From: Planctomycetota bacterium
GTDB lineage: Bacteria; Planctomycetota; Phycisphaerae; Phycisphaerales; UBA1924
Direction of reading: 5' to 3'
Assembly (NCBI GenBank): GCA_017303555.1
Contig: JAFLCN010000005.1
Coordinates: 1 to 64,000, forward strand
Length of the DNA: 64,000 bases
Shown: positions 1 to 64,000 of the stretch, in pieces
Layout of the letters: each line of letters begins with the position of its first letter
Numbering within the stretch: the first letter of the stretch is position 1
Made by a program: the position numbers and the translations under genes
Notes under the pieces: generated by a model
Seen by the model: only the letters and a program-made list of their open reading frames with translations
Databases searched by the model: none
Told to the model about the DNA's origin: nothing

Positions 1-968
1 GGGGGGGGTCCAGTGGCGGCGGGAGCGGCCCGGGCGGCTCGGGTCCCGGAGGCTCCGGCCCTGGTGGTTCTGGGCCGGGAGGGTCGGGCCCCGGGGGAAG
101 CGGGCCGGGTGGTTCTGGCCCGGGCGGCTCCGGGCCGGGTTCCAACTGCGTGCTGGCCGGGACGCCGGTGCGTTTGGCCTCGGGCCAGACCGTGCCGATC
201 GAGCATCTCAAGCCGGGCGACCGGGTCGCGGCGCTCGATGTGGCGGGCCTCGATCGAGATGTGCCGTGGCGAGCCCAGTACCAGTGGCTGCGTCAGCGAG
301 CCGAAGCGGTGCTCACGCCAGTCACCGGCTCCGTGGCCAGCGTCAAGGTCGGCACGCACGATGGGTTCATCACCATCAACGGTCGCCTGCGGCTCACGCC
401 CGAGCACCCGGTGCTCCTGCGCCGCGGCGAAGAGGTCGGGTTCGTCTCGGCGGAGTTTGTGCTCGTCGGCGATTATCTCGTGCGGCGCGACCTCAGCGAG
501 GAGCGCGTCGAGACGATCGCCCGCGCCGGTGATCGCGTCACCACGGTTGCGGTGCATGTGCCCGGGCTCAACGTGTTCCTCGCCGACGGCGTGTGGGTCC
601 ACAACGACATGCCCGCGACGCAGGCAACGGGATCGGGATCGGCTTCTGGTTCGGGCTCCGGTTCTGGCTCGGGATCAGGCTCCTCCAGCGGCAGCGGGTC
701 CGGCTCCGGCAGCGGCAAATCCAGCGGCTCGTCCATGTCGAGTTCTGGAAGCTCGTCGGGATCTGGCAGTTCGTCTGGTTCATCGAGCGCCAGCGGGAGC
801 GAAAGTGGCTCGGGCCCGCCCGGCTCAGGCTCGGGGTCCGGCAGCGCCCAGCAGTCCGTGGCGCTCGGTGAGGGTGCATCGTCGTTCATCGAGGGCGGCA
901 TGGAGGGCGTGCCTCCCGCGAAGTGGCAGCAGAGCGGTTTGAGCAGCGAAGAAGAGGTGAAGGCATGA
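1..968 (+). CDS. Hint (bacterial intein-like) domain protein, 5' partial
   Basis: The reading frame is open at the left edge (codons from base 3), so the N-terminus is missing. About 45 visible residues are GPGGS pentapeptide repeats. A Hint domain then starts at a Cys (codon 147-149; NCVLAGTPVRL) and runs about 153 residues to VWVHN at 594-605, followed by Asp. Blocks typical of intein-like folds are visible: the Cys1 block, a central TPEHPVLLR block and the terminal His-Asn. About 80 Gly/Ser-rich residues follow, then a 40-residue charged tail. Family knowledge: such domains autocleave or splice secreted proteins; a non-nucleophilic residue after HN fits A-type BIL domains rather than a canonical intein. 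The next gene starts inside its stop codon (ATGA). The host protein's job is unknown. Confidence 0.8.
   Translation, partial: GGSSGGGSGPGGSGPGGSGPGGSGPGGSGPGGSGPGGSGPGGSGPGSNCVLAGTPVRLASGQTVPIEHLKPGDRVAALDVAGLDRDVPWRAQYQWLRQRAEAVLTPVTGSVASVKVGTHDGFITINGRLRLTPEHPVLLRRGEEVGFVSAEFVLVGDYLVRRDLSEERVETIARAGDRVTTVAVHVPGLNVFLADGVWVHNDMPATQATGSGSASGSGSGSGSGSGSSSGSGSGSGSGKSSGSSMSSSGSSSGSGSSSGSSSASGSESGSGPPGSGSGSGSAQQSVALGEGASSFIEGGMEGVPPAKWQQSGLSSEEEVKA
3..137 (+). repeat. 15-nt tandem repeat encoding GPGGS
   Basis: About seven to eight degenerate copies of a 15-nt unit (ggcccgggcggctcg-like) encode Gly-Pro-Gly-Gly-Ser repeats directly before the Hint domain. Third positions vary while the peptide is preserved, so selection appears to be on the protein. 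The array continues past the left edge. Confidence 0.85.
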
Positions 969-1588
969 TCCCGAAGGTCATCTACACGGCCGACTTGTCC
1001 GAGTCCCCTGATCGTCAGCGGCTTGCCGCGTGGAAGCACGCGTGGCAGACGCTGCATCCGGAGTGGGACGTCGTCACGTTCACGCTTGCAAGCCGGCCGC
1101 CGATCCTGAACCACGATCAGTGGCAGCAGACGCTCGACCTCAGCGAGCCCGCGGCGTCGGCGGCGCGGCTGAATCTGCTGCGATACGAAGTGCTCGCCCG
1201 CGAGGGCGGCGTGTTCGTCGATCCCGATCGCCTGCCGCTGCGCTCGCTCGATGTACTCGTCGCCGGCGTCGGCGCATTCTGCTCGACGATCGCCAGCCAC
1301 GGTGCGAGCCGTCCGCACATGCTCTCGCCGTCGATGCTCGGTGCGACGCGGAATCATCCGATACTCTGGCACGCGATCCGCGACCTGCCGCACTCGGTGC
1401 TGGTCTATCGCGGTGTGTGGGACCAGAGCGGGCCGGGGTTCCTCACACGCGTGGTCCGCGACCACGGACACTTCCGCGACGTGGTTCCGTTCCACTGGGC
1501 GCTCTTCGAGCAGGGCGAAGAAGCCGCTAAGGCCCACGGCGGCGCGTTCGGGTTCGTGACCGGCAAGACGGCGGAGGCTGCGGCTTGA
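965..1588 (+). CDS. DXD-type glycosyltransferase (GT32-like)
   Basis: A 207-residue protein starting IPKVIYTA, like the N-terminal strand of GT32/TcdA-like sugar transferases. The region around residues 78-92 (REGGVFVDPDRLPLRSLD) matches the GGxYxDxD motif that binds the metal-nucleotide-sugar complex, here Asp86-Pro-Asp88. The start is the ATG in the ATGA overlap with the Hint gene, preceded by a GAGG-type site. It overlaps the next gene in the same way, so the three genes are probably co-translated. It is clearly paralogous to the next gene but more diverged at the N-terminus, where the usual HQIWLG segment is replaced by YTADLSE. The acceptor is unknown. Confidence 0.7.
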   Translation: MIPKVIYTADLSESPDRQRLAAWKHAWQTLHPEWDVVTFTLASRPPILNHDQWQQTLDLSEPAASAARLNLLRYEVLAREGGVFVDPDRLPLRSLDVLVAGVGAFCSTIASHGASRPHMLSPSMLGATRNHPILWHAIRDLPHSVLVYRGVWDQSGPGFLTRVVRDHGHFRDVVPFHWALFEQGEEAAKAHGGAFGFVTGKTAEAAA

Positions 1589-2259
1589 GCACCACCGCAA
1601 CCGCCACCTCGATCCCGCGGGTCCTGCACCAGATCTGGCTGGGCAAGGGCGAGATGCCCCTGCACCAGCGGCGCTGGCGTCGCCGCTTCGCCGAGATGAA
1701 TCCGCACTGGCAAATGCGGCTGTGGACCGACGACAACCTGCCGCCGATCCTCAACCGCAACGCATGGGCGGCCTGCGGCAGCGTCGGCGGCACGCCCGGC
1801 TGCGTGATGCGCTCGGACATCCTGCGGCTGGAACTCCTCGCCCGCTTGGGCGGCGTCTACCTCGACACCGACGTGAAGCCGATCCGTCCGCTCGACGAGA
1901 TGTGCCCGCCCGAGGTACGGGCGTGGGCCGCCTGCGAACAACTCGACATCGTCTCCAATGCGGCGATGGGATTTCCGCCCAATCACCCGGCGATGTGGCA
2001 CGCAGTGGCGATGATCGAAGAGTCGTTCTTCGAGCGGCGGTACGTCGGCGATCAGGCGGGGCCGGGGCTGCTCGCTCGCGTGGTCTCCCAGTACGACGAC
2101 GTGGCTCTCTACCCGCCCGCGTACTTCCACCCGACCGTCGGGGAGTCCAAGTCCAATCCCGATGCGAGACACTTCCTTCTGGGCGCGCACCTCTTTGCGG
2201 GGACTTGGGTGGAAGAGAATCGGCCGAAGCACAGAGTCTTGTGGAACGCAAATGCATAA
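1585..2259 (+). CDS. Glycosyltransferase, GT32 / DXD sugar-binding family
   Basis: A 224-residue protein with family landmarks: IPRVLHQIWLG at residues 10-20, MRSDILRLELLARLGG at 75-90, and the DXD motif VYLDTDVKPI with Asp94 and Asp96. Family knowledge: members transfer a sugar from a nucleotide donor to glycans or proteins, often in surface polysaccharide synthesis. The start is TTG, overlapping the upstream stop (TTGA). It ends five bases from the convergent copA stop with no visible terminator. Placement after another DXD enzyme and a Hint protein suggests an operon modifying a secreted protein; this is inference. Confidence 0.8.
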   Translation: MSTTATATSIPRVLHQIWLGKGEMPLHQRRWRRRFAEMNPHWQMRLWTDDNLPPILNRNAWAACGSVGGTPGCVMRSDILRLELLARLGGVYLDTDVKPIRPLDEMCPPEVRAWAACEQLDIVSNAAMGFPPNHPAMWHAVAMIEESFFERRYVGDQAGPGLLARVVSQYDDVALYPPAYFHPTVGESKSNPDARHFLLGAHLFAGTWVEENRPKHRVLWNANA

Positions 2260-2263
2260 AAGC

Positions 2264-4741
2264 TCAACGGGAGTGGCGTAACCGAAGACTGTTGAGCACC
2301 ACGCTCACGCTGCTGAACGCCATCGCCGCGCTCGCGATGATCGGCGATAGCAACCAGCCCGTGAACGGGAACAGCACGCCTGCGGCGACGGGGATACCAA
2401 CAACGTTGTAGATGAACGCCCAGAAGAGGTTCTGGCGGATCGTTCGCATGGTCGCGTGCGAAAGAGCGATCGCCTGCGGCACGGCGCGGAGATCTCCACG
2501 CATGAGCGTGATGTCCGCCGACTCCATCGCCACATCTGTGCCGGTCCCTACGGCAAGGCCAACATCCGCCTGCGCCAGCGCGGGTGCATCGTTTATGCCG
2601 TCGCCCACCATCCCCACGATGTGCCCCTCGGCCTGGAGCGCCCTGACCTTGTCGGCCTTGTCCTTGGGCAGCACCTCGGCGAAGACCTGATCGACGCCCA
2701 CCTGCGAGGCGACGGCGTCGGCGGTCCGGCGGTTGTCGCCCGTCATCATCACCACCCGCAGGCCCAGCCCGTGCATTGTTGCGATGGCGTCCTTGGATTC
2801 GGCCCGCACCGTGTCGGCGACGGCCACGATCCCGGCCTCACGCCCCTCGATCGCGACGAACATCGGCGTGCGGCCCAACGCCGCCAGTTCCGCCGCCTTG
2901 TCCGCGAGCGTGATCGCGATGCCGCGTTGCTCCAGCAATGCCGCCTTACCGACGAGCAGCCGTTTCCCATCCACGGTCGCCTCGACACCGTGACCGACGA
3001 CGGCCTGGAACTGAGATGGCTCGACGAGCCGAGCGTCATGCGCCGTGGCCTCGCGGACGATCGCAGCGGCGAGCGGGTGCTCGCTGTGCTGCTCCGCCGA
3101 GGCCGCCAGCCGCAGGAGTTCCGGCGCATCAAAGCCCGCCCCCGCTGCCGGAATCACGTCCGTGACCGCGGGCTTGCCGTGCGTGATGGTGCCAGTCTTG
3201 TCGAGCACGACCGCGGTCAGCTTGTGCGCGGTCTCCAGCGCTTCGCCGCCCTTGATAAGGATGCCCTTCTCGGCCCCGCGGCCCGTGCCGACCATGATGG
3301 CCGTGGGTGTGGCCAATCCGAGGGCGCACGGGCACGCGATGATGAGCACCGAGACCGCCGTGACCAGCGCCATGCTCAGCCGCGAGTCCACAGGCGATGC
3401 AAACCACCAGACCACGAACGTCACGAGGGCGATCGCGATGACAATGGAAACAAACACGCCGCTGATCTTGTCGGCCAGACGGGCGATCGGTGCCTTGCTT
3501 CCCTGGGCCTCCTGGACCAGTCGCACGATCTGCTGGAGCGCGGTATCGGCTCCGACCTTGGTCGCCACCAGCCGCAGGGCTCCGGTGGTGTTCATCGTCG
3601 CGCCGAACACAGTGTCGCCGGCCTTCTTCTCAACCGGCACGCTCTCGCCCGTGAGCATTGACTCATCAACCGCCGACTGGCCGCTTTCAACGGTGCCGTC
3701 CACCGGGACTTTCTCGCCGGGGCGGACGAGCAAACGGTCACCTACGACGACGGCCTCGATGGGCACATCGCGTTCGACGCCGTCGCGCAGCACCCGGGCG
3801 GTCTTGGCCTGCAGGCCGATCAACCGCTTGATCGCAGCTGTTGTCCGGCCGGTCGCGCGGGCCTCAAAGTACTTGCCAAGCAGGATGAGCACGATGATGA
3901 CCGCGGCGGCCTCGTAGTACACCGGCACCATCGTCATCCCGCCCATGCCAACCGTCTCGGCGCTCGCGGCGTGCGCGGCCGCCGCCGTGTGCGATGCACC
4001 GCCCATCACACCAGCAAAGAATCCCGGCCAGATCGTTGCCGCGAGCGAATAGAGGTACGCCGCGCCGGTGCCCATCGCAACCAGCGTGTCCATGTTCGCG
4101 CTCAGGTGCCTGAGGCCCTTCCACGCGGAACGAAAGAACTGGGCCCCGCACCACACCATGACCGGCGTCGTGAGCGCGAGCTGGAGCCAGTTGATCCAGG
4201 GCACGTTGAACGCCTCGATCTTCCCGTGCGACATGGCGATGACCAGCACCGGCAGCGACAGGGCCGCCCCGACGATGGTCTTGGTCAGGAGGCGCTTGGC
4301 CTCGGCCTCGCCCACGTTCATGTGCGCCGAGTGATCGTCACCAGGCGCGCCGCCGTGGCCCGCGTGGGAGCCCGCGCCCTGCGCTGCGAGCATCGCGGCA
4401 TGGTCGTGAAGATCGTGCCCGTGCGGCGGGCTCATGCCCGGGTGCCCTCCCGCGGCAGCCGCGGGCACAATCGCCTTGTACCCGATGTCGTCCACCGCCT
4501 TGGCGAGTTTCTCCGGCCCCGTCGCCGCCGGGTCGTACTTCACCGTCGCCACTTTGGTGGCGAAGTTGACGCTCGCCGAGGTGACGCCCGGTTGCTTGCC
4601 CAACCGCTTCTCGATCCGATTCGCGCAGGAGGCGCAGGTCATCCCTTCGATCGGCATGTCGGCCCGTTCGCTGGTCGCTTTGGCGATCGTCTCCGTCGGT
4701 GCGGCCGCCCCGCCGTGCTGATGTTCATGGGCGTTCATCAT
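2264..4741 (-). CDS. copA: Copper-translocating P1B-type ATPase
   Basis: 825 residues. Exports Cu(I)/Ag(I) from the cytoplasm using ATP. In order: an N-terminal HMA domain with GMTCASC (Cys36/Cys39), a His-rich linker of about 45 residues (about 100-145, with HGHDLHDH and DDHSAH), transmembrane helices, the TGES actuator loop, the CPC metal site (near residue 469), the phosphorylation motif DKTGT (Asp514), a Ser-Glu-His-Pro loop and the hinge [11 protein letters not shown] plus HMA defines the P1B-1 (monovalent) class. The start is the first of two ATGs, behind AAAGGA. It is last in the copZ-like/csoR/62-aa/copA unit, 27 bases after the previous gene. Confidence 0.95.
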
Positions 4742-4768
4742 CGTCGTCCTTTGTCTGTCGGGCCGATC

Positions 4769-4957
4769 TCAGGGCGTGGTCGCTGCTGTCGTCCGCTCTG
4801 CTGGCGAGCGCGAAGCGGGCTTGGCCGCGTCGTCCTTCTTGAGCACCGCTCCGGCGATGAGCGCTCCGACCACCACTGCACCCAGAATCAAGGGCACGAA
4901 CTTGCGCCATCCCGTCGCCGGGGGCTTGTCATCATGGCATCCGCAGTTGCAACTCAT
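4769..4957 (-). CDS. Small Cys-rich single-span membrane protein
   Basis: 62 residues: a short Cys/His head (MSCNCGCHDD), one hydrophobic helix (about residues 20-39, PLILGAVVVGALIAGAVL) and a polar tail. The start has GAGG six bases upstream. It lies between csoR and copA with gaps of about 25 bases, so it is part of the copper operon. A membrane-anchored cytoplasmic CNCGCH cluster suggests metal buffering or delivery to CopA. No known family was recognised; the role is inferred from composition and position. Confidence 0.65.
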   Translation of the reverse strand: MSCNCGCHDDKPPATGWRKFVPLILGAVVVGALIAGAVLKKDDAAKPASRSPAERTTAATTP

Positions 4958-4981
4958 CGGGCACCTCGCATTCCAGTTCGT

Positions 4982-5401
4982 TCACCGCGCGACCTTGGCG
5001 ACCAACTCCAGCAGTTCCTCGATCATGTCGTCCCGCCTGGCACCATCCTCGCACATGGCGGCCACGGCGCAGTGTGAGAGGTGGTTGCGAAGCAGGTTCT
5101 TGGCGACCGAGCGGAGTGATTCCTGCACCGCCGCGGCCTGCTGGATGATGTCGGCGCAGTAGCGGTCCTCCTCGATCATCTGCGCGATACCGCGCACCTG
5201 CCCCTCGATCCGGCGCAGGTGCTTGAGGTTCGCGGCCTTGATGGCCGCATCGACACCGACCGCATGTGCGCCCGGACCCACGCCGTCACGGGTTTGGCCG
5301 ATGACCGAACCCGCGCCCGGCCTGCACCCACACGCGGTGCCGTTCAACGCAGGCTGCGCTGCACGCTCGGAGACACCCTTGCTCGATTTGCCTTTGGCCA
5401 T
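4982..5401 (-). CDS. csoR: CsoR-family copper-sensing repressor
   Basis: A 139-residue all-helical DUF156-type regulator. The family motif LKHLRRIEGQVRGIAQMI is present, as is the Cu(I) triad in CsoR order: Cys82 (DRYCADI), His107 and Cys111 (RNHLSHC). Family knowledge: apo-CsoR tetramers bind a palindrome containing a G/C tract and release it on Cu(I) binding. Unusually it has an N-terminal extension of about 50 residues with a CGC motif before the helical core. The ATG at 5401 (MAKGK) is preferred because GGAG lies eight bases upstream; the ATG two codons earlier is too close. Candidate operators lie at 5827-5844 and 15557-15573. Confidence 0.92.
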   Translation of the reverse strand: MAKGKSSKGVSERAAQPALNGTACGCRPGAGSVIGQTRDGVGPGAHAVGVDAAIKAANLKHLRRIEGQVRGIAQMIEEDRYCADIIQQAAAVQESLRSVAKNLLRNHLSHCAVAAMCEDGARRDDMIEELLELVAKVAR

Positions 5402-5437
5402 GACCATCGCTCCTTGGTTCGATGCTTCACCACACAC

Positions 5438-5806
5438 TCACCGGCAGCACCCGCCAGAGGTCTTCGCGCTGCCCTCGCTCTGCGGCATGGCCAACCCGCC
5501 GCCCGGGATCGCGTTCCTCGCTCCGCCGCAGCACCCGCCGCCGCTCTTGGCTGGCTTCGGCGATCCCGCGCCTGCGGCATCGCCCACCGCCTTCGCCGGA
5601 TACCCGGCCTCGTCGAGCGCGGCCAGCGCCTTGCCCGCCGCCCATCCGTCGCTGGCTTCAATCACTGCCGAACCCATCTCCACCGACGTGACCTCCACCC
5701 CTGGCACCGCCGAAAGGGCCTTGGTCACCGCCTGTACGCAGTGCCCGCAGGTCATGCCGTCGATGCGGAGCGTGGTCGTGTTGTTGGTGTCCGTCGTCGT
5801 GTTCAT
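5438..5806 (-). CDS. HMA-domain copper chaperone, CopZ-like
   Basis: 122 residues. The first 75 form one HMA ferredoxin-like domain with GMTCGHC (Cys20/Cys23) and the expected VTKALSAVPGV and ALDEAGY segments. CopZ proteins of this type hand Cu(I) to CopA and CsoR. The C-terminal 45 residues are a Gly-rich tail with two CC pairs (GGGCCGG and SGGCCR), unlike a standard 70-residue CopZ. The start has AAGGAGAT upstream. It is the first gene of the csoR-copA unit, directly below a promoter carrying the CATACT-C6-AGTATG palindrome. Confidence 0.85.
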   Translation of the reverse strand: MNTTTDTNNTTTLRIDGMTCGHCVQAVTKALSAVPGVEVTSVEMGSAVIEASDGWAAGKALAALDEAGYPAKAVGDAAGAGSPKPAKSGGGCCGGARNAIPGGGLAMPQSEGSAKTSGGCCR

Positions 5807-5824
5807 GCAAATCTCCTTGGCGGA

Positions 5825-5852
5825 AGCATACTCCCCCCCAGTATGTACGTCC
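5825..5852 (-). promoter_or_regulatory. Promoter of the copZ-like/csoR/copA unit
   Basis: Minus-strand -35 TGGACG (5852-5847), 16-base spacer, -10 TATGCT (5830-5825). The start codon of the HMA gene follows 19 bases after the -10. The spacer and -10 are covered by the candidate CsoR palindrome. Confidence 0.55.
5827..5844. promoter_or_regulatory. Candidate CsoR operator
   Basis: Perfect inverted repeat CATACT-CCCCCC-AGTATG overlapping the promoter of the copper operon. A C/G tract flanked by inverted TAC/GTA-like arms is the known layout of CsoR operators. A second site with the same ATACT/AGTAT arms lies at 15557-15573. Confidence 0.7.
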
Positions 5853-5881
5853 ACCGGATGTGACCGGTTCGCACAACACGT

Positions 5882-7270
5882 TCATTGGGCCACCAACGAT
5901 GGGATCCTCCCGCCCGCCGCCTGCTCCAGCGCGATTCGGGCAAGCAGTGCATCTCGTTCCAGGTCGTTCAGTGTGCGACGGGCGTCGATCACCTCCCTCT
6001 GCGAGTCCAGCAGTACCGTCACGTCGGCCTGCCCGGACTTGAGCGCGGACTCCGCGAGCGTCAGGTTCCGCTCGGAGATTGCAAGCACGGTGGAGCGGTA
6101 CTGCTCCGCGAGCCGCGAAGCGCTGTCGAGCTCGATCCAGGCGACCCGGGCTTCCCGCACCGCCCGCTGCGAAACCGCCTCGTAGTTGCCGAGGGCGACG
6201 CGGGCGAGCGAGCCGGCCTTGGCGATCTGCGCAGCGTTGGTGTCGAAGATTGGGATGCCGACTTCGATCACCGGGCCGATGGACTTACTGCCGTCCGTCT
6301 CCCGCTCGAAGTCGGCCCCGAGCCCGAAGTCCTTGAGGCGGCTCTTCTCTTCGATGGAGAGGTCGGCACGCTGGGCCTCAACGATGGAACGTGCGGCAGC
6401 AACGTCCAATCGCTGCGACCCCGCGAGCGCGATGACGGCGGCCTCGTCGATTGCGGCGATATCCGAGACCCCCGTACTCGCCTCGACCGTCCACTCCGCG
6501 CTCTCGGCGGCGAAGCCAATCAACTCCAGCATCCGGCGTCGTTCCTTGGCAAGGTCGCGGACGACGATCGCCCGCTCGGCCTGCGCCTTGGCGAGTTGCT
6601 GCCGGGCACGGTTGACATCCAGCGGCGTCCCCTCGCCGCCGCGGATGCGGGCATCCAGCGAGTCAATGCTCTTCTGGATCGTGGCGAGGTTCTCGTCGGT
6701 GAGAGCGACCATCCGCTGACCGAAGTCGATCCGCGTGTGCGTGGACTTCACCTCGGCCACGAGTCGAAGGGCCTTGTCGGAGATGTCCAGCACGGTCTGG
6801 TTGAGCCGGGCATCCGCGGCCTTGATCTTGCCGTCACGGAGCCAGAGGGCGGTGAACGACTGGACGATTTGCGCCCCCACGAACGAGCCGCCGCTCACCG
6901 GGTCGAAGGGGAATCGCAGCGTGAGCCCCAGTACGGGGTTCGGCAAGAGGCCCGCCTGCACGAGGTCGGCGCGCGACGCCGCGATCTGCTCGACCTCGGC
7001 TCGGATCTCGCGGTTGTTGCGGAGCGCCATCGCCAGCGCCTGCTCGACCTTCAGCGGCGAGCGTCCGTCCCAGGACGTGAGCGATGCTTCCCACGCTTCG
7101 GTCCACACTGGCGCGATCCCGGAGCGTTCGTCCACCGTCGAAGCGGCGCGGTTGATGTCGGGCTTGGGGTCGAGCGAAGCGCACCCGCCCGCCAACGCAG
7201 CGAGCGCGAGGACCATCGCGGCGGGTGTGCGGCTCGAAAGAAAACGCTGACGGATCGGCTGGCGCATCAT
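5882..7270 (-). CDS. Outer-membrane efflux channel lipoprotein (CusC/TolC type)
   Basis: 462 residues. A signal sequence ends in a lipobox (ALAGGCAS), so a lipid-anchored outer-membrane protein is expected. The body is the usual OEP duplication: two long helical repeats, each with VEQALAMALRNNREI- or RLDVAAARSIVEAQ-like segments. With the RND pump and membrane-fusion protein upstream it completes a tripartite export channel. The ATG at 7270 is chosen because GGAG lies nine bases upstream; a TTG start five codons earlier is possible. It is the last gene of the long metal-export unit and ends just before the promoter of the copZ-like unit. Confidence 0.88.
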   Translation of the reverse strand: MMRQPIRQRFLSSRTPAAMVLALAALAGGCASLDPKPDINRAASTVDERSGIAPVWTEAWEASLTSWDGRSPLKVEQALAMALRNNREIRAEVEQIAASRADLVQAGLLPNPVLGLTLRFPFDPVSGGSFVGAQIVQSFTALWLRDGKIKAADARLNQTVLDISDKALRLVAEVKSTHTRIDFGQRMVALTDENLATIQKSIDSLDARIRGGEGTPLDVNRARQQLAKAQAERAIVVRDLAKERRRMLELIGFAAESAEWTVEASTGVSDIAAIDEAAVIALAGSQRLDVAAARSIVEAQRADLSIEEKSRLKDFGLGADFERETDGSKSIGPVIEVGIPIFDTNAAQIAKAGSLARVALGNYEAVSQRAVREARVAWIELDSASRLAEQYRSTVLAISERNLTLAESALKSGQADVTVLLDSQREVIDARRTLNDLERDALLARIALEQAAGGRIPSLVAQ

Positions 7271-7333
7271 GCGAAAGGTCTCCAAACGTGAATCGGCCCG
7301 CGCCGCGTCGGCGGGGCGGGACGTGTGCGTGGA

Positions 7334-8119
7334 TTACTTGTGCTCGTGACCCGGGGTGCTTCCGTGCCCGGCATTCCGCGCGGCGGGGGCTGCCGCATCG
7401 GGCTTCTTCTCCGCCCGGCTCGACCAGTGCAGGTGTGCAATCTTGGGTGTACCGCCCTCATCCACGACGACGTAGGTCACGGCAGCCTTGAACGTGCGTG
7501 GGGCGTCGGGGTGATTGGTATCGGGCACGGTGAACGAGCCGATCTGCCTCACGATCGAGGTCGCACCGAATGTCTGCACGTCTTCCTTCGTCATGGTCAC
7601 GGCGAAGCCCGGCATCTCCTTGAGCTCGGGCATCAGGTGGTGGTCGCGGTACGTCTCCCACGTCCCTTCATCGCCCGCGTTCTCGATCACCGTTGCGCGG
7701 CCCTTGTCGAGGAAGAGAGCGTCGAGCGCGGCCACATCTGCTCTGCCGCACGCTGCCAAGTACTCGCGGGCGATCTTCAGCGCCGGGCTGTTGAGGGCGT
7801 TGATCGCGGCGACCGCTTCGGGGGCTGCCTTGGTCAAGAGCGCCATCTTGGCCTCGTCGGACTTGCGGTCCCACTTGCGATCGCAGCCTGGACAGCAGAA
7901 CCCGATGGTGACGCCCTTGAACTGGCGCGTGGGTGCGTCGGCATCAACTTCATTCTCCATGATGGGACAGAGCTTGTTGATGGGCTTGGAAGCGGGCTGT
8001 GTCTGGGCGGGCACGGCGGGCTGCTCGGGCTGCGCCGCCAAAGCGGCGGCGGTGACGATGCCCGCCCCGAGCAGGAGCGCGGCGAGCGAGCGGGAGAGCA
8101 TGGCATTGGACGGTTTCAT
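7334..8119 (-). CDS. Exported YHS/TRASH-like metal-binding protein with SnoaL/NTF2-like domain
   Basis: 261 residues with a Sec-type signal (MKPSNAMLSRSLAALLLGAG, Ala-rich cleavage region). Residues about 45-85 form a Cys module: LCPIMENEVD, then GFCCPGCDRKWD. The following 130 residues (REYLAACGRADVAALDALF to YVVVDEGGTPKIAHLHW) resemble an NTF2/SnoaL-like (DUF4440-type) fold. The C-terminus is His-rich (HGSTPGHEHK). The start has GGAG eight bases upstream. It lies between the larger Cys-module protein and the outer-membrane channel, so a periplasmic copper-binding role is likely. No characterised homologue was recognised. Confidence 0.7.
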   Translation of the reverse strand: MKPSNAMLSRSLAALLLGAGIVTAAALAAQPEQPAVPAQTQPASKPINKLCPIMENEVDADAPTRQFKGVTIGFCCPGCDRKWDRKSDEAKMALLTKAAPEAVAAINALNSPALKIAREYLAACGRADVAALDALFLDKGRATVIENAGDEGTWETYRDHHLMPELKEMPGFAVTMTKEDVQTFGATSIVRQIGSFTVPDTNHPDAPRTFKAAVTYVVVDEGGTPKIAHLHWSSRAEKKPDAAAPAARNAGHGSTPGHEHK

Positions 8120-8233
8120 GTGCGTAACTCCGGGAACATTGGAACACAGGGATGGAACGAACCACTGACGGGTCGGCGGTAGCGACCCGCACAAGCCCTC
8201 CGCGCCCGCTCTCGCGCGGCGCGGTGGAGGGGA

Positions 8234-10168
8234 TCACTTTTTCACATACTCGCTGGGATCGAGCACTTCCTTGGGCGAGGTCTTCGCCAGCAGGACGAAC
8301 TCATCGATGCAGGGAGGGCAGCAGAACTCGTAGGTCTTGCCACCGATGATCCAGGTGAACTTGGGGTTGGCCTTGGTCATCGTGATGGGGCACACCTTGT
8401 CCCCGGGCTTGGGCTTCATGTCGTGCTTGGCCATCTTGCCCTTGTACTTGTCGCTCGCCGTCATCGAGCCATTGGCCTTGATGTCGGCTTCGGTGTAGAA
8501 ACCGCCGGGCGTCAGGTACAGCGCCCGCTCCTCGGCGGCATCGACACCCGCGGGCATGTCGTCGTGGCCGCCTGCAGAGTCCGAGCCTGCGTGTCCCGCG
8601 CCCGGCTGCGCGCCGTGCGGCGTCTTGGGCGTCGAGCCCGCGATCGCCGCGACCAGTTTGGCCATCCGTTCCTCGTCCTTGAGCCCGTCCCAGCGCAGCG
8701 CGCAGTCCCCGTCACAGAAGCCGACCGTCTGCCCCTTAAAGTCGCGGGTGTGAAAGGCGTTGACGGTGTCGCCGGTCATCGGGCAGACCTTGTTCACGGG
8801 CGCTGCACCCATCGCGCCCTTCTCGACCGTGAACGTGAAGGGGACGGTCAGGACCTGCTCTTTCTCCGCCGTGCCCACGTTGAACTGGCCCCAGGCCTTG
8901 TAGGTGCCCGGCTCCTTGAAATGGGCCTCGAAGTCCACCTTGGGTCCGCCGGTCTGGGCCGTCGCCTTCGGCGCATCGTGGCCGTGGTCCGCGCCCCCCG
9001 CGTGGTCGTCCTTCTTCGCGTCGTCATCGTGCCCACCGCCCGCGCCATGAGCATCGTGGCTTGCTGCGGCGTGCTCCCCGCCCTCGTGCGGATGGGCGTG
9101 GACGAACTGCGTGCCGTCCTGGCTGATGATGACCAGGTGCCCCATCGCGCCCAGGTACGGGCGGAGCGTGGTCACGGGCTTGCCGTTCTTGGTGATCGTG
9201 AAGGACATGTGGGCCTTGCCGCCCGCCTTGATCGCCCCTTCGGTGTCCAGCGCGACCGTGAACCCGTCGATGGTCTTGGGCTTGTCGGCATCGACCGTCA
9301 GCGGCACGGCGGCCTTGGATGTTCCCGTCGCCGTGACCTTCACCGGCACCACCTGCTGCGGCGAGCCCTTGGGCGTGAAGTCAAAGTACAACGTGTACTC
9401 GCCACCGGTCGGGAAGGTGATGGGCAGGGCGAACGCACCGTCAGCGCGTCGCGTCGGGTGCTCATGTTCGAACCACGAGAGGTCCTTGCTCACGATGAGC
9501 AGGTGCAGCACCTTCTCGTGGACCGTCTCCAGATCCTTGACCGCAGCGCCTTTGGCGTCCTTGAGCGTGAAGACCATCGGCACGGGCTTGCCCGCCTCGA
9601 TGGCCTTGCCGCCTTCACCGGCGACCGCGACCGAGTGCGTCACCAGCGCGGCCTCCGCGCCGTGGGCATGGTCATGCCCGTCGGCCATCGCGGGCGCGAG
9701 GGCCGCGACCTTGGCCGCCGCCGCCTTGACGGGCGCGAACGCCGTCTTGCTCTTGGCGAGATCGCCTCCATCGGCGATGTTGTGCAGGTTGTCCGCCGTC
9801 TCGGCGAGTTCCTTGCCGGCGGCGTTGATCTCCTTGACCTTCTCGCGCGGCACGCCGCTCTCCTTGGCGAGCGCCAGCGCCCCGAGTGTCTTGGCAAGCG
9901 TGGCGACGGCGTTGGCTTTGTCGGAGACGCCCGCGACCGATCCTCCCGCAAGGGTCGAATCCATCGCCTTCACATCAGCGGCGATGCGCTGGGCCGCATC
10001 GGCGAAGGACCCCGCCTTGGCGACCTCGCCGTGGCTGTGCCCGTCATCTTTGTGGCCGGGTTGAGCATCCGAACCGTGACTGTGCTGGGCAAGTGCGTTC
10101 GGCGCAGTTGAGAGCGTGAGTCCGGACACCAACAGCAGGGACAGGACCGAGAGGCGTGGACGATTCAT
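8234..10168 (-). CDS. Exported His-rich protein with two Cys metal-binding modules
   Basis: 644 residues with a signal peptide ending NALAQHSHG. A His-rich start is followed by an Ala/Lys-rich helical region (about 45-165), two YtkA/FixH-like beta domains (about 180-290 and 300-345), a long His/Asp-rich linker (HDAHGAGGGHDDDAKKDDH), then two YHS/TRASH-like modules: KVCPMTGDTV..GFCDGDC and C-terminal KVCPITMTKA..EFCCPPC. It shares this module with the next gene downstream. The start has AAGGAG, and the ATG overlaps the RND pump stop by four bases, implying translational coupling. Probable periplasmic copper-binding protein; the combination was not recognised as a named family. Confidence 0.7.
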   Translation of the reverse strand: MNRPRLSVLSLLLVSGLTLSTAPNALAQHSHGSDAQPGHKDDGHSHGEVAKAGSFADAAQRIAADVKAMDSTLAGGSVAGVSDKANAVATLAKTLGALALAKESGVPREKVKEINAAGKELAETADNLHNIADGGDLAKSKTAFAPVKAAAAKVAALAPAMADGHDHAHGAEAALVTHSVAVAGEGGKAIEAGKPVPMVFTLKDAKGAAVKDLETVHEKVLHLLIVSKDLSWFEHEHPTRRADGAFALPITFPTGGEYTLYFDFTPKGSPQQVVPVKVTATGTSKAAVPLTVDADKPKTIDGFTVALDTEGAIKAGGKAHMSFTITKNGKPVTTLRPYLGAMGHLVIISQDGTQFVHAHPHEGGEHAAASHDAHGAGGGHDDDAKKDDHAGGADHGHDAPKATAQTGGPKVDFEAHFKEPGTYKAWGQFNVGTAEKEQVLTVPFTFTVEKGAMGAAPVNKVCPMTGDTVNAFHTRDFKGQTVGFCDGDCALRWDGLKDEERMAKLVAAIAGSTPKTPHGAQPGAGHAGSDSAGGHDDMPAGVDAAEERALYLTPGGFYTEADIKANGSMTASDKYKGKMAKHDMKPKPGDKVCPITMTKANPKFTWIIGGKTYEFCCPPCIDEFVLLAKTSPKEVLDPSEYVKK

Positions 10169-13100
10169 TGCTGAACTCCTTGATCTGAGGCCGCAGGGCG
10201 GCCAGATTCGGGTGACGCAGAGGCGGACGCGTTTCCACGATCGCTCGCCCCTGCTGGTATGGCGACGGTGGACTTGGTTGAACTCTGAGCGGTGATTGGA
10301 TCGGAGTGGCTTGGTGGGAGTGGCCCATGCTTCTCGGCATGCTCTTTCGCCAACCGTTCCGCAGCCGTCTTGCCGAACCGATAGAAGATCGCCGGTGTGA
10401 CGAAGAAGTCGAGCAGCGTGCTGGTGATGAGGCCGCCGAGGATCACGACGGCGACCGGATACAGGATCTCCTTACCCGGCTCGCCCTTGCTGAGCACCAG
10501 CGGGATCAGGCCCAGGCCCGCCGTGACAGCGGTCATGAGCACGGGGGCGACGCGCTCCTGGCTGCCCCGGATGATGAGGTCCTTGCTCCAGGTCTGCCGC
10601 TCCTCGGTCATCAGGTGGATGTAGTGGCTGACCATCAGCACACCGTTGCGGGTGGCGATGCCCGTGAGACTAATAAAGCCCACCAGCGAGGCGACGCTGA
10701 ACGGCTCGCGGGTGATCGCGAGCGCCGTCACGCTGCCGATGAGCGCGAAGGGCACGTTGAGCATGATCTGGGCCGCCACCATGCCGGAGCGGTAGTGCGT
10801 GAAGAGGATGACGAAGATGGCGATGAGCGATCCCGCACCCAGCACGAGCAGCAGCCGTGTGGACTCCTGCTGCGCCTCGTACAGCCCGCCGTACTGGATC
10901 GTGTAGCCCTGGGGCAGCGGCACGTCCATGGCGATGGACTTCTTGATCTCCTCGACGGTCGAGCCCAGGTCCCGCCCGCGGACGTTGGCGGAGACGACGA
11001 TGCGGCGTCGCAGGCTCTCGCGCTGGACCTCGTTAGGACCGAGTTTCTCTACGATCTCGGCAACGTCCTGCACGAGCACGATCGCCCCCGTGGGCGAGAC
11101 GAGCCGCACCAGCCCCAGCGCCGCCGGATCGGTCCGGTGATGGTCGTCGAGTGTCAGCGTGATGTCGAAGACCTTCAGGCCGTCGAGCACCTGGCCCACG
11201 ACCTTGCCCTTGGTGGCGGTCTCCATCGCGTCGGTGAGCGACTGCGGCGTGAAGCCGACACGGGCCGCCGCCTCGCGGTTGACGCTGATGTGCAGCTGCG
11301 GCACGAGCACTTGCTGCTCGACCTGCAGGTCGGCGACGCCGGGGATGCCCTCCATCGCCGCCTTGGTCTGGTCGGCGAGTGTGCGGAGCGTGCCGAGGTC
11401 GTCGCCAAAGATCTTGATGGCGACCTGGGCGCGGACACCCGAGAGCAAGTGCTCGATGCGGTGGCTGATGGGTTGGCCGATGCCTGTCGCCACGCCGGGG
11501 AACGCCGCGAGCTTCTCCTCGATCATCGTGAAGACTTGCTCGCGGGGAAGGATGTCCCTGACCGGCGGCGGCCTGCGACCGGCGGCCGTCGTGTGCTTGT
11601 CAGGGTTCTTCGCTTCTTCCTTGGTCCAGAAGTCCACCTCGATCTCGCTGGCGTTGACACCCAGCGCGTGCTCGTCCTGCTCGGCGCGGCCGGTGCGGCG
11701 CGCCGTGCTCTTCACTTGCGGGATGGACAGGATCATCTCCTCGGCCTTGGTGCCGAGCTTGTTGGACTCCTCGAGCGAGATGCCCGGTTGCTGCATGAAG
11801 GAGACGACTGCGGTGCCCTCGTTAAAGGGCGGCAGGAACTCCGAGCCCAGCCGCGTGACCATGAACAGCGCCGCCACAACCAGCGCGCCCAGCGTGCCCA
11901 GCACCGCGACTGGGCGCGGCATCGAGACTGAGTACGATTTGAGCGCAAGCCACTTGCAGGCGCGAAGCAGCGGGCCGTCCTTGCCGTGCTCCATACGTTT
12001 GATGCCGGGGAGCAGGTAGTACGCCAGCACGGGCGTGACGGTGAGTGCCACCAGCAGCGATGCGAAGATGCTCACGATGTACGCCGTGGCGAGCGGCGCG
12101 AACAGTCGTCCCTCGATGCCCGGGAGGAAGAACGTGGGCAGGAACACGAGGTTGACGATAACCGTGCCGAGGATGATCGGGTTGCGGATTTCGCTCGAAG
12201 CGTCGAAGACAATCTGTGCGATCGGCTTGGGCGATACAGCGCGGCGGTTTTCGCCCAGGCGGCGGTAGACGTTCTCGACGTCCACGACCGCGTCGTCAAC
12301 CAGTTCACCGATGGCGACCGCCAGCCCACCCAGCGTCATGGTGTTGACGCTCAAGCCCAGCCAGTGGAAGACCAGGAATGTCGTGATGATCGAGAGCGGG
12401 AGCGCCGTGAGCGTGACGATGGTCGTTCGAACGTTCATGAGGAACAAGATCAGAACGATGATGACCAGAATCGCACCATCGCGCAGCGCCTCGACGACGT
12501 TCCCGATGGCCGAGTTGATGAAGTGCTCCTGCCGGAACACGTCGGCATTGATCTCGATACCAGCGGGAAGCGTCGGGCGAATCTGCTGCAGCGTCCGATC
12601 GAGCGCCCTTGTGAGCGTGATCGTGTCCGCGCCGGGCTGCTTTTGAATCGCCATGATGACGGCGGGCGTGCCGTTGTCCGAACCGTCGCCGCGCTTGATC
12701 GTGGGACCCGCTTCGATGACCTCCGCCACGTCGCGCACCAGGACTGCCCGCGGCGGGCTGGCATGGTCGCCAGGCCTTGTGGCGACCAGCGACATGGCGA
12801 TGTCATCAGCGTTCTGCACCCGGCCGAGGTTCCGAACCACAAGTTCCTGCGCGCCGCTGACAACAAAGCCACCCCCAGTGTTCTGGTTGGCTGCGGCGAG
12901 CGCTCGCTCGACATCCTCGATGGTGAGGTCGTAGAGCCTGAGCTTGTCCGGATCAACTTGGACACGATACTGCTTGAGGTCGCCGCCCATCGCCGTGACT
13001 TGAGCGATTCCGGGGATCGACAGAATGGCTGGACGGAGCGTGAACTCGGCGACCGTGCGCACCTCCATCGGGGAGAGCGTCCTACTCGAGACGCTGATCA

Positions 13101-13521
13101 GGGCGATTTCGCCCATGATGCTGGTCGCGGGCGTCATGACCGGTACGACGCCAGGCGGCAACTTCTCCGAGATGGTGCCCATCCGCTCGCTGACGACTTG
13201 GCGGTTGTATTTGAGGTCCGTACCCCACTGGAACTCGACGAACACGATCGAGAGCCCGAGCGAGGACACGCTCCGGACTCGCTCGACGCCCGGAGAGCCG
13301 TTGACGGCGGTCTCAATGTTGTACGTGACCTGGGCCTCGACCTCCTCGGGCGCAAGCCCGGCGGCCTCGGTCATGATGGTCACGACCGGACGGTTGAGGT
13401 CGGGCAGGACGTCCGTTGGTGTCCGCAGCGTCACGTACATTCCGTAAACGGAGACGAGCAACGCGGCGATCAGCACCAGCACGCGGTTATTCAAGGATGA
13501 TCGGATGATCCAGTTGAGCAC
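10165..13521 (-). CDS. Heavy-metal RND efflux pump, CusA/CzcA family
   Basis: 1,118 residues, slightly longer than the usual ~1,040 because of a polar C-terminal extension. It has the HME family layout: TM1 (NRVLVLIAALLVSVYGMY), LPDLNRPVVTIMTEAAGL, a large periplasmic domain, TM4 with AIGELVDDAVVDVENVYRRL, and a second half with TRNGVLMVSHYIHL. TM4 carries the acidic residues used for proton coupling. Family knowledge: such pumps move Cu/Ag or Zn/Co/Cd across the envelope with the adaptor and channel encoded here. CsoR context favours Cu/Ag. The start is GTG. It follows the adaptor by 48 bases and overlaps the next gene. Confidence 0.92.
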   Translation of the reverse strand: MLNWIIRSSLNNRVLVLIAALLVSVYGMYVTLRTPTDVLPDLNRPVVTIMTEAAGLAPEEVEAQVTYNIETAVNGSPGVERVRSVSSLGLSIVFVEFQWGTDLKYNRQVVSERMGTISEKLPPGVVPVMTPATSIMGEIALISVSSRTLSPMEVRTVAEFTLRPAILSIPGIAQVTAMGGDLKQYRVQVDPDKLRLYDLTIEDVERALAAANQNTGGGFVVSGAQELVVRNLGRVQNADDIAMSLVATRPGDHASPPRAVLVRDVAEVIEAGPTIKRGDGSDNGTPAVIMAIQKQPGADTITLTRALDRTLQQIRPTLPAGIEINADVFRQEHFINSAIGNVVEALRDGAILVIIVLILFLMNVRTTIVTLTALPLSIITTFLVFHWLGLSVNTMTLGGLAVAIGELVDDAVVDVENVYRRLGENRRAVSPKPIAQIVFDASSEIRNPIILGTVIVNLVFLPTFFLPGIEGRLFAPLATAYIVSIFASLLVALTVTPVLAYYLLPGIKRMEHGKDGPLLRACKWLALKSYSVSMPRPVAVLGTLGALVVAALFMVTRLGSEFLPPFNEGTAVVSFMQQPGISLEESNKLGTKAEEMILSIPQVKSTARRTGRAEQDEHALGVNASEIEVDFWTKEEAKNPDKHTTAAGRRPPPVRDILPREQVFTMIEEKLAAFPGVATGIGQPISHRIEHLLSGVRAQVAIKIFGDDLGTLRTLADQTKAAMEGIPGVADLQVEQQVLVPQLHISVNREAAARVGFTPQSLTDAMETATKGKVVGQVLDGLKVFDITLTLDDHHRTDPAALGLVRLVSPTGAIVLVQDVAEIVEKLGPNEVQRESLRRRIVVSANVRGRDLGSTVEEIKKSIAMDVPLPQGYTIQYGGLYEAQQESTRLLLVLGAGSLIAIFVILFTHYRSGMVAAQIMLNVPFALIGSVTALAITREPFSVASLVGFISLTGIATRNGVLMVSHYIHLMTEERQTWSKDLIIRGSQERVAPVLMTAVTAGLGLIPLVLSKGEPGKEILYPVAVVILGGLITSTLLDFFVTPAIFYRFGKTAAERLAKEHAEKHGPLPPSHSDPITAQSSTKSTVAIPAGASDRGNASASASPESGRPAASDQGVQQ

Positions 13522-13569
13522 GGGGAGGTTCCTCGATTGGCTGTCGGGCGTTGAGCGTGGACGGTGTGA

Positions 13570-14943
13570 TCAGTGCGAGTGGCCGTGGCCGTCACCAGAC
13601 TTGGCAGGCTCAGCGACGGGTTCGGGAGCGCCGGGCACGAATCCACGGAGCTGCGACAGGCTGAACGCGCCGCTAGCGGCCACGACATCGCCGGGCACGA
13701 GACCCTTGACAATCTCGGTGACCCGGTCATCACGCACGCCGACGGCGACGTCGCGTTTCTTGAAGACCTCATTCTCCCCCTTGCCCTCGCGCACGAACAC
13801 GTACTGCATCGGGCCTTCCTTCACGACCGCCGACGCAGGCACCACGACTGCGCCGTCGTTTGTCGAAAGCACCACGCTCAGGTCTACGAACTGTCCTTGT
13901 CGCAGCAGCCCCTGCGGGTTTTCAACGTCGATGATGACGTGCGCGGTGCGCTTGGACGCATCGATCACGGGGCTGAGGAACCGAACAACCCCTTCGGCAA
14001 CAACCTCGCTCGCGGCTGCCACACCTCTGCGGACCCGTACCTTTGCGTTCGGCGCTGCCTCCACTCGCGAGAGCAGGCCTTCGGGCAGTTCTCCCTCGAT
14101 CTGCACCCGCGAGAAGTCTCCGATGCTCACGATGGGACTTCCAGCGCCGACGCCCTCACCGATCACTGCCGTTCGGTTCACGACCACGCCGTCTAACGTG
14201 GCGAGGAGGCGGATAACACCCGTTGCGTCAGTGCCGGCTCCAGCTGGGAGCGTCGCGCGGAGGGCCTCGACGGACGCCCGCGTGGCCTCGATCTGACGAC
14301 GCAAGGACTCGGCGTCGGTCCTTGCCTGTTCGAGGGAGACCTTGCGGAGTGATGCGTCCGCACGCAACCTGATCGCCTCGGCCCGGCGTTGTGCCAGCAA
14401 GTTGGCCGACACGCTCTCGCCGGCGGACACCAACCGATCCACCTCCGACTCGGCGAGAGCCGCGCTCTGTTCGGACGCAGGAGCCTCGATCTCGATCGAT
14501 GCGATCTGCGACATCGCCCGCCTTTGTTCGGCGCTAAGCCGCTCGGCCTCCGACTCCAGCCGCCGGACCTCGAACAAGGCCCGGGCCAGTTCCGGTGACT
14601 CGACCTCAGAGATCAGATCACCCTTGCGCACACGGTCGCCGGGTTGCACCCTAATCAAGCGGACGACACCCGCGTAGGTGGATGAGACAACGGCAAGCGC
14701 CCCGGGCTGGGCGCGGACCATGCCGGTGAGACGGACGACGTCCTCGACGTTGCCAAAGTCCACCTCGGCGGTCTTGAGCCCGATGGCGAACGCGGTCGCT
14801 TCGGTGACCTTCTTGGGGGCGTTAGGGTCAAACGTCGCGCCCGTGGGCTTGCCGTGACCTTCGTGGGCGTACACAGGAATCAGAATGGCGGCGGTCGCGA
14901 GCGCCAGGGCGCTCGCTCCCAGAACCGCGCGGGAGCGGATCAT
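13570..14943 (-). CDS. RND membrane-fusion protein, CusB/CzcB type
   Basis: 457 residues. Signal peptide (MIRSRAVLGASALALATAAI) followed by a His-rich mature start (HEGHGKP). Lipoyl half-motif around VVSSTYAGVVRLIRVQPGDRVRKGDLI, a long coiled-coil hairpin (about 120-215), the second lipoyl half (LLATLDGVVVNRTAVIGEGV), then beta-barrel and membrane-proximal domains (QGLLRQGQFVDLSVVL). It ends in HGHSH, a likely metal-binding tail. It links the RND pump to the outer-membrane channel. The start has GGAG seven bases upstream. It lies 141 bases below the first gene of the unit. Confidence 0.9.
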   Translation of the reverse strand: MIRSRAVLGASALALATAAILIPVYAHEGHGKPTGATFDPNAPKKVTEATAFAIGLKTAEVDFGNVEDVVRLTGMVRAQPGALAVVSSTYAGVVRLIRVQPGDRVRKGDLISEVESPELARALFEVRRLESEAERLSAEQRRAMSQIASIEIEAPASEQSAALAESEVDRLVSAGESVSANLLAQRRAEAIRLRADASLRKVSLEQARTDAESLRRQIEATRASVEALRATLPAGAGTDATGVIRLLATLDGVVVNRTAVIGEGVGAGSPIVSIGDFSRVQIEGELPEGLLSRVEAAPNAKVRVRRGVAAASEVVAEGVVRFLSPVIDASKRTAHVIIDVENPQGLLRQGQFVDLSVVLSTNDGAVVVPASAVVKEGPMQYVFVREGKGENEVFKKRDVAVGVRDDRVTEIVKGLVPGDVVAASGAFSLSQLRGFVPGAPEPVAEPAKSGDGHGHSH

Positions 14944-15084
14944 GAGCGATCTCCATGAGAGAATGGGTAACCGAGATGTGGGGGGAATGCTCTGGCCCGT
15001 CGCAATGCGAACAGGGTCATGGGCGCGACGAGACCCGCCGCATGTCGAGTTTCGCCCGACAACGGCTAGTCATGGGTCGCAGTG

Positions 15085-15558
15085 CTACACGATGAGCGCG
15101 CAATGCATGCGCAGCAGGCTGGTCGGCGGTCGAGCACACGCCCAGACTTCGCCATTGACGAAGGTGCGGGGAAGCTCGGCAGAAGTCCAATCCGAGGTAA
15201 TCCAGTTAAGCGTCGCAAGGAGAACCGCCGTAGCGAACTCGATGGTCGGCTTCTCTCCCGACATCATCTTCGTCTGATCCTTACCGCAGGTGCAGTCGTG
15301 CGGATCGGAGCCATCATCAGGCGATGTCGGGGTTTCGTGGTGATCGCCACCGGAGCGAGCGGTCTGCGTGCCCGAGTGGTGACACCCGTGGTGATCGTGT
15401 TCGCTCGCCGTGACGTGATGGTCCCTGTCGACCACGGGAGCGGGGCCACAGGAAGTACAGGCCCTTACCCACGAATGGAAGTTGCAGCAGCAGAACGGAA
15501 CCACCAACGCCATGAGCAAGGCGATGAAGGTCCGGAATTGGGAGCTGCGGAATGGCAT
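15085..15558 (-). CDS. Exported Cys/His-rich small protein, first gene of the metal-export unit
   Basis: 157 residues. A hydrophobic N-terminus (FIALLMALVVPFCCC) looks like a signal or anchor. The middle is dense in His, Cys and Asp (DRDHHVTASEHDHHGCHH; DPHDCTCGKD). The C-terminal part has a short hydrophobic stretch and two more Cys. No family was recognised; composition and position at the head of a copper-export operon suggest a metal sponge or sensor. The ATG used lies only about ten bases below the predicted -10 element and has no visible ribosome site, so either the message is nearly leaderless or the Met at residue 16 is the true start. Confidence 0.55.
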   Translation of the reverse strand: MPFRSSQFRTFIALLMALVVPFCCCNFHSWVRACTSCGPAPVVDRDHHVTASEHDHHGCHHSGTQTARSGGDHHETPTSPDDGSDPHDCTCGKDQTKMMSGEKPTIEFATAVLLATLNWITSDWTSAELPRTFVNGEVWACARPPTSLLRMHCALIV

Positions 15559-15573
15559 ACTGTGGGGGAGTAT
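15557..15573. promoter_or_regulatory. Candidate CsoR operator (second site)
   Basis: Inverted repeat ATACT-GTGGGGG-AGTAT overlapping the -10 element and start codon of the metal-export unit. The arms are identical to those of the site at 5827-5844, and both have a G/C tract between the arms. Confidence 0.7.
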
Positions 15574-15598
15574 ATCGGCCTCCCAGGGAGTACGTCAA
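15569..15598 (-). promoter_or_regulatory. Sigma70-like promoter of the metal-export unit
   Basis: Minus-strand -35 TTGACG (15598-15593), 18-base spacer, -10 TATACT (15574-15569). One of the best consensus matches in the window. The spacer contains a second small palindrome, CTCCC-A-GGGAG. Confidence 0.65.
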
Positions 15599-15735
15599 CA
15601 GCCCATGTGAAGTTCGACAGCCCGTAAAGGATCGTCGGACGGGAGATGGCCGTCGCGTGTAAACCGGCCCTTTCAGCCATAATTTCCACATCGAACCGAT
15701 AGAAAGGGTTCGTGAGGGTTGCGGATACGGAGTTC

Positions 15736-15775
15736 GCCCTGGTTTCCTCCGGAAATCAGGGCTTTTTCTTTTTTT
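15736..15775 (+). terminator. Strong intrinsic terminator, plus orientation
   Basis: Twelve-base-pair stem with one G-U pair (15736-15747 with 15751-15762), a three-base loop, then a run of Ts broken by one C. It reads on the plus strand, but no plus-strand gene was found upstream, so its parent transcript is unknown. It may insulate the copper block from the element to the right. Confidence 0.75.
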
Positions 15776-16100
15776 GACGTGATGGCAGGGCGTTCCCGAG
15801 AGACCGATTCTCGCCAAAAAAACTGCGACTTTCGCCGTGGCGACGATAGAACCGAGCACGGGTCGGGGGTCACCTGGTCGCCTTCACCGTCGTTCCGATC
15901 GACGCTGATCCAGGGCGCTCTGAAAGCTCGGATTGCTCTTGTTGACGGATTCGGGTGGTGTTCACACCCGTATCGATCGGCGTTGCGATCAGGACGCAAT
16001 TATCCTGCGGTATGGGGTGCGCTCGGATGTCAACGCACGCAAGTGTCTCTGAGAAAACGGCGCAAGCGCGTGGGACATAGGGCAGCAGGAGCGCTGAATA
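15776..16100. other. Intergenic region left of first element
   Basis: Between the terminator and the GTG-started gene to the right. No convincing gene, tRNA or clear att duplication was seen. It ends with AGGAG nine bases before the GTG start. Confidence 0.4.
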
Positions 16101-17021
16101 GTGAACGAAAACACCGCAAATGCGTCCTTGATCACCGCCAACTACACCGTGATGTGGCAGAAAATGTACGCGTCGCTGATCGCGATCAGTCAGATGCTTA
16201 ATTTTCGCGACCAGGACTCTCTGGCGTACACGCTCGCAATTCGAGATCACGCACGGCGGATTTTTTCAGGCTCCATCACAGACCACCTTCCCGCCGGAGT
16301 GCTCGACGGCGGCGGACCGATGACCGCCAAGGCCGCTGAGAACGCGCAGGCAGTTCTAACTTTCTTGGCAAGTCTAACTCGCATCGAAAGCAAGACCTTT
16401 ACTGAATCAGCTGCAGCGGATCTCGCGAAGAGGTCCGCCGACCTGGCAGACTGGATCGAAGGTGTGCTTCGGCCCGTTTTTGGCGACGCCTGGCTTGAAA
16501 TCTCGCACACGCAGATCCACGACACTTGCGAGGCTTGGCGTCCAAGGACGAGCGAGCTCGCAGCGCGTTCGATTGTGGCAACCCGATCTGAAGGGCCGAG
16601 GGAGCTGTGGCAGCAGCAAAGCCCTCCCTCATCGCATCCGACACGCCAATCTCGTGGATCTCACTTTGTCGATGCCAAGCCCAACGAGGTCTGGCGACAG
16701 GGCTACTGGTTTTCCGCGGCGGTCAAGAAATACAGCAAGGGCAAGAGTTGCTTTCAACTTTCCCAGTTGAAACGAGAAGCTGATTCAGATCCCTCTGCGA
16801 ATTGGGTCAAACGCCGGGGGAACAATGGTCATCGGAATTACGAGGTCGGGGCGGTGTGCAGACTGCTCGCATTTCAGCAGTACGAGAAGTTCCTCAAGCA
16901 GGCGGTGGGTGACAATTTCGTCGCTCGCCGCCGCCAGCAAAGAAGAAAAACTCGTTCTGGGGCGGTTACTGGCAGCTCTGAGACGATCTCAGAAGATCCC
17001 AAACGCGCTGAGACGCTCTGA
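16101..17021 (+). CDS. Hypothetical protein at left end of element 1
   Basis: 306 residues, soluble. The GTG start is supported by AGGAG nine bases upstream. The N-terminal half is helical (WQKMYASLIAISQML; LADWIEGVLRPVFGDAW). The C-terminal half is basic (VKKYSKGKSCFQLSQLKREA and RRRQQRRKTRS) and contains a short segment resembling DNA-binding HTH spacing. No family was recognised. It stands upstream of the recombinase cassette on the same strand. Confidence 0.6.
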   Translation: MNENTANASLITANYTVMWQKMYASLIAISQMLNFRDQDSLAYTLAIRDHARRIFSGSITDHLPAGVLDGGGPMTAKAAENAQAVLTFLASLTRIESKTFTESAAADLAKRSADLADWIEGVLRPVFGDAWLEISHTQIHDTCEAWRPRTSELAARSIVATRSEGPRELWQQQSPPSSHPTRQSRGSHFVDAKPNEVWRQGYWFSAAVKKYSKGKSCFQLSQLKREADSDPSANWVKRRGNNGHRNYEVGAVCRLLAFQQYEKFLKQAVGDNFVARRRQQRRKTRSGAVTGSSETISEDPKRAETL

Positions 17022-17080
17022 GACGCGCATGGTTGCCGCGGTGACGAAACACGCAGAAAACCTGTGCGTTCAATGGGTTG

Positions 17081-17314
17081 ATGACACCCACCTTGACGCA
17101 ACCGTCCCGCGCCGCAGATCAACCGATCGCTGCATTCTCCTTCGAGATGGCGAAGATCCTCGCGGTCGGCTTCGACCGCGCTCTCTCGCGCCGCGGCGGC
17201 CGCACTCTCGCCGACTTCGAGCATCACGAATCTGCCACGCGGTTGCTTGACCGGGCCGAGCCGAGCGACCTCAGTCCTTCGAAATCGTCGCGAGACGAAG
17301 GAGGGCTGTCGTGA
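17081..17314 (+). CDS. Small protein preceding DUF2924 gene (cassette 1)
   Basis: 77 residues ending in the TGATG overlap with the DUF2924 start. The central segment (EMAKILAVGFDRALSRRGGR) resembles the central part of the small protein at the same place in the second cassette (IAAIFAEGIRRRRRQ), and both contain a later EH and TRL. No good ribosome site is visible at this ATG, so the true start may be internal (MAKILAV). Function unknown; coupling to DUF2924 suggests a constant cassette member. Confidence 0.5.
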   Translation: MTPTLTQPSRAADQPIAAFSFEMAKILAVGFDRALSRRGGRTLADFEHHESATRLLDRAEPSDLSPSKSSRDEGGLS

Positions 17315-17790
17315 TGGAAGTGAATCTTCAGCTCAAGCGGTTGATGAACCTGAGCGTGCCGCAGCTGCAGGAAGAGTTCCAGCGAACAAGTGGGGAGGCC
17401 GCTCGCTCCAACAACCGCGTCTACCTGATCAAACGCGTCCTTTGGCGTCTGCAAGCGGCAGCGGCTGGAGGGCTGAGCGAGCGAGCGCGGCAGCGTGCCG
17501 CGGAGATTGCGGACGAGAGCAGATTGCGTGCACGCCCTCCCGCCGCGGTCCACTCGGAATACGCGCAAGCGGCAACACCGCTGAAATCGTCTTCAACAGG
17601 ATTGCCCCTTGCCGGTTCCATCATCACGCGCAAGTACAAGGGACGCCGTCTTGAAGTGAAAGTGCTGGAACGCGGCTTCGAACTGGACGGGACGGTGTAT
17701 GGCTCGGCGGGCGCGCTGGCCAAGGCGGTCACTGGTTCGAACTGGAATGGCCCGCTCTTCCTTGGCCTCAAGCAGAGGAGGGCGACCTGA
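17314..17790 (+). CDS. DUF2924 protein (cassette 1)
   Basis: 158 residues with the features I associate with DUF2924: LSVPQLQEEFQ, then RVYLIKRVLWRLQA, a basic RARQRAAE segment, and a C-terminal YKGRRLEVKVLERGFELDG..SLKAITGSxWNG-like block (here GSAGALAKAVTGSNWNGPLF). Family knowledge: DUF2924 genes are commonly found immediately upstream of large serine recombinases; their role is not established. The start overlaps the preceding stop (TGATG), and its stop overlaps the recombinase ATG. The C-terminal block looks like a small DNA-binding fold; this is inference. Confidence 0.85.
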   Translation: MEVNLQLKRLMNLSVPQLQEEFQRTSGEAARSNNRVYLIKRVLWRLQAAAAGGLSERARQRAAEIADESRLRARPPAAVHSEYAQAATPLKSSSTGLPLAGSIITRKYKGRRLEVKVLERGFELDGTVYGSAGALAKAVTGSNWNGPLFLGLKQRRAT

Positions 17791-19301
17791 TGGCCACTTC
17801 GGTCTCAGAAAGACGCCAGCAAGCGCGGCAACCGAGTCGCGGAGCATCTGCATCACGCCAAGAAAGCAAGCCGACCGTTCGCTGCGCGATCTACTGCCGA
17901 AAGTCGTCCGACGACGGGCTCGCCCAGCACTTCAACTCGCTGGACGCCCAGCGGCTCGCGGGTGAGCAGTACATTCAGAGTCAAGCAGGCGAGGGCTGGA
18001 TCTGCGTGTCCGATGCGTACGAGGACGGCGGATACAGCGGCGGCAACATCGAGCGTCCGGCCTTGAAGCGGCTCCTCGCCGACATCGACGCGGGCAAGAT
18101 CGACACGGTCGTGGTCTACAAACTCGATCGTTTCACCCGCTCGATCCGCGACTTCGCCCAGTTGATGACCGCGCTCGAAGCGAAGAACGTGGCGCTGGTG
18201 GCGGTTTCGCAGCCCTTCAACTCGGCCACGTCCATGGGCAGGCTGATGCTGCACATGCTGCTCAGCTTCGCCCAGTTCGAGCGGGAACTGGCGTCGGAAC
18301 GCACCCGCGACAAGATCGCACTCTCGCGGCAGAAGGGCGAATGGACCGGTGGACGCCCCATCCTCGGTTACGACATCGTGGACTCGAGGCTCACCGTGAA
18401 TCCGTCAGAGGCGGCGATGGTTCGTTCGATCTTCGCCCGGTACATTGAGGTTCGGTCTGTTGGAAGACTGGTGGACCTCCTTCGGGGTGAAGGCATCAGC
18501 AACAAGAAATGGACCGGCCGGAACGGACAGGAACTCGGCGGCAAGCCTTTCTGCAAGAGCACGCTGCACCAATTGCTCTCGAGCGTGCTCGTCATCGGCA
18601 AGGTTCCGCACCACGCGGCCGTGCATGACGGCATTCACGAGGCGATCGTGTCGGCTGACGCATACAACGCAGTCCAGCAGATACTCGCCGAGAACGGGCG
18701 GTCTGGCGCAAGCCTCACCCGCAACCGTGCGGGCGGCCCGCTGAAGGGGCTGTTGGTCTGTTCCGGATGCGGTGCGCCAATGGTGCACACCACGACGACC
18801 GGTAAGAACGGTGTCACGTACCGCTATTACTCGTGCCGTTCGGCCCGCATCACGCGCAAGTCCTGCAACGGCGGGCTGGTCCCCGCCGAGCAGATCGAGC
18901 AGTTCGTGGTGGACAAGATCCGGACCGTCTTCCAGAACGCGGAATTTGTGACTGCGGTGTTCGACTCGTTGCGGGCCCGTGAGGAAGCGCGGATTCGCGA
19001 GCTGGAAGTGGCCCGCGACCTGTACATGGCCGAGGCATCGGTCTCGATGCAGGCGGGGCACGGACTCGCGGCCGAAACGAAGGCGAAAGAGATCAATCGC
19101 GAGATCGCCCGCCGCCGGGACGGTCTCGTGCGGCGTGAAACTGTCGAGCGAGGCGTGCGCGAGTTTTCCCCTGTCTGGAGCGCGCTTTGCCCGACGGAGC
19201 GGGCCCGGCTGCTCGCGCTGGCGATCACACAGATCCGGTTCGATTCCGCCAAGGGCGAGATTCACATCACGCCAGCGGTTCACACGGAGGCAACGCCATG
19301 A
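17790..19301 (+). CDS. Large serine recombinase (cassette 1)
   Basis: 503 residues. Resolvase catalytic domain with the nucleophile motif YCRKS (Ser39), DGGYSGGNIERPALKRLL, YKLDRFTRS and FAQFERELASERTRDKI; then a recombinase domain (GRPILGYDIV) and a zinc-ribbon (CSGCGAP..YYSCRS) before a coiled-coil C-terminus. This is the standard integrase/transposase-type large serine recombinase order and length. GAGGAGG precedes the ATG. It is translationally coupled to DUF2924 upstream and to the KorB-like regulator downstream. It probably integrates or excises the element. Confidence 0.95.
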   Translation: MATSVSERRQQARQPSRGASASRQESKPTVRCAIYCRKSSDDGLAQHFNSLDAQRLAGEQYIQSQAGEGWICVSDAYEDGGYSGGNIERPALKRLLADIDAGKIDTVVVYKLDRFTRSIRDFAQLMTALEAKNVALVAVSQPFNSATSMGRLMLHMLLSFAQFERELASERTRDKIALSRQKGEWTGGRPILGYDIVDSRLTVNPSEAAMVRSIFARYIEVRSVGRLVDLLRGEGISNKKWTGRNGQELGGKPFCKSTLHQLLSSVLVIGKVPHHAAVHDGIHEAIVSADAYNAVQQILAENGRSGASLTRNRAGGPLKGLLVCSGCGAPMVHTTTTGKNGVTYRYYSCRSARITRKSCNGGLVPAEQIEQFVVDKIRTVFQNAEFVTAVFDSLRAREEARIRELEVARDLYMAEASVSMQAGHGLAAETKAKEINREIARRRDGLVRRETVERGVREFSPVWSALCPTERARLLALAITQIRFDSAKGEIHITPAVHTEATP

Positions 19302-19732
19302 CGATGTCGTTCAAGATTCATCTGAAGCGGCACTCCCACGGGCGGGTGGAACTGTGCGAAGGCGTAGCGCCGGTCAAGCCGGTGATTCAAACCCCGCTCC
19401 GAATCGCGCGGCTGGTCGCGCTCGCGCACCGTATCGACGCTCTCGTTCGAGCGGGCGAATTACGCGACTACGCCGAAGTCGCGCTGGTTGCGGGCCTCAC
19501 GCGGGCACGCATCTCCCAGATCGTCAACTTGCTGAATCTGTCGCCGGACATTCAGGAGCAACTGCTCTTCATGAATCGGCCGGCCACGGGGCGGGAGCCC
19601 ATCGGTGAGCAGCACGTTCGGTTGATCGCACTCGAGCCGGACTGGAAGAAGCAACGGCGGATGTTTGCGGCGATTCTCGAACAGAGGTACGCCGGCCATT
19701 CGAACGACTCGTCACGCGAGAACAGGAACTGA
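19298..19732 (+). CDS. KorB/ParB-like HTH regulator (cassette 1)
   Basis: 144 residues with one helix-turn-helix, DYAEVALVAGLTRARISQIV, followed by NLLNLSPDIQEQLLF, typical of the KorB/ParB HTH used to bind operators. No ParB nuclease-like N-terminus is present. The start ATG lies in an ATGA overlap with the recombinase, with GGAGG seven bases upstream. It is homologous to the protein at the same position in the second cassette (LGQVTRARISQIMDLLCLAPDIQEDLLF). Likely regulates the recombinase cassette or helps synapsis. Confidence 0.8.
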   Translation: MTMSFKIHLKRHSHGRVELCEGVAPVKPVIQTPLRIARLVALAHRIDALVRAGELRDYAEVALVAGLTRARISQIVNLLNLSPDIQEQLLFMNRPATGREPIGEQHVRLIALEPDWKKQRRMFAAILEQRYAGHSNDSSRENRN

Positions 19733-19735
19733 CCG

Positions 19736-22033
19736 ATGGAGTGTGCATCAACAAGCCGCCTCGAAGCGGCGCGGGAGTATCTCGGTCTCGGCTACATGCC
19801 ATTGCCGGTGCCTCGTCAAGCAAAGGGTTGCGTTCTGGACAATTGGACCAGCCTGCGCTTCAGCGAAGCCGAACTGCCTCAGTATTTCAGCGGCGAAGGC
19901 AACGTCGGGCTGGCTCTGGGAGAGGTCAGCGGATGGCTGGTTGACGTGGATTTGGATTGCGACGAGGCGATCGCGCTTGCGCCCAAGTTCCTGCCTGCCA
20001 CCGAAGCGAAGACCGGTCGCGCGAGCGCGCCGAATTCCCACTGGTGGTACATCGCGTCCGGCGCTGTCACCAAGAAACACAAAGATCCCATTACCGGCAA
20101 GATGATCGTTGAGTTTCGTAGCAATGGCCAGCAAACGCTTGTCGGCCCCAGCATCCATCCAAAAGGCGAGCCATACGACTGGTTGAAAGAGAAGCCCGGC
20201 GTCGCAGATGCAGATTACTTGGCGGGATGCGTCGCGGCCTTGGCGGCGGCGGTTGTAAAGAAGCTTCACCCGGACCTCGCGGCCAGAACGCCACCCGGGC
20301 CAACGTCGGCGGCGACGGCTACGTCCCGGTCTTCCTCCGCACCCGCGGATTCCGTAGTTCGGCGCGCCTCGGCATATCTCGCCGCGATGCCGCCCGCCAT
20401 TTCTGGCAACGGCGGGCACTCGCGCACATACGCCGCCGCCACCGCGCTGGTGCATGGGTTTGGATTGGATCAGCACACCGCGATGCGGCTGCTTCTTGAC
20501 GAATACAACCCGCGGTGCGAGCCACCGTGGACGGACAAAGACCTGCTTCACAAGATTTCGGACGCATCGAGCAAGCCTCACGAGAGGCCCTACGGCTGGC
20601 TTCGCGATTCCGGATTCGTTCAGCCCATTCTGGCTCCCGCATCCGCGGATCAGGTCGTTGCGACCCACGCTTCTTCATGCCAAAGACCTTTTACGGATTT
20701 GGGGAACGCCGAGCGCCTCGCCGACGCGTACGCCAATCGCCTTCGGTACTGCGCTTCCATGGGGCAATGGCTTGAGTGGGATGGACGCCGGTGGAGGCGG
20801 TGCACACCCGAAGTGCCGAGGTACTTGATGACAACCGTCAGCCGAGGCATTGCCAATGCGGCGGCCGCCGGAATTCCCACTCGCGCGCGATCCGAGTGGG
20901 CTCACAAGAGCGAATCGCGCAGCCGGATTGATGCCGCCGTCAGCTTGGCCTGCAGCCTTCCCGCTTTTGCTGTCGATTCAGACCAACTCGACGCAGACCC
21001 TTGGGCTTTCAACGTCGAGAACGGCACGCTCGATCTTCGCACTGGCGCGATTGGCCCGCATGATCAGGAGCAGCTCATCACCAAGCTCGCGCCGGTGATA
21101 TTCGATGCCGAGGCGAAGTGTCCGAGGTTTGAGGCGTTCCTCAACCGCATCTTCGACGGCGATGAGTCGCTTCAAGAGTTTGTGCTCGGTCTGCTCGGCA
21201 TGTGTCTTTCCGGCGACTGCCGAGAGCAGCGGCTGCCCATTTTCTTTGGTTGCGGTGCCAACGGCAAATCGGTTCTGGTTGACACAACCCTCGAACTCAT
21301 GGGCGATTACGCGTGCGTCGCGCCACCGGACTTGCTCGTGTGCTCGCAGACACGAGAACACGCGACAGAAATCGCGGATCTGATGGGACGCAGGCTCGTG
21401 GTGGCGAGCGAGACCGAGAGCGGCGCTCATCTGAAGATCCAGCGCATGAAGCAACTGACCGGTGACAAGTTGCTGAAGGGCCGGTTCATGCGCCAGGATT
21501 TCTTCAGCTTCGTCCGCACGCACAAGACACTTCTTGTGACAAACAACAAGCCGCTGATTCGGGAGGAGTCCGAAGCGGTGTGGCGACGAATCCTGCTCGT
21601 GCCCTTTTCCGTCGTGATTCCGGCGGAGGAGCGGAATGCCAACCTGCTCGACGAGTTAAAAGCGGAGTGGCCTGGAATCCTCGCCACGCTCGTCCGTGCG
21701 GGTGTTCGATGGCAGCACGAACCGATGCCTGCACCAAACGCGGTTCTTGTCGCCACCGCAGGGTACCGAGAGCAAGAAGACGGAGTTGGGAGATTTGTGG
21801 CCGAGCGTTGTGAAGTGGAACAAGGCGGGGTATTCACTGCATGGAAGGAGTTGCACGAGTGCTACAGAGGCTGGTGCTCGGAGAACGGGGAGCAGCCGTT
21901 GTCGGCCACTCTTCTTGGCGAAGCCCTCGCCAAACGCGGCTGCGAGACCGCGACGAAGTGGATCGGTGGTAGGGCGGCCAAGGTTCGGCTCGGCATTGTC
22001 CTGCGTCCACTTTTGTTCAAGGACGCGGGATAG
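19736..22033 (+). CDS. Phage/plasmid primase-helicase (PrimPol N-terminus, D5/P4-type helicase)
   Basis: 765 residues. The N-terminus is a bifunctional primase/polymerase domain: a metal-binding VDVDLDCDEA motif (near residue 65-74) and an SHWWYIASG strand. A PriCT-like helical segment follows (about 205-270), then a D5_N/P4 C-terminal SF3-type helicase with Walker A GCGANGKS (near 505-512), MGRRLVVASETESG and LLVTNNKP. Replication initiator for plasmids, phages and satellites. Starts three bases after the KorB-like gene. Inverted GTAAGG repeats lie just downstream. Confidence 0.92.
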   Translation: MECASTSRLEAAREYLGLGYMPLPVPRQAKGCVLDNWTSLRFSEAELPQYFSGEGNVGLALGEVSGWLVDVDLDCDEAIALAPKFLPATEAKTGRASAPNSHWWYIASGAVTKKHKDPITGKMIVEFRSNGQQTLVGPSIHPKGEPYDWLKEKPGVADADYLAGCVAALAAAVVKKLHPDLAARTPPGPTSAATATSRSSSAPADSVVRRASAYLAAMPPAISGNGGHSRTYAAATALVHGFGLDQHTAMRLLLDEYNPRCEPPWTDKDLLHKISDASSKPHERPYGWLRDSGFVQPILAPASADQVVATHASSCQRPFTDLGNAERLADAYANRLRYCASMGQWLEWDGRRWRRCTPEVPRYLMTTVSRGIANAAAAGIPTRARSEWAHKSESRSRIDAAVSLACSLPAFAVDSDQLDADPWAFNVENGTLDLRTGAIGPHDQEQLITKLAPVIFDAEAKCPRFEAFLNRIFDGDESLQEFVLGLLGMCLSGDCREQRLPIFFGCGANGKSVLVDTTLELMGDYACVAPPDLLVCSQTREHATEIADLMGRRLVVASETESGAHLKIQRMKQLTGDKLLKGRFMRQDFFSFVRTHKTLLVTNNKPLIREESEAVWRRILLVPFSVVIPAEERNANLLDELKAEWPGILATLVRAGVRWQHEPMPAPNAVLVATAGYREQEDGVGRFVAERCEVEQGGVFTAWKELHECYRGWCSENGEQPLSATLLGEALAKRGCETATKWIGGRAAKVRLGIVLRPLLFKDAG

Positions 22034-22036
22034 TGG

Positions 22037-22137
22037 CCTTACCGCCTTACTGGTCTTACTGGGGTTTTGGCATGACCCACAAACAACAGCTTTAGAGAGA
22101 AACAGGAAATCGCGGTAAGGGGAGTAAGGCGGTAAGG
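22037..22137. repeat. Iteron-like inverted and direct repeats below primase
   Basis: A perfect 14-base inverted repeat (CCTTACCGCCTTAC at 22037-22050, its complement at 22124-22137) with further copies of GTAAGG at 22115-22120 and in the left arm. The 73-base centre is AT-richer than its surroundings. Placement directly after a replication gene suggests an origin or regulator-binding array; it could also fold as RNA. Confidence 0.6.
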
Positions 22138-22219
22138 GGTCAAAGCGGAAAACGTGATCGCGTGCGAATCCCTGGCGCACGAGATCGGGTCAGAAATTCA
22201 GGGGTGGAGAACAGTCAGC

Positions 22220-23590
22220 ATGAAGATCGAATACCGAAGCATCGAAACCATCAAGCCGTACGAGAAGAACCCCCGAAAGAACGAGGCCGCCGTGGCGGTC
22301 GTCGCCAAGTCGATCGGCGAGTTTGGGTGGCGACAGCCCATCGTCGTGGACGAGCACGGCGTGATCATCGCGGGGCACACGCGGTGGAAGGCCGCACAGA
22401 GCCTGCAGCAGAGCAGCGTGCCCGTGCACGTGGCCGAGGGATTGACCGAAGCGCAGGTGAAGGCGCTTCGGATCGCCGACAACCGATCTGCCGACATTGC
22501 CGAGTGGGACATGGAGCTCCTTCCGCAGGAACTCGAGGCGTTGCAGGGCCTCGACTTCGACCTGGACCTGCTCGGATGGACCCCCGACGAACTGCGCGAA
22601 CTGATCGCACCCGCGCCGAATCCGGGTCTTGTCGATCCTGACGATGTTCCTGAGCCGCCCGATGAAGCGACAACTCAGATCGGCGACTTGTGGGTGCTGG
22701 GCAACCACCGGCTGCTCTGCGGCGACAGCGCGAGCGTGGCCGACGTGGATCGGTTGCTCGATGGTGACCGCATCCATCTTGTGAACAGCGACCCGCCGTA
22801 CAACGTGAAGGTCGAACCGCGGAGCAACAACGCCATCGCGGCGGGATTGAGTTCGTTTCCCGGCAATCCGGGTTCCGCCGAGCGTGGCCACCACCAGCAG
22901 TTCGATGCCGCACGCCGCGATGGGCAAACCAAGGGCACGACCAAGAAGCTCCGCGCGAAGGACAGGCCACTCGCAAATGACTTTGTCACCGACGAGCAGT
23001 TCGACAAGCTGCTCGACGGCTGGTTCGGCAACATGGCGCGCGTGCTGATCCCCGGCGGCGGGTTTTACATCTGGGGCGGCTACGCCAACCTCGGCAACTA
23101 TCCCGCGGTACTCAAGCGGCACGAACTGTACTTCTCGCAATCGATCGTGTGGGACAAGCAGCATCCCGTGCTGACGCGGAAGGACTTCATGGGCGCGTTC
23201 GAACTCGCCTTTTACGGATGGCATGAGGGCGCAGCGCACCGCTACTTCGGGCCCGCCAACGCCACGGACCTCTGGCACGTGAAAAAGGTGAACCCGCAAT
23301 CGATGGTTCACCTGACCGAAAAGCCCGTCGAACTCGCCGCGCGTGCCATCCAGTTTTCATCGAAGCCCGGCGAGAACGTCCTCGATCTCTTTGGCGGCAG
23401 CGGCAGCACGCTGATCGCGGCCGAGATGCACGGTCGGCGTGCCTTCCTCATGGAGCTCGATCCGCTGTACTGCGATGTGATCGTGCAGCGGTGGGAGGGC
23501 TTTACGGGCAAGAAGGCCCAACGCATTCCTGCAAAGCCTGCGGCCGAAGAAAAAGCCCCGACGGCCGGGGCTTCGGAGCAAGCGGAATGA
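22220..23590 (+). CDS. ParB-domain fused beta-class DNA methyltransferase
   Basis: 456 residues. The N-terminal ParB/Srx nuclease-like domain has KPYEKNPRKN and GHTRWKAAQSL (about 15-75). The C-terminal DNA N4/N6 methyltransferase has the catalytic motif NSDPPYNV (near 190), a spacer, then FGGSGSTLIAAEM (motif I), i.e. the permuted beta-class order. Family knowledge: this fusion is frequent on phages and mobile elements, usually without a cognate endonuclease, and modifies the element's DNA. A weak GGAG lies upstream of the ATG. The 3' end contains a hairpin acting as terminator for the convergent gene. Confidence 0.9.
   Translation: MKIEYRSIETIKPYEKNPRKNEAAVAVVAKSIGEFGWRQPIVVDEHGVIIAGHTRWKAAQSLQQSSVPVHVAEGLTEAQVKALRIADNRSADIAEWDMELLPQELEALQGLDFDLDLLGWTPDELRELIAPAPNPGLVDPDDVPEPPDEATTQIGDLWVLGNHRLLCGDSASVADVDRLLDGDRIHLVNSDPPYNVKVEPRSNNAIAAGLSSFPGNPGSAERGHHQQFDAARRDGQTKGTTKKLRAKDRPLANDFVTDEQFDKLLDGWFGNMARVLIPGGGFYIWGGYANLGNYPAVLKRHELYFSQSIVWDKQHPVLTRKDFMGAFELAFYGWHEGAAHRYFGPANATDLWHVKKVNPQSMVHLTEKPVELAARAIQFSSKPGENVLDLFGGSGSTLIAAEMHGRRAFLMELDPLYCDVIVQRWEGFTGKKAQRIPAKPAAEEKAPTAGASEQAE
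23547..23573 (-). terminator. Intrinsic terminator of HARE-HTH gene, inside the methyltransferase end
   Basis: On the minus strand: AAGCCCCG, loop GCCGT, CGGGGCTT, followed by TTTCTTC. It lies about 20 bases beyond the stop of the minus-strand gene and within the last codons of the plus-strand methyltransferase. Confidence 0.75.
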
Positions 23591-23592
23591 AG

Positions 23593-24087
23593 TCAACCAC
23601 CCTTCCCGGTCGCGGTGAACATGCCGCGATCGGCCTTCTTGAAGCGCGAGTCCTTGCCCTTCGCGGCGATCTCGCGGATCATCGCGGCGTAAATGGTCGC
23701 CTCCGGCGTCTTGCCGAGCGTTTTCCAAAGGCCAGCGGCTTCGATCGCGGCGTAAATCTCGACCGCCCGCATGGGCGTCTTCGATTCGGCGAGGATCTTG
23801 GCCGCGGCGTCCAACGCTCCAAGTTTGGCTGGCTTGGCGGCCGTCTGTCCCTTCTGCGTTTGGCCCATCGCGCCCGACGTTGGCCCTTGGGCCGCCGGAG
23901 CGCGCTTGGTGGCGTCCTTGGGCGATCCCTTGGCACGGTTGGCCCCGTTGGCCGTCGTCGCGTTTGGCTTGGGGGCGGTGGCGGGAGTTGGCTCGTTGAG
24001 CCGCTTACTGATCTCGGCCAGTACGGCCTTGCGGGCCTTCTCGGTGGCGGGGTTCTTGACGGCGGAAGTCTTGATCGTCGGGCTCAT
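23593..24087 (-). CDS. HARE-HTH domain protein (element 1)
   Basis: 164 residues. The N-terminal 95 are basic, Ala/Pro/Thr-rich and low-complexity. The C-terminal 70 form a HARE-HTH winged-helix domain: LDAAAKILAESKTPMRAVEI, then GLWKTLGKTPEATIYAAM and RFKKADRGMFTA. Family knowledge: HARE-HTH occurs in restriction endonucleases, RNA polymerase delta and chromatin proteins and is thought to sense DNA modification. It is paralogous to the protein at 59311-59829. GGAG six bases upstream fixes the start. It converges on the methyltransferase gene, a suggestive neighbour for a modification reader. Confidence 0.85.
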   Translation of the reverse strand: MSPTIKTSAVKNPATEKARKAVLAEISKRLNEPTPATAPKPNATTANGANRAKGSPKDATKRAPAAQGPTSGAMGQTQKGQTAAKPAKLGALDAAAKILAESKTPMRAVEIYAAIEAAGLWKTLGKTPEATIYAAMIREIAAKGKDSRFKKADRGMFTATGKGG

Positions 24088-24115
24088 GGGACTCTCCATT
24101 TCGTGGACTCTGAAC

Positions 24116-24136
24116 GCCGTCGCACGCTGCGACGGC
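24116..24136. repeat. Hairpin in leader of HARE-HTH gene 1
   Basis: GCCGTCGC, five-base loop, GCGACGGC between the 83-residue gene and the HARE-HTH gene. A wider GAACGCCG/CGGCGTTC pair brackets it. Structured sequence also precedes the HARE-HTH gene of element 2. Confidence 0.5.
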
Positions 24137-24183
24137 AAGGCGCGGCGCGACCTCTCGGCCGCGCGGCACACCGGCGTTCGCGC

Positions 24184-24435
24184 TCAGCGAGCGGACGGGC
24201 GCGGAGCCCACTCGTACCCGGCGCGCTCCAACTTGGCGGCATCGGCGAGACAGACCACCCAGAACGCGTCTTCGCCGAGCATCACCACGCTTGCGCTGGT
24301 GCGGTCGGCGACGGCGAACGCGGACGATTCGCTGCGGATTACAACGGGCAGGTATCTGAGACCGAGCGCCGTGCGGGCCTTGGCGGCAGCGGCGTGGAGG
24401 ACGGGCAGCGGTTCGTCGTTCATCATGGCGCTCAT
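24184..24435 (-). CDS. Hypothetical small protein
   Basis: 83 residues starting MSAMMNDEPL, with GGAG nine bases upstream. The core (LRYLPVVIRSESSAFAVADR..AFWVVCLADAAKLERAGYEW) looks like a small alpha/beta fold. It lies upstream of the HARE-HTH gene on the same strand and diverges from the HTH gene to its right across a repeat-rich promoter region. No family recognised. Confidence 0.55.
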   Translation of the reverse strand: MSAMMNDEPLPVLHAAAAKARTALGLRYLPVVIRSESSAFAVADRTSASVVMLGEDAFWVVCLADAAKLERAGYEWAPRPSAR

Positions 24436-24523
24436 GTTCGTGGTCTCCATCGCGTGAGGCGTTTTGCCGCAGGCGTTGGACACATGAGGGCAAGAACCGG
24501 CCAACACAGCAAGGCCATGTGGC

Positions 24524-24600
24524 GACATTCCGCGAATGTCGCTCCGAATGTGGGTAACTGATCGCGGAATGTGGGCTACTGGACGTTGATGTGGGTGACG
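24524..24600. promoter_or_regulatory. GAATGT-box operator array between divergent genes
   Basis: A perfect GACATTC-CGC-GAATGTC palindrome (24524-24540) is followed by direct copies GAATGTGGGTAACTG (24546-24560) and GAATGTGGGCTACTG (24567-24581), 21 bases apart, plus TGATGTGGGTGAC near 24587. The array fills the divergent intergenic space, so it probably binds a regulator. Confidence 0.55.
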
Positions 24601-24630
24601 ACCCACTTGGGCAATTCGTGGGGATAGAAC

Positions 24631-25167
24631 ATGTCAGGCATATCCGTCGAGGGGCTGACGCCCAACCAAGAGAAAACCGTCCTAGCGCTTCTGAGCGAAC
24701 CGTCGGTCGCGAAGGCCGCCGAGATCGTTGGCGTGAGCCCGCGGACGGTGTACCGCTGGCTCGAGGAACCGGAGTTCTCGCGCCAGTTTCGCCGCCTCCG
24801 CCGCGAGTCGTTTGCGCAGGCGATCGGATTCGCCCAGCGCTACGCCCCGATGGCGATCGGCACGCTGGCCAAACTGATGTCGGACCCAAGCACGCCCCAC
24901 GCGTCCCGCGTGAGCGCCGCGGCTGTGCTGCTCAAGTTCAGCCGCGATTCCATCGAACTGGACGAACTGGTCGGCCGGATGCAGGCGCTCGAAGTGGCGG
25001 CCGGGATCATCGACTCGGATATCGAGTTCACCGGCATGATTCAGACGCTCACAAAGGACGAGAGGCGAGCGGCCGACGCGGCAGACGAAGCCGAAAAACC
25101 GAACGAAAACGGCCACCAAAAGAGCGCGGCGGAAGCACCGTCCGATGGCCAGGGAGGTGGGTTTTGA
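24631..25167 (+). CDS. HTH protein resembling phage terminase small subunit
   Basis: 178 residues. An N-terminal HTH of the NQEKTVLALLSEPSVAKAAE..VSPRTVYRWLEEPEF type is followed by a helical region (GFAQRYAPMAIGTLAKLMSD..VSAAAVLLKF) typical of phBC6A51-like terminase small subunits, then an acidic Glu/Lys tail. No large terminase, portal or capsid gene is nearby, so packaging is doubtful and a regulatory role is equally possible. Divergent from the 83-residue gene. Confidence 0.6.
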   Translation: MSGISVEGLTPNQEKTVLALLSEPSVAKAAEIVGVSPRTVYRWLEEPEFSRQFRRLRRESFAQAIGFAQRYAPMAIGTLAKLMSDPSTPHASRVSAAAVLLKFSRDSIELDELVGRMQALEVAAGIIDSDIEFTGMIQTLTKDERRAADAADEAEKPNENGHQKSAAEAPSDGQGGGF

Positions 25168-25312
25168 GCCGTGTCACACCTCCTGTGCGCGTGACATCAC
25201 AAGTATCTACAAACAAAGGGCTTACGACACGGACAAGGCCGCCAGGTGTGCCAAGAATGCCCATTTTGTGCCACGGTTTTGGGCCTTGCTTTGGGGGGTC
25301 GTTTGAGGTACC

Positions 25313-25348
25313 TGTGCGCTACGAGTTCACTGAAGAACGTAGCGCACA
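25313..25348. repeat. 11-bp inverted repeat before integrase gene
   Basis: TGTGCGCTACG and CGTAGCGCACA, perfect, separated by 14 bases, ending 12 bases before the integrase ATG. Could be an operator, or a hairpin in the leader. The spacer is longer than the 6-8 bases usual between tyrosine-recombinase core arms. Confidence 0.6.
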
Positions 25349-25359
25349 TGGAGACCCAA

Positions 25360-26019
25360 ATGGCCACGCGAACGCAACGCAGAGACGACGACGCAGAGAC
25401 CCGATTCAAGCCAACGCACGCATCGCGGCGCTTCCCGCCCGAGGTATTGACCGACATCGAGGTCCGTCTACTGATGGATGCGTGCGGCACGCGCCCATGG
25501 ACGGCGGTGCGCAACCGAACGCTGATCGCGTTGCTCTACCGGTCGGGCCTGCGCATCGCGGAAGCTCTCGCGCTGCGGCCCGTGGACGTGATGTTCCGCC
25601 CCGATCCAAGCGGCGCGTGCTCGGCCGCGATACGAGTGTTGTGCGGCAAGGGCGGCAAAGCGCGAACGATCGGCATCGATGTCGGCGGCACAGCCATCCT
25701 GACGGAGTGGATGAAGTTCCGCGAGTATCTCGGCTTCACGCCAGGGCAACCGCTGATCTGCACAAAGGACGGGAATCAAATGGCAACGGCGGCGGTCAGG
25801 CGGCTGTTCCCCACGCTCGCGGCCCGTGGCGGTCTCGTCAGACGCGTGCACGCCCATGGGCTTCGTCACACCCACGCTTCGCAGCTCCGCGAGGAAGGAT
25901 TGGACATCGGCCTGATCAGCAAGCAGCTAGGGCACAGCAGCATCAAGACCACGGCGCGGTACCTCGATCACATCGCGCCGATGGCGGTGATCGAAGCGAT
26001 CGGCAAGCGGCATTGGTAG
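25360..26019 (+). CDS. Tyrosine recombinase / integrase
   Basis: 219 residues. The catalytic set is complete: Arg65 (SGLRIAEAL), Lys97 or Lys100 in the beta-hairpin (GKGGKART), His166-Arg169 (HAHGLRHTHA), His192 (QLGHSS) and Tyr201 (TARYLDH). The N-terminal SAM-like core-binding domain is reduced to about 30 residues, shorter than in XerC-type enzymes, so either a minimal enzyme or a trimmed one. The ATG with GGAG six bases upstream is chosen; another ATG lies four codons earlier. Second recombinase type in the same element. Confidence 0.9.
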   Translation: MATRTQRRDDDAETRFKPTHASRRFPPEVLTDIEVRLLMDACGTRPWTAVRNRTLIALLYRSGLRIAEALALRPVDVMFRPDPSGACSAAIRVLCGKGGKARTIGIDVGGTAILTEWMKFREYLGFTPGQPLICTKDGNQMATAAVRRLFPTLAARGGLVRRVHAHGLRHTHASQLREEGLDIGLISKQLGHSSIKTTARYLDHIAPMAVIEAIGKRHW

Positions 26020-26029
26020 GGGACTCAAT

Positions 26030-26260
26030 ATGAAGTCGGTCCGACAACGACTGGAAGCAGTCTCGAAAGCGATCCAGAAGAAGAACCCAAGAGCATGCCG
26101 CACGTGCGGATGGAAAGAAGGCGCGGACTTCGATGTTGTGATTAGCTTCAGCGACGAAGTGGCATCGCCGCGAGATCCAAGAGGACCGCGCTCGGGAGAC
26201 CTTTGCCCGACCTGCGGCGCGCCGCGCGTGCTGCGGTTTGAGTTTGATGATCGGGGTTGA
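26030..26260 (+). CDS. Small CxxC zinc-ribbon-like protein
   Basis: 76 residues with two CxxC knuckles (CRTCGW and CPTCGAPR) about 35 residues apart, suggesting one zinc site, plus a basic N-terminal helix. It starts ten bases after the integrase, probably co-transcribed. Unknown function. Confidence 0.65.
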   Translation: MKSVRQRLEAVSKAIQKKNPRACRTCGWKEGADFDVVISFSDEVASPRDPRGPRSGDLCPTCGAPRVLRFEFDDRG

Positions 26261-26333
26261 CCGAGTCGAGAGCACGCGTTCAGACGCCCGATAGAGTTGT
26301 TCGCTGGCCAACGGTCGGCAGAAGGGAGGTCCG

Positions 26334-26411
26334 ATGATCAAGCGATTGATCGCGTACCTGAACCTACCGGACAATCCGTCATTCATGGCGGTCCACCGTC
26401 GCCGGGCGTGA
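26334..26411 (+). CDS. Possible 25-residue peptide gene
   Basis: GGGAGG four bases before an ATG opens a 25-codon frame beginning MIKRLIAYLNLPDNP, with a basic end. The ribosome site is stronger than for many neighbours, but nothing else supports it. Confidence 0.3.
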   Translation: MIKRLIAYLNLPDNPSFMAVHRRRA

Positions 26412-26687
26412 GAAGGCCCGCAACAGACGATTTCGTGGTACCAAGGCATGGCAAAGCAATCGACCGTCGCGCTTCCTTCTGGGCGCGGCGGTGTCCTTTT
26501 CGAATCTCCCAATAGACTTGCGTGCCATTCACCCTGTGCCCTCACGGACACCGTGATGTCCGCCGCAAGGTTGACAAGGCTGCGCTCCCGACCGGCAAAT
26601 CCGAAATGATGCCGACGGCTGTGATAAGCTCTGCCCCTCACCGAAATTGAGTGTTCGGTGCGCTGTTCGTTCACCGGGAGCATGGGC
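26412..26687. other. Upstream region of the defence operon
   Basis: No gene seen. It contains interleaved palindromes at 26542-26562 (TCACGG-ACA-CCGTGA and CGGACA-CCGTGA-TGTCCG) and a TTGACA at 26571-26576 without a convincing -10 at the right spacing. Likely holds the promoter and an operator for the helicase operon. Confidence 0.4.
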
Positions 26688-29600
26688 GTGGTTGCTTCAG
26701 ATGTAAAAATCGGATCCGTGCTGAGCGGTCCTGTGCTACCTGAACCGGTAGAGGTGCTGATCGCCCTTTCGCTCGGCGTCAATCTAAAAGTTGTCGGACG
26801 GGGTTTAACCTCAGGCCTCGTGCGCGATGTCGTGCTATCGCCCGAGCAACTGCAATTTCTTTCATCGCAAACGGGAGAGGATCCTCTCGATGGCGACGCC
26901 TCGCTCTTCCGTCTCGGAATTGAAGCGCAACGCCTCGGCCTCGCGTATGAATACGACCCATACTTCTCACTCTCGATTGCCCGTGTCGATCCGCTTCCGC
27001 ATCAGCTCGAAGCGGTCTACGAGTATTTTCTCAAGCTTCCACGCATCCGTTTCTTGCTGGCCGACGATCCGGGCGCTGGCAAAACTGTCATGGCCGGTCT
27101 GTTGTTGAAAGAGCTCAAGGCTCGCGGCCTTGTGCGGCGCGTTCTCATCGTCACGCCCGCCAACCTCACGTTTCAATGGCAGCGTGAACTCAAGGAAAAA
27201 TTCCGCGAGACCTTCGAGGTCATCAACAGCGAGGTCTTGCGTACGAACTACGGCCAGAATCCTTGGCAGGATCGCAACCAGCTCATCACTTCCATCTCAT
27301 GGGTCTCGCGGATCGAAGACGCCCGCGAAAGCCTTCTCCGCAGCCGGTGGGATCTGGTCATTGTGGACGAGGCCCACAAGATGGCCGCGTATGCGGAAGA
27401 TCGCAAGACTCTCGCGTTTCGGCTTGGCGAGGCGCTGTCCGGCATGACCGACCATCTCCTTCTGATGACAGCCACGCCTCACAAAGGCGACCCCGAGAAC
27501 TTCTGTCTCTTTCTCTCGCTGCTCGACAAAGACGTTTACGGCAACGTCGAAAGTCTCGAACAAGCAATGCGCCAGAATGAAGCGCCTTTCTACTTGCGCC
27601 GGATTAAGGAAGCACTTGTCGCGTTCCCTGACCCCGTCACGGGCAAGGTCCGGCGACTTTTCACCAAGCGCAAGGTCAACACGGCTGATTTCCAGCTTGA
27701 TGGTGACGAGCTCGATTTCTACGACGCGCTCACGCATTACGTGGAGGACCAGTCCATCGCTGCTTCGGGGGACGATTCAGCCCGCGGCCGCGCCCTCGGT
27801 TTCACGATGGCCATGCTCCAGCGCCGCATGGCCTCGACGATTTACGCCGTCCGCCGCAGCCTCGAACGCATGAAAGACCGTCGCGAGAAGATCCTCCAAG
27901 ATCCCGACGCCCATCGCAAAGCGCAGATCGAGAACAAGCTTCCCGAAGATTTCGACGACCTCACCGACGAAGAACAACAGGAAATCGTTGCGCAGCTCGA
28001 AGATGTCGTTGCGTCGATTGACCCCGCCGCGCTCCGGGATGAGATTGCGAAGCTCACCAAACTCATCGAGCAGGCGAAGCTGCTTGAAAAGCGTGAGGTT
28101 GAGTCGAAGCTGACCAAGCTCCGAAGCATCCTCAACGAGAACGGCTTCTTCGCCGACCCTAAGAAGAAGCTCCTGATCTTCACCGAGCACAAAGACTCGC
28201 TCGACTTCCTCGCAGGTGATGGCCGAGATGGCCGTCCGCTGGGCAAACTCCGCGAGTGGGGCCTCACCGTCACCGTGATCCACGGCGGCATGAAAATCGG
28301 GGATCGCGACACCCCCGGCAGCCGCATCTACGCCGAACGTGAGTTTCGCGAGACGTGCCAGATCCTCGTCGCAACCGAGGCCGCGGGCGAAGGCATTAAC
28401 CTCCAGTTCTGTTCGGAGATGGTGAACTACGACATCCCTTGGAATCCCGTGCGCCTTGAGCAGCGCATCGGCCGCATTCACCGCTATGGGCAAGAACACC
28501 CCTGCATCATTTTCAACTTCGTCGCGACCAACACACGCGAAGGGCGCGTCTTGGGCAAGCTCCAGGATCGCCTCGCCGAAATCCGCAAAGAACTCGGCAC
28601 CGATCAGGTCTTCGATGTTGTGGGCGAGATCCTCCCTGCCAACACAATCGAAAAGCTTTTCCGCGATCTCTACGCCCGCCGCATCGATGTGAAAGAAGTC
28701 GAAGACCGCATCGTCGCTGAGGTCGATCCTGCACGCTTCCGCTCGATCACCGAATCTGCTCTCGAGGGCCTCGCCAAGCGCGAACTCAATCTCTCCGCGA
28801 TCATCGGTCGCACGGTCGAAGCCAAGGAACGCCGCCTCGTCCCTGAAGCCATCGAGAATTTCTTCGTCGATGCCGCGCCGCTCGTGGGTCTGAATCCCAA
28901 GCCTGTCTCCGAACCCCCCGCGAGTGGCCACGCCTACCGCATCGGGCGCACTCCCCGCCACCTTCTCCCCATGGGCGACAAACTCGAAGCCCGCTTCGGC
29001 AAGCTTGGCCGCGAGTATTCGAAAGTTTGCTTCGACAAGGTCTATCTCGCGAAAGAACCCACGCTCGAGTGGGTGACACCCGGCCACCCACTCTTTGAGG
29101 TCGTCCGTTCCGCCCTCACCGAAGAAGCTTCCGACGCCCTCCGCCGCGGCAGCATCTTCTACTCCCTCAAGCTCTCGACCGAGGCAGTCCTCGATGTCTT
29201 CGCCGCCTCTATAAAGGATGGCCGGGGAAACACGCTCCACCGTCGCCTCTTCGTCGTCGAGACGGATGCCGCTGGCGCCATGGCGATTCGCCATCCGACT
29301 ATCTTCCAGGAAATCACTCCTGCAGTCGCCGCCAAAGCCGCGGCAGCCGGCAAGCCAGTAGCTGCAAGTCCGAAGCCGACGATCAAACGTCCCTCGCGCG
29401 AGGCGACGGAAAGCTTTCTCATCAACCAGACATTACAGCCGTGGCAGACGGAAGTTCAGGCTGAACGCTCGCACGAGATCGAGCGCGTCGCCCAGCACGT
29501 GGATATCAGCCTGAAGGCGCTCCTGCACAAAGAGAACCTCACGCTCGCCGAGCTCTATGAGCGCAAGGAGCAAGGCCAGACAATCCAAGGCATCGAAGGC

Positions 29601-30185
29601 CGGATCGCCATGTCCGATCAGCATCTCGACGATCTCAACAATCGGCTCGACACGCGTCGGCGTGAGCTCGATATGGAACGCCACGCGACCATCGCGGACA
29701 TTGTGCATCTCGGCCGCGCCGTCGTGATGCCTCACCCGGAGCGCAACGCGCCGGAGATGGCTCCGATGGTGCGCGATGACGAAATCGAGAAGCGCGCCGT
29801 GCAGGTCGCCATCGACTACGAAACGGCCCGCGGCTGGATCGTCGAGGATGTCCAGAAGGACAACCGCGGATTCGATCTCATCTCGCGTCGTCCACATCCG
29901 GAGGACCCAAAGACCTTCGTTGAGGTCCGCTTCATCGAGGTCAAAGGTCGCGCGGGCGTGGGTGAAGTCTTCCTGAGCGCGAACGAGTATCGCGCCGCGG
30001 AGCGACTGACGAACGATTTCTGGCTCTACGCCGTGTTTAACTGCGCGCGGCCCCAGCCTCCAGCGGAGGGCGGTCCGGAATTGAACATGGTTCAGAATCC
30101 CGCCACGCTCGGGTGGGAAACTGTGGTGCGGGTTGAGCAATATCGTCTTGGTCCTGCGGCGATTCGGAAGGAGTCGCAGGCGTGA
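26688..30185 (+). CDS. SNF2-family helicase with C-terminal DUF3883 nuclease-like domain
   Basis: 1,165 residues. SF2/SNF2 ATPase motifs in order: Q-region HQLEAVYEY, Walker A DDPGAGKT, DEAH box VDEAHKMA, motif III LLMTATPHKGD, a second RecA lobe with LLIFTEHKD, motif V ATEAAGEGINLQF and motif VI QRIGRIHRYGQ. A long helical insertion separates the lobes. The C-terminal 110 residues match DUF3883: GFDLISR..FIEVKGRA, a D..ExK arrangement as in PD-(D/E)xK nucleases. First gene of the defence-like operon. The start is uncertain: the GTG has GGGAG seven bases upstream; ATG at 26682 and GTG at 26658 are alternatives. Family knowledge: such helicases sit beside DUF1156 and DUF499 genes in defence islands. 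Confidence 0.9.
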   Translation: MVASDVKIGSVLSGPVLPEPVEVLIALSLGVNLKVVGRGLTSGLVRDVVLSPEQLQFLSSQTGEDPLDGDASLFRLGIEAQRLGLAYEYDPYFSLSIARVDPLPHQLEAVYEYFLKLPRIRFLLADDPGAGKTVMAGLLLKELKARGLVRRVLIVTPANLTFQWQRELKEKFRETFEVINSEVLRTNYGQNPWQDRNQLITSISWVSRIEDARESLLRSRWDLVIVDEAHKMAAYAEDRKTLAFRLGEALSGMTDHLLLMTATPHKGDPENFCLFLSLLDKDVYGNVESLEQAMRQNEAPFYLRRIKEALVAFPDPVTGKVRRLFTKRKVNTADFQLDGDELDFYDALTHYVEDQSIAASGDDSARGRALGFTMAMLQRRMASTIYAVRRSLERMKDRREKILQDPDAHRKAQIENKLPEDFDDLTDEEQQEIVAQLEDVVASIDPAALRDEIAKLTKLIEQAKLLEKREVESKLTKLRSILNENGFFADPKKKLLIFTEHKDSLDFLAGDGRDGRPLGKLREWGLTVTVIHGGMKIGDRDTPGSRIYAEREFRETCQILVATEAAGEGINLQFCSEMVNYDIPWNPVRLEQRIGRIHRYGQEHPCIIFNFVATNTREGRVLGKLQDRLAEIRKELGTDQVFDVVGEILPANTIEKLFRDLYARRIDVKEVEDRIVAEVDPARFRSITESALEGLAKRELNLSAIIGRTVEAKERRLVPEAIENFFVDAAPLVGLNPKPVSEPPASGHAYRIGRTPRHLLPMGDKLEARFGKLGREYSKVCFDKVYLAKEPTLEWVTPGHPLFEVVRSALTEEASDALRRGSIFYSLKLSTEAVLDVFAASIKDGRGNTLHRRLFVVETDAAGAMAIRHPTIFQEITPAVAAKAAAAGKPVAASPKPTIKRPSREATESFLINQTLQPWQTEVQAERSHEIERVAQHVDISLKALLHKENLTLAELYERKEQGQTIQGIEGRIAMSDQHLDDLNNRLDTRRRELDMERHATIADIVHLGRAVVMPHPERNAPEMAPMVRDDEIEKRAVQVAIDYETARGWIVEDVQKDNRGFDLISRRPHPEDPKTFVEVRFIEVKGRAGVGEVFLSANEYRAAERLTNDFWLYAVFNCARPQPPAEGGPELNMVQNPATLGWETVVRVEQYRLGPAAIRKESQA

Positions 30186-30706
30186 GCGAAGTACCGGATC
30201 AATCCCGCCCAAGATTTCAGTTCGACCAGGACAATTGGCAATTGATCCCGCTTCTCGCTGAACTCGTTCGCCTTGGCCTCAAGCGGAAAGAGCTACTTCC
30301 TGAGCAACTCGGCATGCTCGCTAGGTTTCTGGATGCGATTTACATGTTTCCATGGGCGCCGTCTGGTTGCGACATCCAGTTCTACGCCACGAAACAGATC
30401 GGCAAGAACTTTGGACAATTCCTTGTGCACCTGCAAGACCATCGTCTCGTTTGTCAGACCAATGAATGCATCGATGCGCCGCAAGGCGGCGATTGGGACT
30501 TTAGGGACGGATTCTGGGTGGAACTCGACTCGCGGTGCGACGAAGACCCCTGCATCATTGATGATGACTGGTTTGTCTGCTTCGCTAACTACCTGAAAGA
30601 CCCTCTGGCAGAGGTTTGTGTCGAGGGTTCCGTCGCTGATTCTGACGATTGGTCGGGCCGAGACCTTAAGAGTGCTGAAGCGGCGTGGTGGGAGGCATTT
30701 GAATGA
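30182..30706 (+). CDS. Hypothetical acidic protein in the defence operon
   Basis: 174 residues, acidic and Trp-rich, with no membrane segments. It starts at a GTG overlapping the helicase stop (GTGA) and overlaps the next gene by four bases, so it is a committed operon member. Recognisable segments: LIPLLAELVRLGLKRKELLP and DIQFYATKQIGKNFGQFLVH. No family recognised. Its charge would suit a regulator or protein-protein adaptor; this is inference only. Confidence 0.65.
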   Translation: MSEVPDQSRPRFQFDQDNWQLIPLLAELVRLGLKRKELLPEQLGMLARFLDAIYMFPWAPSGCDIQFYATKQIGKNFGQFLVHLQDHRLVCQTNECIDAPQGGDWDFRDGFWVELDSRCDEDPCIIDDDWFVCFANYLKDPLAEVCVEGSVADSDDWSGRDLKSAEAAWWEAFE

Positions 30707-31521
30707 GCGCGGAATTGAAAGCTCTAGACCTGATTCGAAGGCATGGCGATGTGATTGAGCGCCATTTGTTCGAAGAGTCTGACTTTGCCAATTATTTTTC
30801 GATCTATCCGGAGGTTTGGGCCAGATTCGTTTTGCCCAATCGACTTGGAGGAAGTGTCGAATTCGCCAACGCAGCCTGGGCGAAATTCTGCGAACACCAT
30901 TACTCCTGTATCGTGCGATGTCAGTCGGTGCGGGAGGCCTACGACACCGCTTGCCATCTAACCTCTCAAAGCTTCCAAGAGTGGGATGCGCAGACACTCT
31001 TGGACTTGCACGACGCGTTGTTCGGATTTTTCGCTTTTGCAGCCGCGGCGATTGAGAATCTGGCTAAGTGCTTTCAATCCGCTCCTGGCCTGGCCCAACA
31101 GACGCAACCCGATAGAGGAGACGAACGGGAGATCGGGTCAGCGAATTGGTTTCTTGTCCGGCGGAACAGTTTGGTTCACGAGATGATTGTTCCGGTCGGC
31201 ATTCATGATGGCGTACCCAGATTGTGCGAGACTGTGTTCCAGAAGCATGTCGGCTGGCACAAAGCCGATCTCCGATCCACGACGACCGTCGGCGATTTAA
31301 TAGAGCAGTCGTGGGCGCATTTCATTCGACTTATTCAGCGATGGGAATCCCAATTGCTCGATGCGCTCGAGGTTCGGCACCCGAAATACTCGCGACTTCC
31401 GAACCTCGAAGAAATCACGCCCGAGGTTTCCATCCCTGGCGGCGCGGGAAGCGGCGCACCATACTTGCAGTTGCCCCCAAGCGGCGTTTCCGGCAATCCA
31501 GATTCATCACCATATTCATGA
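30703..31521 (+). CDS. HEPN-motif protein in the defence operon
   Basis: 272 residues, mostly helical. Residues 151-160 read LVRRNSLVHE, giving Arg154-Asn155-x3-His159, the RNxxxH signature of HEPN ribonucleases and HEPN-like proteins. It follows a hydrophobic helix pair (ALFGFFAFAAAAIENLAKCF), the usual HEPN helix arrangement. The C-terminal 50 residues are Pro/Gly/Ser-rich and probably disordered. The base composition is lower in GC than the helicase gene. Overlaps both neighbours. The HEPN call rests on one short motif and helical context. Confidence 0.55.
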   Translation: MSAELKALDLIRRHGDVIERHLFEESDFANYFSIYPEVWARFVLPNRLGGSVEFANAAWAKFCEHHYSCIVRCQSVREAYDTACHLTSQSFQEWDAQTLLDLHDALFGFFAFAAAAIENLAKCFQSAPGLAQQTQPDRGDEREIGSANWFLVRRNSLVHEMIVPVGIHDGVPRLCETVFQKHVGWHKADLRSTTTVGDLIEQSWAHFIRLIQRWESQLLDALEVRHPKYSRLPNLEEITPEVSIPGGAGSGAPYLQLPPSGVSGNPDSSPYS

Positions 31522-34500
31522 CCCCCTACCCCAAACGCCTTATCGAAGTTGATTTTCCTATCGCCCGCATCTCCGCTCATGCGAGGCGAGAGAAATCCAT
31601 TCGGCATGGTCACATCTCGACGCTTCACATCTGGTGGGCGCGGCGTCCGCTGGCGTCGTGCCGGGCCGTCATTTTGGCTTCGCTGTGGCCCGACCCGGTT
31701 GACCTTGCCGCGTGGGCAAAGGAGGCAAATGCCAAAGGCGAGGTTCGAGCGCCCCGATTGCAAGTTGGCGCCGAGCCGCTGAAGCCGGGCGAAGGCGCCG
31801 TGATTCGTCCGAAGCGGTTTCTCGACGAAGCTCGGCAACGGATGACCAAGTGGTCCCAGATCGCCTTGGGGAAGGCGAGCAACGAGTCGTACAAGTTGCT
31901 TGTCCAGGTCTCTAAGAACCCGAAGCTGCTTGATGACCCTGCAACGCTGCGGACGGTCCTCCTCGATTTCATCGCCGACTGTGCGGACTGGGACCACTCG
32001 ACTGACAAAGACTACCTCGACACCTCACGTGCGCTCGTTCAGGCAGCCCACGAGGCGGTCGGCGGCGCATCCGATTCCAAGCCGATGGTGGTCGATCCAT
32101 TTGCGGGTGGCGGTTCGATCCCCCTCGAAGCTGTTCGAGTTGGGGCTGAAGCGTTCGCGAGTGATCTGAACCCGATCGCCGTGATCTTAAATCGCTTCTC
32201 CATCGAACAGCTCCAGAAATATGGAGACGGCCTTGCGGTTGAGGCACGGAAGTGGGGAGCCGTAATCGGCGACAGCGTCGCCAAGCGGCTCGATGCGGTG
32301 TATCCCAAGGGCGAAGACGGGTCTACTCCTCTGTCGTACATGTGGGCACGCACAGTGGTCTGCGAGGGAACGGGATGCGGCGTGCGAATCCCAATGCTTC
32401 GCCGTGCGATGCTCAGGTCGGGCGACAGTCCCGTAGCGATAGGGCTTCAACGGGATGGAAAGTCCGCCCAGCTAACGCCGACTCTTCTCCGTGGTGACGC
32501 GGCAAGCAAGGCTGCGGCAACATGTTCCGGGTTCTCGGTAACGTGCCCATTGCCATCGTGCGGATACACAACCCCAAAGAAGCGAGTCCAAGCCCAGCTT
32601 GCCAAGCAGGTCGGTGGCGCGGACGATGCTCAACTTCTTGCCGTGTTTGCGGAGAAGAGCGGTCAACGCTTTTATCGACCTCCGACGGACAAAGATCTTC
32701 ACGCGATTGCCGATAGCCAAGCATGGCTTGGCGAACGGTCTATCGCACAATACAATCGACTGGATCTTCCCAATGAACCGATTCCCCAAAAAGACTCGCA
32801 CCGTGCGGTCGGGTCTCAGTTGCCCTTGTACGGCTTCAGGGTCTGGGCGGATCTATTTACCGCCCGCCAGCTCCGTGCTATACGAGCCTACCAGGATGCA
32901 CTCGCAGCCGAGAGTGGCAACATCCGAAAGGTTTTAGGTCACGAACTTGCCGAAGCCGTCATTGTCTTAATGGCATTCGCAATTGACAGGCAAGTAGATT
33001 ATCTAAGTTCCTTGTGTCGCTGGGTTCATGGCGGTGAGTTTGTTGCGGCAACTTTGGGTGGCGAGAAGAAGTTGCCGATGTTGGCCGATTTCGCAGAGGC
33101 AAATCCAACAGCATCGGCTTCAGGATGTTGGAGTAACCAGATTGACTGGATTGCAAGATACATCGAGAGAGAATCTGTCTCGGCGGGAAGCCCGGGACAA
33201 GTAGCCGAGTCATCAGCGGAAGATCAGGTGCTGCCGGACGATTGTGTTGCTGCCTTTATCACCGATCCTCCGTACTACGATTCAGTGCCTTATGCAGAGT
33301 TAAGCGATTTCTACTATGTTTGGCTACGGCGCACGCTTGGCAACAACAACATTAAGCTGTTGCATGAAGTAACCCCCAAGGGACGACAGGCGACGGTAAA
33401 TCATCCAAAGAACATGGAGGAACTGGTTCGGTATAGAGATATTCTAGCGGGTGCTTTCTTGGTTGGTCGTCGAGAGGCTGTCCCTGGCGGCATTGGCGTG
33501 ATTGTGTTTGCACACAAGTCCACATCCGGATGGGAGGCTTTGCTGGAAGCGATCATCAAGAGTGGTTGGGTGGTTACTGCTTCATGGCCAATAGATACGG
33601 AGCGGGGCAATCGCATGAATGCGCTAAACACCGCTTCGCTAAATTCGTCCGTTCACATTGTCTGCCGACCAAGAGAAAGCGCTGCTGGCGACTTATCGAT
33701 TGACTCCAAATCGGTCGGTGAGTGGCGAGAAGTACTTTCCGAGTTGCCCAGCAAGATCGCTGAATGGATGCCCCGGTTGGCGGCTGAGAAGGTTGTCGGT
33801 GCGGATGCGATCTTTGCTTGCCTCGGCCCTGCGCTTGAAGTGTTTAGTCGTTGGGGACGTGTTGAAAAAGCAAACGGAGAGATTGTCCCGCTGCGGGAGT
33901 ACCTGGAGCAGGTGTGGGCAGTGGTCTCCAATGAAGCGCTCTCCATGATCTTCAAGGAAGCCGATGCCGCAGGCCTTGAGCCAGACGCCCGCCTCACCGC
34001 CATGTGGCTCTGGACACTCGGCGGCGGGAAGCCGCAATCGAGCAGCGAGGACGAAGATGATGAGGAAGCGGAAAGCAATGGCGAAGAGGCGACGAGCAAG
34101 CAAAGCGGTAAGGTGGCCGGATTCGTCCTGGAGTTCGACGCCGCGCGCAAGATTGCGCAGGGCCTCGGTATCCACCTCGAAAAAAGCGAGTCCATCGTTG
34201 AAGTGAAGGGCGATTCCGCCCGCCTGCTCCCGGTTTCCGAACGCGCCCGGTATCTCTTCGGCAAAGAGGCTGACGACGATGCGACCAACATCAAAGCTCG
34301 CAAGGCCAAGAAAAAGGTCAAGCAAAGCACCCTCTTCGAAGAACTCGATGCCATCGAGGCAGAAGTGGCAAGCGCTGGTGGTCGCTTCGGCGGTCTGGAA
34401 GGTGCAAAGCCCGGTGCGACCGTGCTCGACAAGGTGCATCAAGCCATGATCTTCTTCGCAGGCGGCCGCAGCGAAGCGCTCAAGCGGTTCCTTGGCGAAG

Positions 34501-34628
34501 ATGGCGTGGGAAAAGAGGCACGTTTCTGGAAACTCGCTCAGTCGCTTTCCGCCTTGTATCCGGCGACGACAGATGAGAAGCGCTGGGTGGATGGCGTGCT
34601 GGCGAGAAAAAAGGGATTGGGCTACTAG
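31518..34628 (+). CDS. DUF1156-family DNA methyltransferase (COG1743-like)
   Basis: 1,036 residues. The DUF1156 N-terminus is clear: RLIEVDFPIARISAHARREK and HISTLHIWWARRPLA. The SAM motif VVDPFAGGGSIPLEA (near 190-204) precedes the catalytic ITDPPYYDSVPYAEL (near 580), with a Cys-pair zinc region between (CEGTGCGVRI; CPLPSCGYT). The middle part, about 32700-33700, is richer in A/T than the ends. The ATG lies in an ATGA overlap with the upstream gene. Family knowledge: these methyltransferases pair with DUF499 ATPases in predicted defence systems. Confidence 0.9.
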   Translation: MTPYPKRLIEVDFPIARISAHARREKSIRHGHISTLHIWWARRPLASCRAVILASLWPDPVDLAAWAKEANAKGEVRAPRLQVGAEPLKPGEGAVIRPKRFLDEARQRMTKWSQIALGKASNESYKLLVQVSKNPKLLDDPATLRTVLLDFIADCADWDHSTDKDYLDTSRALVQAAHEAVGGASDSKPMVVDPFAGGGSIPLEAVRVGAEAFASDLNPIAVILNRFSIEQLQKYGDGLAVEARKWGAVIGDSVAKRLDAVYPKGEDGSTPLSYMWARTVVCEGTGCGVRIPMLRRAMLRSGDSPVAIGLQRDGKSAQLTPTLLRGDAASKAAATCSGFSVTCPLPSCGYTTPKKRVQAQLAKQVGGADDAQLLAVFAEKSGQRFYRPPTDKDLHAIADSQAWLGERSIAQYNRLDLPNEPIPQKDSHRAVGSQLPLYGFRVWADLFTARQLRAIRAYQDALAAESGNIRKVLGHELAEAVIVLMAFAIDRQVDYLSSLCRWVHGGEFVAATLGGEKKLPMLADFAEANPTASASGCWSNQIDWIARYIERESVSAGSPGQVAESSAEDQVLPDDCVAAFITDPPYYDSVPYAELSDFYYVWLRRTLGNNNIKLLHEVTPKGRQATVNHPKNMEELVRYRDILAGAFLVGRREAVPGGIGVIVFAHKSTSGWEALLEAIIKSGWVVTASWPIDTERGNRMNALNTASLNSSVHIVCRPRESAAGDLSIDSKSVGEWREVLSELPSKIAEWMPRLAAEKVVGADAIFACLGPALEVFSRWGRVEKANGEIVPLREYLEQVWAVVSNEALSMIFKEADAAGLEPDARLTAMWLWTLGGGKPQSSSEDEDDEEAESNGEEATSKQSGKVAGFVLEFDAARKIAQGLGIHLEKSESIVEVKGDSARLLPVSERARYLFGKEADDDATNIKARKAKKKVKQSTLFEELDAIEAEVASAGGRFGGLEGAKPGATVLDKVHQAMIFFAGGRSEALKRFLGEDGVGKEARFWKLAQSLSALYPATTDEKRWVDGVLARKKGLGY

Positions 34629-34637
34629 GGAGCTGAA

Positions 34638-34952
34638 ATGATTCGGATCACAATCGTTCCGCGTGCGGGGATCAATCTCTACGGCGCAGTCGTCAAGAAG
34701 GAAGTCGTACTGAGCCGCTCGGGCAAGGGCACACTCTATCGCAGCGGCCGCAAGATGAAGGACTATGAGAAGTGGGCGCACAAGAGTTACAACGGTTGGA
34801 TCTGGATTGAGAAGTGCATCGGCCAGGTCGTCGTTGCGGCGGTGCAATCAAGGAAAGAGGGCCACGACAACCAGTTGCTTGGCTCCTTCGTCGCGTTTCT
34901 CGATCGGCACTTCCGCGCCGACATCGTCAGCATAACAATCAATTACGAGTAA
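34638..34952 (+). CDS. Hypothetical small basic protein in the defence operon
   Basis: 104 residues, probably alpha/beta (RITIVPRAGINLYGAVVKK; WIWIEKCIGQVVVAAVQS), net basic. GGGAG six bases upstream supports the start. It sits ten bases after the methyltransferase. No family recognised. Confidence 0.65.
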   Translation: MIRITIVPRAGINLYGAVVKKEVVLSRSGKGTLYRSGRKMKDYEKWAHKSYNGWIWIEKCIGQVVVAAVQSRKEGHDNQLLGSFVAFLDRHFRADIVSITINYE

Positions 34953-34955
34953 TCT

Positions 34956-35528
34956 GTGACTTCGGAAGATTCATGGCGCGATCAGTTCATCGAGACCACG
35001 CGGCAACGGCCGTACGCCGACGATCTGCGCGCGGCCGCGCTTTCTGCAAGTCTCGCACAATGGACCGGCCTGATGACTCGTGCCGTTGTCGAATCGTGCC
35101 GCGCTATTGGGTGGCAGGCCGCGGCAAAGGGACACCCGCTGGATTTGCTGCCGCAGGTGCAGCAGGAGTATCTGGTCATCGACGTTATGGCATTTGCGAG
35201 CAGCCCCGAGGGTAAGAAAGCTTGGGCAGCGCCGGCAGCGGTCTTCGAGTTAGAAAACAGCATGAGCGACGAGCGTGCGGCCTATTCGCTCTGGAAAGTC
35301 TCATGCGTTCGTGCGCCACTTGGGGTGGTGATCACGTATCGGAAGAATTGGGAGAAGGCGGCCGAACTGGTAAGCTCGCTGAGTGGGTCGATGCCGGAAG
35401 TGGCAGTCGATGGCGGTCAGACGCTCTGCCTGCTGGTTGGAAGCCACGACAAGAACGAGTCCTTTCCGTTTGGGTTCTTCAAGTTCTGGAAGTATGTTCC
35501 GATGCTTCGAGCCTTCTCGAAGTGGTAA
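34956..35528 (+). CDS. Hypothetical protein, possibly PD-(D/E)xK-like
   Basis: 190 residues starting at GTG. The centre reads YLVIDVMAF, then AAVFELENSMSDERAAYSLW, then VRAPLGVVITY: a D - ExE(N) - W - VR.PL.V.I.Y arrangement like the core beta sheet of PD-(D/E)xK restriction folds, in which the usual Lys is replaced or moved. It follows the 104-residue gene by three bases and precedes the DUF499 gene. The nuclease-fold idea is pattern-based and could be wrong. Confidence 0.55.
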   Translation: MTSEDSWRDQFIETTRQRPYADDLRAAALSASLAQWTGLMTRAVVESCRAIGWQAAAKGHPLDLLPQVQQEYLVIDVMAFASSPEGKKAWAAPAAVFELENSMSDERAAYSLWKVSCVRAPLGVVITYRKNWEKAAELVSSLSGSMPEVAVDGGQTLCLLVGSHDKNESFPFGFFKFWKYVPMLRAFSKW

Positions 35529-35544
35529 GTGAGGATCTTGCGAG

Positions 35545-38508
35545 ATGGCTACAAAGCTCAAACCCTGGTACCAAGTCGTTACACCCCGCGAAGATCTTCG
35601 CGAGAATCGCCCGCTCGATGCTTCTGAGTTTGCGGTACACCTCGACCACGTTCGAGACCGAACGGCGCCAGAGGACTACATCAAGCCCGATCGCTTCTTT
35701 CAACGGACGTATCTGACGAAGAGTTTGTTGGACTTGTCGTCGCAGGTGATACGTCGGTTGTCGGGCGTGAAGGTAGAGACATCGGCGGTTTTCAACATGG
35801 CCACCCAGTTCGGTGGCGGCAAGACGCACTCGCTCACCGCGCTCTACCACCTTGCGAACAACGGTTCGGTTGCAAGGGGCTGGCAGGGGGTCGATTCGAT
35901 CCTTGTTCGTGCGCAGATTGCCGAAGTGCCCAAAGCCGCGGTCGCGGTGTTTGTCGGCACCGAGTTTGATGTGCTCGAAGGACGCGGAAACAAGGGCGAG
36001 CCCAAGCGCGCGACCCCGTGGGGGGAAATCGCATGGCAGCTAGGAGGTGCGAAGGCCTTCGAGATCTTCTCAAAGCATGATGCTGAGGGCATTGCACCGG
36101 GCGGCGATGTGATCAGCCAGATGCTGGAAGCTGCCTGCGGCGAAAAGGGCGCTGCCCTGATCCTCATGGACGAGTTGATGAATTATGTCAGCGGGGCGCG
36201 AAAGCGCTCCTCAGGCGGCGAGATGCTGCGGTTCTTGCAGAATTTGACCGGTGTCGCCGCGGCGGCGGATCGCGTGGTGGTGTGCGTGTCGATTCCGTCC
36301 TCAAGCGAGACGGAATTGCCCGATGCGCAGGATCGGGCCGATTACGAAGCGTTTAAGAAGATGCTCGATCGCGTGGGTAAGGCAATCAGCATGTCGAACG
36401 AAGGCGAGGTGAACGAAATCATCCGCCGCAGGCTGTTTGAATGGACAGGCTTGCCGGAGGACGGGCGGAAGGCAGCAGCGGAGCACGCGGAATGGGCGAA
36501 GGAACATGCGGCGGAACTCGCGAACATGAACGGCGAGAATATTCCCGACCTGTTTCGCAATTCGTATCCGTTCCATCCATCCGTGATCTCGGTGTTTGAG
36601 CGCAAGTGGCAGAGTCTGGCGCGGTTTCAGAGGACGCGTGGCATTCTGCGTCTGCTGGCGCTCTGGGTGAGCAAGTCGTACGCCGAGGGGTATGGCAAGG
36701 CAACGGGCGATCCGCTGATTCAGTTGGGCTCGGCACCGCTGTTCGATCCGACGTTCTGCGATTCGGTGTTTGAACAGTTAGGTGAAGACAAACTGAAGGT
36801 GCCGGTCGCGACAGACATCGCGGGCAAGAACGATTCGCACGCGATTCGTTTGGACAACGAGGCGTCGGCCGAGGTGAAGAAGGCACGCCTGCATCAGAAA
36901 GTCGCGACCGCGATCTTCTTCGAATCCAACGGCGGACAGAGCCAGACAAAAGCCGACGCGACGGTCCCAGAAATCAAGACCGCACTCGGCGGTCCAGATC
37001 TCAACCTTGCCGACATCGATCCGGTGTTGGAAGCACTGGCATCAAGTTGCTACTACCTTGTCTGGGACAAGAACAAGTATCGGTTTGGCCTTAAGCCCAA
37101 CCTCAATCAGATGCTGGTGCAGTGCCGCGGCAACGTGAAGCCGAAGGACGTCGATGCGCGGATCAAGCAAGAAATCGAAGTGCTTTTCAAGGAGGGCGCG
37201 AAGGGCATCGATCGAAAATATGTGCCGCAGCGGAGCAACGATGTACCCGATCGGCCCCAGCTCACGCTGGTCGTGATGGGAGTCGAAACGCCGGTTTCGG
37301 ACCCTGGCACGAACAAGCTCGTGGAGGAGATCGTTCGAAGTTCGGGAACGTCCGGCCGCACATTTAAGTCCGGGCTCGTGTTTGCGGTGCCTGAATCGGC
37401 AACAGGCGCGTTGGAAGCCGCCCGAAATGTACTCGCTTGGGAGGACATTGAGAGTGACGACGATGCGAGAGCACGGCTGGATGAGCCGCAAATTGCTTCG
37501 CTCAAGAAGAGCCTCGAACGCGCGAAACGTGATTTGAGGGAGGCACTTTTCCGAAGCTACCGCCATTTGCTGCTGCTGGGGAAAGACAACAAGCTCAAGC
37601 CGCTCGACCTTGGTCAAATCACATCGAGTTCGGTGAATGGCGGCATTGCCGACCTGATCCTCCGCGAACTTGAAAAGCTGGACGAGGCCGTTCCTGTCGT
37701 CGGAGTGGGAAAGCTGGTGAAATACTGGCCGCCAGCGTTTACGGAATGGTCTTTGAAAGATGTTCGCGACGCGTTCTTTGCATCGCCGGCGCTGCCGCGT
37801 CTGCTGAATCCGGATTCGATTAAGCGGACTGTGGCGGATGGCGTCGTGCAAGGAGCGCTCGGGTACGCCCATCGAAAGGGTGGCGGAGGACTGAGTCTTG
37901 TCAAGCGTCCCGGAGAAAGCTTGAGCGAGCAGGAAGTCGAGATAAGCGATGAGGCGTGCATCCTAAGAGCTGAGGACGCGCGCAAGCTGATCGAGCCGCC
38001 CCGATTGGAACGGTTGGTGATCGAACCGGCGCGTGTCGAGATCAAGCCCGGCGAGAACGCGGCGTTCACTATCCGCGGAGTGGATCAGTACGGGCAGGCG
38101 ATTGCCGTTCCAGCAGCGACATGGAGTGCATCTGGCGGTCAAATCGACTCCGCCGGAAAGTTCACAGCAGGCAAAGAACTCGGCGTGTTCTGGGTTCAGG
38201 CTGCAAGCAATGGCGTCGAGGGTAAGGCTGCGGCGCAAATCGTTGCTCAGCCGTCCAAGAGCGCTCTCGGCGGTGGGGGTGCTTCCGGCGCGCAAACACG
38301 CATTCGATGGTCGGGAACGGTGCCGCCGCAGAAGTGGATGAACTTTTACACGAAGGTGGTCGGCAAGTTCGCGAATACGCCGGGGTTGACGATTTCGGTG
38401 AGCTTCGATGTGCCGTCGGAAGGCGAGCAATCAAAAGCGAAGGCCGACGAGGCACGCTCTGCGTTGAAGGAACTGGGGCTCGATGATGACGGGCTCGGGG
38501 TGAGTTAG
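35545..38508 (+). CDS. DUF499-family AAA+-like ATPase with Ig-like C-terminal domain (COG1483-like)
   Basis: 987 residues. The N-terminus has the family start PWYQVVTPREDLRENRPLDA, Walker A TQFGGGKTHSL (near 88-97) and Walker B ALILMDELMNYV (near 205). The middle is the large helical DUF499 body. Residues about 835-905 (PARVEIKPGENAAFTIRGVD..ATWSASGGQIDSAGKFTAG) look like a bacterial Ig-like (BIG2-type) repeat, unusual in a cytoplasmic ATPase. The last 80 residues form a separate alpha/beta segment. Last full gene of the operon. Family knowledge: partner of DUF1156 methyltransferases in predicted anti-phage systems. Confidence 0.88.
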   Translation: MATKLKPWYQVVTPREDLRENRPLDASEFAVHLDHVRDRTAPEDYIKPDRFFQRTYLTKSLLDLSSQVIRRLSGVKVETSAVFNMATQFGGGKTHSLTALYHLANNGSVARGWQGVDSILVRAQIAEVPKAAVAVFVGTEFDVLEGRGNKGEPKRATPWGEIAWQLGGAKAFEIFSKHDAEGIAPGGDVISQMLEAACGEKGAALILMDELMNYVSGARKRSSGGEMLRFLQNLTGVAAAADRVVVCVSIPSSSETELPDAQDRADYEAFKKMLDRVGKAISMSNEGEVNEIIRRRLFEWTGLPEDGRKAAAEHAEWAKEHAAELANMNGENIPDLFRNSYPFHPSVISVFERKWQSLARFQRTRGILRLLALWVSKSYAEGYGKATGDPLIQLGSAPLFDPTFCDSVFEQLGEDKLKVPVATDIAGKNDSHAIRLDNEASAEVKKARLHQKVATAIFFESNGGQSQTKADATVPEIKTALGGPDLNLADIDPVLEALASSCYYLVWDKNKYRFGLKPNLNQMLVQCRGNVKPKDVDARIKQEIEVLFKEGAKGIDRKYVPQRSNDVPDRPQLTLVVMGVETPVSDPGTNKLVEEIVRSSGTSGRTFKSGLVFAVPESATGALEAARNVLAWEDIESDDDARARLDEPQIASLKKSLERAKRDLREALFRSYRHLLLLGKDNKLKPLDLGQITSSSVNGGIADLILRELEKLDEAVPVVGVGKLVKYWPPAFTEWSLKDVRDAFFASPALPRLLNPDSIKRTVADGVVQGALGYAHRKGGGGLSLVKRPGESLSEQEVEISDEACILRAEDARKLIEPPRLERLVIEPARVEIKPGENAAFTIRGVDQYGQAIAVPAATWSASGGQIDSAGKFTAGKELGVFWVQAASNGVEGKAAAQIVAQPSKSALGGGGASGAQTRIRWSGTVPPQKWMNFYTKVVGKFANTPGLTISVSFDVPSEGEQSKAKADEARSALKELGLDDDGLGVS

Positions 38509-38529
38509 AGCAGGGTTGCGAGCTGTGAC

Positions 38530-38685
38530 GTGACCGACGAACGACTGGATCAGTTGCCACATGCGAACACCGTGTGCTTCGAGCGCTCACGCAATCTCTT
38601 TGGCTTCGCAACCTGGCAGGGCCGATCCATTCTCGTCGACCACGCAGGCCGATGCCGCGCCGAGTCTTCACGCCTGTCCGCCTAA
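38530..38685 (+). CDS. Possible truncated ORF at the element/surface-gene junction
   Basis: A GTG-started 51-codon frame (TDERLDQLPHANTVCFERSR) 21 bases after the DUF499 gene. It reads like the N-terminus of a normal protein (NLFGFATWQGRSILVDHAG) but stops inside the 3' end of the convergent surface-protein gene. It may be a remnant of an eighth operon gene cut off at the element boundary. Confidence 0.35.
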   Translation: MTDERLDQLPHANTVCFERSRNLFGFATWQGRSILVDHAGRCRAESSRLSA

Positions 38686-41600
38686 CTGCCTCCCGCGTAG
38701 GCCTCTGCAAACGCGATCACATCGTCATCATCCGCCATGCCATCGCCATTGAAATCGCCGACCGGAGCGCCGTTCTGGTACGCCGCGGCGAACGACTGCA
38801 GGTCCGCCACATCAACAGTTCCGTCGTTGTTCACGTCAGCGAGCAACGCATCGTGCGGGTTCAACCGCATCCGGAAATCGGACTGCTGACCCTGGTACCT
38901 GCCGCGACCGACCACTAATCCGGAACGGTCGAAACCGAGAACCGATTCGAGTTCCCAGCCAGAACCCTGGGGAAGCAGCGCGTTTAGATCGAGCGCGCCG
39001 AACCAGCCGAACCAGCCGACAGCCCGGGTTCGGCCGTTGGGAGCGATGACATATCCGACCGCCCAGTTGCGATCGTTGATGTCGGTCGCGCTTCCAATTA
39101 GCTCGACCCCCTGGTCCAATCGCTTCATGCCAGCCCGATCTGAATACAGGAAGGCCCGCGCCCGTCCATCGGCAGTTAGGCTCTCTCCGACCAGGATCCC
39201 TTGCTCGTTGATACCACGGGCCGCACTTGTGGAGCCGCCCAGTGTGCCGAGGATGTACACCGGCCGATTGCCGCTCTGTGTTGGAGCACCCAGCCACGCC
39301 GCCCGCTGATGCGCGAACCCCGAGCCTGTGAATCCGCACACGATGCCGCGGCTGTTTTCGGCGGTCCATACGAAGCTGTTATGCGCGCCTTCAGCGGACG
39401 AATTTACGGAGCGAGGCGTTCGATCAAGCGAGGCAATAGCGTCCGCAATCTTCTCGGGCATCGAACGACCGAGCCACGACGGCGGATCCACAGGAATCGG
39501 CGCTGATTCCGACAAGTCCCCGTCAATCGGGAATTCGCGCCGAGTTGTGAGACCGTCTCCTTCGCGAACCGACGCCGCGGGGCAAGCATCCGAGATCACC
39601 CGCATATCCGCGCCGCGTGCGGCCAGCGTGATCGCCAGATCCTGTTCGTTGATCACACCGTCAGCGTTCACATCGCAGCGAATGTCCCCGAGCGCCGAGC
39701 TCTCGGAAACGACAACCCCGCGACGCGAGAGCACGGCACCGACATCGGTGTTGTTCACTCTCTGATCGCCGGTGACATCACCCGCGAACGCGACGAACGC
39801 GTAACGACCGTTTTCGATCGCCGCACCGCCGCGCCTGAGTTGAAGGTTTGCTAGGTCGAGGCAGTACCGAGTTCGATCCGGAAGAGGCGGATCAAATTCA
39901 ATGACGCCCGTGAGGCCGCCGTCCTCGAGCCCAAACGTCGACTGGTAGGGCGAGACATCGATGAGATCGTTCCCGGGCGACCCGCGAGCAGAGAGCGAAG
40001 AGTTGGCCTTCACGAACGACGCGGTGGTCACCGGTTCGGCGAAACGAACTACCAGTTTCCGGACGCCGCCCGCTCGAGGTTCAACCGATTGGCCGTTGGC
40101 CGCGACCGGGATGAGCGCTTCCGCGTCGGTGCCGTGCATCCGCGCCAAGCGGAGGGCGGAGACATTCGGGCCCGGTCCGGTCGAGTTGAACGAGAGTCGG
40201 TATGAACCGGTGCCGGCCTGATCGAAAATGTGGACGTACCGCTCCGGCGTTCCGGCCGGCACTCCGCCCTCGCCGTCCCGGTTGATCTTGCTCGTCTGCC
40301 ACGCGTTGGCCCCGAGCTTGATGATCTTGCCGTCGCTGCGGCGGACTTCGGTCAGAACCAGCGTCGCGCCGAATGGATCGGGAATTCTGAAATAGCAGTA
40401 GCTCGTGGGTGCGACGGCCGCAGCGACGCGCGCCGATTGTGTCGCGCTATCGATCGCCATGTCGAACGTGCGAACCGGGACCACCGTCATGACCGGACCG
40501 GTGCTGAGGTGAACGTGATCGGGCATATTGATCGGATCGGCGGTCTGGTCGGTCAAGAAGTCCGGGAGTGTGTCGTCCTCGGCCTTGACCACGTGCGTGG
40601 CGGGGAACACGTCGACTGAATCGATGATCGACAGACCCGGCTTGCCAAGACCGTTCAGATTCTCGAAGGTCGCCTTGAACGTGGTAAATTTGCCCATCAG
40701 CGATGAGGTCATGAAGAACTGTGCGATCTTGCGCTGACCAGGCCCGATGTCGCCGAACTGCACTTGCAACGATGGCGTCATCGGGTTCGAGTTCAATTCG
40801 GTCGCGATGATCTTGAAATCGATCAGTAAACCCTTTTTGTTCTCGATGATCTCGGGCTGGGCCGAGGTTATCTGCACGGCTTTGGCTGCACCAGCGCCGT
40901 TATTCTCGATCAGAAGCCCGAGCGAGAAGGGCACGCTCGGTTCGGTCTCGGGCGTGAACGGATCATCGCTGAAGACTTCTTTCTCAAGGAAGTATTTCAA
41001 CTTGAGCGAGGGATTCGGCAGGACGGTGATGTCTGCCGGGTACAGCGGCACGCGGATGGTCTCTCCGTTCACCGTGTAGGTGAAACTACCCGAGACACTG
41101 TACTTCTTGGGTTCGGTCGGGGCGGCGTCCTTGGAGGGCACGATCAGCCACTTGAGCGAACCAACCGACTTGGGCGCGACCGAGCGGGAGCCCGGGCTGC
41201 CGCCGAAACCGGTGGCGATGGGGTCCTGCAGCGCGAACAGATCCGTTGCGTCCACCCCGTTCTCGTCCTTGATCACGACTTCGGCGTTCACGGCCGTCAG
41301 GGGATCCGACGTTCCGTTATTCTCGATCTCGAGCGTGGCGTTGAACGCATCGCGGGTAAGGGCCAGTTCCTGATCTATCTTGATCTTGACCTGGGCACAA
41401 ACTCCCTGGCCGGAACTGCGGCGAGTTGCTTCAAGGGCATCGCGGGACGTGTTGTAAGCGTCGAGGCCGTACACAAAGCCTTCCTCGATCATCGAACGCA
41501 CCGAGCGGTCGGCGTCCATCGCCGCGATACCCACGTAGTCCACAGCAATGAAATCGGTCGAGAATTCGGTGGGCACGTCGCCGACATTGAAGATCTCCAG

Positions 41601-44600
41601 TTCGCGGTACTCGATCGTGCGATTCCATCGGTCCAGGAAGCGATTCACCTGCAGAGCCGTGAGTGGTTGCGGAATTGTGATGGCGAGCAGGCTGGCTCTT
41701 TCAGTTTCGCTAACATACTCGCCCTCCGGACTCTCAAGCGTGCGCCGCTGGTCGAATGCAAGAATCCACGCACGCAATGTGGCAGTGTCCTCGACCTCGA
41801 GCCATACAACGTCGCCAAATACCCGCGCAATGGGTCGCATCATTCGCGCCAGCCGCTCACGCTCGTTCTTCATCGCGGCGAGCGCGATGTCATCCGTCGG
41901 AGCATCCGCACGCATGAGAAGCGCTCCGGCAATCGCGTTCGCTACGTCGGTCGCCGAGCACGCATTCGGGCCGCCGGGCGGCGCAAAGATGCACTCGACG
42001 ACGCAATCCCGGGTGATACTACACGAACACTTGTAGATCTGATACAGCTTCAACTTGTCAATCGAGTCGAGGTACTCTTCCAGATCCTCCAGCGTTTGTT
42101 CGTAGGCGTCCTTGACGGCCTCCGGAACATCGGGCTCATAGCTGTCGCTGACAAACGCCCAGTCCGCAAGTTTGCTGGCGATCGAGAATGGCGTGCAGGC
42201 CAGAATCGATTTGATGCACGCGTTTCGAGACAAGCAGCAGAACACCTGTTCAACCCATTGAGGAACTTGAAGGTCGGGATAAGTCCAGCTTCCAGGGCCA
42301 CCCTCCCCTCCGCCTCCTCCCCCTCCTCCTACCCCCGTGCCCGCAATACCGCTGCCGCCTGTGATTCCGCCACTCGGGCCTCCACCGCCCCCGCAGCCGG
42401 GGATCTGATAAAAGACTGGGATTCGGTAGCCGCGCTTCTCGCCGCAAACGAATGCGTACGCGACTTCCGTGGACACGTTGAAGCAGCCAACCTCAATGTC
42501 GGGGGTGCCCTGCGAGGTCAGGTCTCTCCGCGTTACGCGGTTGAAAAATACAGGAATTGTCGCGCTCGAGTTCGCCGCGAGTGTGCCGATGGTTCGCACA
42601 AGGGGGGTGACGGAGACATTGCTGTCGCCTGCTACATCGAGCGCGACATCTTCCGCGGCGATCAGACCCTGATTGCGGATCGTGAAGTTGACCTGCAAAC
42701 CCTCTGGTGGGATGTTGCGCAGATCGACAAGCGCAGGCTCGACCGTGACCACTGGTGCGGGCACATTGGTGGTGAACGTCGCTTCGAGCTTGATCTCGTA
42801 CTTGTCCACGATCGTGGTCGGAACGACCGTCCACTTGTACGAAACGAGTTGGCGTGGCAGGAACGCTTCGAGCGCGTTGACTCTGCCGGCGTTGACGAGA
42901 ATCTGACCCCGGAAGAGGCCATGCTCGGCCTTGGTCGCTTCGACGTCATAACGCGCTTCGCGCAGGTCCACAAACTCGGCGATGCCGGTTGTATCGGTCG
43001 TTGCCTGAGCGACCAGATCTTTGGTGACTGCATCTCGCAGGATGATCTGCGCGCCCGCCACATTGGGGCGTCCGTCTCCGTAGTACGTGAACTCGTCGGT
43101 CGCCGTGACGCGCAGAGTTCCCTTGCCCGCGGAGATGCAGTTGATTGAGAACGGGATCGCGAGATTGCCGGTCGGGCTGTTCACGACGATCGTTCCCGAG
43201 TACATGCCGAGCACCGTTGTCGTGTCGGGGAGAAGGGTCAAAACGATGCGCGTTTCGGCGTTCGCCGCGAGCGGCGCGATCGTTTTCGGCGATGAGATAA
43301 AGAGCCAGGGCTGCGCGGGTGCGGCGACCGAGAGCGCGCCGGTCGGCAAACCACCGGTGTTCTTGACGGCGATCTCGACGGTGTTCTGCTGCCCGCGCAC
43401 CATCGTGGTGACGATGCTCGCTGGCGTTGCGACGAGCGTGGGTGCCAGCGGACCTGCATCGACTCTCAGCGTCGCGGTCAGAGGCGGCGCGAGGCCGCCG
43501 CTCAGCGTAAACGTGGTATCGGCCAGCGAAGATTCGCTGTTGGTTGCGTTGACGGTGTACGCGACATCAATGCCGCCGCCCGCGGGCACGGTGGGGGGCG
43601 CGCTGGCATCGACATGGACGTTGGAAGCGCCGCCAGAGAGCGTGACGGTGAAATTCTCGATCGGGGCATCGCCGGAGTTGGTGACGCGGAAGGTGCCGGT
43701 GCGTGTCTCGCCGGGCAGCAGGCGGATAGACGCAAACGTCGGACTGACGCTGAAACCGTCGAGTTCGAAGGTGTCCTGTGCCGCGGGGTCGGGCGATGCC
43801 GGGTGCTTGGCGAAAAGGGCGTAACGTCCGGCTTCCGTCGGCAGCGACTGGAACGACGTGGTGAACTTGCCCTGCGAATCGGTGCGCACTGCGATGTTGC
43901 GCCGGACTTCGCGCACCACGATCGCGACCTGAACGTCGGCGTTGGCTGCCGGGCCGCCGTCGGCGTTTCGCGTCGCGTTCCCGGTGATCGCGACGGCCGA
44001 GCCGGATGGCCCGTCTGTAAAGACAGTCTCCGCCTTCGCGGCATACTCCGGCTCGATCACTTGCACAAATTCGACCCGGGCGTTGTTGCTCCTCGTCACG
44101 TCCTTCACGTTTCCGGGCGGCGTGGCGTTCAGCCCGTTGTCATCGGCACGCACAACGATGCGGTAGCGCCCGGGTGTCGCGGGAAGCGTGATCGATGCCG
44201 TCTCGCCGTATCCGAACAGCGGCAGCACCTGAGCCGTGCGGGTGAAGACCGCGACCTGCGTCAGTCCGGCCGGATCGAGCGGATCGCCTCCACTGTCGGA
44301 TCCGATGTAGACCCGGTCGCTCCAGCCTGCGTTCACCGTCCCCGGTCCCAAGTTGCGAACTTGATAGATGACGTTGAGACTTTGTCCGACGTACCGGTTC
44401 GAGCCCAGGATGATTTGGGTGAGGGACAGATCGGGGAGGGTTCGCTGTTCGATCGCGAAGGCGGAGGACGCCCGCACGTTGTTGCTCTCGCCTACCGGTT
44501 CGGGCACGTTGTTTTCCGAATCGGTGCGCAGCACGAGGTAGAACGTGCCGTCGAGGCCCGCCGGAACAACGGCCTGGTCGTTGACCAGGTAGGAAGCGCC

Positions 44601-47600
44601 AGCCGCAAGGCCGCCGGTGCGGGTGACCGCGCGCAGCAGGACCGCCGATCCGTCGATGGCGGGAGTCTGCGAAAGGAAAATCTTGTCGACCCAGTTGCCG
44701 CTGGCGTTGCCCTCGCCCGTGTTTTTGACCGACCAGGTGAACGCGAAGGACTGACCTTCTTCCGCGACGGAAGGGGGGCTCACCGCAAGCGGTAGAAGAT
44801 CGACCGATGGCGTCGGCAGCAGGTCGAACGGCTTCGCGAGAGTCTGGTTGGATTCGCTGGTCTCGGTGATCGAGTCGGCCGCATCCGCGACCGCGACAAA
44901 GTAGCGCGTTTCTTGGGTCGAATAGTCGACCGGAAGCGAGATGGGAACGCTGAGCACGACCTCCGCACCGGCCGCGAGGCCGGCGGCAATCGGGGCCGTT
45001 CCGATCGTCGCTCCCGAAGGCGACGGCGAGGAAGACAATCGAACCGCCAATTCGGACGCTGCGGGCGTCGGCACCTGACCGATGTTGCCGACGGTGATTG
45101 AAATCGTCTCCGACTGTCCCGATCGCAGGGAATCGGGCGCTTCGATCTTCTTGACGATCAAGTCGGGGCCGGCGACGGTCAGCGCGGACGGACCCGCCAA
45201 GTTGTTCGCTTTGTTCAGTTCGACCACTGCGTTGTCGGCATCGGCGCGAACGAACAGACGGACGCTGGCGTCGGTGATTCCGCCGGGAAGCGAGACCGAG
45301 GCCGACCGATCCTGGCTGCCTCCCGAAGCCAGCAGCGCGGCGGGCACGCGAGCCAGCACGCGATCATCGCCATCCCCGGCGGCTTCGTTGATGGACAGAA
45401 TAATCGCATCCACCCGCGCTTCGGCGTCGCGCAGGCCGGTGTTCTCGACGTGCCAGGAGACAATGAATGGCTTACCCAGTTCCGCCGCGACAGGCGCCTG
45501 GAGGTTGGACGCGATCAATTCCGCGCCGCCGATCGAAATCGGACCGAAGGAAGCGGCGTTGTTGGTCTCGTCGGTTTCGCGCACAGCGCCGCCAGCGTCT
45601 CCCACGACGAACACGCGGTAGTCGCCGGGCATCGCTGCCGCGGGAATCCCGACTTCGGCGGATCGGATCGAACTTGCTCCCTTGACGATCGCATCGGAAG
45701 ACAACTGTGCGAGAACGCGGTCGTCGGAGTTGCCCAGAACGGAATCGGAGGAGAGAACGACGTCGGTTCGATAGCCGGAGGGGACGTTGCGATCGCCGGG
45801 ATTCGAAGCCTTCCACTGCACGGCGATGGGCTTGCCGATCGAACCGTTCGAGGGTGCCGCGACATCGGAAATGAGCAGGTCGGGAACGGAAACGGCGAAC
45901 GGAGCTGTAAAGGCGCCGTTGTCTGCTTCGCTGGTTTCGGGAACGATATTCGTGGCGTCGAGGTCAATGAAGACGAGGTATTGGCTCACTTCGAGATCGG
46001 ACGGCAGCGTGACATCGCGAATCACCTGACGATTCGCGCCCGCAGCAAGCACATCCGAAGAGAACGAACCGAGAACCCGGTCGTCGGCGTCACCCTTGAT
46101 GAGGTTGGTCGAGAGCGTCAGGCGGTCGGTCCAGCCGGTCTGGGTTGCGCCGTTGCCGCTGTTGCGCTGCTGGTAACCGATGCTGAAAGTGCGTTCCGGT
46201 GTTGCGTCGTCTCCGACTACGACATCTTGCAAAACCAGATTCGGGACGGTTACGGTGACGGCGATCGGGGCAGAGTTGTTGTTGGTGGTGCTGCTTTCGC
46301 TGAGCGAGCCGGTGAAATTGGTTCGACCAATGAGTTGATAGTCGCCTGAAGGAATGTTGCCGGGCACCGTCAGTTGAATGGTTCGGTCGACGAGATCGGC
46401 AGCGGCGAGCGGGCCGCTTGTAAACTGCTGGGCGAGGAAGATGTCGTCGCTGTCGCCGTAGGTTGAATTTGTTGAGAGCACGAAACGATCGATCCATGTG
46501 CCGATCGCGCTGCCATCACCGGTGTTGTTGATTCGATAACCAAGATTGATTTCTTGCCCGGGCGTGATTGTTGAAGGAAGCGTGACAACGCCGAGCACGA
46601 GATCTGGCAACTTGCCGGTAAAGGTCTGGCTGTTGACGAGTTTGTTGTTGTCGTTGTTGGACTCGAAGACAACGTTCGAGGCATCGGTCAGGGTCAGGAA
46701 ATAGAACGTGCCGGTCGCGCTGGCGGGGACTGTAATGCTTTTCTGACCTGTGTAGCTGGCACCGGCCGCGAGGTTGCCGGTGTAGGTGAACGTGCCAAGG
46801 CTGATCGGGCTGGTACCGGCTGTGGTCTTTGAAAGCAAGAACTCATCCACCCATGGCCCGGAAGCAGCGCCGGCACCGGTGTTGCGGACGGTCCAGAAAA
46901 CGTCGATGGTTTGACCGATGCTCACGGCAGAGGGAACGCTGATTGACTCAACAACGAGATCGGGGGGGACAATGAGGTCGACGGTACCGGTGGAGACGAC
47001 GGTGTTGTTGGCCTCGCCCGCGGCACCTTCGGGGACGTAGTTGTTCTCGTCCCCCTTCACCACCAGGTATCGCGCACCGCTGATGTTCGAAGGTAGCGTG
47101 AACGACACCGAGCGGTTGAACACCGCGCCCGGCTCCAAATAGCTGTTCCCCGTCGGACCACCGTACATGTAGTCCGAGTACCCGATCGACACATCATCCC
47201 CGTCGCCTGCCACGTTGTTCACCGACAGGAACAGCCGGTCCCGTGTGTAGTAGACGTACGCGCGGCCGCTCCCAGCGTTCCTCACCTGGTAGCTCAACGA
47301 CAGCGGCTGACCGATCCCGCTCTGCGAAGGAAGCACAATCCCCTCGACCAAAAAGTCCGGAAACACCGGCTTGACGTTGATCACACTCGACAGCAGCCCG
47401 TTGTTACTTTCATCGCTCTCCGTGACCACCCCGCCTGCATCTGTCACCACCACGAAATAGGCGTTGTTCACGATGCCCTGCGGCAGGGTCACGGTCTGGG
47501 TCTGTGTGTAACTGGCACCCGGAGCCAGCGGGCCGGGGATATTGAACAGGCCGATGAACGAATCATCGCCGATTGCCTGATCGGGCGAGAGCGCTAGACG

Positions 47601-47801
47601 GTCGCTCCACGGGCCGACGGCCGGGGCATCGCCGATGTTCTTCACCGTCCACGAAACCGACACAGCTGCGGCTTCGTCGGCAGTCGCCGGGCTGGTGATC
47701 GCCGTTACGACCAGATTTGGTGCGGCTGACGCACCGATCGCAAAGAGTATCAAATTTGCCAACAGAAAAAGCAACCGCGCACCGCTCGGCAGATTCGACA
47801 T
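38682..47801 (-). CDS. Giant secreted CARDB-repeat protein with dockerin-like modules
   Basis: 3,039 residues. Signal peptide at the chosen start (MSNLPSGARLLFLLANLILF). Ten CARDB repeats of about 120 residues fill roughly the first 1,240 (PDLVV.., WTVKNTG, ESNN signatures). Then come Ig-like and carboxypeptidase-regulatory-like domains, a poly-Gly stretch, a Cys-rich domain (CCLSRNAC..KCSCSITRDC), more beta domains, an internal dockerin-like EF pair (GDVTGDQRVNNTDV, near 2,675), HAF-type repeats (GINEQGILVGES, INDRNWAVGYV) and a C-terminal dockerin-like DVNNDGTVDVADL..DFNGDGMADDDDV. A GTG 44 codons upstream would directly follow the previous gene's stop, but the signal peptide favours this ATG. 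Probably a cell-surface adhesin or scaffold. Confidence 0.85.
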   Translation of the reverse strand: MSNLPSGARLLFLLANLILFAIGASAAPNLVVTAITSPATADEAAAVSVSWTVKNIGDAPAVGPWSDRLALSPDQAIGDDSFIGLFNIPGPLAPGASYTQTQTVTLPQGIVNNAYFVVVTDAGGVVTESDESNNGLLSSVINVKPVFPDFLVEGIVLPSQSGIGQPLSLSYQVRNAGSGRAYVYYTRDRLFLSVNNVAGDGDDVSIGYSDYMYGGPTGNSYLEPGAVFNRSVSFTLPSNISGARYLVVKGDENNYVPEGAAGEANNTVVSTGTVDLIVPPDLVVESISVPSAVSIGQTIDVFWTVRNTGAGAASGPWVDEFLLSKTTAGTSPISLGTFTYTGNLAAGASYTGQKSITVPASATGTFYFLTLTDASNVVFESNNDNNKLVNSQTFTGKLPDLVLGVVTLPSTITPGQEINLGYRINNTGDGSAIGTWIDRFVLSTNSTYGDSDDIFLAQQFTSGPLAAADLVDRTIQLTVPGNIPSGDYQLIGRTNFTGSLSESSTTNNNSAPIAVTVTVPNLVLQDVVVGDDATPERTFSIGYQQRNSGNGATQTGWTDRLTLSTNLIKGDADDRVLGSFSSDVLAAGANRQVIRDVTLPSDLEVSQYLVFIDLDATNIVPETSEADNGAFTAPFAVSVPDLLISDVAAPSNGSIGKPIAVQWKASNPGDRNVPSGYRTDVVLSSDSVLGNSDDRVLAQLSSDAIVKGASSIRSAEVGIPAAAMPGDYRVFVVGDAGGAVRETDETNNAASFGPISIGGAELIASNLQAPVAAELGKPFIVSWHVENTGLRDAEARVDAIILSINEAAGDGDDRVLARVPAALLASGGSQDRSASVSLPGGITDASVRLFVRADADNAVVELNKANNLAGPSALTVAGPDLIVKKIEAPDSLRSGQSETISITVGNIGQVPTPAASELAVRLSSSPSPSGATIGTAPIAAGLAAGAEVVLSVPISLPVDYSTQETRYFVAVADAADSITETSESNQTLAKPFDLLPTPSVDLLPLAVSPPSVAEEGQSFAFTWSVKNTGEGNASGNWVDKIFLSQTPAIDGSAVLLRAVTRTGGLAAGASYLVNDQAVVPAGLDGTFYLVLRTDSENNVPEPVGESNNVRASSAFAIEQRTLPDLSLTQIILGSNRYVGQSLNVIYQVRNLGPGTVNAGWSDRVYIGSDSGGDPLDPAGLTQVAVFTRTAQVLPLFGYGETASITLPATPGRYRIVVRADDNGLNATPPGNVKDVTRSNNARVEFVQVIEPEYAAKAETVFTDGPSGSAVAITGNATRNADGGPAANADVQVAIVVREVRRNIAVRTDSQGKFTTSFQSLPTEAGRYALFAKHPASPDPAAQDTFELDGFSVSPTFASIRLLPGETRTGTFRVTNSGDAPIENFTVTLSGGASNVHVDASAPPTVPAGGGIDVAYTVNATNSESSLADTTFTLSGGLAPPLTATLRVDAGPLAPTLVATPASIVTTMVRGQQNTVEIAVKNTGGLPTGALSVAAPAQPWLFISSPKTIAPLAANAETRIVLTLLPDTTTVLGMYSGTIVVNSPTGNLAIPFSINCISAGKGTLRVTATDEFTYYGDGRPNVAGAQIILRDAVTKDLVAQATTDTTGIAEFVDLREARYDVEATKAEHGLFRGQILVNAGRVNALEAFLPRQLVSYKWTVVPTTIVDKYEIKLEATFTTNVPAPVVTVEPALVDLRNIPPEGLQVNFTIRNQGLIAAEDVALDVAGDSNVSVTPLVRTIGTLAANSSATIPVFFNRVTRRDLTSQGTPDIEVGCFNVSTEVAYAFVCGEKRGYRIPVFYQIPGCGGGGGPSGGITGGSGIAGTGVGGGGGGGGEGGPGSWTYPDLQVPQWVEQVFCCLSRNACIKSILACTPFSIASKLADWAFVSDSYEPDVPEAVKDAYEQTLEDLEEYLDSIDKLKLYQIYKCSCSITRDCVVECIFAPPGGPNACSATDVANAIAGALLMRADAPTDDIALAAMKNERERLARMMRPIARVFGDVVWLEVEDTATLRAWILAFDQRRTLESPEGEYVSETERASLLAITIPQPLTALQVNRFLDRWNRTIEYRELEIFNVGDVPTEFSTDFIAVDYVGIAAMDADRSVRSMIEEGFVYGLDAYNTSRDALEATRRSSGQGVCAQVKIKIDQELALTRDAFNATLEIENNGTSDPLTAVNAEVVIKDENGVDATDLFALQDPIATGFGGSPGSRSVAPKSVGSLKWLIVPSKDAAPTEPKKYSVSGSFTYTVNGETIRVPLYPADITVLPNPSLKLKYFLEKEVFSDDPFTPETEPSVPFSLGLLIENNGAGAAKAVQITSAQPEIIENKKGLLIDFKIIATELNSNPMTPSLQVQFGDIGPGQRKIAQFFMTSSLMGKFTTFKATFENLNGLGKPGLSIIDSVDVFPATHVVKAEDDTLPDFLTDQTADPINMPDHVHLSTGPVMTVVPVRTFDMAIDSATQSARVAAAVAPTSYCYFRIPDPFGATLVLTEVRRSDGKIIKLGANAWQTSKINRDGEGGVPAGTPERYVHIFDQAGTGSYRLSFNSTGPGPNVSALRLARMHGTDAEALIPVAANGQSVEPRAGGVRKLVVRFAEPVTTASFVKANSSLSARGSPGNDLIDVSPYQSTFGLEDGGLTGVIEFDPPLPDRTRYCLDLANLQLRRGGAAIENGRYAFVAFAGDVTGDQRVNNTDVGAVLSRRGVVVSESSALGDIRCDVNADGVINEQDLAITLAARGADMRVISDACPAASVREGDGLTTRREFPIDGDLSESAPIPVDPPSWLGRSMPEKIADAIASLDRTPRSVNSSAEGAHNSFVWTAENSRGIVCGFTGSGFAHQRAAWLGAPTQSGNRPVYILGTLGGSTSAARGINEQGILVGESLTADGRARAFLYSDRAGMKRLDQGVELIGSATDINDRNWAVGYVIAPNGRTRAVGWFGWFGALDLNALLPQGSGWELESVLGFDRSGLVVGRGRYQGQQSDFRMRLNPHDALLADVNNDGTVDVADLQSFAAAYQNGAPVGDFNGDGMADDDDVIAFAEAYAGGS

Positions 47802-47933
47802 GCTTTCGGCCCCCGCTCCAAACCCCAGAACAATTACGCGGCGACGCCGTTGTCGCACACGATCCAAAAACCGTACCAAGTTGTCGCGTGTGCCGCAAGC
47901 CGGCCTCACGCGCCGGATCCAATCCTCAAGCAC

Positions 47934-48590
47934 TTACAGCACGCGAGTCGGCGGCCGCCGATGCCTGCGCGTGAGGAGAACAAGTCCGACGCCCGCGATC
48001 GCGGGCGCGCCGGGACTCGGCACCAGAAGGAAAGTCAGCCCCGGGCCGTCAGTAACCGCGATCTCGTCGATCCCGTTTGCAATAGTGTCAGACTTCGCGC
48101 GCACGACGAAAGAGCTGCTCGCAAACCCAGGCGGCACACGAAATTGGATCACGGCGATGCGGCCGGTCGTGAAAGCGCCATCCGGAACGACGTTGGAGAG
48201 CTCAAAATCGGCGACATTCGGCGCGTAGCCGAAACCCGAAAGCAGATCATTTGTGATCGCGAGGGGCAGTTGGGTCAGTCGCGGCTTGCTGTCGTCGAAG
48301 ATTGTCCCGGTTTCGTACGGGGCGGTCCAGAGCACGCTCTCCAAGATGAGGCCGGGGACAGAAAACTCGACGCGGAAGATTGCCGAGTTGTGCGCGATCG
48401 CGCTGCCGTCGCTGGATGTAAGATTAAACCGAACGTTTACCAACTCGCCGATCGAGACCACGCTCGAAGCGCCCGGATCGAGCGCGGGTGAAAGGATGTA
48501 GCCACCCAGGCAGGTACTTGCGGGGAATGAGCCAGCCACAAGGCCTGCCGCCACCATGACACTGAGATTCAGAGCACGAACGACCCGCAT
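47934..48590 (-). CDS. Exported protein with PEP-CTERM-like sorting tail
   Basis: 218 residues. Signal peptide (MRVVRALNLSVMVAAGLVAG), a beta-rich middle resembling cohesin-like secreted domains (VRFNLTSSDGSAIAHNSA; AVIQFRVPPGFASSSFVV), and a C-terminus of VPSPGAP, a hydrophobic helix and RRHRR, the planctomycete variant of PEP-CTERM sorting signals. GGGGGG before the ATG. It lies 132 bases upstream of the giant CARDB gene on the same strand; cohesin-like and dockerin-like partners in adjacent genes would fit a surface complex, which is inference. Confidence 0.75.
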   Translation of the reverse strand: MRVVRALNLSVMVAAGLVAGSFPASTCLGGYILSPALDPGASSVVSIGELVNVRFNLTSSDGSAIAHNSAIFRVEFSVPGLILESVLWTAPYETGTIFDDSKPRLTQLPLAITNDLLSGFGYAPNVADFELSNVVPDGAFTTGRIAVIQFRVPPGFASSSFVVRAKSDTIANGIDEIAVTDGPGLTFLLVPSPGAPAIAGVGLVLLTRRHRRPPTRVL

Positions 48591-49352
48591 GCACACCCCC
48601 CGCGCCGAAGGCAATGAGGGAACTATGCAACGGGATTTTCGGAGCGGCAAGCAAAATGCGGACCAAGCACCGGCCTTCCTCTATTCTTTGCGCCTGATTT
48701 TGCTGCAGCTCAGCACGCGTGCTTTGTCTGATGCGATCGCGTCACACTTGGACTTTCTGAAGCCAGCGAGCGGGGAAGTTCCGGATCTCGGCGGCAAAAA
48801 ACCGAATGCTGAGTGCACCGACTTCCACCTCACGCACTCGTAACCTTCCTAACGGGTCAACGAACGGGGGATGCGCTCAGGTTAACAGTTACCTTTCCGG
48901 GTGAAAAAGGCGGTCGCTCTCGAAGGGCGATTTGGAAACCGTTCCGCTCGGGGAGTTCTGAGAAAGGCCTCGTAAAGAGGCCTTTTCTCGTTAACGGTCT
49001 GGGCCTTTCGCCCACCGCGCGTATCTCTCGGGAATCGTGGCACTTCCTGATAGTCCACGATTTGCCGGGCGCTCTCGAATCCGAGGCATCGCATCGCCAT
49101 TTCGGTCGCCACGCTGGGGTTGGGGACCGAAAGTCTCTCCGCGCTCTCGAACGCCCGGGAGAGTCTGGTTAACGCGCCGTCGGGGTGAACGAGGGGTGAG
49201 ATTCGGACCCTGCGCCGCTCCCCGACCGTTTCGCGTATTCAGAGGCAGACGGCCCGCACCGGACGCGGGCCCCATTCCAGCATCAGGTGCGAAGCCGAGC
49301 GCCAAGCGCACGCCCGCACGGATGCATGTCCCCCTTCACGGAGGATGTGCCC
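48591..49352. other. Long intergenic region left of element 2
   Basis: No supported gene. It contains a near-perfect hairpin at 48963-48985 and three copies of CGCTCTCGAA (48915, 49070, 49142). It probably holds the promoter of the PEP-CTERM gene and the left boundary of the second element. Confidence 0.4.
48963..48985. terminator. Bidirectional hairpin terminator candidate
   Basis: AAAGGCCTC, loop GTAAA, GAGGCCTTT, followed by TCTCG: a nine-base-pair stem with A/T flanks on both sides, so it could end transcripts in either direction. Confidence 0.55.
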
Positions 49353-49595
49353 GTGCACGACACCGCGCTCACGGACGATGCGCCCGCCCCCACCCCCCCA
49401 ACCGCCTCGCTTGATCCCGATGCCCCGACCACGCCCGCCGCGCGGCTGAACAACATCGCAGCCATCTTTGCCGAGGGCATCCGCCGCCGGCGGCGACAGG
49501 TCGCCATTTCGGGGCCGAGCATCGAGCATCAAGAAGGCTCTCCGACTCGACTTGAACTCTCCGAGCATGCCCGCCCTGATGGGTCGCGTGGTTAA
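49353..49595 (+). CDS. Small protein preceding DUF2924 gene (cassette 2)
   Basis: 80 residues from a GTG with GGAGG eight bases upstream (an in-frame ATG at 49326 lacks a ribosome site). The N-terminal 35 residues are Pro/Ala/Thr/Asp-rich; the core is LNNIAAIFAEGIRRRRRQ, then a polar tail with IEH and TRL. It matches the cassette 1 small protein in length, position and core pattern. Function unknown. Confidence 0.55.
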   Translation: MHDTALTDDAPAPTPPTASLDPDAPTTPAARLNNIAAIFAEGIRRRRRQVAISGPSIEHQEGSPTRLELSEHARPDGSRG

Positions 49596-49618
49596 CGACC
49601 ACGAGAACGGAGACCCCG

Positions 49619-50140
49619 ATGGCGATCGATGTGAATGCAGCCGAACGGGCCTTGGAACAGATGACGGTGCCGCAGCTGAAGCAGCGGTACGCCAAGGTCT
49701 ACGGCGAAGAAACTCGCACGCACCACAAGGTGCTGCTCATCAAACGGATTCTCTGGCGGATGCAGGCGCTTCGGGAGGGCGACCTCTCCGAGCGCGCTCG
49801 CCAACGGGCGCGTGAACTGGCCAACGAAGCTGACCTGCGGCGAAGCCCGCCACGCGCCCAATCGCCGGACGCGCCCAAGCCCCGGGCCAACGGCGAGAGC
49901 GTGGTGAGCGTGCCCATCCACATGCGAGAGGACGGGCGGCTGCCGCCACCCGGGACGGTCCTCCGCCGCGAGTACAAGGGCCGCGCCGTGTTTGTCCGCG
50001 TGCTGTCCAAAGGCTTCGAGTTTGAGGGAGAAGTCTACCGGTCGCTGAGCGCCATCGCGGCGAAGGTGACCGGCTCGCACTGGAACGGATTCCGCTTCTT
50101 CGGGCTCAATGAGCCCGGCACCACGGAGGGCAACGTATGA
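49619..50140 (+). CDS. DUF2924 protein (cassette 2)
   Basis: 173 residues: MTVPQLKQRYAKVYGEE, HHKVLLIKRILWRMQALREG, SERARQRARELANEA, and a C-terminal REYKGRAVFVRVLSKGFEFE block ending SHWNGFRFFGL. It aligns along its full length with the cassette 1 protein, with a longer Pro-rich linker. GGAG seven bases upstream. The stop overlaps the recombinase ATG. Confidence 0.87.
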   Translation: MAIDVNAAERALEQMTVPQLKQRYAKVYGEETRTHHKVLLIKRILWRMQALREGDLSERARQRARELANEADLRRSPPRAQSPDAPKPRANGESVVSVPIHMREDGRLPPPGTVLRREYKGRAVFVRVLSKGFEFEGEVYRSLSAIAAKVTGSHWNGFRFFGLNEPGTTEGNV

Positions 50141-51729
50141 AATCGTCAATCAATGCAGCAACACCCAAGCAGTCCGGCGTGCCGACGGTGCGCTGCGCCA
50201 TCTACACCCGCAAGTCCAGCGAACAGGGACTCGAGCAGGAGTTCAACTCGCTGCACGCCCAGCGCGAGAGTGCTGAGGCCTACATCGCCAGCATGAAGCA
50301 CGAGGGCTGGGTCGCGCTGCCGGACCAGTACAACGACGGCGGCTTCACCGGCGGGAACACCGACCGACCCGGCTGCCAGCGGCTCATGGCGGACATTGAG
50401 GCCGGGAAGGTCGACTGCGTGGTGGTCTACAAGGTCGATCGCCTGTCACGATCGCTCCTGGACTTTGCCCGCATGATGGCGGTCTTTGAGAAACACCGCG
50501 TGTCGTTTGTATCGGTGACGCAGCAGTTCAACACCACGCAATCGATGGGGCGGCTCACGCTGAACATCCTGCTCTCGTTCGCCCAGTTCGAGCGGGAGAT
50601 CATCTCCGAGCGCACCCGCGACAAGATCGCCGCGTCCAAGCGCAAGGGCAAGTGGTTCGGCGGCAAGCCAATCCTGGGGTACGACCTCGCGCCCCAGCCC
50701 GCGGGCGGGAGCAAGCTCGTCGTCAACGCCGCGGAGGCGGAGCTCGTCCGCGAAGTCTACCACTTGTATCTGGAGCACCGCTCGCTCACCAAGGTGGCCC
50801 AGATCCTCAACGCCCGCGGCAGCACGAGCAAGCGCTGGACGACCCGCAAGGGCACGGCGGTCGGCGGCCGGGTGTGGGACAAGCACCTGCTCATCAATCT
50901 CCTTACCAACCCGGCCTATGTGGGCAAGGTCAAGCACAAAAAGGAGCTGTTCGCCGGCGAACACGCGGCCATCGTTAACGAGCGGCTGTGGCAGCAGGTC
51001 TTCCAGACGATCAAGCACAACGGCCGCACCGGCGGCATGCACGTCCGCAACCAGCACGGGGCGCTGCTTAAGGGGCTGATTCACTGCGGGCCGTGCGGGC
51101 ACGCGATGGGCCACACCTACAGCGTCAAAGACGGCAAGGCCGCGTACCGCTACTACGTCTGCTACGTCGCCCAGAAGCAGGGCTGGCACGCGTGCCCGTC
51201 GGGCTCCCTGCCCGCCGAGCAGATCGAAAGGCTGGTAGTAGATCGGATCAAGCACATCGGCAGCGACGCCGCGTTGGTCGCGGCGACATTCCGCCAGTTG
51301 CAGAGCGGCATCCGCTCTCGGAGCGCCCAGATCGAGAAGGACCACACGGCGAGCACGCGTGAGATCCAGAAGATTGAGGGCGACATCCGCAAGGCCGCGA
51401 TGACCGCAGGCACGGACGCCAACGCCGCCGCCCGTCTGGCCGACCTCCACGAACGCCTGGCGACGGCCAGCGAGCGGGCGCGGGTTCTTCGCGCCGAGGC
51501 GGACCAGGTCGACGGCGAGTCGATCACCCAGGCCGACGTCGCGGCCTCGCTCCGCGAGTTCGCCGCGACGTGGGACGTGCTCTACCCGCGGGAACAGGCG
51601 GCCGTGCTGGCGAACCTCGTCAAACGGGTGGACTACGACGGTGCAAAGAAGACGGTGTCGATCACGTTCCATCCCGCCGGGCTGCGCATGCTCGGCCAAG
51701 CACCCGTTGAGCACGAGGAGGTCGCATGA
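50137..51729 (+). CDS. Large serine recombinase (cassette 2)
   Basis: 530 residues. Nucleophile motif YTRKS (Ser27), DGGFTGGNTDRPGCQRLM, YKVDRLSRSLLDFA and FAQFEREIISERTRDKI; the recombinase domain has GKPILGYD; the zinc ribbon is CGPCGHAMG..YYVCYVAQKQGWHAC; a coiled-coil C-terminus follows. The catalytic domains of the two recombinases share many blocks but differ at roughly two in five positions by eye, so target sites probably differ. ATGA overlaps on both sides. Confidence 0.95.
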   Translation: MKSSINAATPKQSGVPTVRCAIYTRKSSEQGLEQEFNSLHAQRESAEAYIASMKHEGWVALPDQYNDGGFTGGNTDRPGCQRLMADIEAGKVDCVVVYKVDRLSRSLLDFARMMAVFEKHRVSFVSVTQQFNTTQSMGRLTLNILLSFAQFEREIISERTRDKIAASKRKGKWFGGKPILGYDLAPQPAGGSKLVVNAAEAELVREVYHLYLEHRSLTKVAQILNARGSTSKRWTTRKGTAVGGRVWDKHLLINLLTNPAYVGKVKHKKELFAGEHAAIVNERLWQQVFQTIKHNGRTGGMHVRNQHGALLKGLIHCGPCGHAMGHTYSVKDGKAAYRYYVCYVAQKQGWHACPSGSLPAEQIERLVVDRIKHIGSDAALVAATFRQLQSGIRSRSAQIEKDHTASTREIQKIEGDIRKAAMTAGTDANAAARLADLHERLATASERARVLRAEADQVDGESITQADVAASLREFAATWDVLYPREQAAVLANLVKRVDYDGAKKTVSITFHPAGLRMLGQAPVEHEEVA

Positions 51730-52157
51730 AAGACATGCACGACGTCACGATCGAGTTCCCAGTGCACTTCACGCGGGGGGCGGCGGGCCGGAAAGAGGTC
51801 AACGTCGGCGTGGAGCCTGCGGCGCAGCCCGTTGAAGCGGGCCGCGTGCCCCGTGTCGCCCGCCTGATGGCGCTGGCGATCCGGTTCGAGGAGCTGGTTC
51901 GGCTGGGAGAGGTCGAATCCCACGCCGACCTCGCCCGGTTGGGGCAAGTCACGCGGGCTCGGATCAGCCAGATCATGGATCTGCTGTGCCTGGCTCCGGA
52001 CATCCAGGAGGATTTGCTGTTCCTGCCCCGCGTTGAGCGTGAGCGCGATGCAGTCAGCGAGCACGAACTGCGCACGGTGTGTGCCGCCTCGGACTGGTGC
52101 GAGCAGCGCCGGCGCTGGCGGGCGATGCTGAAGGCTCAACGCCCGTCGCAGAATTGA
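51726..52157 (+). CDS. KorB/ParB-like HTH regulator (cassette 2)
   Basis: 143 residues. The HTH SHADLARLGQVTRARISQIM is followed by DLLCLAPDIQEDLLFLPRVE. It is clearly homologous to the cassette 1 regulator, including the C-terminal DWCEQRRRWRAML versus DWKKQRRMFAAIL. A 12-base-pair hairpin lies just after the stop. Confidence 0.82.
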   Translation: MKDMHDVTIEFPVHFTRGAAGRKEVNVGVEPAAQPVEAGRVPRVARLMALAIRFEELVRLGEVESHADLARLGQVTRARISQIMDLLCLAPDIQEDLLFLPRVERERDAVSEHELRTVCAASDWCEQRRRWRAMLKAQRPSQN

Positions 52158-52162
52158 ACAAA

Positions 52163-52196
52163 GCCCGGCGAACCGCGATGAGACGGTTCGCCGGGC
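52163..52196. terminator. Hairpin after the KorB-like gene
   Basis: A perfect 12-base-pair inverted repeat (GCCCGGCGAACC / GGTTCGCCGGGC) with a ten-base loop, between two convergent genes. No T-run follows, so termination is likely but unproven. Confidence 0.5.
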
Positions 52197-52213
52197 GAGC
52201 TACGAGGGCTTCG

Positions 52214-52543
52214 TTAAGTCAGATTCGGAACGGTGGCCGAGCTCAGCCGGAATGTGTAGACGAAGATGGCGGCGGGATCGAGTCCGTCGAACCGCTTCCC
52301 CCAGCCGCCGAGCTTCTTCCGCAGCGAATACTCAACCCGACGCGCCTCATCGGCGGTGTCGCAACCGATGATCAAGAACGGGTCGCGTGTGGAGTTGATG
52401 CAGTGCTCGCTGATGAGTTGCTCGCGTGGATTGCACGTGACGCCGATAAACCAGCGCTTGTGGTCACCACCGTTGCGTTCAATGAACTGCGTGATTCTCT
52501 CGGCGGGCGATGGACGCGCTGGCGGGGCCTGGACAGTCGACAT
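52214..52543 (-). CDS. Small GIY-YIG-like protein
   Basis: 109 residues. The core RWFIGVTCNPREQLISEH, followed by DTADEARRVEYSLRKKLG and FVYTFRLS, resembles small GIY-YIG-type proteins (WYIGITxxPxxRL, ARxxEKYFxxxG) in spacing, though the first Tyr is replaced by Phe. GGAG seven bases upstream fixes the start. Convergent with the KorB-like gene and divergent from the next gene. Activity uncertain. Confidence 0.5.
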   Translation of the reverse strand: MSTVQAPPARPSPAERITQFIERNGGDHKRWFIGVTCNPREQLISEHCINSTRDPFLIIGCDTADEARRVEYSLRKKLGGWGKRFDGLDPAAIFVYTFRLSSATVPNLT

Positions 52544-52576
52544 GTGGGAGCTCCTCGTGCTCGTTTTGTCAGATCT

Positions 52577-52598
52577 CCGCCGAGCGGTCGCTCGGCGG
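52577..52598. repeat. 9-bp palindromic hairpin in divergent promoter region
   Basis: CCGCCGAGC, four-base centre, GCTCGGCGG between divergently transcribed genes; a candidate operator. Confidence 0.4.
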
Positions 52599-52663
52599 GA
52601 GTGGCCGATAGGCCCTCCACCCCTGAATACGCAAAACGACCACGCTTCTACACTTTCCCGATC

Positions 52664-53365
52664 ATGGGCACGCCCGAACCCAGACAGAGCCGAGCCGGAA
52701 TCGCGTTCATTGACGCCGTGACCGGTGACCCCGCCGCTGAGGCCGCCATTGAGCGGGCTCGAACCAAGCTGCGCCGCTTTGCCATCGCCACCGAACCGGT
52801 TCGCGCGTGCCGGGCGATCATCGACGCCGCTTTGGCCTCGCTCATGAGCGAACTCATGCAATCGGACTCGGCTTCGGTAGCCGAACGAGCCGAAGCGATC
52901 CGACTCATGGTGGACGTGGTCCAGGGCGCGTTTGATGATTCTGACGATGCGCTTCACGCTAGGGGCTTTACCCCTCCCGGCCACTCTATCGAGGCGTGGG
53001 AGCACCTTGCTCGCATCGTCGAGCGGGAACCATCGCAGATGACCTTTGCGGAGATCTTCGAGTGGGCGATTGCCTGGTCCGACCGCGAGAAACTCCGAGC
53101 CAGGATCTCGTCTTCGAACGATAAGATCGTCAAGGCTGGCGGCCCCAAGCTCCAGAAAGAAGCCCTCGCGGTGGCGCTGCTCGTGCAGCACCCCGACTGG
53201 ACGAATAGCCAGATCGCCGACGCGGTCGGCTGCGCCCGCACCTCCCTGAATCGGTGGCCGCGTTTCAAGCTCGCCCGCGCGGCCTTGCAGAGCGGTCGCC
53301 CCAACCTTCCCAGGGGCCAGAAAGACGACGAAACGGGCGACATCGAGGCCTGGGACGACGAGTAG
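52664..53365 (+). CDS. HTH protein, putative regulator
   Basis: 233 residues. The N-terminal two-thirds are helical (RAIIDAALASLMSELMQS; IFEWAIAWSDREKLRARI). The C-terminus carries an HTH of the EALAVALLVQHPDWTNSQIA..GCARTSLNRWPRFK type, as in phage-like and terminase-small-subunit-like regulators, then an acidic tail. It may be the functional counterpart of the HTH gene at 24631 in element 1. A GCGACAC palindrome cluster lies directly below. Exact role unknown. Confidence 0.65.
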   Translation: MGTPEPRQSRAGIAFIDAVTGDPAAEAAIERARTKLRRFAIATEPVRACRAIIDAALASLMSELMQSDSASVAERAEAIRLMVDVVQGAFDDSDDALHARGFTPPGHSIEAWEHLARIVEREPSQMTFAEIFEWAIAWSDREKLRARISSSNDKIVKAGGPKLQKEALAVALLVQHPDWTNSQIADAVGCARTSLNRWPRFKLARAALQSGRPNLPRGQKDDETGDIEAWDDE

Positions 53366-53366
53366 C

Positions 53367-53450
53367 GCGACACTTTCTGCGACACCCATCCGCTGAAAGC
53401 GGCCTGAAAGCTGCTGCGGTGTCGGAGTGTCGCGCGACACCTATGCGACA
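53367..53450. promoter_or_regulatory. GCGACAC operator cluster
   Basis: Copies of GCGACAC at 53367 and 53379, its complement GTGTCG at 53419, a perfect 14-base palindrome GTGTCGCGCGACAC at 53427-53440, and GCGACA at 53445. It fills the gap before a four-gene run, so a repressor-operator role is likely. Confidence 0.55.
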
Positions 53451-53482
53451 TCGGTCCATTCTCCAGAAGGAGGCATGGATCG

Positions 53483-53698
53483 ATGACCAAGACCAAACGA
53501 ACATCGCGCGAGCCCTGGCGGGACGCCCCCGCCGCCTGGTTCGTCCTGCTTGAACGAGCGAGGATCAGCGGAGACGCCGCGGGAGTTGCCGAGGCCATCC
53601 GCCAACTGCGGCGACTGGGCGTCGAGGTCACACTGCACCCTGACGCCAGCACACCGGCACCAACAAAGAGTGAAGCCGGGAACGGGGGTGCTCGATGA
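53483..53698 (+). CDS. Hypothetical small protein
   Basis: 71 residues with a helical core (WFVLLERARISGDAAGVAEA..LRRLGVEVTLHP). AAGGAGG lies upstream. First gene after the operator cluster; its stop overlaps the next ATG. No family recognised. Confidence 0.6.
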   Translation: MTKTKRTSREPWRDAPAAWFVLLERARISGDAAGVAEAIRQLRRLGVEVTLHPDASTPAPTKSEAGNGGAR

Positions 53699-54036
53699 CC
53701 CCGAGCATTCGGCGACCTCAGGTTCTCAGCGAAGCCTCTCCGTCAGAGCAGCGCCTGATCGAGTTGATGACGCGCGTCGGGTTTGGCCGGATCGAGTGCC
53801 GCGTGAGAAGCGGCGAGCCCGTCCTGGATACCGCCCCGCTGGTCGTGCGTGAGGTCAAACTCGGTGGCGAACGCCTCATCGGCGCAGGTTGCAGACAGCC
53901 CGACTACGCGCTCAAAGACGCGGTCCTCGAACTGCTCGCGGAACTGAAGGCCTGTCCCGACAACGCAGATGTGACCATCGAAGTGCGCCATGGCTTGCCG
54001 CACCGCCTGCTCGTGCAGGAGGTGCTGCGTGGTTGA
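53695..54036 (+). CDS. Hypothetical protein
   Basis: 113 residues; the core looks alpha/beta (LIELMTRVGFGRIECRVRSG; LVVREVKLGGERLIGAGC). ATGA overlap with the previous gene and overlap with the following GTG start. Unknown function. Confidence 0.6.
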   Translation: MTPSIRRPQVLSEASPSEQRLIELMTRVGFGRIECRVRSGEPVLDTAPLVVREVKLGGERLIGAGCRQPDYALKDAVLELLAELKACPDNADVTIEVRHGLPHRLLVQEVLRG

Positions 54037-54577
54037 ACGTGGTCCCTTCGCGGCTCCCTCCGCATTTGACACCCTCGACGTTGATCGGTTGGGCGCCACC
54101 GCCCATGGCGTCGCGAGCAGGCTCGTGGGATGTGGTCGCGACGGCGATTCGCACGCCGAGTTTCGGTCCGACCTCATCTTGGCCGCACTGGAACGCTGGC
54201 CGAAGTTCGATCCGTCTCGCGGCCGCCCGATGGCGTTCCTGGCCATTGCCATGACTCGCGCCGGTACATCGATGCTCCGGGCACAGCACGCCGCCAAGCG
54301 GGGCGGTCGATCGACGACGGTCCCGCTTGATGAGGCGATGGCGGCCGGGGCAGATCGCCAGCCGTCCTTCACGGCGGCGTCCTCGATCGTGCGACGGGAT
54401 CTCGAACTCGACGTCCGAGCCGCGATCGATGCTCTGCCCAGAGACCTTGCCACGGTCTGCAACAGCTTCCTGGAGGCGGCCACGGATGGCCGCCGTCGCC
54501 CCTCGCTCGGCGCTGCGGCAACAGCCGCGCTGCGCCACCACTTCGAATCCGTCGGATTCTCGGAGAACTTTTCATGA
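54029..54577 (+). CDS. Sigma-70-like protein
   Basis: 182 residues. A region 2-like segment is visible, LILAALERWPKFDPSRGRPM followed by FLAIAMTRAGTSMLRAQH, and a possible region 4-like end, RAAIDALPRDLATVCNSFLE..GAAATAALRHHFE. Regions 1 and 3 are absent, as in ECF or phage sigma factors. The start is GTG with AGGAGG six bases upstream, overlapping the previous stop. It could direct late or element-specific transcription; the assignment is by motif resemblance. Confidence 0.55.
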   Translation: MVERGPFAAPSAFDTLDVDRLGATAHGVASRLVGCGRDGDSHAEFRSDLILAALERWPKFDPSRGRPMAFLAIAMTRAGTSMLRAQHAAKRGGRSTTVPLDEAMAAGADRQPSFTAASSIVRRDLELDVRAAIDALPRDLATVCNSFLEAATDGRRRPSLGAAATAALRHHFESVGFSENFS

Positions 54578-55161
54578 CGACTCGCACACTTTCCTCCATC
54601 CCGCCCAGCACGACGCCCCGATCCGCCGTGGCGGCTGCGCCCAGTCCCCGGACCAGGCGTCGTGTGTACCTTGCCGGGAAGATGCACGGATCGGGCAACT
54701 GGCGATTGCCGCTGGTGCCGCAACTGGGCGTCTCGCCGTTCGGACAGCCGATCGACTGCGGCCGTTTCATCTTCACTGGGCCGCACTTCGTGCCGTTCGG
54801 CGGCGAGAGCCACGAGTGGGTCGGATGGCACGCGGGCGTCGGGCAGCACGACTCAAGTCCATCGTGGCCCGCGCCCGTGAATAGTCGCCCCCGCTGGGTG
54901 GTGCCGGGTTTGTGCATGGAGTGGATCAAGCAGTCGGAACTGTTCTTTGCCTGGATTAACGCCACGGACTGCCACGCCACGCTGCTCGAGCTGGGTTGGG
55001 CGCACATGCTCGGCAAGCCGGTGTACCTGGCGTTCGCGTCGCGGGACCTGGCGCGGCAGATGTGGTTTGCTCGCAACTGCCCGCGGACGACCGCGCACGT
55101 GCATGCCTCTCCTGCCGAAGCACTCGACCACGCGCTGACGTGGGAGGTTCCGTTCGAATGA
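54574..55161 (+). CDS. Nucleoside 2-deoxyribosyltransferase-like protein
   Basis: 195 residues. VYLAGKMHG near residue 31, FFAWINATDC, and TLLELGWAHMLGKPVYLAF match the fold of nucleoside 2-deoxyribosyltransferases (YLAGPM; TxFELGYAxALGKPV), whose Glu is the nucleophile. A long Trp/His-rich insertion follows the first strand. It could salvage or modify nucleotides for the element, or act in nucleotide-based defence; neither is shown. ATGA overlaps on both sides. Confidence 0.6.
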   Translation: MTTRTLSSIPPSTTPRSAVAAAPSPRTRRRVYLAGKMHGSGNWRLPLVPQLGVSPFGQPIDCGRFIFTGPHFVPFGGESHEWVGWHAGVGQHDSSPSWPAPVNSRPRWVVPGLCMEWIKQSELFFAWINATDCHATLLELGWAHMLGKPVYLAFASRDLARQMWFARNCPRTTAHVHASPAEALDHALTWEVPFE

Positions 55162-57506
55162 CGCTCCCGTTGCCGTCAACCCTGGACGCGGTCCGGCGAT
55201 ATGCCGCCGCGGGGCTCTGCGTACTGCCGGCGATCCGCGAGGGCGACGACAAGCGCGTTGCCCTGTGCTCGTGGAAGTCGTACCAGACGCGGCTCCCAAC
55301 GCCGGCGGAGCACGCGAGCTGGTTCGTCGGGCCCGCCCGGCGTGATCTGTGCCTGGTGTGCGGACGCGTCTCGGGTAACCTCGAGATGATCGACTTCGAC
55401 CTGGCCGGCGCGGCCTTCGAGCCGTGGCGAGCGCGGGTCGAGGCGGTGTGCCCGGGCCTCATCGATCGCCTTGTCGTCGAGACCACACCCTCGGGCGGTC
55501 GCCATGTCGCATACCGGTGTTCGGACCCGGTCTGCGGCAACATGAAACTCGCGCAGCGCTCCTTCGACGCACCCGGGACAGAGCCGATCGAGGTTGCCGG
55601 GAAACGGTTCACGCCGCGGAAGGGACCCGATGGTCGCTGGCATGCGGTCGCCACAATGATCGAGACCCGCGGCGAGGGCGGGATGTTCCTGTGCGCACCG
55701 TCGAACGGGTATGTGCTCACGGCCGGCGATCTTGCCGCGTTGCCGGTCATCAAATCCGAGGAGCGAGAGTCCTTGCTGGCCTGCGCGTGGGAGCTCAACG
55801 AGGCCCAGCATCCTGTGGAGGATGGTCCGCGTCCCAAGGCATCCTCGGCCTCATCCCCCTGCGAACTGAAGCCGGGCGACGATTTCAACCAGCGCGGCGA
55901 TGTCCGGGACCTATTGGTCGAGCACGGGTGGACCCGAGTGAGCGCGGGCGAGAACGAGCACTGGGCCCGTCCTGGCAAGGATCGCGGCTGCAGTGCCACG
56001 CTCAAAGGCGGCGTGTTCTATGTGTTCTCGACCAACGCCCCGCCCTTCGAGGACGGGCGCGGGTACTCGCTCTTCGCCGTGTACACGCTGCTCAAGCACG
56101 GGGGCGACTTCGCGGCGGCCGCCCGAGCGCTGCGGCGCGAGGGATTCGGTGCGGAACCTGCCTCCGGCGATGTCGATCTGTCCGCCTTCAAGGTCACAAC
56201 CCCGCAGGCCGAGCCGCCGCCGGCCGCGTCGATCGATCCCGGCCCTGTGCCGCCGTCGCTCTTGCGCGTGCCCGGATTCATCGACGAAGTCATCGATTAC
56301 ACGCTCGCCAACGCGCCGTATCCCGAGCCCGTGCTGGCGTTCTGCGGCGCGGTGGCGCTGCAGGCCGCGCTGGCGGGTCGCAAGGTCCGCGACCCGCAGG
56401 ACAACCGCACTGCGATCTATCTCCTAGGGCTGGCCAACACCGGCACGGGCAAAGACTTCCCGCGCAAGGTGAACCAGCGGATCCTCGCGAGCGCCGGCAT
56501 CGCCAGCGCGGTCGCGGACGGCTTCGCCAGCGGTGAAGGACTCGAGGACCGGATGCACCTGACGCCCGTGATGCTCTTTCAGACCGACGAGATCGACACG
56601 CTCATGCAGGCGATCAGCGGGTACGGCACCAAGCGGGACCCTCGGTACGAGGGCATCATGCAAACGCTCCTGAAGCTGTACACCTCGGCCAACACGATCT
56701 ACCCGCTCCGCGTAAAGGCCAGCGACGAGGAACCCCGCATCATCGACCAGCCGTGCCTGTGCCTCTTCGGGACGGCGATCCCGGACATCTTCTATGAGGC
56801 GCTGTCGCCCAAGATGCTCTCCAACGGCTTCTTCGCTCGCATGCTCATCTTCGAGGCCGGCCGCCGCGGGCTCGGCCAGGACGTGGATGTGCACGAACTC
56901 CCGAAAGCGATTCTCAAGCGGGCGCGGTGGTGGGCGGAGTTCAAGCCGGGCAAGGGAAACCTGAAGACCGCGCACCCCGAGCCCAAACTTGTCGAGCCAA
57001 CACCCGATGCTCGGGTACGCCTCGGCGAGATTCGCGCGCTGGCCGATGCCGCGTACGCCGAGGCCGAAGCCAAGTCGGATCAAGCGGGGATGGCGCTGTG
57101 GGCCCGCGCCAACGAGAAAGCCCGGCGTCTCGCGCTCGTGCATGCGTGCAGTATTGGGCACCGCAATCCCGAGATCTCCGTCGAAGGGGTGAACTGGGCG
57201 TGGTCCTTGGTTGAACATCAGACCCGCCGCATGCTCTTCAAGGCCAGCCAGCACGTCAGCGCCGGCGACTTCGAGAGCCAGTGCAAGGCGATGATCCGCG
57301 TGCTCAGGGAATGGGCGGTCAAACACCCCGGCGACCCGTGGATGCCCTTCTGGCAACTCAGCCGGCGCTTGGCCTGGTCGCCCCGCGAGCACGACGAGGT
57401 CCGGCAGGCGCTGATGGATCAGCGCCGCATCCAGTTCGCCGAGCGGGCGACCGGCGGCACGCCCCAGCGGCTGTACAGGCTCATCGAGGACGTTGCCGAA
57501 GCATGA
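55158..57506 (+). CDS. PrimPol / DUF3987-type replication protein
   Basis: 782 residues. The N-terminal bifunctional primase/polymerase domain has LEMIDFDLAGAAFE (metal site near residue 77) and TPSGGRHVAYR. The C-terminal half is a DUF3987-like P-loop ATPase: YLLGLANTGTGKDF (near 423-436), a Walker B-like VMLFQTDEIDTLM, and FGTAIPDIFYEALSPKMLSNG. It plays the role of the D5-type primase in element 1 with a different helicase module. The ATG lies in an ATGA overlap with the previous gene. Confidence 0.88.
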   Translation: MTLPLPSTLDAVRRYAAAGLCVLPAIREGDDKRVALCSWKSYQTRLPTPAEHASWFVGPARRDLCLVCGRVSGNLEMIDFDLAGAAFEPWRARVEAVCPGLIDRLVVETTPSGGRHVAYRCSDPVCGNMKLAQRSFDAPGTEPIEVAGKRFTPRKGPDGRWHAVATMIETRGEGGMFLCAPSNGYVLTAGDLAALPVIKSEERESLLACAWELNEAQHPVEDGPRPKASSASSPCELKPGDDFNQRGDVRDLLVEHGWTRVSAGENEHWARPGKDRGCSATLKGGVFYVFSTNAPPFEDGRGYSLFAVYTLLKHGGDFAAAARALRREGFGAEPASGDVDLSAFKVTTPQAEPPPAASIDPGPVPPSLLRVPGFIDEVIDYTLANAPYPEPVLAFCGAVALQAALAGRKVRDPQDNRTAIYLLGLANTGTGKDFPRKVNQRILASAGIASAVADGFASGEGLEDRMHLTPVMLFQTDEIDTLMQAISGYGTKRDPRYEGIMQTLLKLYTSANTIYPLRVKASDEEPRIIDQPCLCLFGTAIPDIFYEALSPKMLSNGFFARMLIFEAGRRGLGQDVDVHELPKAILKRARWWAEFKPGKGNLKTAHPEPKLVEPTPDARVRLGEIRALADAAYAEAEAKSDQAGMALWARANEKARRLALVHACSIGHRNPEISVEGVNWAWSLVEHQTRRMLFKASQHVSAGDFESQCKAMIRVLREWAVKHPGDPWMPFWQLSRRLAWSPREHDEVRQALMDQRRIQFAERATGGTPQRLYRLIEDVAEA

Positions 57507-58284
57507 AAACGCGCTCCAAAGCCACACAAATTGGTCTGCGCAGCGCCCTTTGCCGCTCAAACACAGCGAAGAAGCGCTCCGGCGCAGCGCGAGCACGAGC
57601 GCGGACCCTCGATCCCGCAGCGCCAGCGGGGGTGCGCAGCAACCTGTTGCGCCAATTGCAACCTCTTGCGCGCAATAGGTTCATCGCGGGAACATCAAGA
57701 AATCATGGAGAAAACAACAACACACCCCCTCTTTTCTACCTGTTGCGCCCATCCCCCCCGCGCCGGCGCGGGCGCGACGGGCGCGCAACAGGTTTGGCGC
57801 AACGGGCGTGCGGCGTGCGGATCGCACGCCATCGTCGCACCGATTCGGACATGCAGTTGGCGTGCCAGGCAGCGCCTACCCGAAGCCTTACAGCCGGAGT
57901 CCGAACGGGGGAGGGGAGGGGGCAATAGGTACTTCCCCGCCGGAATCGAGATCCAACGCCCGCGGGAACAGCCGCGTTTGGAGACAGAGTTTGTTTGCGC
58001 GTCCGAGCGCCGACGGTCGCGTGGCGGGGATCGGTACGCCCCGCCGCGAGGACGCGACGTGGGCGATCGTCGGCCAACGGGTGGCCAACGGACGAAGCGG
58101 CGCGACGAGCGCGACGTGAGGGCTGTCGGTCGGCGCGGAATCCCGCCTTGCCCACGCGAATGTGGCCGTTGCACAGAGGCCGCAGATTCTGCTCGGAATC
58201 AGGCGAATTCACCTTGCCGGTGCGCGGATGTCATGGCTTCATCTGTCACAACGCGGGCGGAACCCCGCGACGGAGAACCACGCG
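57507..58284. other. Long noncoding region below the primase
   Basis: No supported gene; frames here have random-looking composition. It contains the TTGCGC repeat set, several poly-C/poly-G tracts and A-rich stretches (near 57700-57725), making it the best origin-like segment of element 2. Confidence 0.5.
57642..57806. repeat. Iteron-like ACCTGTTGCGC repeats
   Basis: ACCTGTTGCGCC at 57642 and 57738, a one-mismatch copy ACCTCTTGCGC at 57661, and inverted copies GCGCAACAGGT at 57783 and GGCGCAACGGG at 57796. The arrangement matches the repeat cluster found just below the primase of element 1, with a different sequence. Confidence 0.6.
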
Positions 58285-58587
58285 ATGAAGACCAGCACGA
58301 AGAACGCCATCGGGATCGCTATCGCCTTGGGACGCCGGGGTTTCACGGTTGCGAGCGTCGAGGTCCACACCCCCGACGGCCGGACTTGGGCGATCGATAC
58401 CACCAACACCGGCGGCTTCCGCCTCTTCGAGATCGACCGCGATGGACGCGACGGGCCGAACGAGCACGACGCGGTCGAGCGCGACACATGGACCGCCGGG
58501 GACCTGATCGACTACCTCGCAGCGGTCGGCGAGCCAAAGGACACGACCAGTTGGGACCGCAAGAACGACAACCACCCGACGACCTGA
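58285..58587 (+). CDS. Hypothetical protein
   Basis: 100 residues. An N-terminal basic helix leads into a beta-rich stretch (FTVASVEVHTPDGRTWAIDT, FRLFEIDRDGRD). GGAG ten bases upstream. First of several small genes with the same leader style (GGAG..CACG..ATG). Unknown. Confidence 0.6.
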   Translation: MKTSTKNAIGIAIALGRRGFTVASVEVHTPDGRTWAIDTTNTGGFRLFEIDRDGRDGPNEHDAVERDTWTAGDLIDYLAAVGEPKDTTSWDRKNDNHPTT

Positions 58588-58607
58588 AGCCCGCGTAATG
58601 CGGGCTT
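58587..58607. terminator. Hairpin after the 100-residue gene
   Basis: AAGCCCGC, loop GTAAT, GCGGGCTT, overlapping the stop codon. The T-run is poor, so a weak terminator or processing site. Confidence 0.5.
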
Positions 58608-58647
58608 CGCTGTTTACCAGAGACCACCAACCCAAAGGAGCACGACC

Positions 58648-58911
58648 ATGACGAAGCGCACACCCAAGACCACCAAGACCGAACCCACCGCCGCCGAGAC
58701 CTACGCCGCACGCCGCAACGACATCGCCCGCCTGATGGACGTGCTGCAGATGGAACTCGAAAAGCACGCCGAGAGAGCCAAGGCCGACCCAGGCAACTGG
58801 GGCTTGGCGGGAAGCCTCGGAAAGGTCCGCAGCGACCTGATCGATCTGGTCGGGTTCCTCAGCAACATGGACCCCGAGCACGTCGAGGCCTTTCTGAACG
58901 ACGCCGAGTAA
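58648..58911 (+). CDS. Hypothetical small helical protein
   Basis: 87 residues. A basic Lys/Thr-rich start, then helices (RNDIARLMDVLQMELEKHAE; VRSDLIDLVGFLSNM) and an acidic end. AAGGAG upstream. Unknown. Confidence 0.6.
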   Translation: MTKRTPKTTKTEPTAAETYAARRNDIARLMDVLQMELEKHAERAKADPGNWGLAGSLGKVRSDLIDLVGFLSNMDPEHVEAFLNDAE

Positions 58912-58932
58912 CCGCCACCACGGAGACACGCC

Positions 58933-59217
58933 ATGGAGATCAAGCACATCGTCATCGAGGGCAGCGAGGAAGACATCACGGTGCGAGCCACGGCCGACGG
59001 CGCGACCGCGAGCGTGGTCCGCATGAGCCGCGAGCAAGGCCGCTTCGACAAGGTCATCGCCGAGTTCCGCCGCGACGAGAGTCGCGAGGCGAGGTACGCC
59101 AAGGCCTGCATCGTCGCCACGCACGTATACGTGACCGACCGCCACGGACGGCCCACCGCCACCAACTCGATGATCCACGACGTGATGAATGAGATCGAGC
59201 GCGTCGCGGGCTGCTGA
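58933..59217 (+). CDS. Hypothetical small protein
   Basis: 94 residues; strand-rich start (MEIKHIVIEGSEEDITVRA), helical end (NSMIHDVMNEIERVAGC). GGAG upstream. It precedes structured intergenic RNA and the HARE-HTH gene. Unknown. Confidence 0.6.
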   Translation: MEIKHIVIEGSEEDITVRATADGATASVVRMSREQGRFDKVIAEFRRDESREARYAKACIVATHVYVTDRHGRPTATNSMIHDVMNEIERVAGC

Positions 59218-59232
59218 CACGCACCGCGCGGC

Positions 59233-59283
59233 GTCGCGGGAAACCGCGACCGCCACGCTTCCCCGCCGCAATGTGCGGCGGGG
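59233..59283. repeat. Tandem hairpins in leader of HARE-HTH gene 2
   Basis: GTCGCGG-GAAA-CCGCGAC (7 bp with a GNRA-type loop) at 59233-59250, then CCCCGCCGC-AATGT-GCGGCGGGG (9 bp) at 59261-59283, 27 bases before the start codon. Could be a terminator pair or a regulatory leader. Confidence 0.6.
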
Positions 59284-59310
59284 GTTCCAACCCCTAGTTC
59301 GGAGACGACC

Positions 59311-59829
59311 ATGAGCACGAAGACGAAGAAGCCCGCCAAGCCCCGCACCCCGAAGATGTCCAAGAGTGCCGCTCGCGCCGAGGGTGCCGCCAAGACGGAC
59401 CGCCTCCGCAAGGCGGCGCTCGCCGAGATCAACGACCGGCTGGCGGGCGGGAAGCAGGACCACGAGGTCCCCAGCGAGAAGGAGGTGGCCAACAACGCAA
59501 ACCTCGGCGCGGCGGCCAAGGGGAAGAAGACGAAGGGGGAGAAGGGCTCCAAGACGCCCAAGGTCTCGAAGCCCGCGAACCAACCGAAGACCAAACGCGT
59601 CAGCGCCCTCGACGCCGCCGCGCAGGTGCTCGCCGCGAGCGATGTCCCGATGCGGGCCAAGGAGATGATCACCGCGATGGAGGCCAAGAAACTCTGGACG
59701 AGCCCTGGCGGGAAGACACCCGAGGCCACGCTCTACGCCGCCATCATCCGCGAGATCGCCGCCAAGGGCACCGCCGCTCGCTTCAAGAAGCACGAGCGCG
59801 GCGTCTTCGTCGCGGGGAAGGGAGCCTGA
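59311..59829 (+). CDS. HARE-HTH domain protein (element 2)
   Basis: 172 residues. The N-terminal 95 residues are Lys/Pro/Ala-rich and repetitive; the C-terminal HARE-HTH domain reads LDAAAQVLAASDVPMRAKEM, LWTSPGGKTPEATLYAAIIR and RFKKHERGVFVA. It shares domain order, linker style and key positions with the element 1 protein, so it is a paralogue. Possibly a modification reader or nucleoid-type factor. GGAG upstream of the ATG. Confidence 0.85.
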   Translation: MSTKTKKPAKPRTPKMSKSAARAEGAAKTDRLRKAALAEINDRLAGGKQDHEVPSEKEVANNANLGAAAKGKKTKGEKGSKTPKVSKPANQPKTKRVSALDAAAQVLAASDVPMRAKEMITAMEAKKLWTSPGGKTPEATLYAAIIREIAAKGTAARFKKHERGVFVAGKGA

Positions 59830-59832
59830 GCC

Positions 59833-60102
59833 ATGAGCGCCACCCCGGCCCCTCAGCCCGCGCCGACCCAAGCCCAACTCGAGGCCGTGCTTCAGGCTGC
59901 GCTCTACCTGCTCGGCGCGAGGCAGGACCGGATGCTCACGATCGAGGAGTGGACGGACTTGGCCCGGGCTGTTTCCGACTGCCAAGGGCGCAAGACGGCC
60001 GACTACCTCACCGAGCACGACCTCGAGGACATCGCGGAGCGCTACGCCCTTGAATGGGACGAAGCGACCGACGGAGTTCTGCCGATGCTCGACGACGAGT
60101 GA
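59833..60102 (+). CDS. Hypothetical small acidic protein
   Basis: 89 residues, Pro/Ala-rich start, then a helical acidic body (QAALYLLGARQDRMLTIEEW; HDLEDIAERYALEWDEAT). It follows the HARE-HTH gene by three bases, so it is co-transcribed. Unknown; an acidic partner for the very basic HARE-HTH protein is conceivable. Confidence 0.6.
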   Translation: MSATPAPQPAPTQAQLEAVLQAALYLLGARQDRMLTIEEWTDLARAVSDCQGRKTADYLTEHDLEDIAERYALEWDEATDGVLPMLDDE

Positions 60103-60221
60103 GGCGATCATCATGCCTCGCCCTCAGCCGCGACACTCGTCGCGGCTTTCTCTTCGGCCACGCCTGCCTCGTCGCGACGATGCGTTCGGACGGTGGGACC
60201 GCGGCTTCGGACAGCAGGCCA

Positions 60222-60548
60222 TCATCGGGCTGCATGTTCCGCAGGCTGCCCCATCGCCACATCGAACTTCGCGCTTCCGGGCACATACGCGTTCAGCAGC
60301 GCCTTGAACACCCGCCCATGCGACGAATACCGCAGGTGCAAGAGCTCGTGCACGATCACGAAGTCCTGGAACCTGGACTCCTGGTCCGCCAGGTCGGCGG
60401 CGAGGGTGATCGTGCCGTGCGACGTGCATGATCCCCATTTCCGCTTCATCCCCTGCACGCGCACCACCTTCGGGTTGACGCGCAACTTCACCGCCCACGC
60501 GTGCGTGCGGCGGCGGAGCTCGTCGGCTGGGTAGAGGGACGACCTCAT
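60222..60548 (-). CDS. YgjP-type (DUF45) metallopeptidase
   Basis: 108 residues. [12 protein letters not shown], then the zinc motif HELLH (67-71) and third ligand His78 in [12 protein letters not shown]: the YgjP/SprT-like gluzincin signature. It is shorter than typical YgjP proteins (about 170-230) because the N-terminal part is missing, yet the catalytic core is intact. ATGA overlap with the hsdR stop shows it is the last gene of the restriction operon; such peptidases are known companions of type I systems, possibly for turnover of HsdR. Confidence 0.82.
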
Positions 60549-63490
60549 GCCTCCTCCTCGGGCAGCAGGTGGGCCATCGCCATGCCGACCACCCGCGCGC
60601 GGTCGTCACTGCCGAGTTTGAGCACCAGCGGATACAGCGCCGCCCGCATCCGCCGGCGTTCCTCCGGGTTCACGGCCGCGTTGGGGAACCGGGACAGGAG
60701 TTTCTCGGCTTCCGTGGCGACCGCCATCGGGTCGATCCCCGCCGTCTTCATGGCCGCGTCGTCACGGAACGACCAGAACACGCCGAACGCCCGCGCCGAC
60801 AGGCCGCTCTCTCGCGCCCTCTTCATCGCCGCTTCCTTCTCGGCGGCAAGCGCGGCGAGTTCATCCATCGCCGCCAGGCCCGTGGTCTTCCGCTCCTCCA
60901 GGTCCTTCAGAATCCGCTCGGCGCGGTCCTTCAGGGGCTGGAGCACTGCGGCGGCGTCCGGATTTTCATCCATTTCCTTGTTCAAGCCCCGAACGAGGTT
61001 GAAAACCTTCCCCTCGTCCGGCCCGCTGTCCTTGCGCAGCGACTCCAGCGTCTTCACGTCGAACGTGACGGTCTTCGTCAGGCGGCCCAGGCCCTCCTGG
61101 ACCGCACTCTCCTGGATCAGCCGCTCCGTCTTGTGCGCGAGGTCCGCAGCGAGGCCAACCTTGTCCGCATAGGCGTTCCGCACGGCGGCATAGAGCTGCG
61201 ACAACTGCTTGTAGGGCTGGATGTGGTCGCGCAGTTCTGGCGACGGCGACAGAATCTCCCACAGCGCCTCGATCTCCTTGAACGCCTCGAAGAACGCCTT
61301 TCTCGCGGCGGGATCGAGGAACCGCCCGAACACGATCCGCTCCAGCCGCTCGTCGGCGCTGCCGCCCTCGCCGGCGTCGAGATACTGCTTCTCCGCGTCC
61401 ATCATGCGCTGGCGGAAGTCCTTCAGCAGCACATCGAGATCTTCGATAACGCCGCTGACGTCGCCGGAATCGAACCGCAACGCCTTCCGGAGTTCGCGCA
61501 GCACGCCGACAAAGTCCACGACTAGGCCGACCCGCTTGCGGATGCCGTCTTCATCCTCATACGGCCGGTTCACCCGCGCGATGGCCTGCAGCAGCACATG
61601 GTCGCGCATCGGCTTGTCGAGGTACATGCAGTAAAGCACGGGCGCGTCGTACCCGGTGAGCAGCTTGTCGGTGACGATCAGGATCTTCGGGTCCTTGTCG
61701 GGCCGCGCGAACATCGTGCGGGCCTCATCCTCCTTGTCGCCAGACACCTGGTGCTCGGCCACGAGCGGGCGGTCCACCACGTCGTTAGGGTTCTCCGAGT
61801 AGATCGGCACGCTCCACTCGGGCGGCAGGTGCTTGTCGAGGGCCTTCTTGTACTTCGCGCACGCCTCGCGATTCACGCCGACCAGGAACGCCTTGTACCC
61901 GAGCGGCATGACGTTCTCGCGGAAGTGCTCGGCGACGAACGCCGCGACCTTCTCGATGCGGTCATCAGCGGTCAGGAACGTCCGCAGGCCGACGGCCCGG
62001 TCCAGCACCCGGTTCAGCTCCTCCACATCGGTGACGCCCTCCGTTTCCGCGAGTTCGAAGAACTCCTTGTCGAGTTGCTCGGTGGGGACATGCACCTCGC
62101 TGGGGGCCATCGTGTGCTTGATCGGCAACGTGGTCTCGTCCTCGATCGACTCGCGGATCGAGTACTTGTCCAGATACCCCGTCTCGTCCTGAGCCCCGAA
62201 GATCTTGAACGTTCCCTCGCCTTGAGCGGTCTTGGCGATCGGCGTGCCGGTGAACCCGATGATCGTGGCCTTCGGCACCGCCGCCATGAGGTATGTGCCC
62301 AGGTCGCGGGCCACCGACCGGTGCGCCTCGTCGATGAACACGTACACGTTGTCACGCGGGCAACTGTCCTTCCGGATCTCTTCGAACTTGTGGATCATGG
62401 ACACCACCAGCCCGCGGAAGTCGCTGTCCAACAGCGCCTGCAGCTCCGCCTTGGTGTTGGCCCGCCGCACGGGGATGTCGTGCTGCTGCACCTCGCCAAG
62501 GAGGCGGTCCACCCAGCGCCGGAGCTGGCCCTCCAGCTCAATTCGGTCCACGACGACGATCACCGTCGCGGTCTTGAACCGCTCCTTGTTCTCGAGGATC
62601 AGCCGCGCCGCCGTCAGCAGCGTGAACGTCTTGCCCGACCCCTGCGTGTGCCACACCAGCCCGCGCTGGCGCTGCGGGTCCAGGCACCGCCCGACCACGG
62701 CATCAATGGCCCGCCGCTGATGCTGGCGCAGGACCGACTTCTTCGTCTCCCCGTCCTTCACGTAGAACAGGATCCACTGCTGCAGCGTCCGCAGGAAGTC
62801 CGTGTGCTCGAAGAACGCCTGCACCGCGAACCGGTACGTCTCCTCCGGGGCCTGCTTCCAGCGGGCCATGTCGCGCCGGCTCGCCGTCCACGTCACGCCG
62901 TACCAGTAGTCGATCAGGTGGGTGACGTTGAACAACTGCGGCGCAGCCAGCAGTTCGGGCGTTTCCAACTCGTACCGCTTGAGCTGCTTCACCGCCCGCT
63001 CGATCGCGTCCCCGAGCTTGGGGTTCTTGTGCTCGACGATGCACACGGGGATGCCGTTGACCAGGAACATCACGTCGGCGCGGTTGCCCTTGGCCCGGCC
63101 CGGCGGCTTGACCTTCCACTCCCAGGTGACGTTGAACGCGTTGAGGCCCGTCTGGCCGAACTCGATGACCTTGACGGGGCGCTGCCGCTTCTCTTCCTCG
63201 TCGTACCAGCCACGCTCGCCGCGCAGCCACGACAGCATCTCGCGGTTGCCGTCGATTGTCGGGGGCAGCGCGTCCAGCGTCTCGATGATGGACCGGATCG
63301 CGTCCGCCGTCAGCCAGGGGTTGAACTCGGCCAGCTTCCGCTCCAGCACCTCGCGCAGGAACACGCCCGCCTCGCCGCCGCGGAGCGTCAATGCCTGCTC
63401 GGGCGTGATGGTCTCCCACCCGATCTCGACGGCGTGCTTCACCATCGGGAACTGCACCGTCCCCGCCTCGCTGATCTTGACGGTGCTCAT
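60545..63490 (-). CDS. hsdR: Type I restriction enzyme, R subunit
   Basis: 981 residues, normal length. N-terminal nuclease domain: [20 protein letters not shown] (a D..ExK core). SF2 translocase: Walker [17 protein letters not shown] box [11 protein letters not shown], motif [13 protein letters not shown], a later [14 protein letters not shown] and [11 protein letters not shown] helical C-terminal region binds the methyltransferase. Cuts unmodified foreign DNA after translocation, as part of HsdR2M2S. The ATG overlaps the hsdS stop. No hsdM is inside the window; it should lie to the right. Confidence 0.95.
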
Positions 63491-64000
63491 GAGTGGGCCT
63501 CCTGCGGCATGGGCGCGGGCAGCGCCGATAGGTCGAGGTCGGCCACGTGGACCTCGCCAGTCATCAACTTGTGCAGGAGCGACTTGAACAACTCCTCGAG
63601 CACCGCCCGCTTCCGCTGGTGCAGGTCGATCTTCCGGTCGATGGCGTCAATCACTTCCGCGATCTCGTCTTGTTCATCCTTCGTCGGCGGCATCGGGATC
63701 TGAAGGTCGCGGAGGTATGCACACGTGAGTGCGCCCTTTGTGCTCCCCCCGCCGGAGGCCACCTGGCGCAGGTTCTCGTACTGCGTCTCTAGGTATCCCG
63801 CGACATACCTCGGGTTGGTCTGGTAAAGGTCCGGCTGGAGGTATGCGAAGTGCTGGTTGATGGTCGCCTCCATGCGGAGCACGGCGCAGTGCCCAAGCGT
63901 CTTGCCCTGACCAGTGATCGCCACAAGCACCGCGCCAGGCTTTAGTACTGGCAGGTGGCATTCCTTCAGGGCGAGCGGCGTGACATGAGCGTCGGCCGCG
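63487..64000 (-). CDS. hsdS: Type I restriction specificity subunit, 5' part outside window
   Basis: The C-terminal ~170 residues are visible and the frame stays open to the edge. [20 protein letters not shown] and [11 protein letters not shown] are typical of a target-recognition domain; [20 protein letters not shown] is the conserved coiled coil that separates the recognition domains. It directs the HsdR/HsdM complex to its target sequence. The stop codon overlaps the hsdR start. Confidence 0.92.

Follow-up and report, generated by a model that had tools for sequence, protein, structure and literature searches.

The characterised copper-sensing CsoR repressors of Streptomyces lividans, Mycobacterium tuberculosis and Bacillus subtilis share the PF02583 fold and a Cys-His-Cys ligand set, control copper export as well as themselves and, in most cases, act on TAC-N9-GTA dyads, which are inverted in M. 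tuberculosis (PMC3902906). Known CsoR operators are of type 2 (ATACCCC-N-GGGGTAT), whereas RcnR operators are of type 1, TACT-G6-N-AGTA (Tan et al., PMC3902906). Escherichia coli RcnR senses Ni/Co, has other ligands and reads tandem sites (Iwig & Chivers; PMC3902906, PMC5146963). In the Gram-negative Bradyrhizobium, the CsoR-cueA divergon has a CsoR box of type 2, TATACCCCTACCGGGTATA, lying over the -10 element, and its mRNA is leaderless and begins at the ATG; no RND operon is reported under this box (PMC5057107). Mesorhizobium NreA, which responds to nickel, controls a single operon, nreAXY, again with a leaderless transcript, from a type 1 operator with arms TATCC..GGATA located in the -35/-10 spacer (PMC12724321). 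In Pseudomonas putida, also Gram-negative, expression analysis indicates that CsoR represses copper and czc genes; in the part of that report available, EMSA is described for copA-I only, with neither an operator motif nor direct control of an RND promoter (PMC11978298), and these expression data were all that our literature search returned on CsoR acting directly at an RND promoter. As of 2025, no DNA-bound structure of a CsoR/RcnR protein had been reported (PMC12724321). The papers searched assign CsoR mainly to P-type export from the cytoplasm, and in Gram-negative bacteria they place RND efflux across the envelope under two-component systems. The tripartite CusCFBA system of E. coli, an RND system of the CusA/CzcA family, adjoins CusRS and is controlled by it.

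The window analysed here is a stretch of 64,000 nucleotides from the genome of an uncultured bacterium of the Phycisphaerales, Planctomycetota (4.06 Mb in 42 contigs, 94.5% complete). Its minus strand carries, from 15558 to 2264, genes for P157, a CusB-like adaptor and a CusA-like permease, then those for a 644-aa protein, a protein with a SnoaL domain and an outer-membrane efflux protein, followed by site 1 and by copZ, csoR, a 62-aa protein and copA. Two palindromes with identical arms and 7-nt spacers, ATACT-N7-AGTAT, stand upstream of the two units: site 1, CATACT-CCCCCCC-AGTATG (5827-5845), before copZ-csoR-copA, and site 2, ATACT-GTGGGGG-AGTAT (15557-15573), before the RND unit, with the G tract in opposite orientations at the two promoters. 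The gene neighbourhoods, the sequence and coordinates of site 2 and the identical arms around a G/C tract are as the initial annotation had described them; for site 1 it had the arms and the place right, but its spacer of six C (5827-5844) is one base short. Its central proposal, that both palindromes are operators of one CsoR regulon controlling the copZ/copA and RND units, is in our view very probably correct: a single PF02583 gene, its Cys-His-Cys residues, the recurrence of the palindrome at these two gene starts in dozens of relatives, across genera, and the covariation of repressor and operator all point to it. We infer that CsoR binds, that copper is the inducer, where transcription begins and what the RND pump carries. 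Features are collected in Table 1.

Table 1. Predicted genes, operators and promoter elements of the copper block (window coordinates).
Feature	Position	Strand	Remarks
copA-like P1B ATPase	2264-4741	-	domain matches
62-aa membrane protein	4769-4957	-	conserved between csoR and copA
CsoR-family repressor, PF02583	4982-5437	-	ligands C94-H119-C123 (151-aa numbering)
copZ-like chaperone	5438-5806	-	HMA domain and Cys-rich tail; start ATG 5806, preceded by AAGGAG
Weak -10, TATGCT	5825-5830	-	partly made by operator right arm; TATACT in most relatives
Site 1, predicted operator	5827-5845		coding strand TACT-G7-AGTA; upstream of copZ-csoR-copA; rarity and conservation in relatives
ECF-sigma-like element, GAACC-N16-CGTA	5846-5870	-	abuts site 1
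Weak sigma70-like -35, TGGACG	5848-5853	-	17 nt from TATGCT; operator within spacer
Outer-membrane efflux protein (OEP/TolC-like)	5882-7285	-	domain matches
286-aa protein, weak TRASH-like and SnoaL-like domain	7334-8194	-	domain matches
644-aa secreted protein	8234-10168	-	weak YtkA/TRASH/YHS similarity; kept in RND unit
CusA/CzcA-family RND permease	10165-13521	-	lacks CusA Met triad; domain match and alignment
CusB-like periplasmic adaptor	13570-14943	-	domain matches
P157, secreted Cys/His-rich, 157 aa	15085-15558	-	first gene of RND unit; conserved in relatives
Site 2, predicted operator	15557-15573		coding-strand right arm AGTATG contains P157 start codon; rarity and conservation
-10, TATACT	15569-15574	-	overlaps operator left arm
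ECF-sigma-like element, GAACT-N16-CGTA	15591-15615	-	upstream of site 2
-35, TTGACG	15593-15598	-	18 nt before TATACT

The repressor scores 88.9 bits against PF02583 (Trns_repr_metal; cut-off 22.8), and no other PF02583 gene was found in the genome. In the alignment, its C94-H119-C123 residues fall on C36-H61-C65 of the M. tuberculosis protein and match the solved CsoRs; Cys-His-Cys is present in 72 of the 73 CsoR loci of the family, the remaining one being broken by gaps. The gene is linked to copper export genes in its own operon, with the operator upstream. A csoR start at ATG 5407, giving 141 aa, is likelier than the 151-aa open frame because this ATG is preceded by AAGGAGCG. The copZ-like protein continues after its HMA domain into a Cys-rich C-terminal tail (GGGCCGGA..GGCC).

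The two sites differ from the type 2 operators typical of characterised CsoRs, a feature that does not define the protein: they are of type 1, TACT-N7-AGTA, with T/A beside the dyad and the TAC-N9-GTA spacing kept. Site 1 has the RcnR form TACT-G6-N-AGTA, and its core, TACTGGGGGGGAGTA, is identical at 15/15 positions to one of the two E. coli RcnR operator sites in the rcnR-rcnA region; site 2 departs from this form in its tract (GTGGGGG), and each promoter here has one site where E. coli has a tandem. This likeness favours a different switch, RcnR-like and responding to nickel/cobalt or to mixed divalent metals, in which the RND unit would export a divalent metal and only CopA would handle copper. 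The glutamine pair (QQ) that the window repressor shares with RcnR fits such a switch, and so does the RND permease: it belongs to the CusA/CzcA family (TIGR00914, 782 bits vs 701) but carries S/A/H at the positions of the Met triad of E. coli CusA (M573/M623/M672), so that copper efflux by the window pump rests on regulation and context. We nevertheless consider a nickel/cobalt switch very improbable. The ligand set of RcnR, with His64, is absent, Cys123 of the CsoR trio occupying the His64 position, and the repressor shares its operon with copZ and copA. Moreover, a second type of RND permease, with M/M/M, lies behind the same P157 and operator in about ten relatives (loci L039, L038, L121, L125, L124, L133, L138, L170, L128 and L210), which supports a regulon that takes in Cus-type pumps in these relatives, the substrate of the window pump being putative. 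The metal would be copper, judging by the repressor ligands and by copZ and copA, and the best reading is a copper-type, Cys-His-Cys CsoR acting on type 1, RcnR-type operators.

Within the family, the outer base of the operator sorts with CsoR residue 99. Loci with Q99 have TACT..AGTA (n = 32), mixed sites (n = 8) or none (n = 4), while those with T99 have TACC..GGTA wherever there is a site (n = 22), and none in 4. Position 99 lies directly before the equivalent of S. lividans CsoR Q81, whose replacement by Ala left no detectable binding profile (PMC3902906); the QQ residues also occur in E. coli RcnR and FrmR. On the CsoR tree residue 99 and the operator type each change once, as one evolutionary event, and the covariation is therefore not counted as independent statistical proof; it is consistent with direct readout of the DNA.

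The promoters place the operators differently. Site 1 lies in the short gap between the outer-membrane efflux gene and copZ (5807-5881), in which we found no terminator-like site, so that RND-unit transcripts may run on through this gap. Its sigma70 match is weak, and a consensus scan did not recover the -35 (TGGACG). Several relatives have TTGACR-N17-TATACT upstream of copZ: the operator falls between the two boxes, and its right arm, AGTATACT, makes up the -10; Mesorhizobium NreA offers the same placement of a type 1 operator (PMC12724321). At site 2, only 10 nt separate the end of TATACT from the P157 ATG. No Shine-Dalgarno sequence was seen there, for which reason the P157 mRNA is probably leaderless, and Bradyrhizobium csoR (PMC5057107) and Mesorhizobium nreA (PMC12724321) provide precedents. 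An intrinsic-terminator-like hairpin with a T run lies just upstream of the P157 promoter (15736-15762, plus strand); no gene was identified before it.

P157 itself contains the motifs PFCCCNFHSW and DCTCGK and ends in TSLLRMHCALIV. It is matched in 46 of the family's genomes, and the orthologues retain the same start and a signal-peptide-like N-terminus. Searches with P157 against Pfam and NCBIfam gave no match, and those against PDB chains nothing above a chance-level hit. It is the first gene in two kinds of RND operon. A paralogue with 35% identity in the same genome (G000:C19:50275-50718, locus L192) lies near a contig end and lacks the palindrome. Further down the unit, the 644-aa and 286-aa proteins (7334-10168, minus strand) share a similar TRASH/YHS-like segment, seen as cross hits and weak Pfam matches.

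The related records are Phycisphaerales/Planctomycetota MAGs; the family set comprised 163 genomes and the class set 397. In the family set, ATACTNNSSSSSAGTAT matched 57 sites in 34 genomes; the reversed pattern, used as a control, gave about 3. Among these sites, 28 are upstream of csoR, 24 upstream of P157 and 2 abut copZ at contig ends, leaving 3; thus 54/57 closely precede either copZ-csoR or the first gene of an RND operon. A looser count of upstream regions, allowing up to one arm mismatch, places a site at 40 csoR loci and 32 P157 loci. At distant csoR loci the motif turns into the classical ATACCCN..GGGGTAT. At P157, the start codon lies inside the palindrome even in relatives with as little as about 31-40% protein identity, and in the larger P157 loci CusB/CusA genes of two different RND types come next. 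Outside the family, the complete module, with its two sites, is present in one genome (G330) and the P157 part in two (G493 and G382); most other matches in the class set are of mixed spacer and resemble background. One isolated G-tract match, ATACTGGGGGGGAGTAT, at position 4220 of L237 (G221, another family), overlaps a recombinase-like ORF, with no copper gene seen nearby.

These alignments also bear on a narrower reading, under which CsoR controls copZ-csoR-copA alone and the palindrome at P157 is the site of another regulator or simply the shape of a promoter in which TATACT is followed by an AGTATG start. Since the left arm, TATACT, is the -10 and the right arm has the ATG, these functions alone would fix some of the letters; they leave out, however, the C-rich spacer, the AGT before the ATG and the fixed spacing, all of which are conserved as well. 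The genome also lacks a second CsoR-family gene. A site does occur at P157 in G061 and G085, draft genomes in which csoR was not found, as could be explained by incomplete assemblies; yet among the 8 P157-like loci whose genomes yielded no csoR, 5 lack the palindrome. Restriction of CsoR to the copZ-csoR-copA unit thus seems to us very improbable.

Both palindromes are rare. The window contains ATACT-N7-AGTAT only at sites 1 and 2 (none in 100 dinucleotide shuffles), and these are also its only TACT/AGTA palindromes with spacers of 3-9 nt. Across the genome there are four TACT-N7-AGTA matches, with a G/C tract only in the two sites, and seven palindromes with a 6-nt spacer, none with a G tract; the motif is thus not common at random positions, an outcome that would have counted against the initial annotation. 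Although the motif is short, this rarity and its reappearance at the same pair of gene starts, set against the reversed control, led us to reject functionless chance palindromes, whose likelihood we regard as negligible.

Under the single CsoR regulon that we favour, apo-CsoR would bind both sites when copper is low. At site 1, in the -35/-10 spacer beside the ECF-like element, it would keep copZ-csoR-(62-aa)-copA off, csoR included; at site 2, over the -10, the probable transcription start and the P157 start codon, it would shut off P157-CusB-CusA-P644-SnoaL-OMF. Binding of Cu(I) would release CsoR from both sites, and P-type export and envelope RND efflux would rise together. Comparison among genomes gives good support to this reading, in which a copper-type CsoR is predicted to use RcnR-type operators and to join P-type export with RND efflux. 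One CsoR over both export routes, kept across a Planctomycetota family, would represent a different wiring of copper defence, and this family, in which repressors that are close relatives go with either operator type, may offer a natural experiment on DNA recognition by CsoR/RcnR proteins.

The two promoters share a second element, GAACY-N16-CGTA, whose two occurrences in the window are precisely at these promoters (two copies arose in 5 of 100 shuffles). It resembles what we take to be an ECF sigma promoter (GAAC at -35, CGT at -10, about 16 nt apart). After removal of near-duplicates, GAAC-N17-CGTA was found in 15/48 copZ-csoR and 11/24 P157 regions, compared with 0.12% of random windows, and almost never at other spacings; GAACY-N16-CGTA persists in several relatives whose P157 promoter lacks the TTGAC box. 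As a genome-wide regulon motif it was rejected (21 matches vs 24 in the control), and the weight we give it comes from its conserved position at the copZ-csoR and P157 promoters. CorE of Myxococcus is an example, from elsewhere, of an ECF sigma factor that responds to copper (PMC3107203).

A more speculative history, which may well not hold in full, would combine these observations. CsoR may have moved between type 2 and type 1 operators with the T/Q change beside the DNA-contacting Gln, and gained the RND operon through an operator that doubles as the -10 and start codon of a leaderless gene, while ECF sigma input at both promoters might join a second, possibly envelope, signal.

As to the wider setting, searches found no tRNA anywhere in the window, nor an Rfam match within positions 1-20000. 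Beside the copper block, the plus strand between 17790 and 23590 holds serine-recombinase-like, primase-like and DNA-methylase-like ORFs, named from reading the ORFs only; this segment is likely a mobile element.
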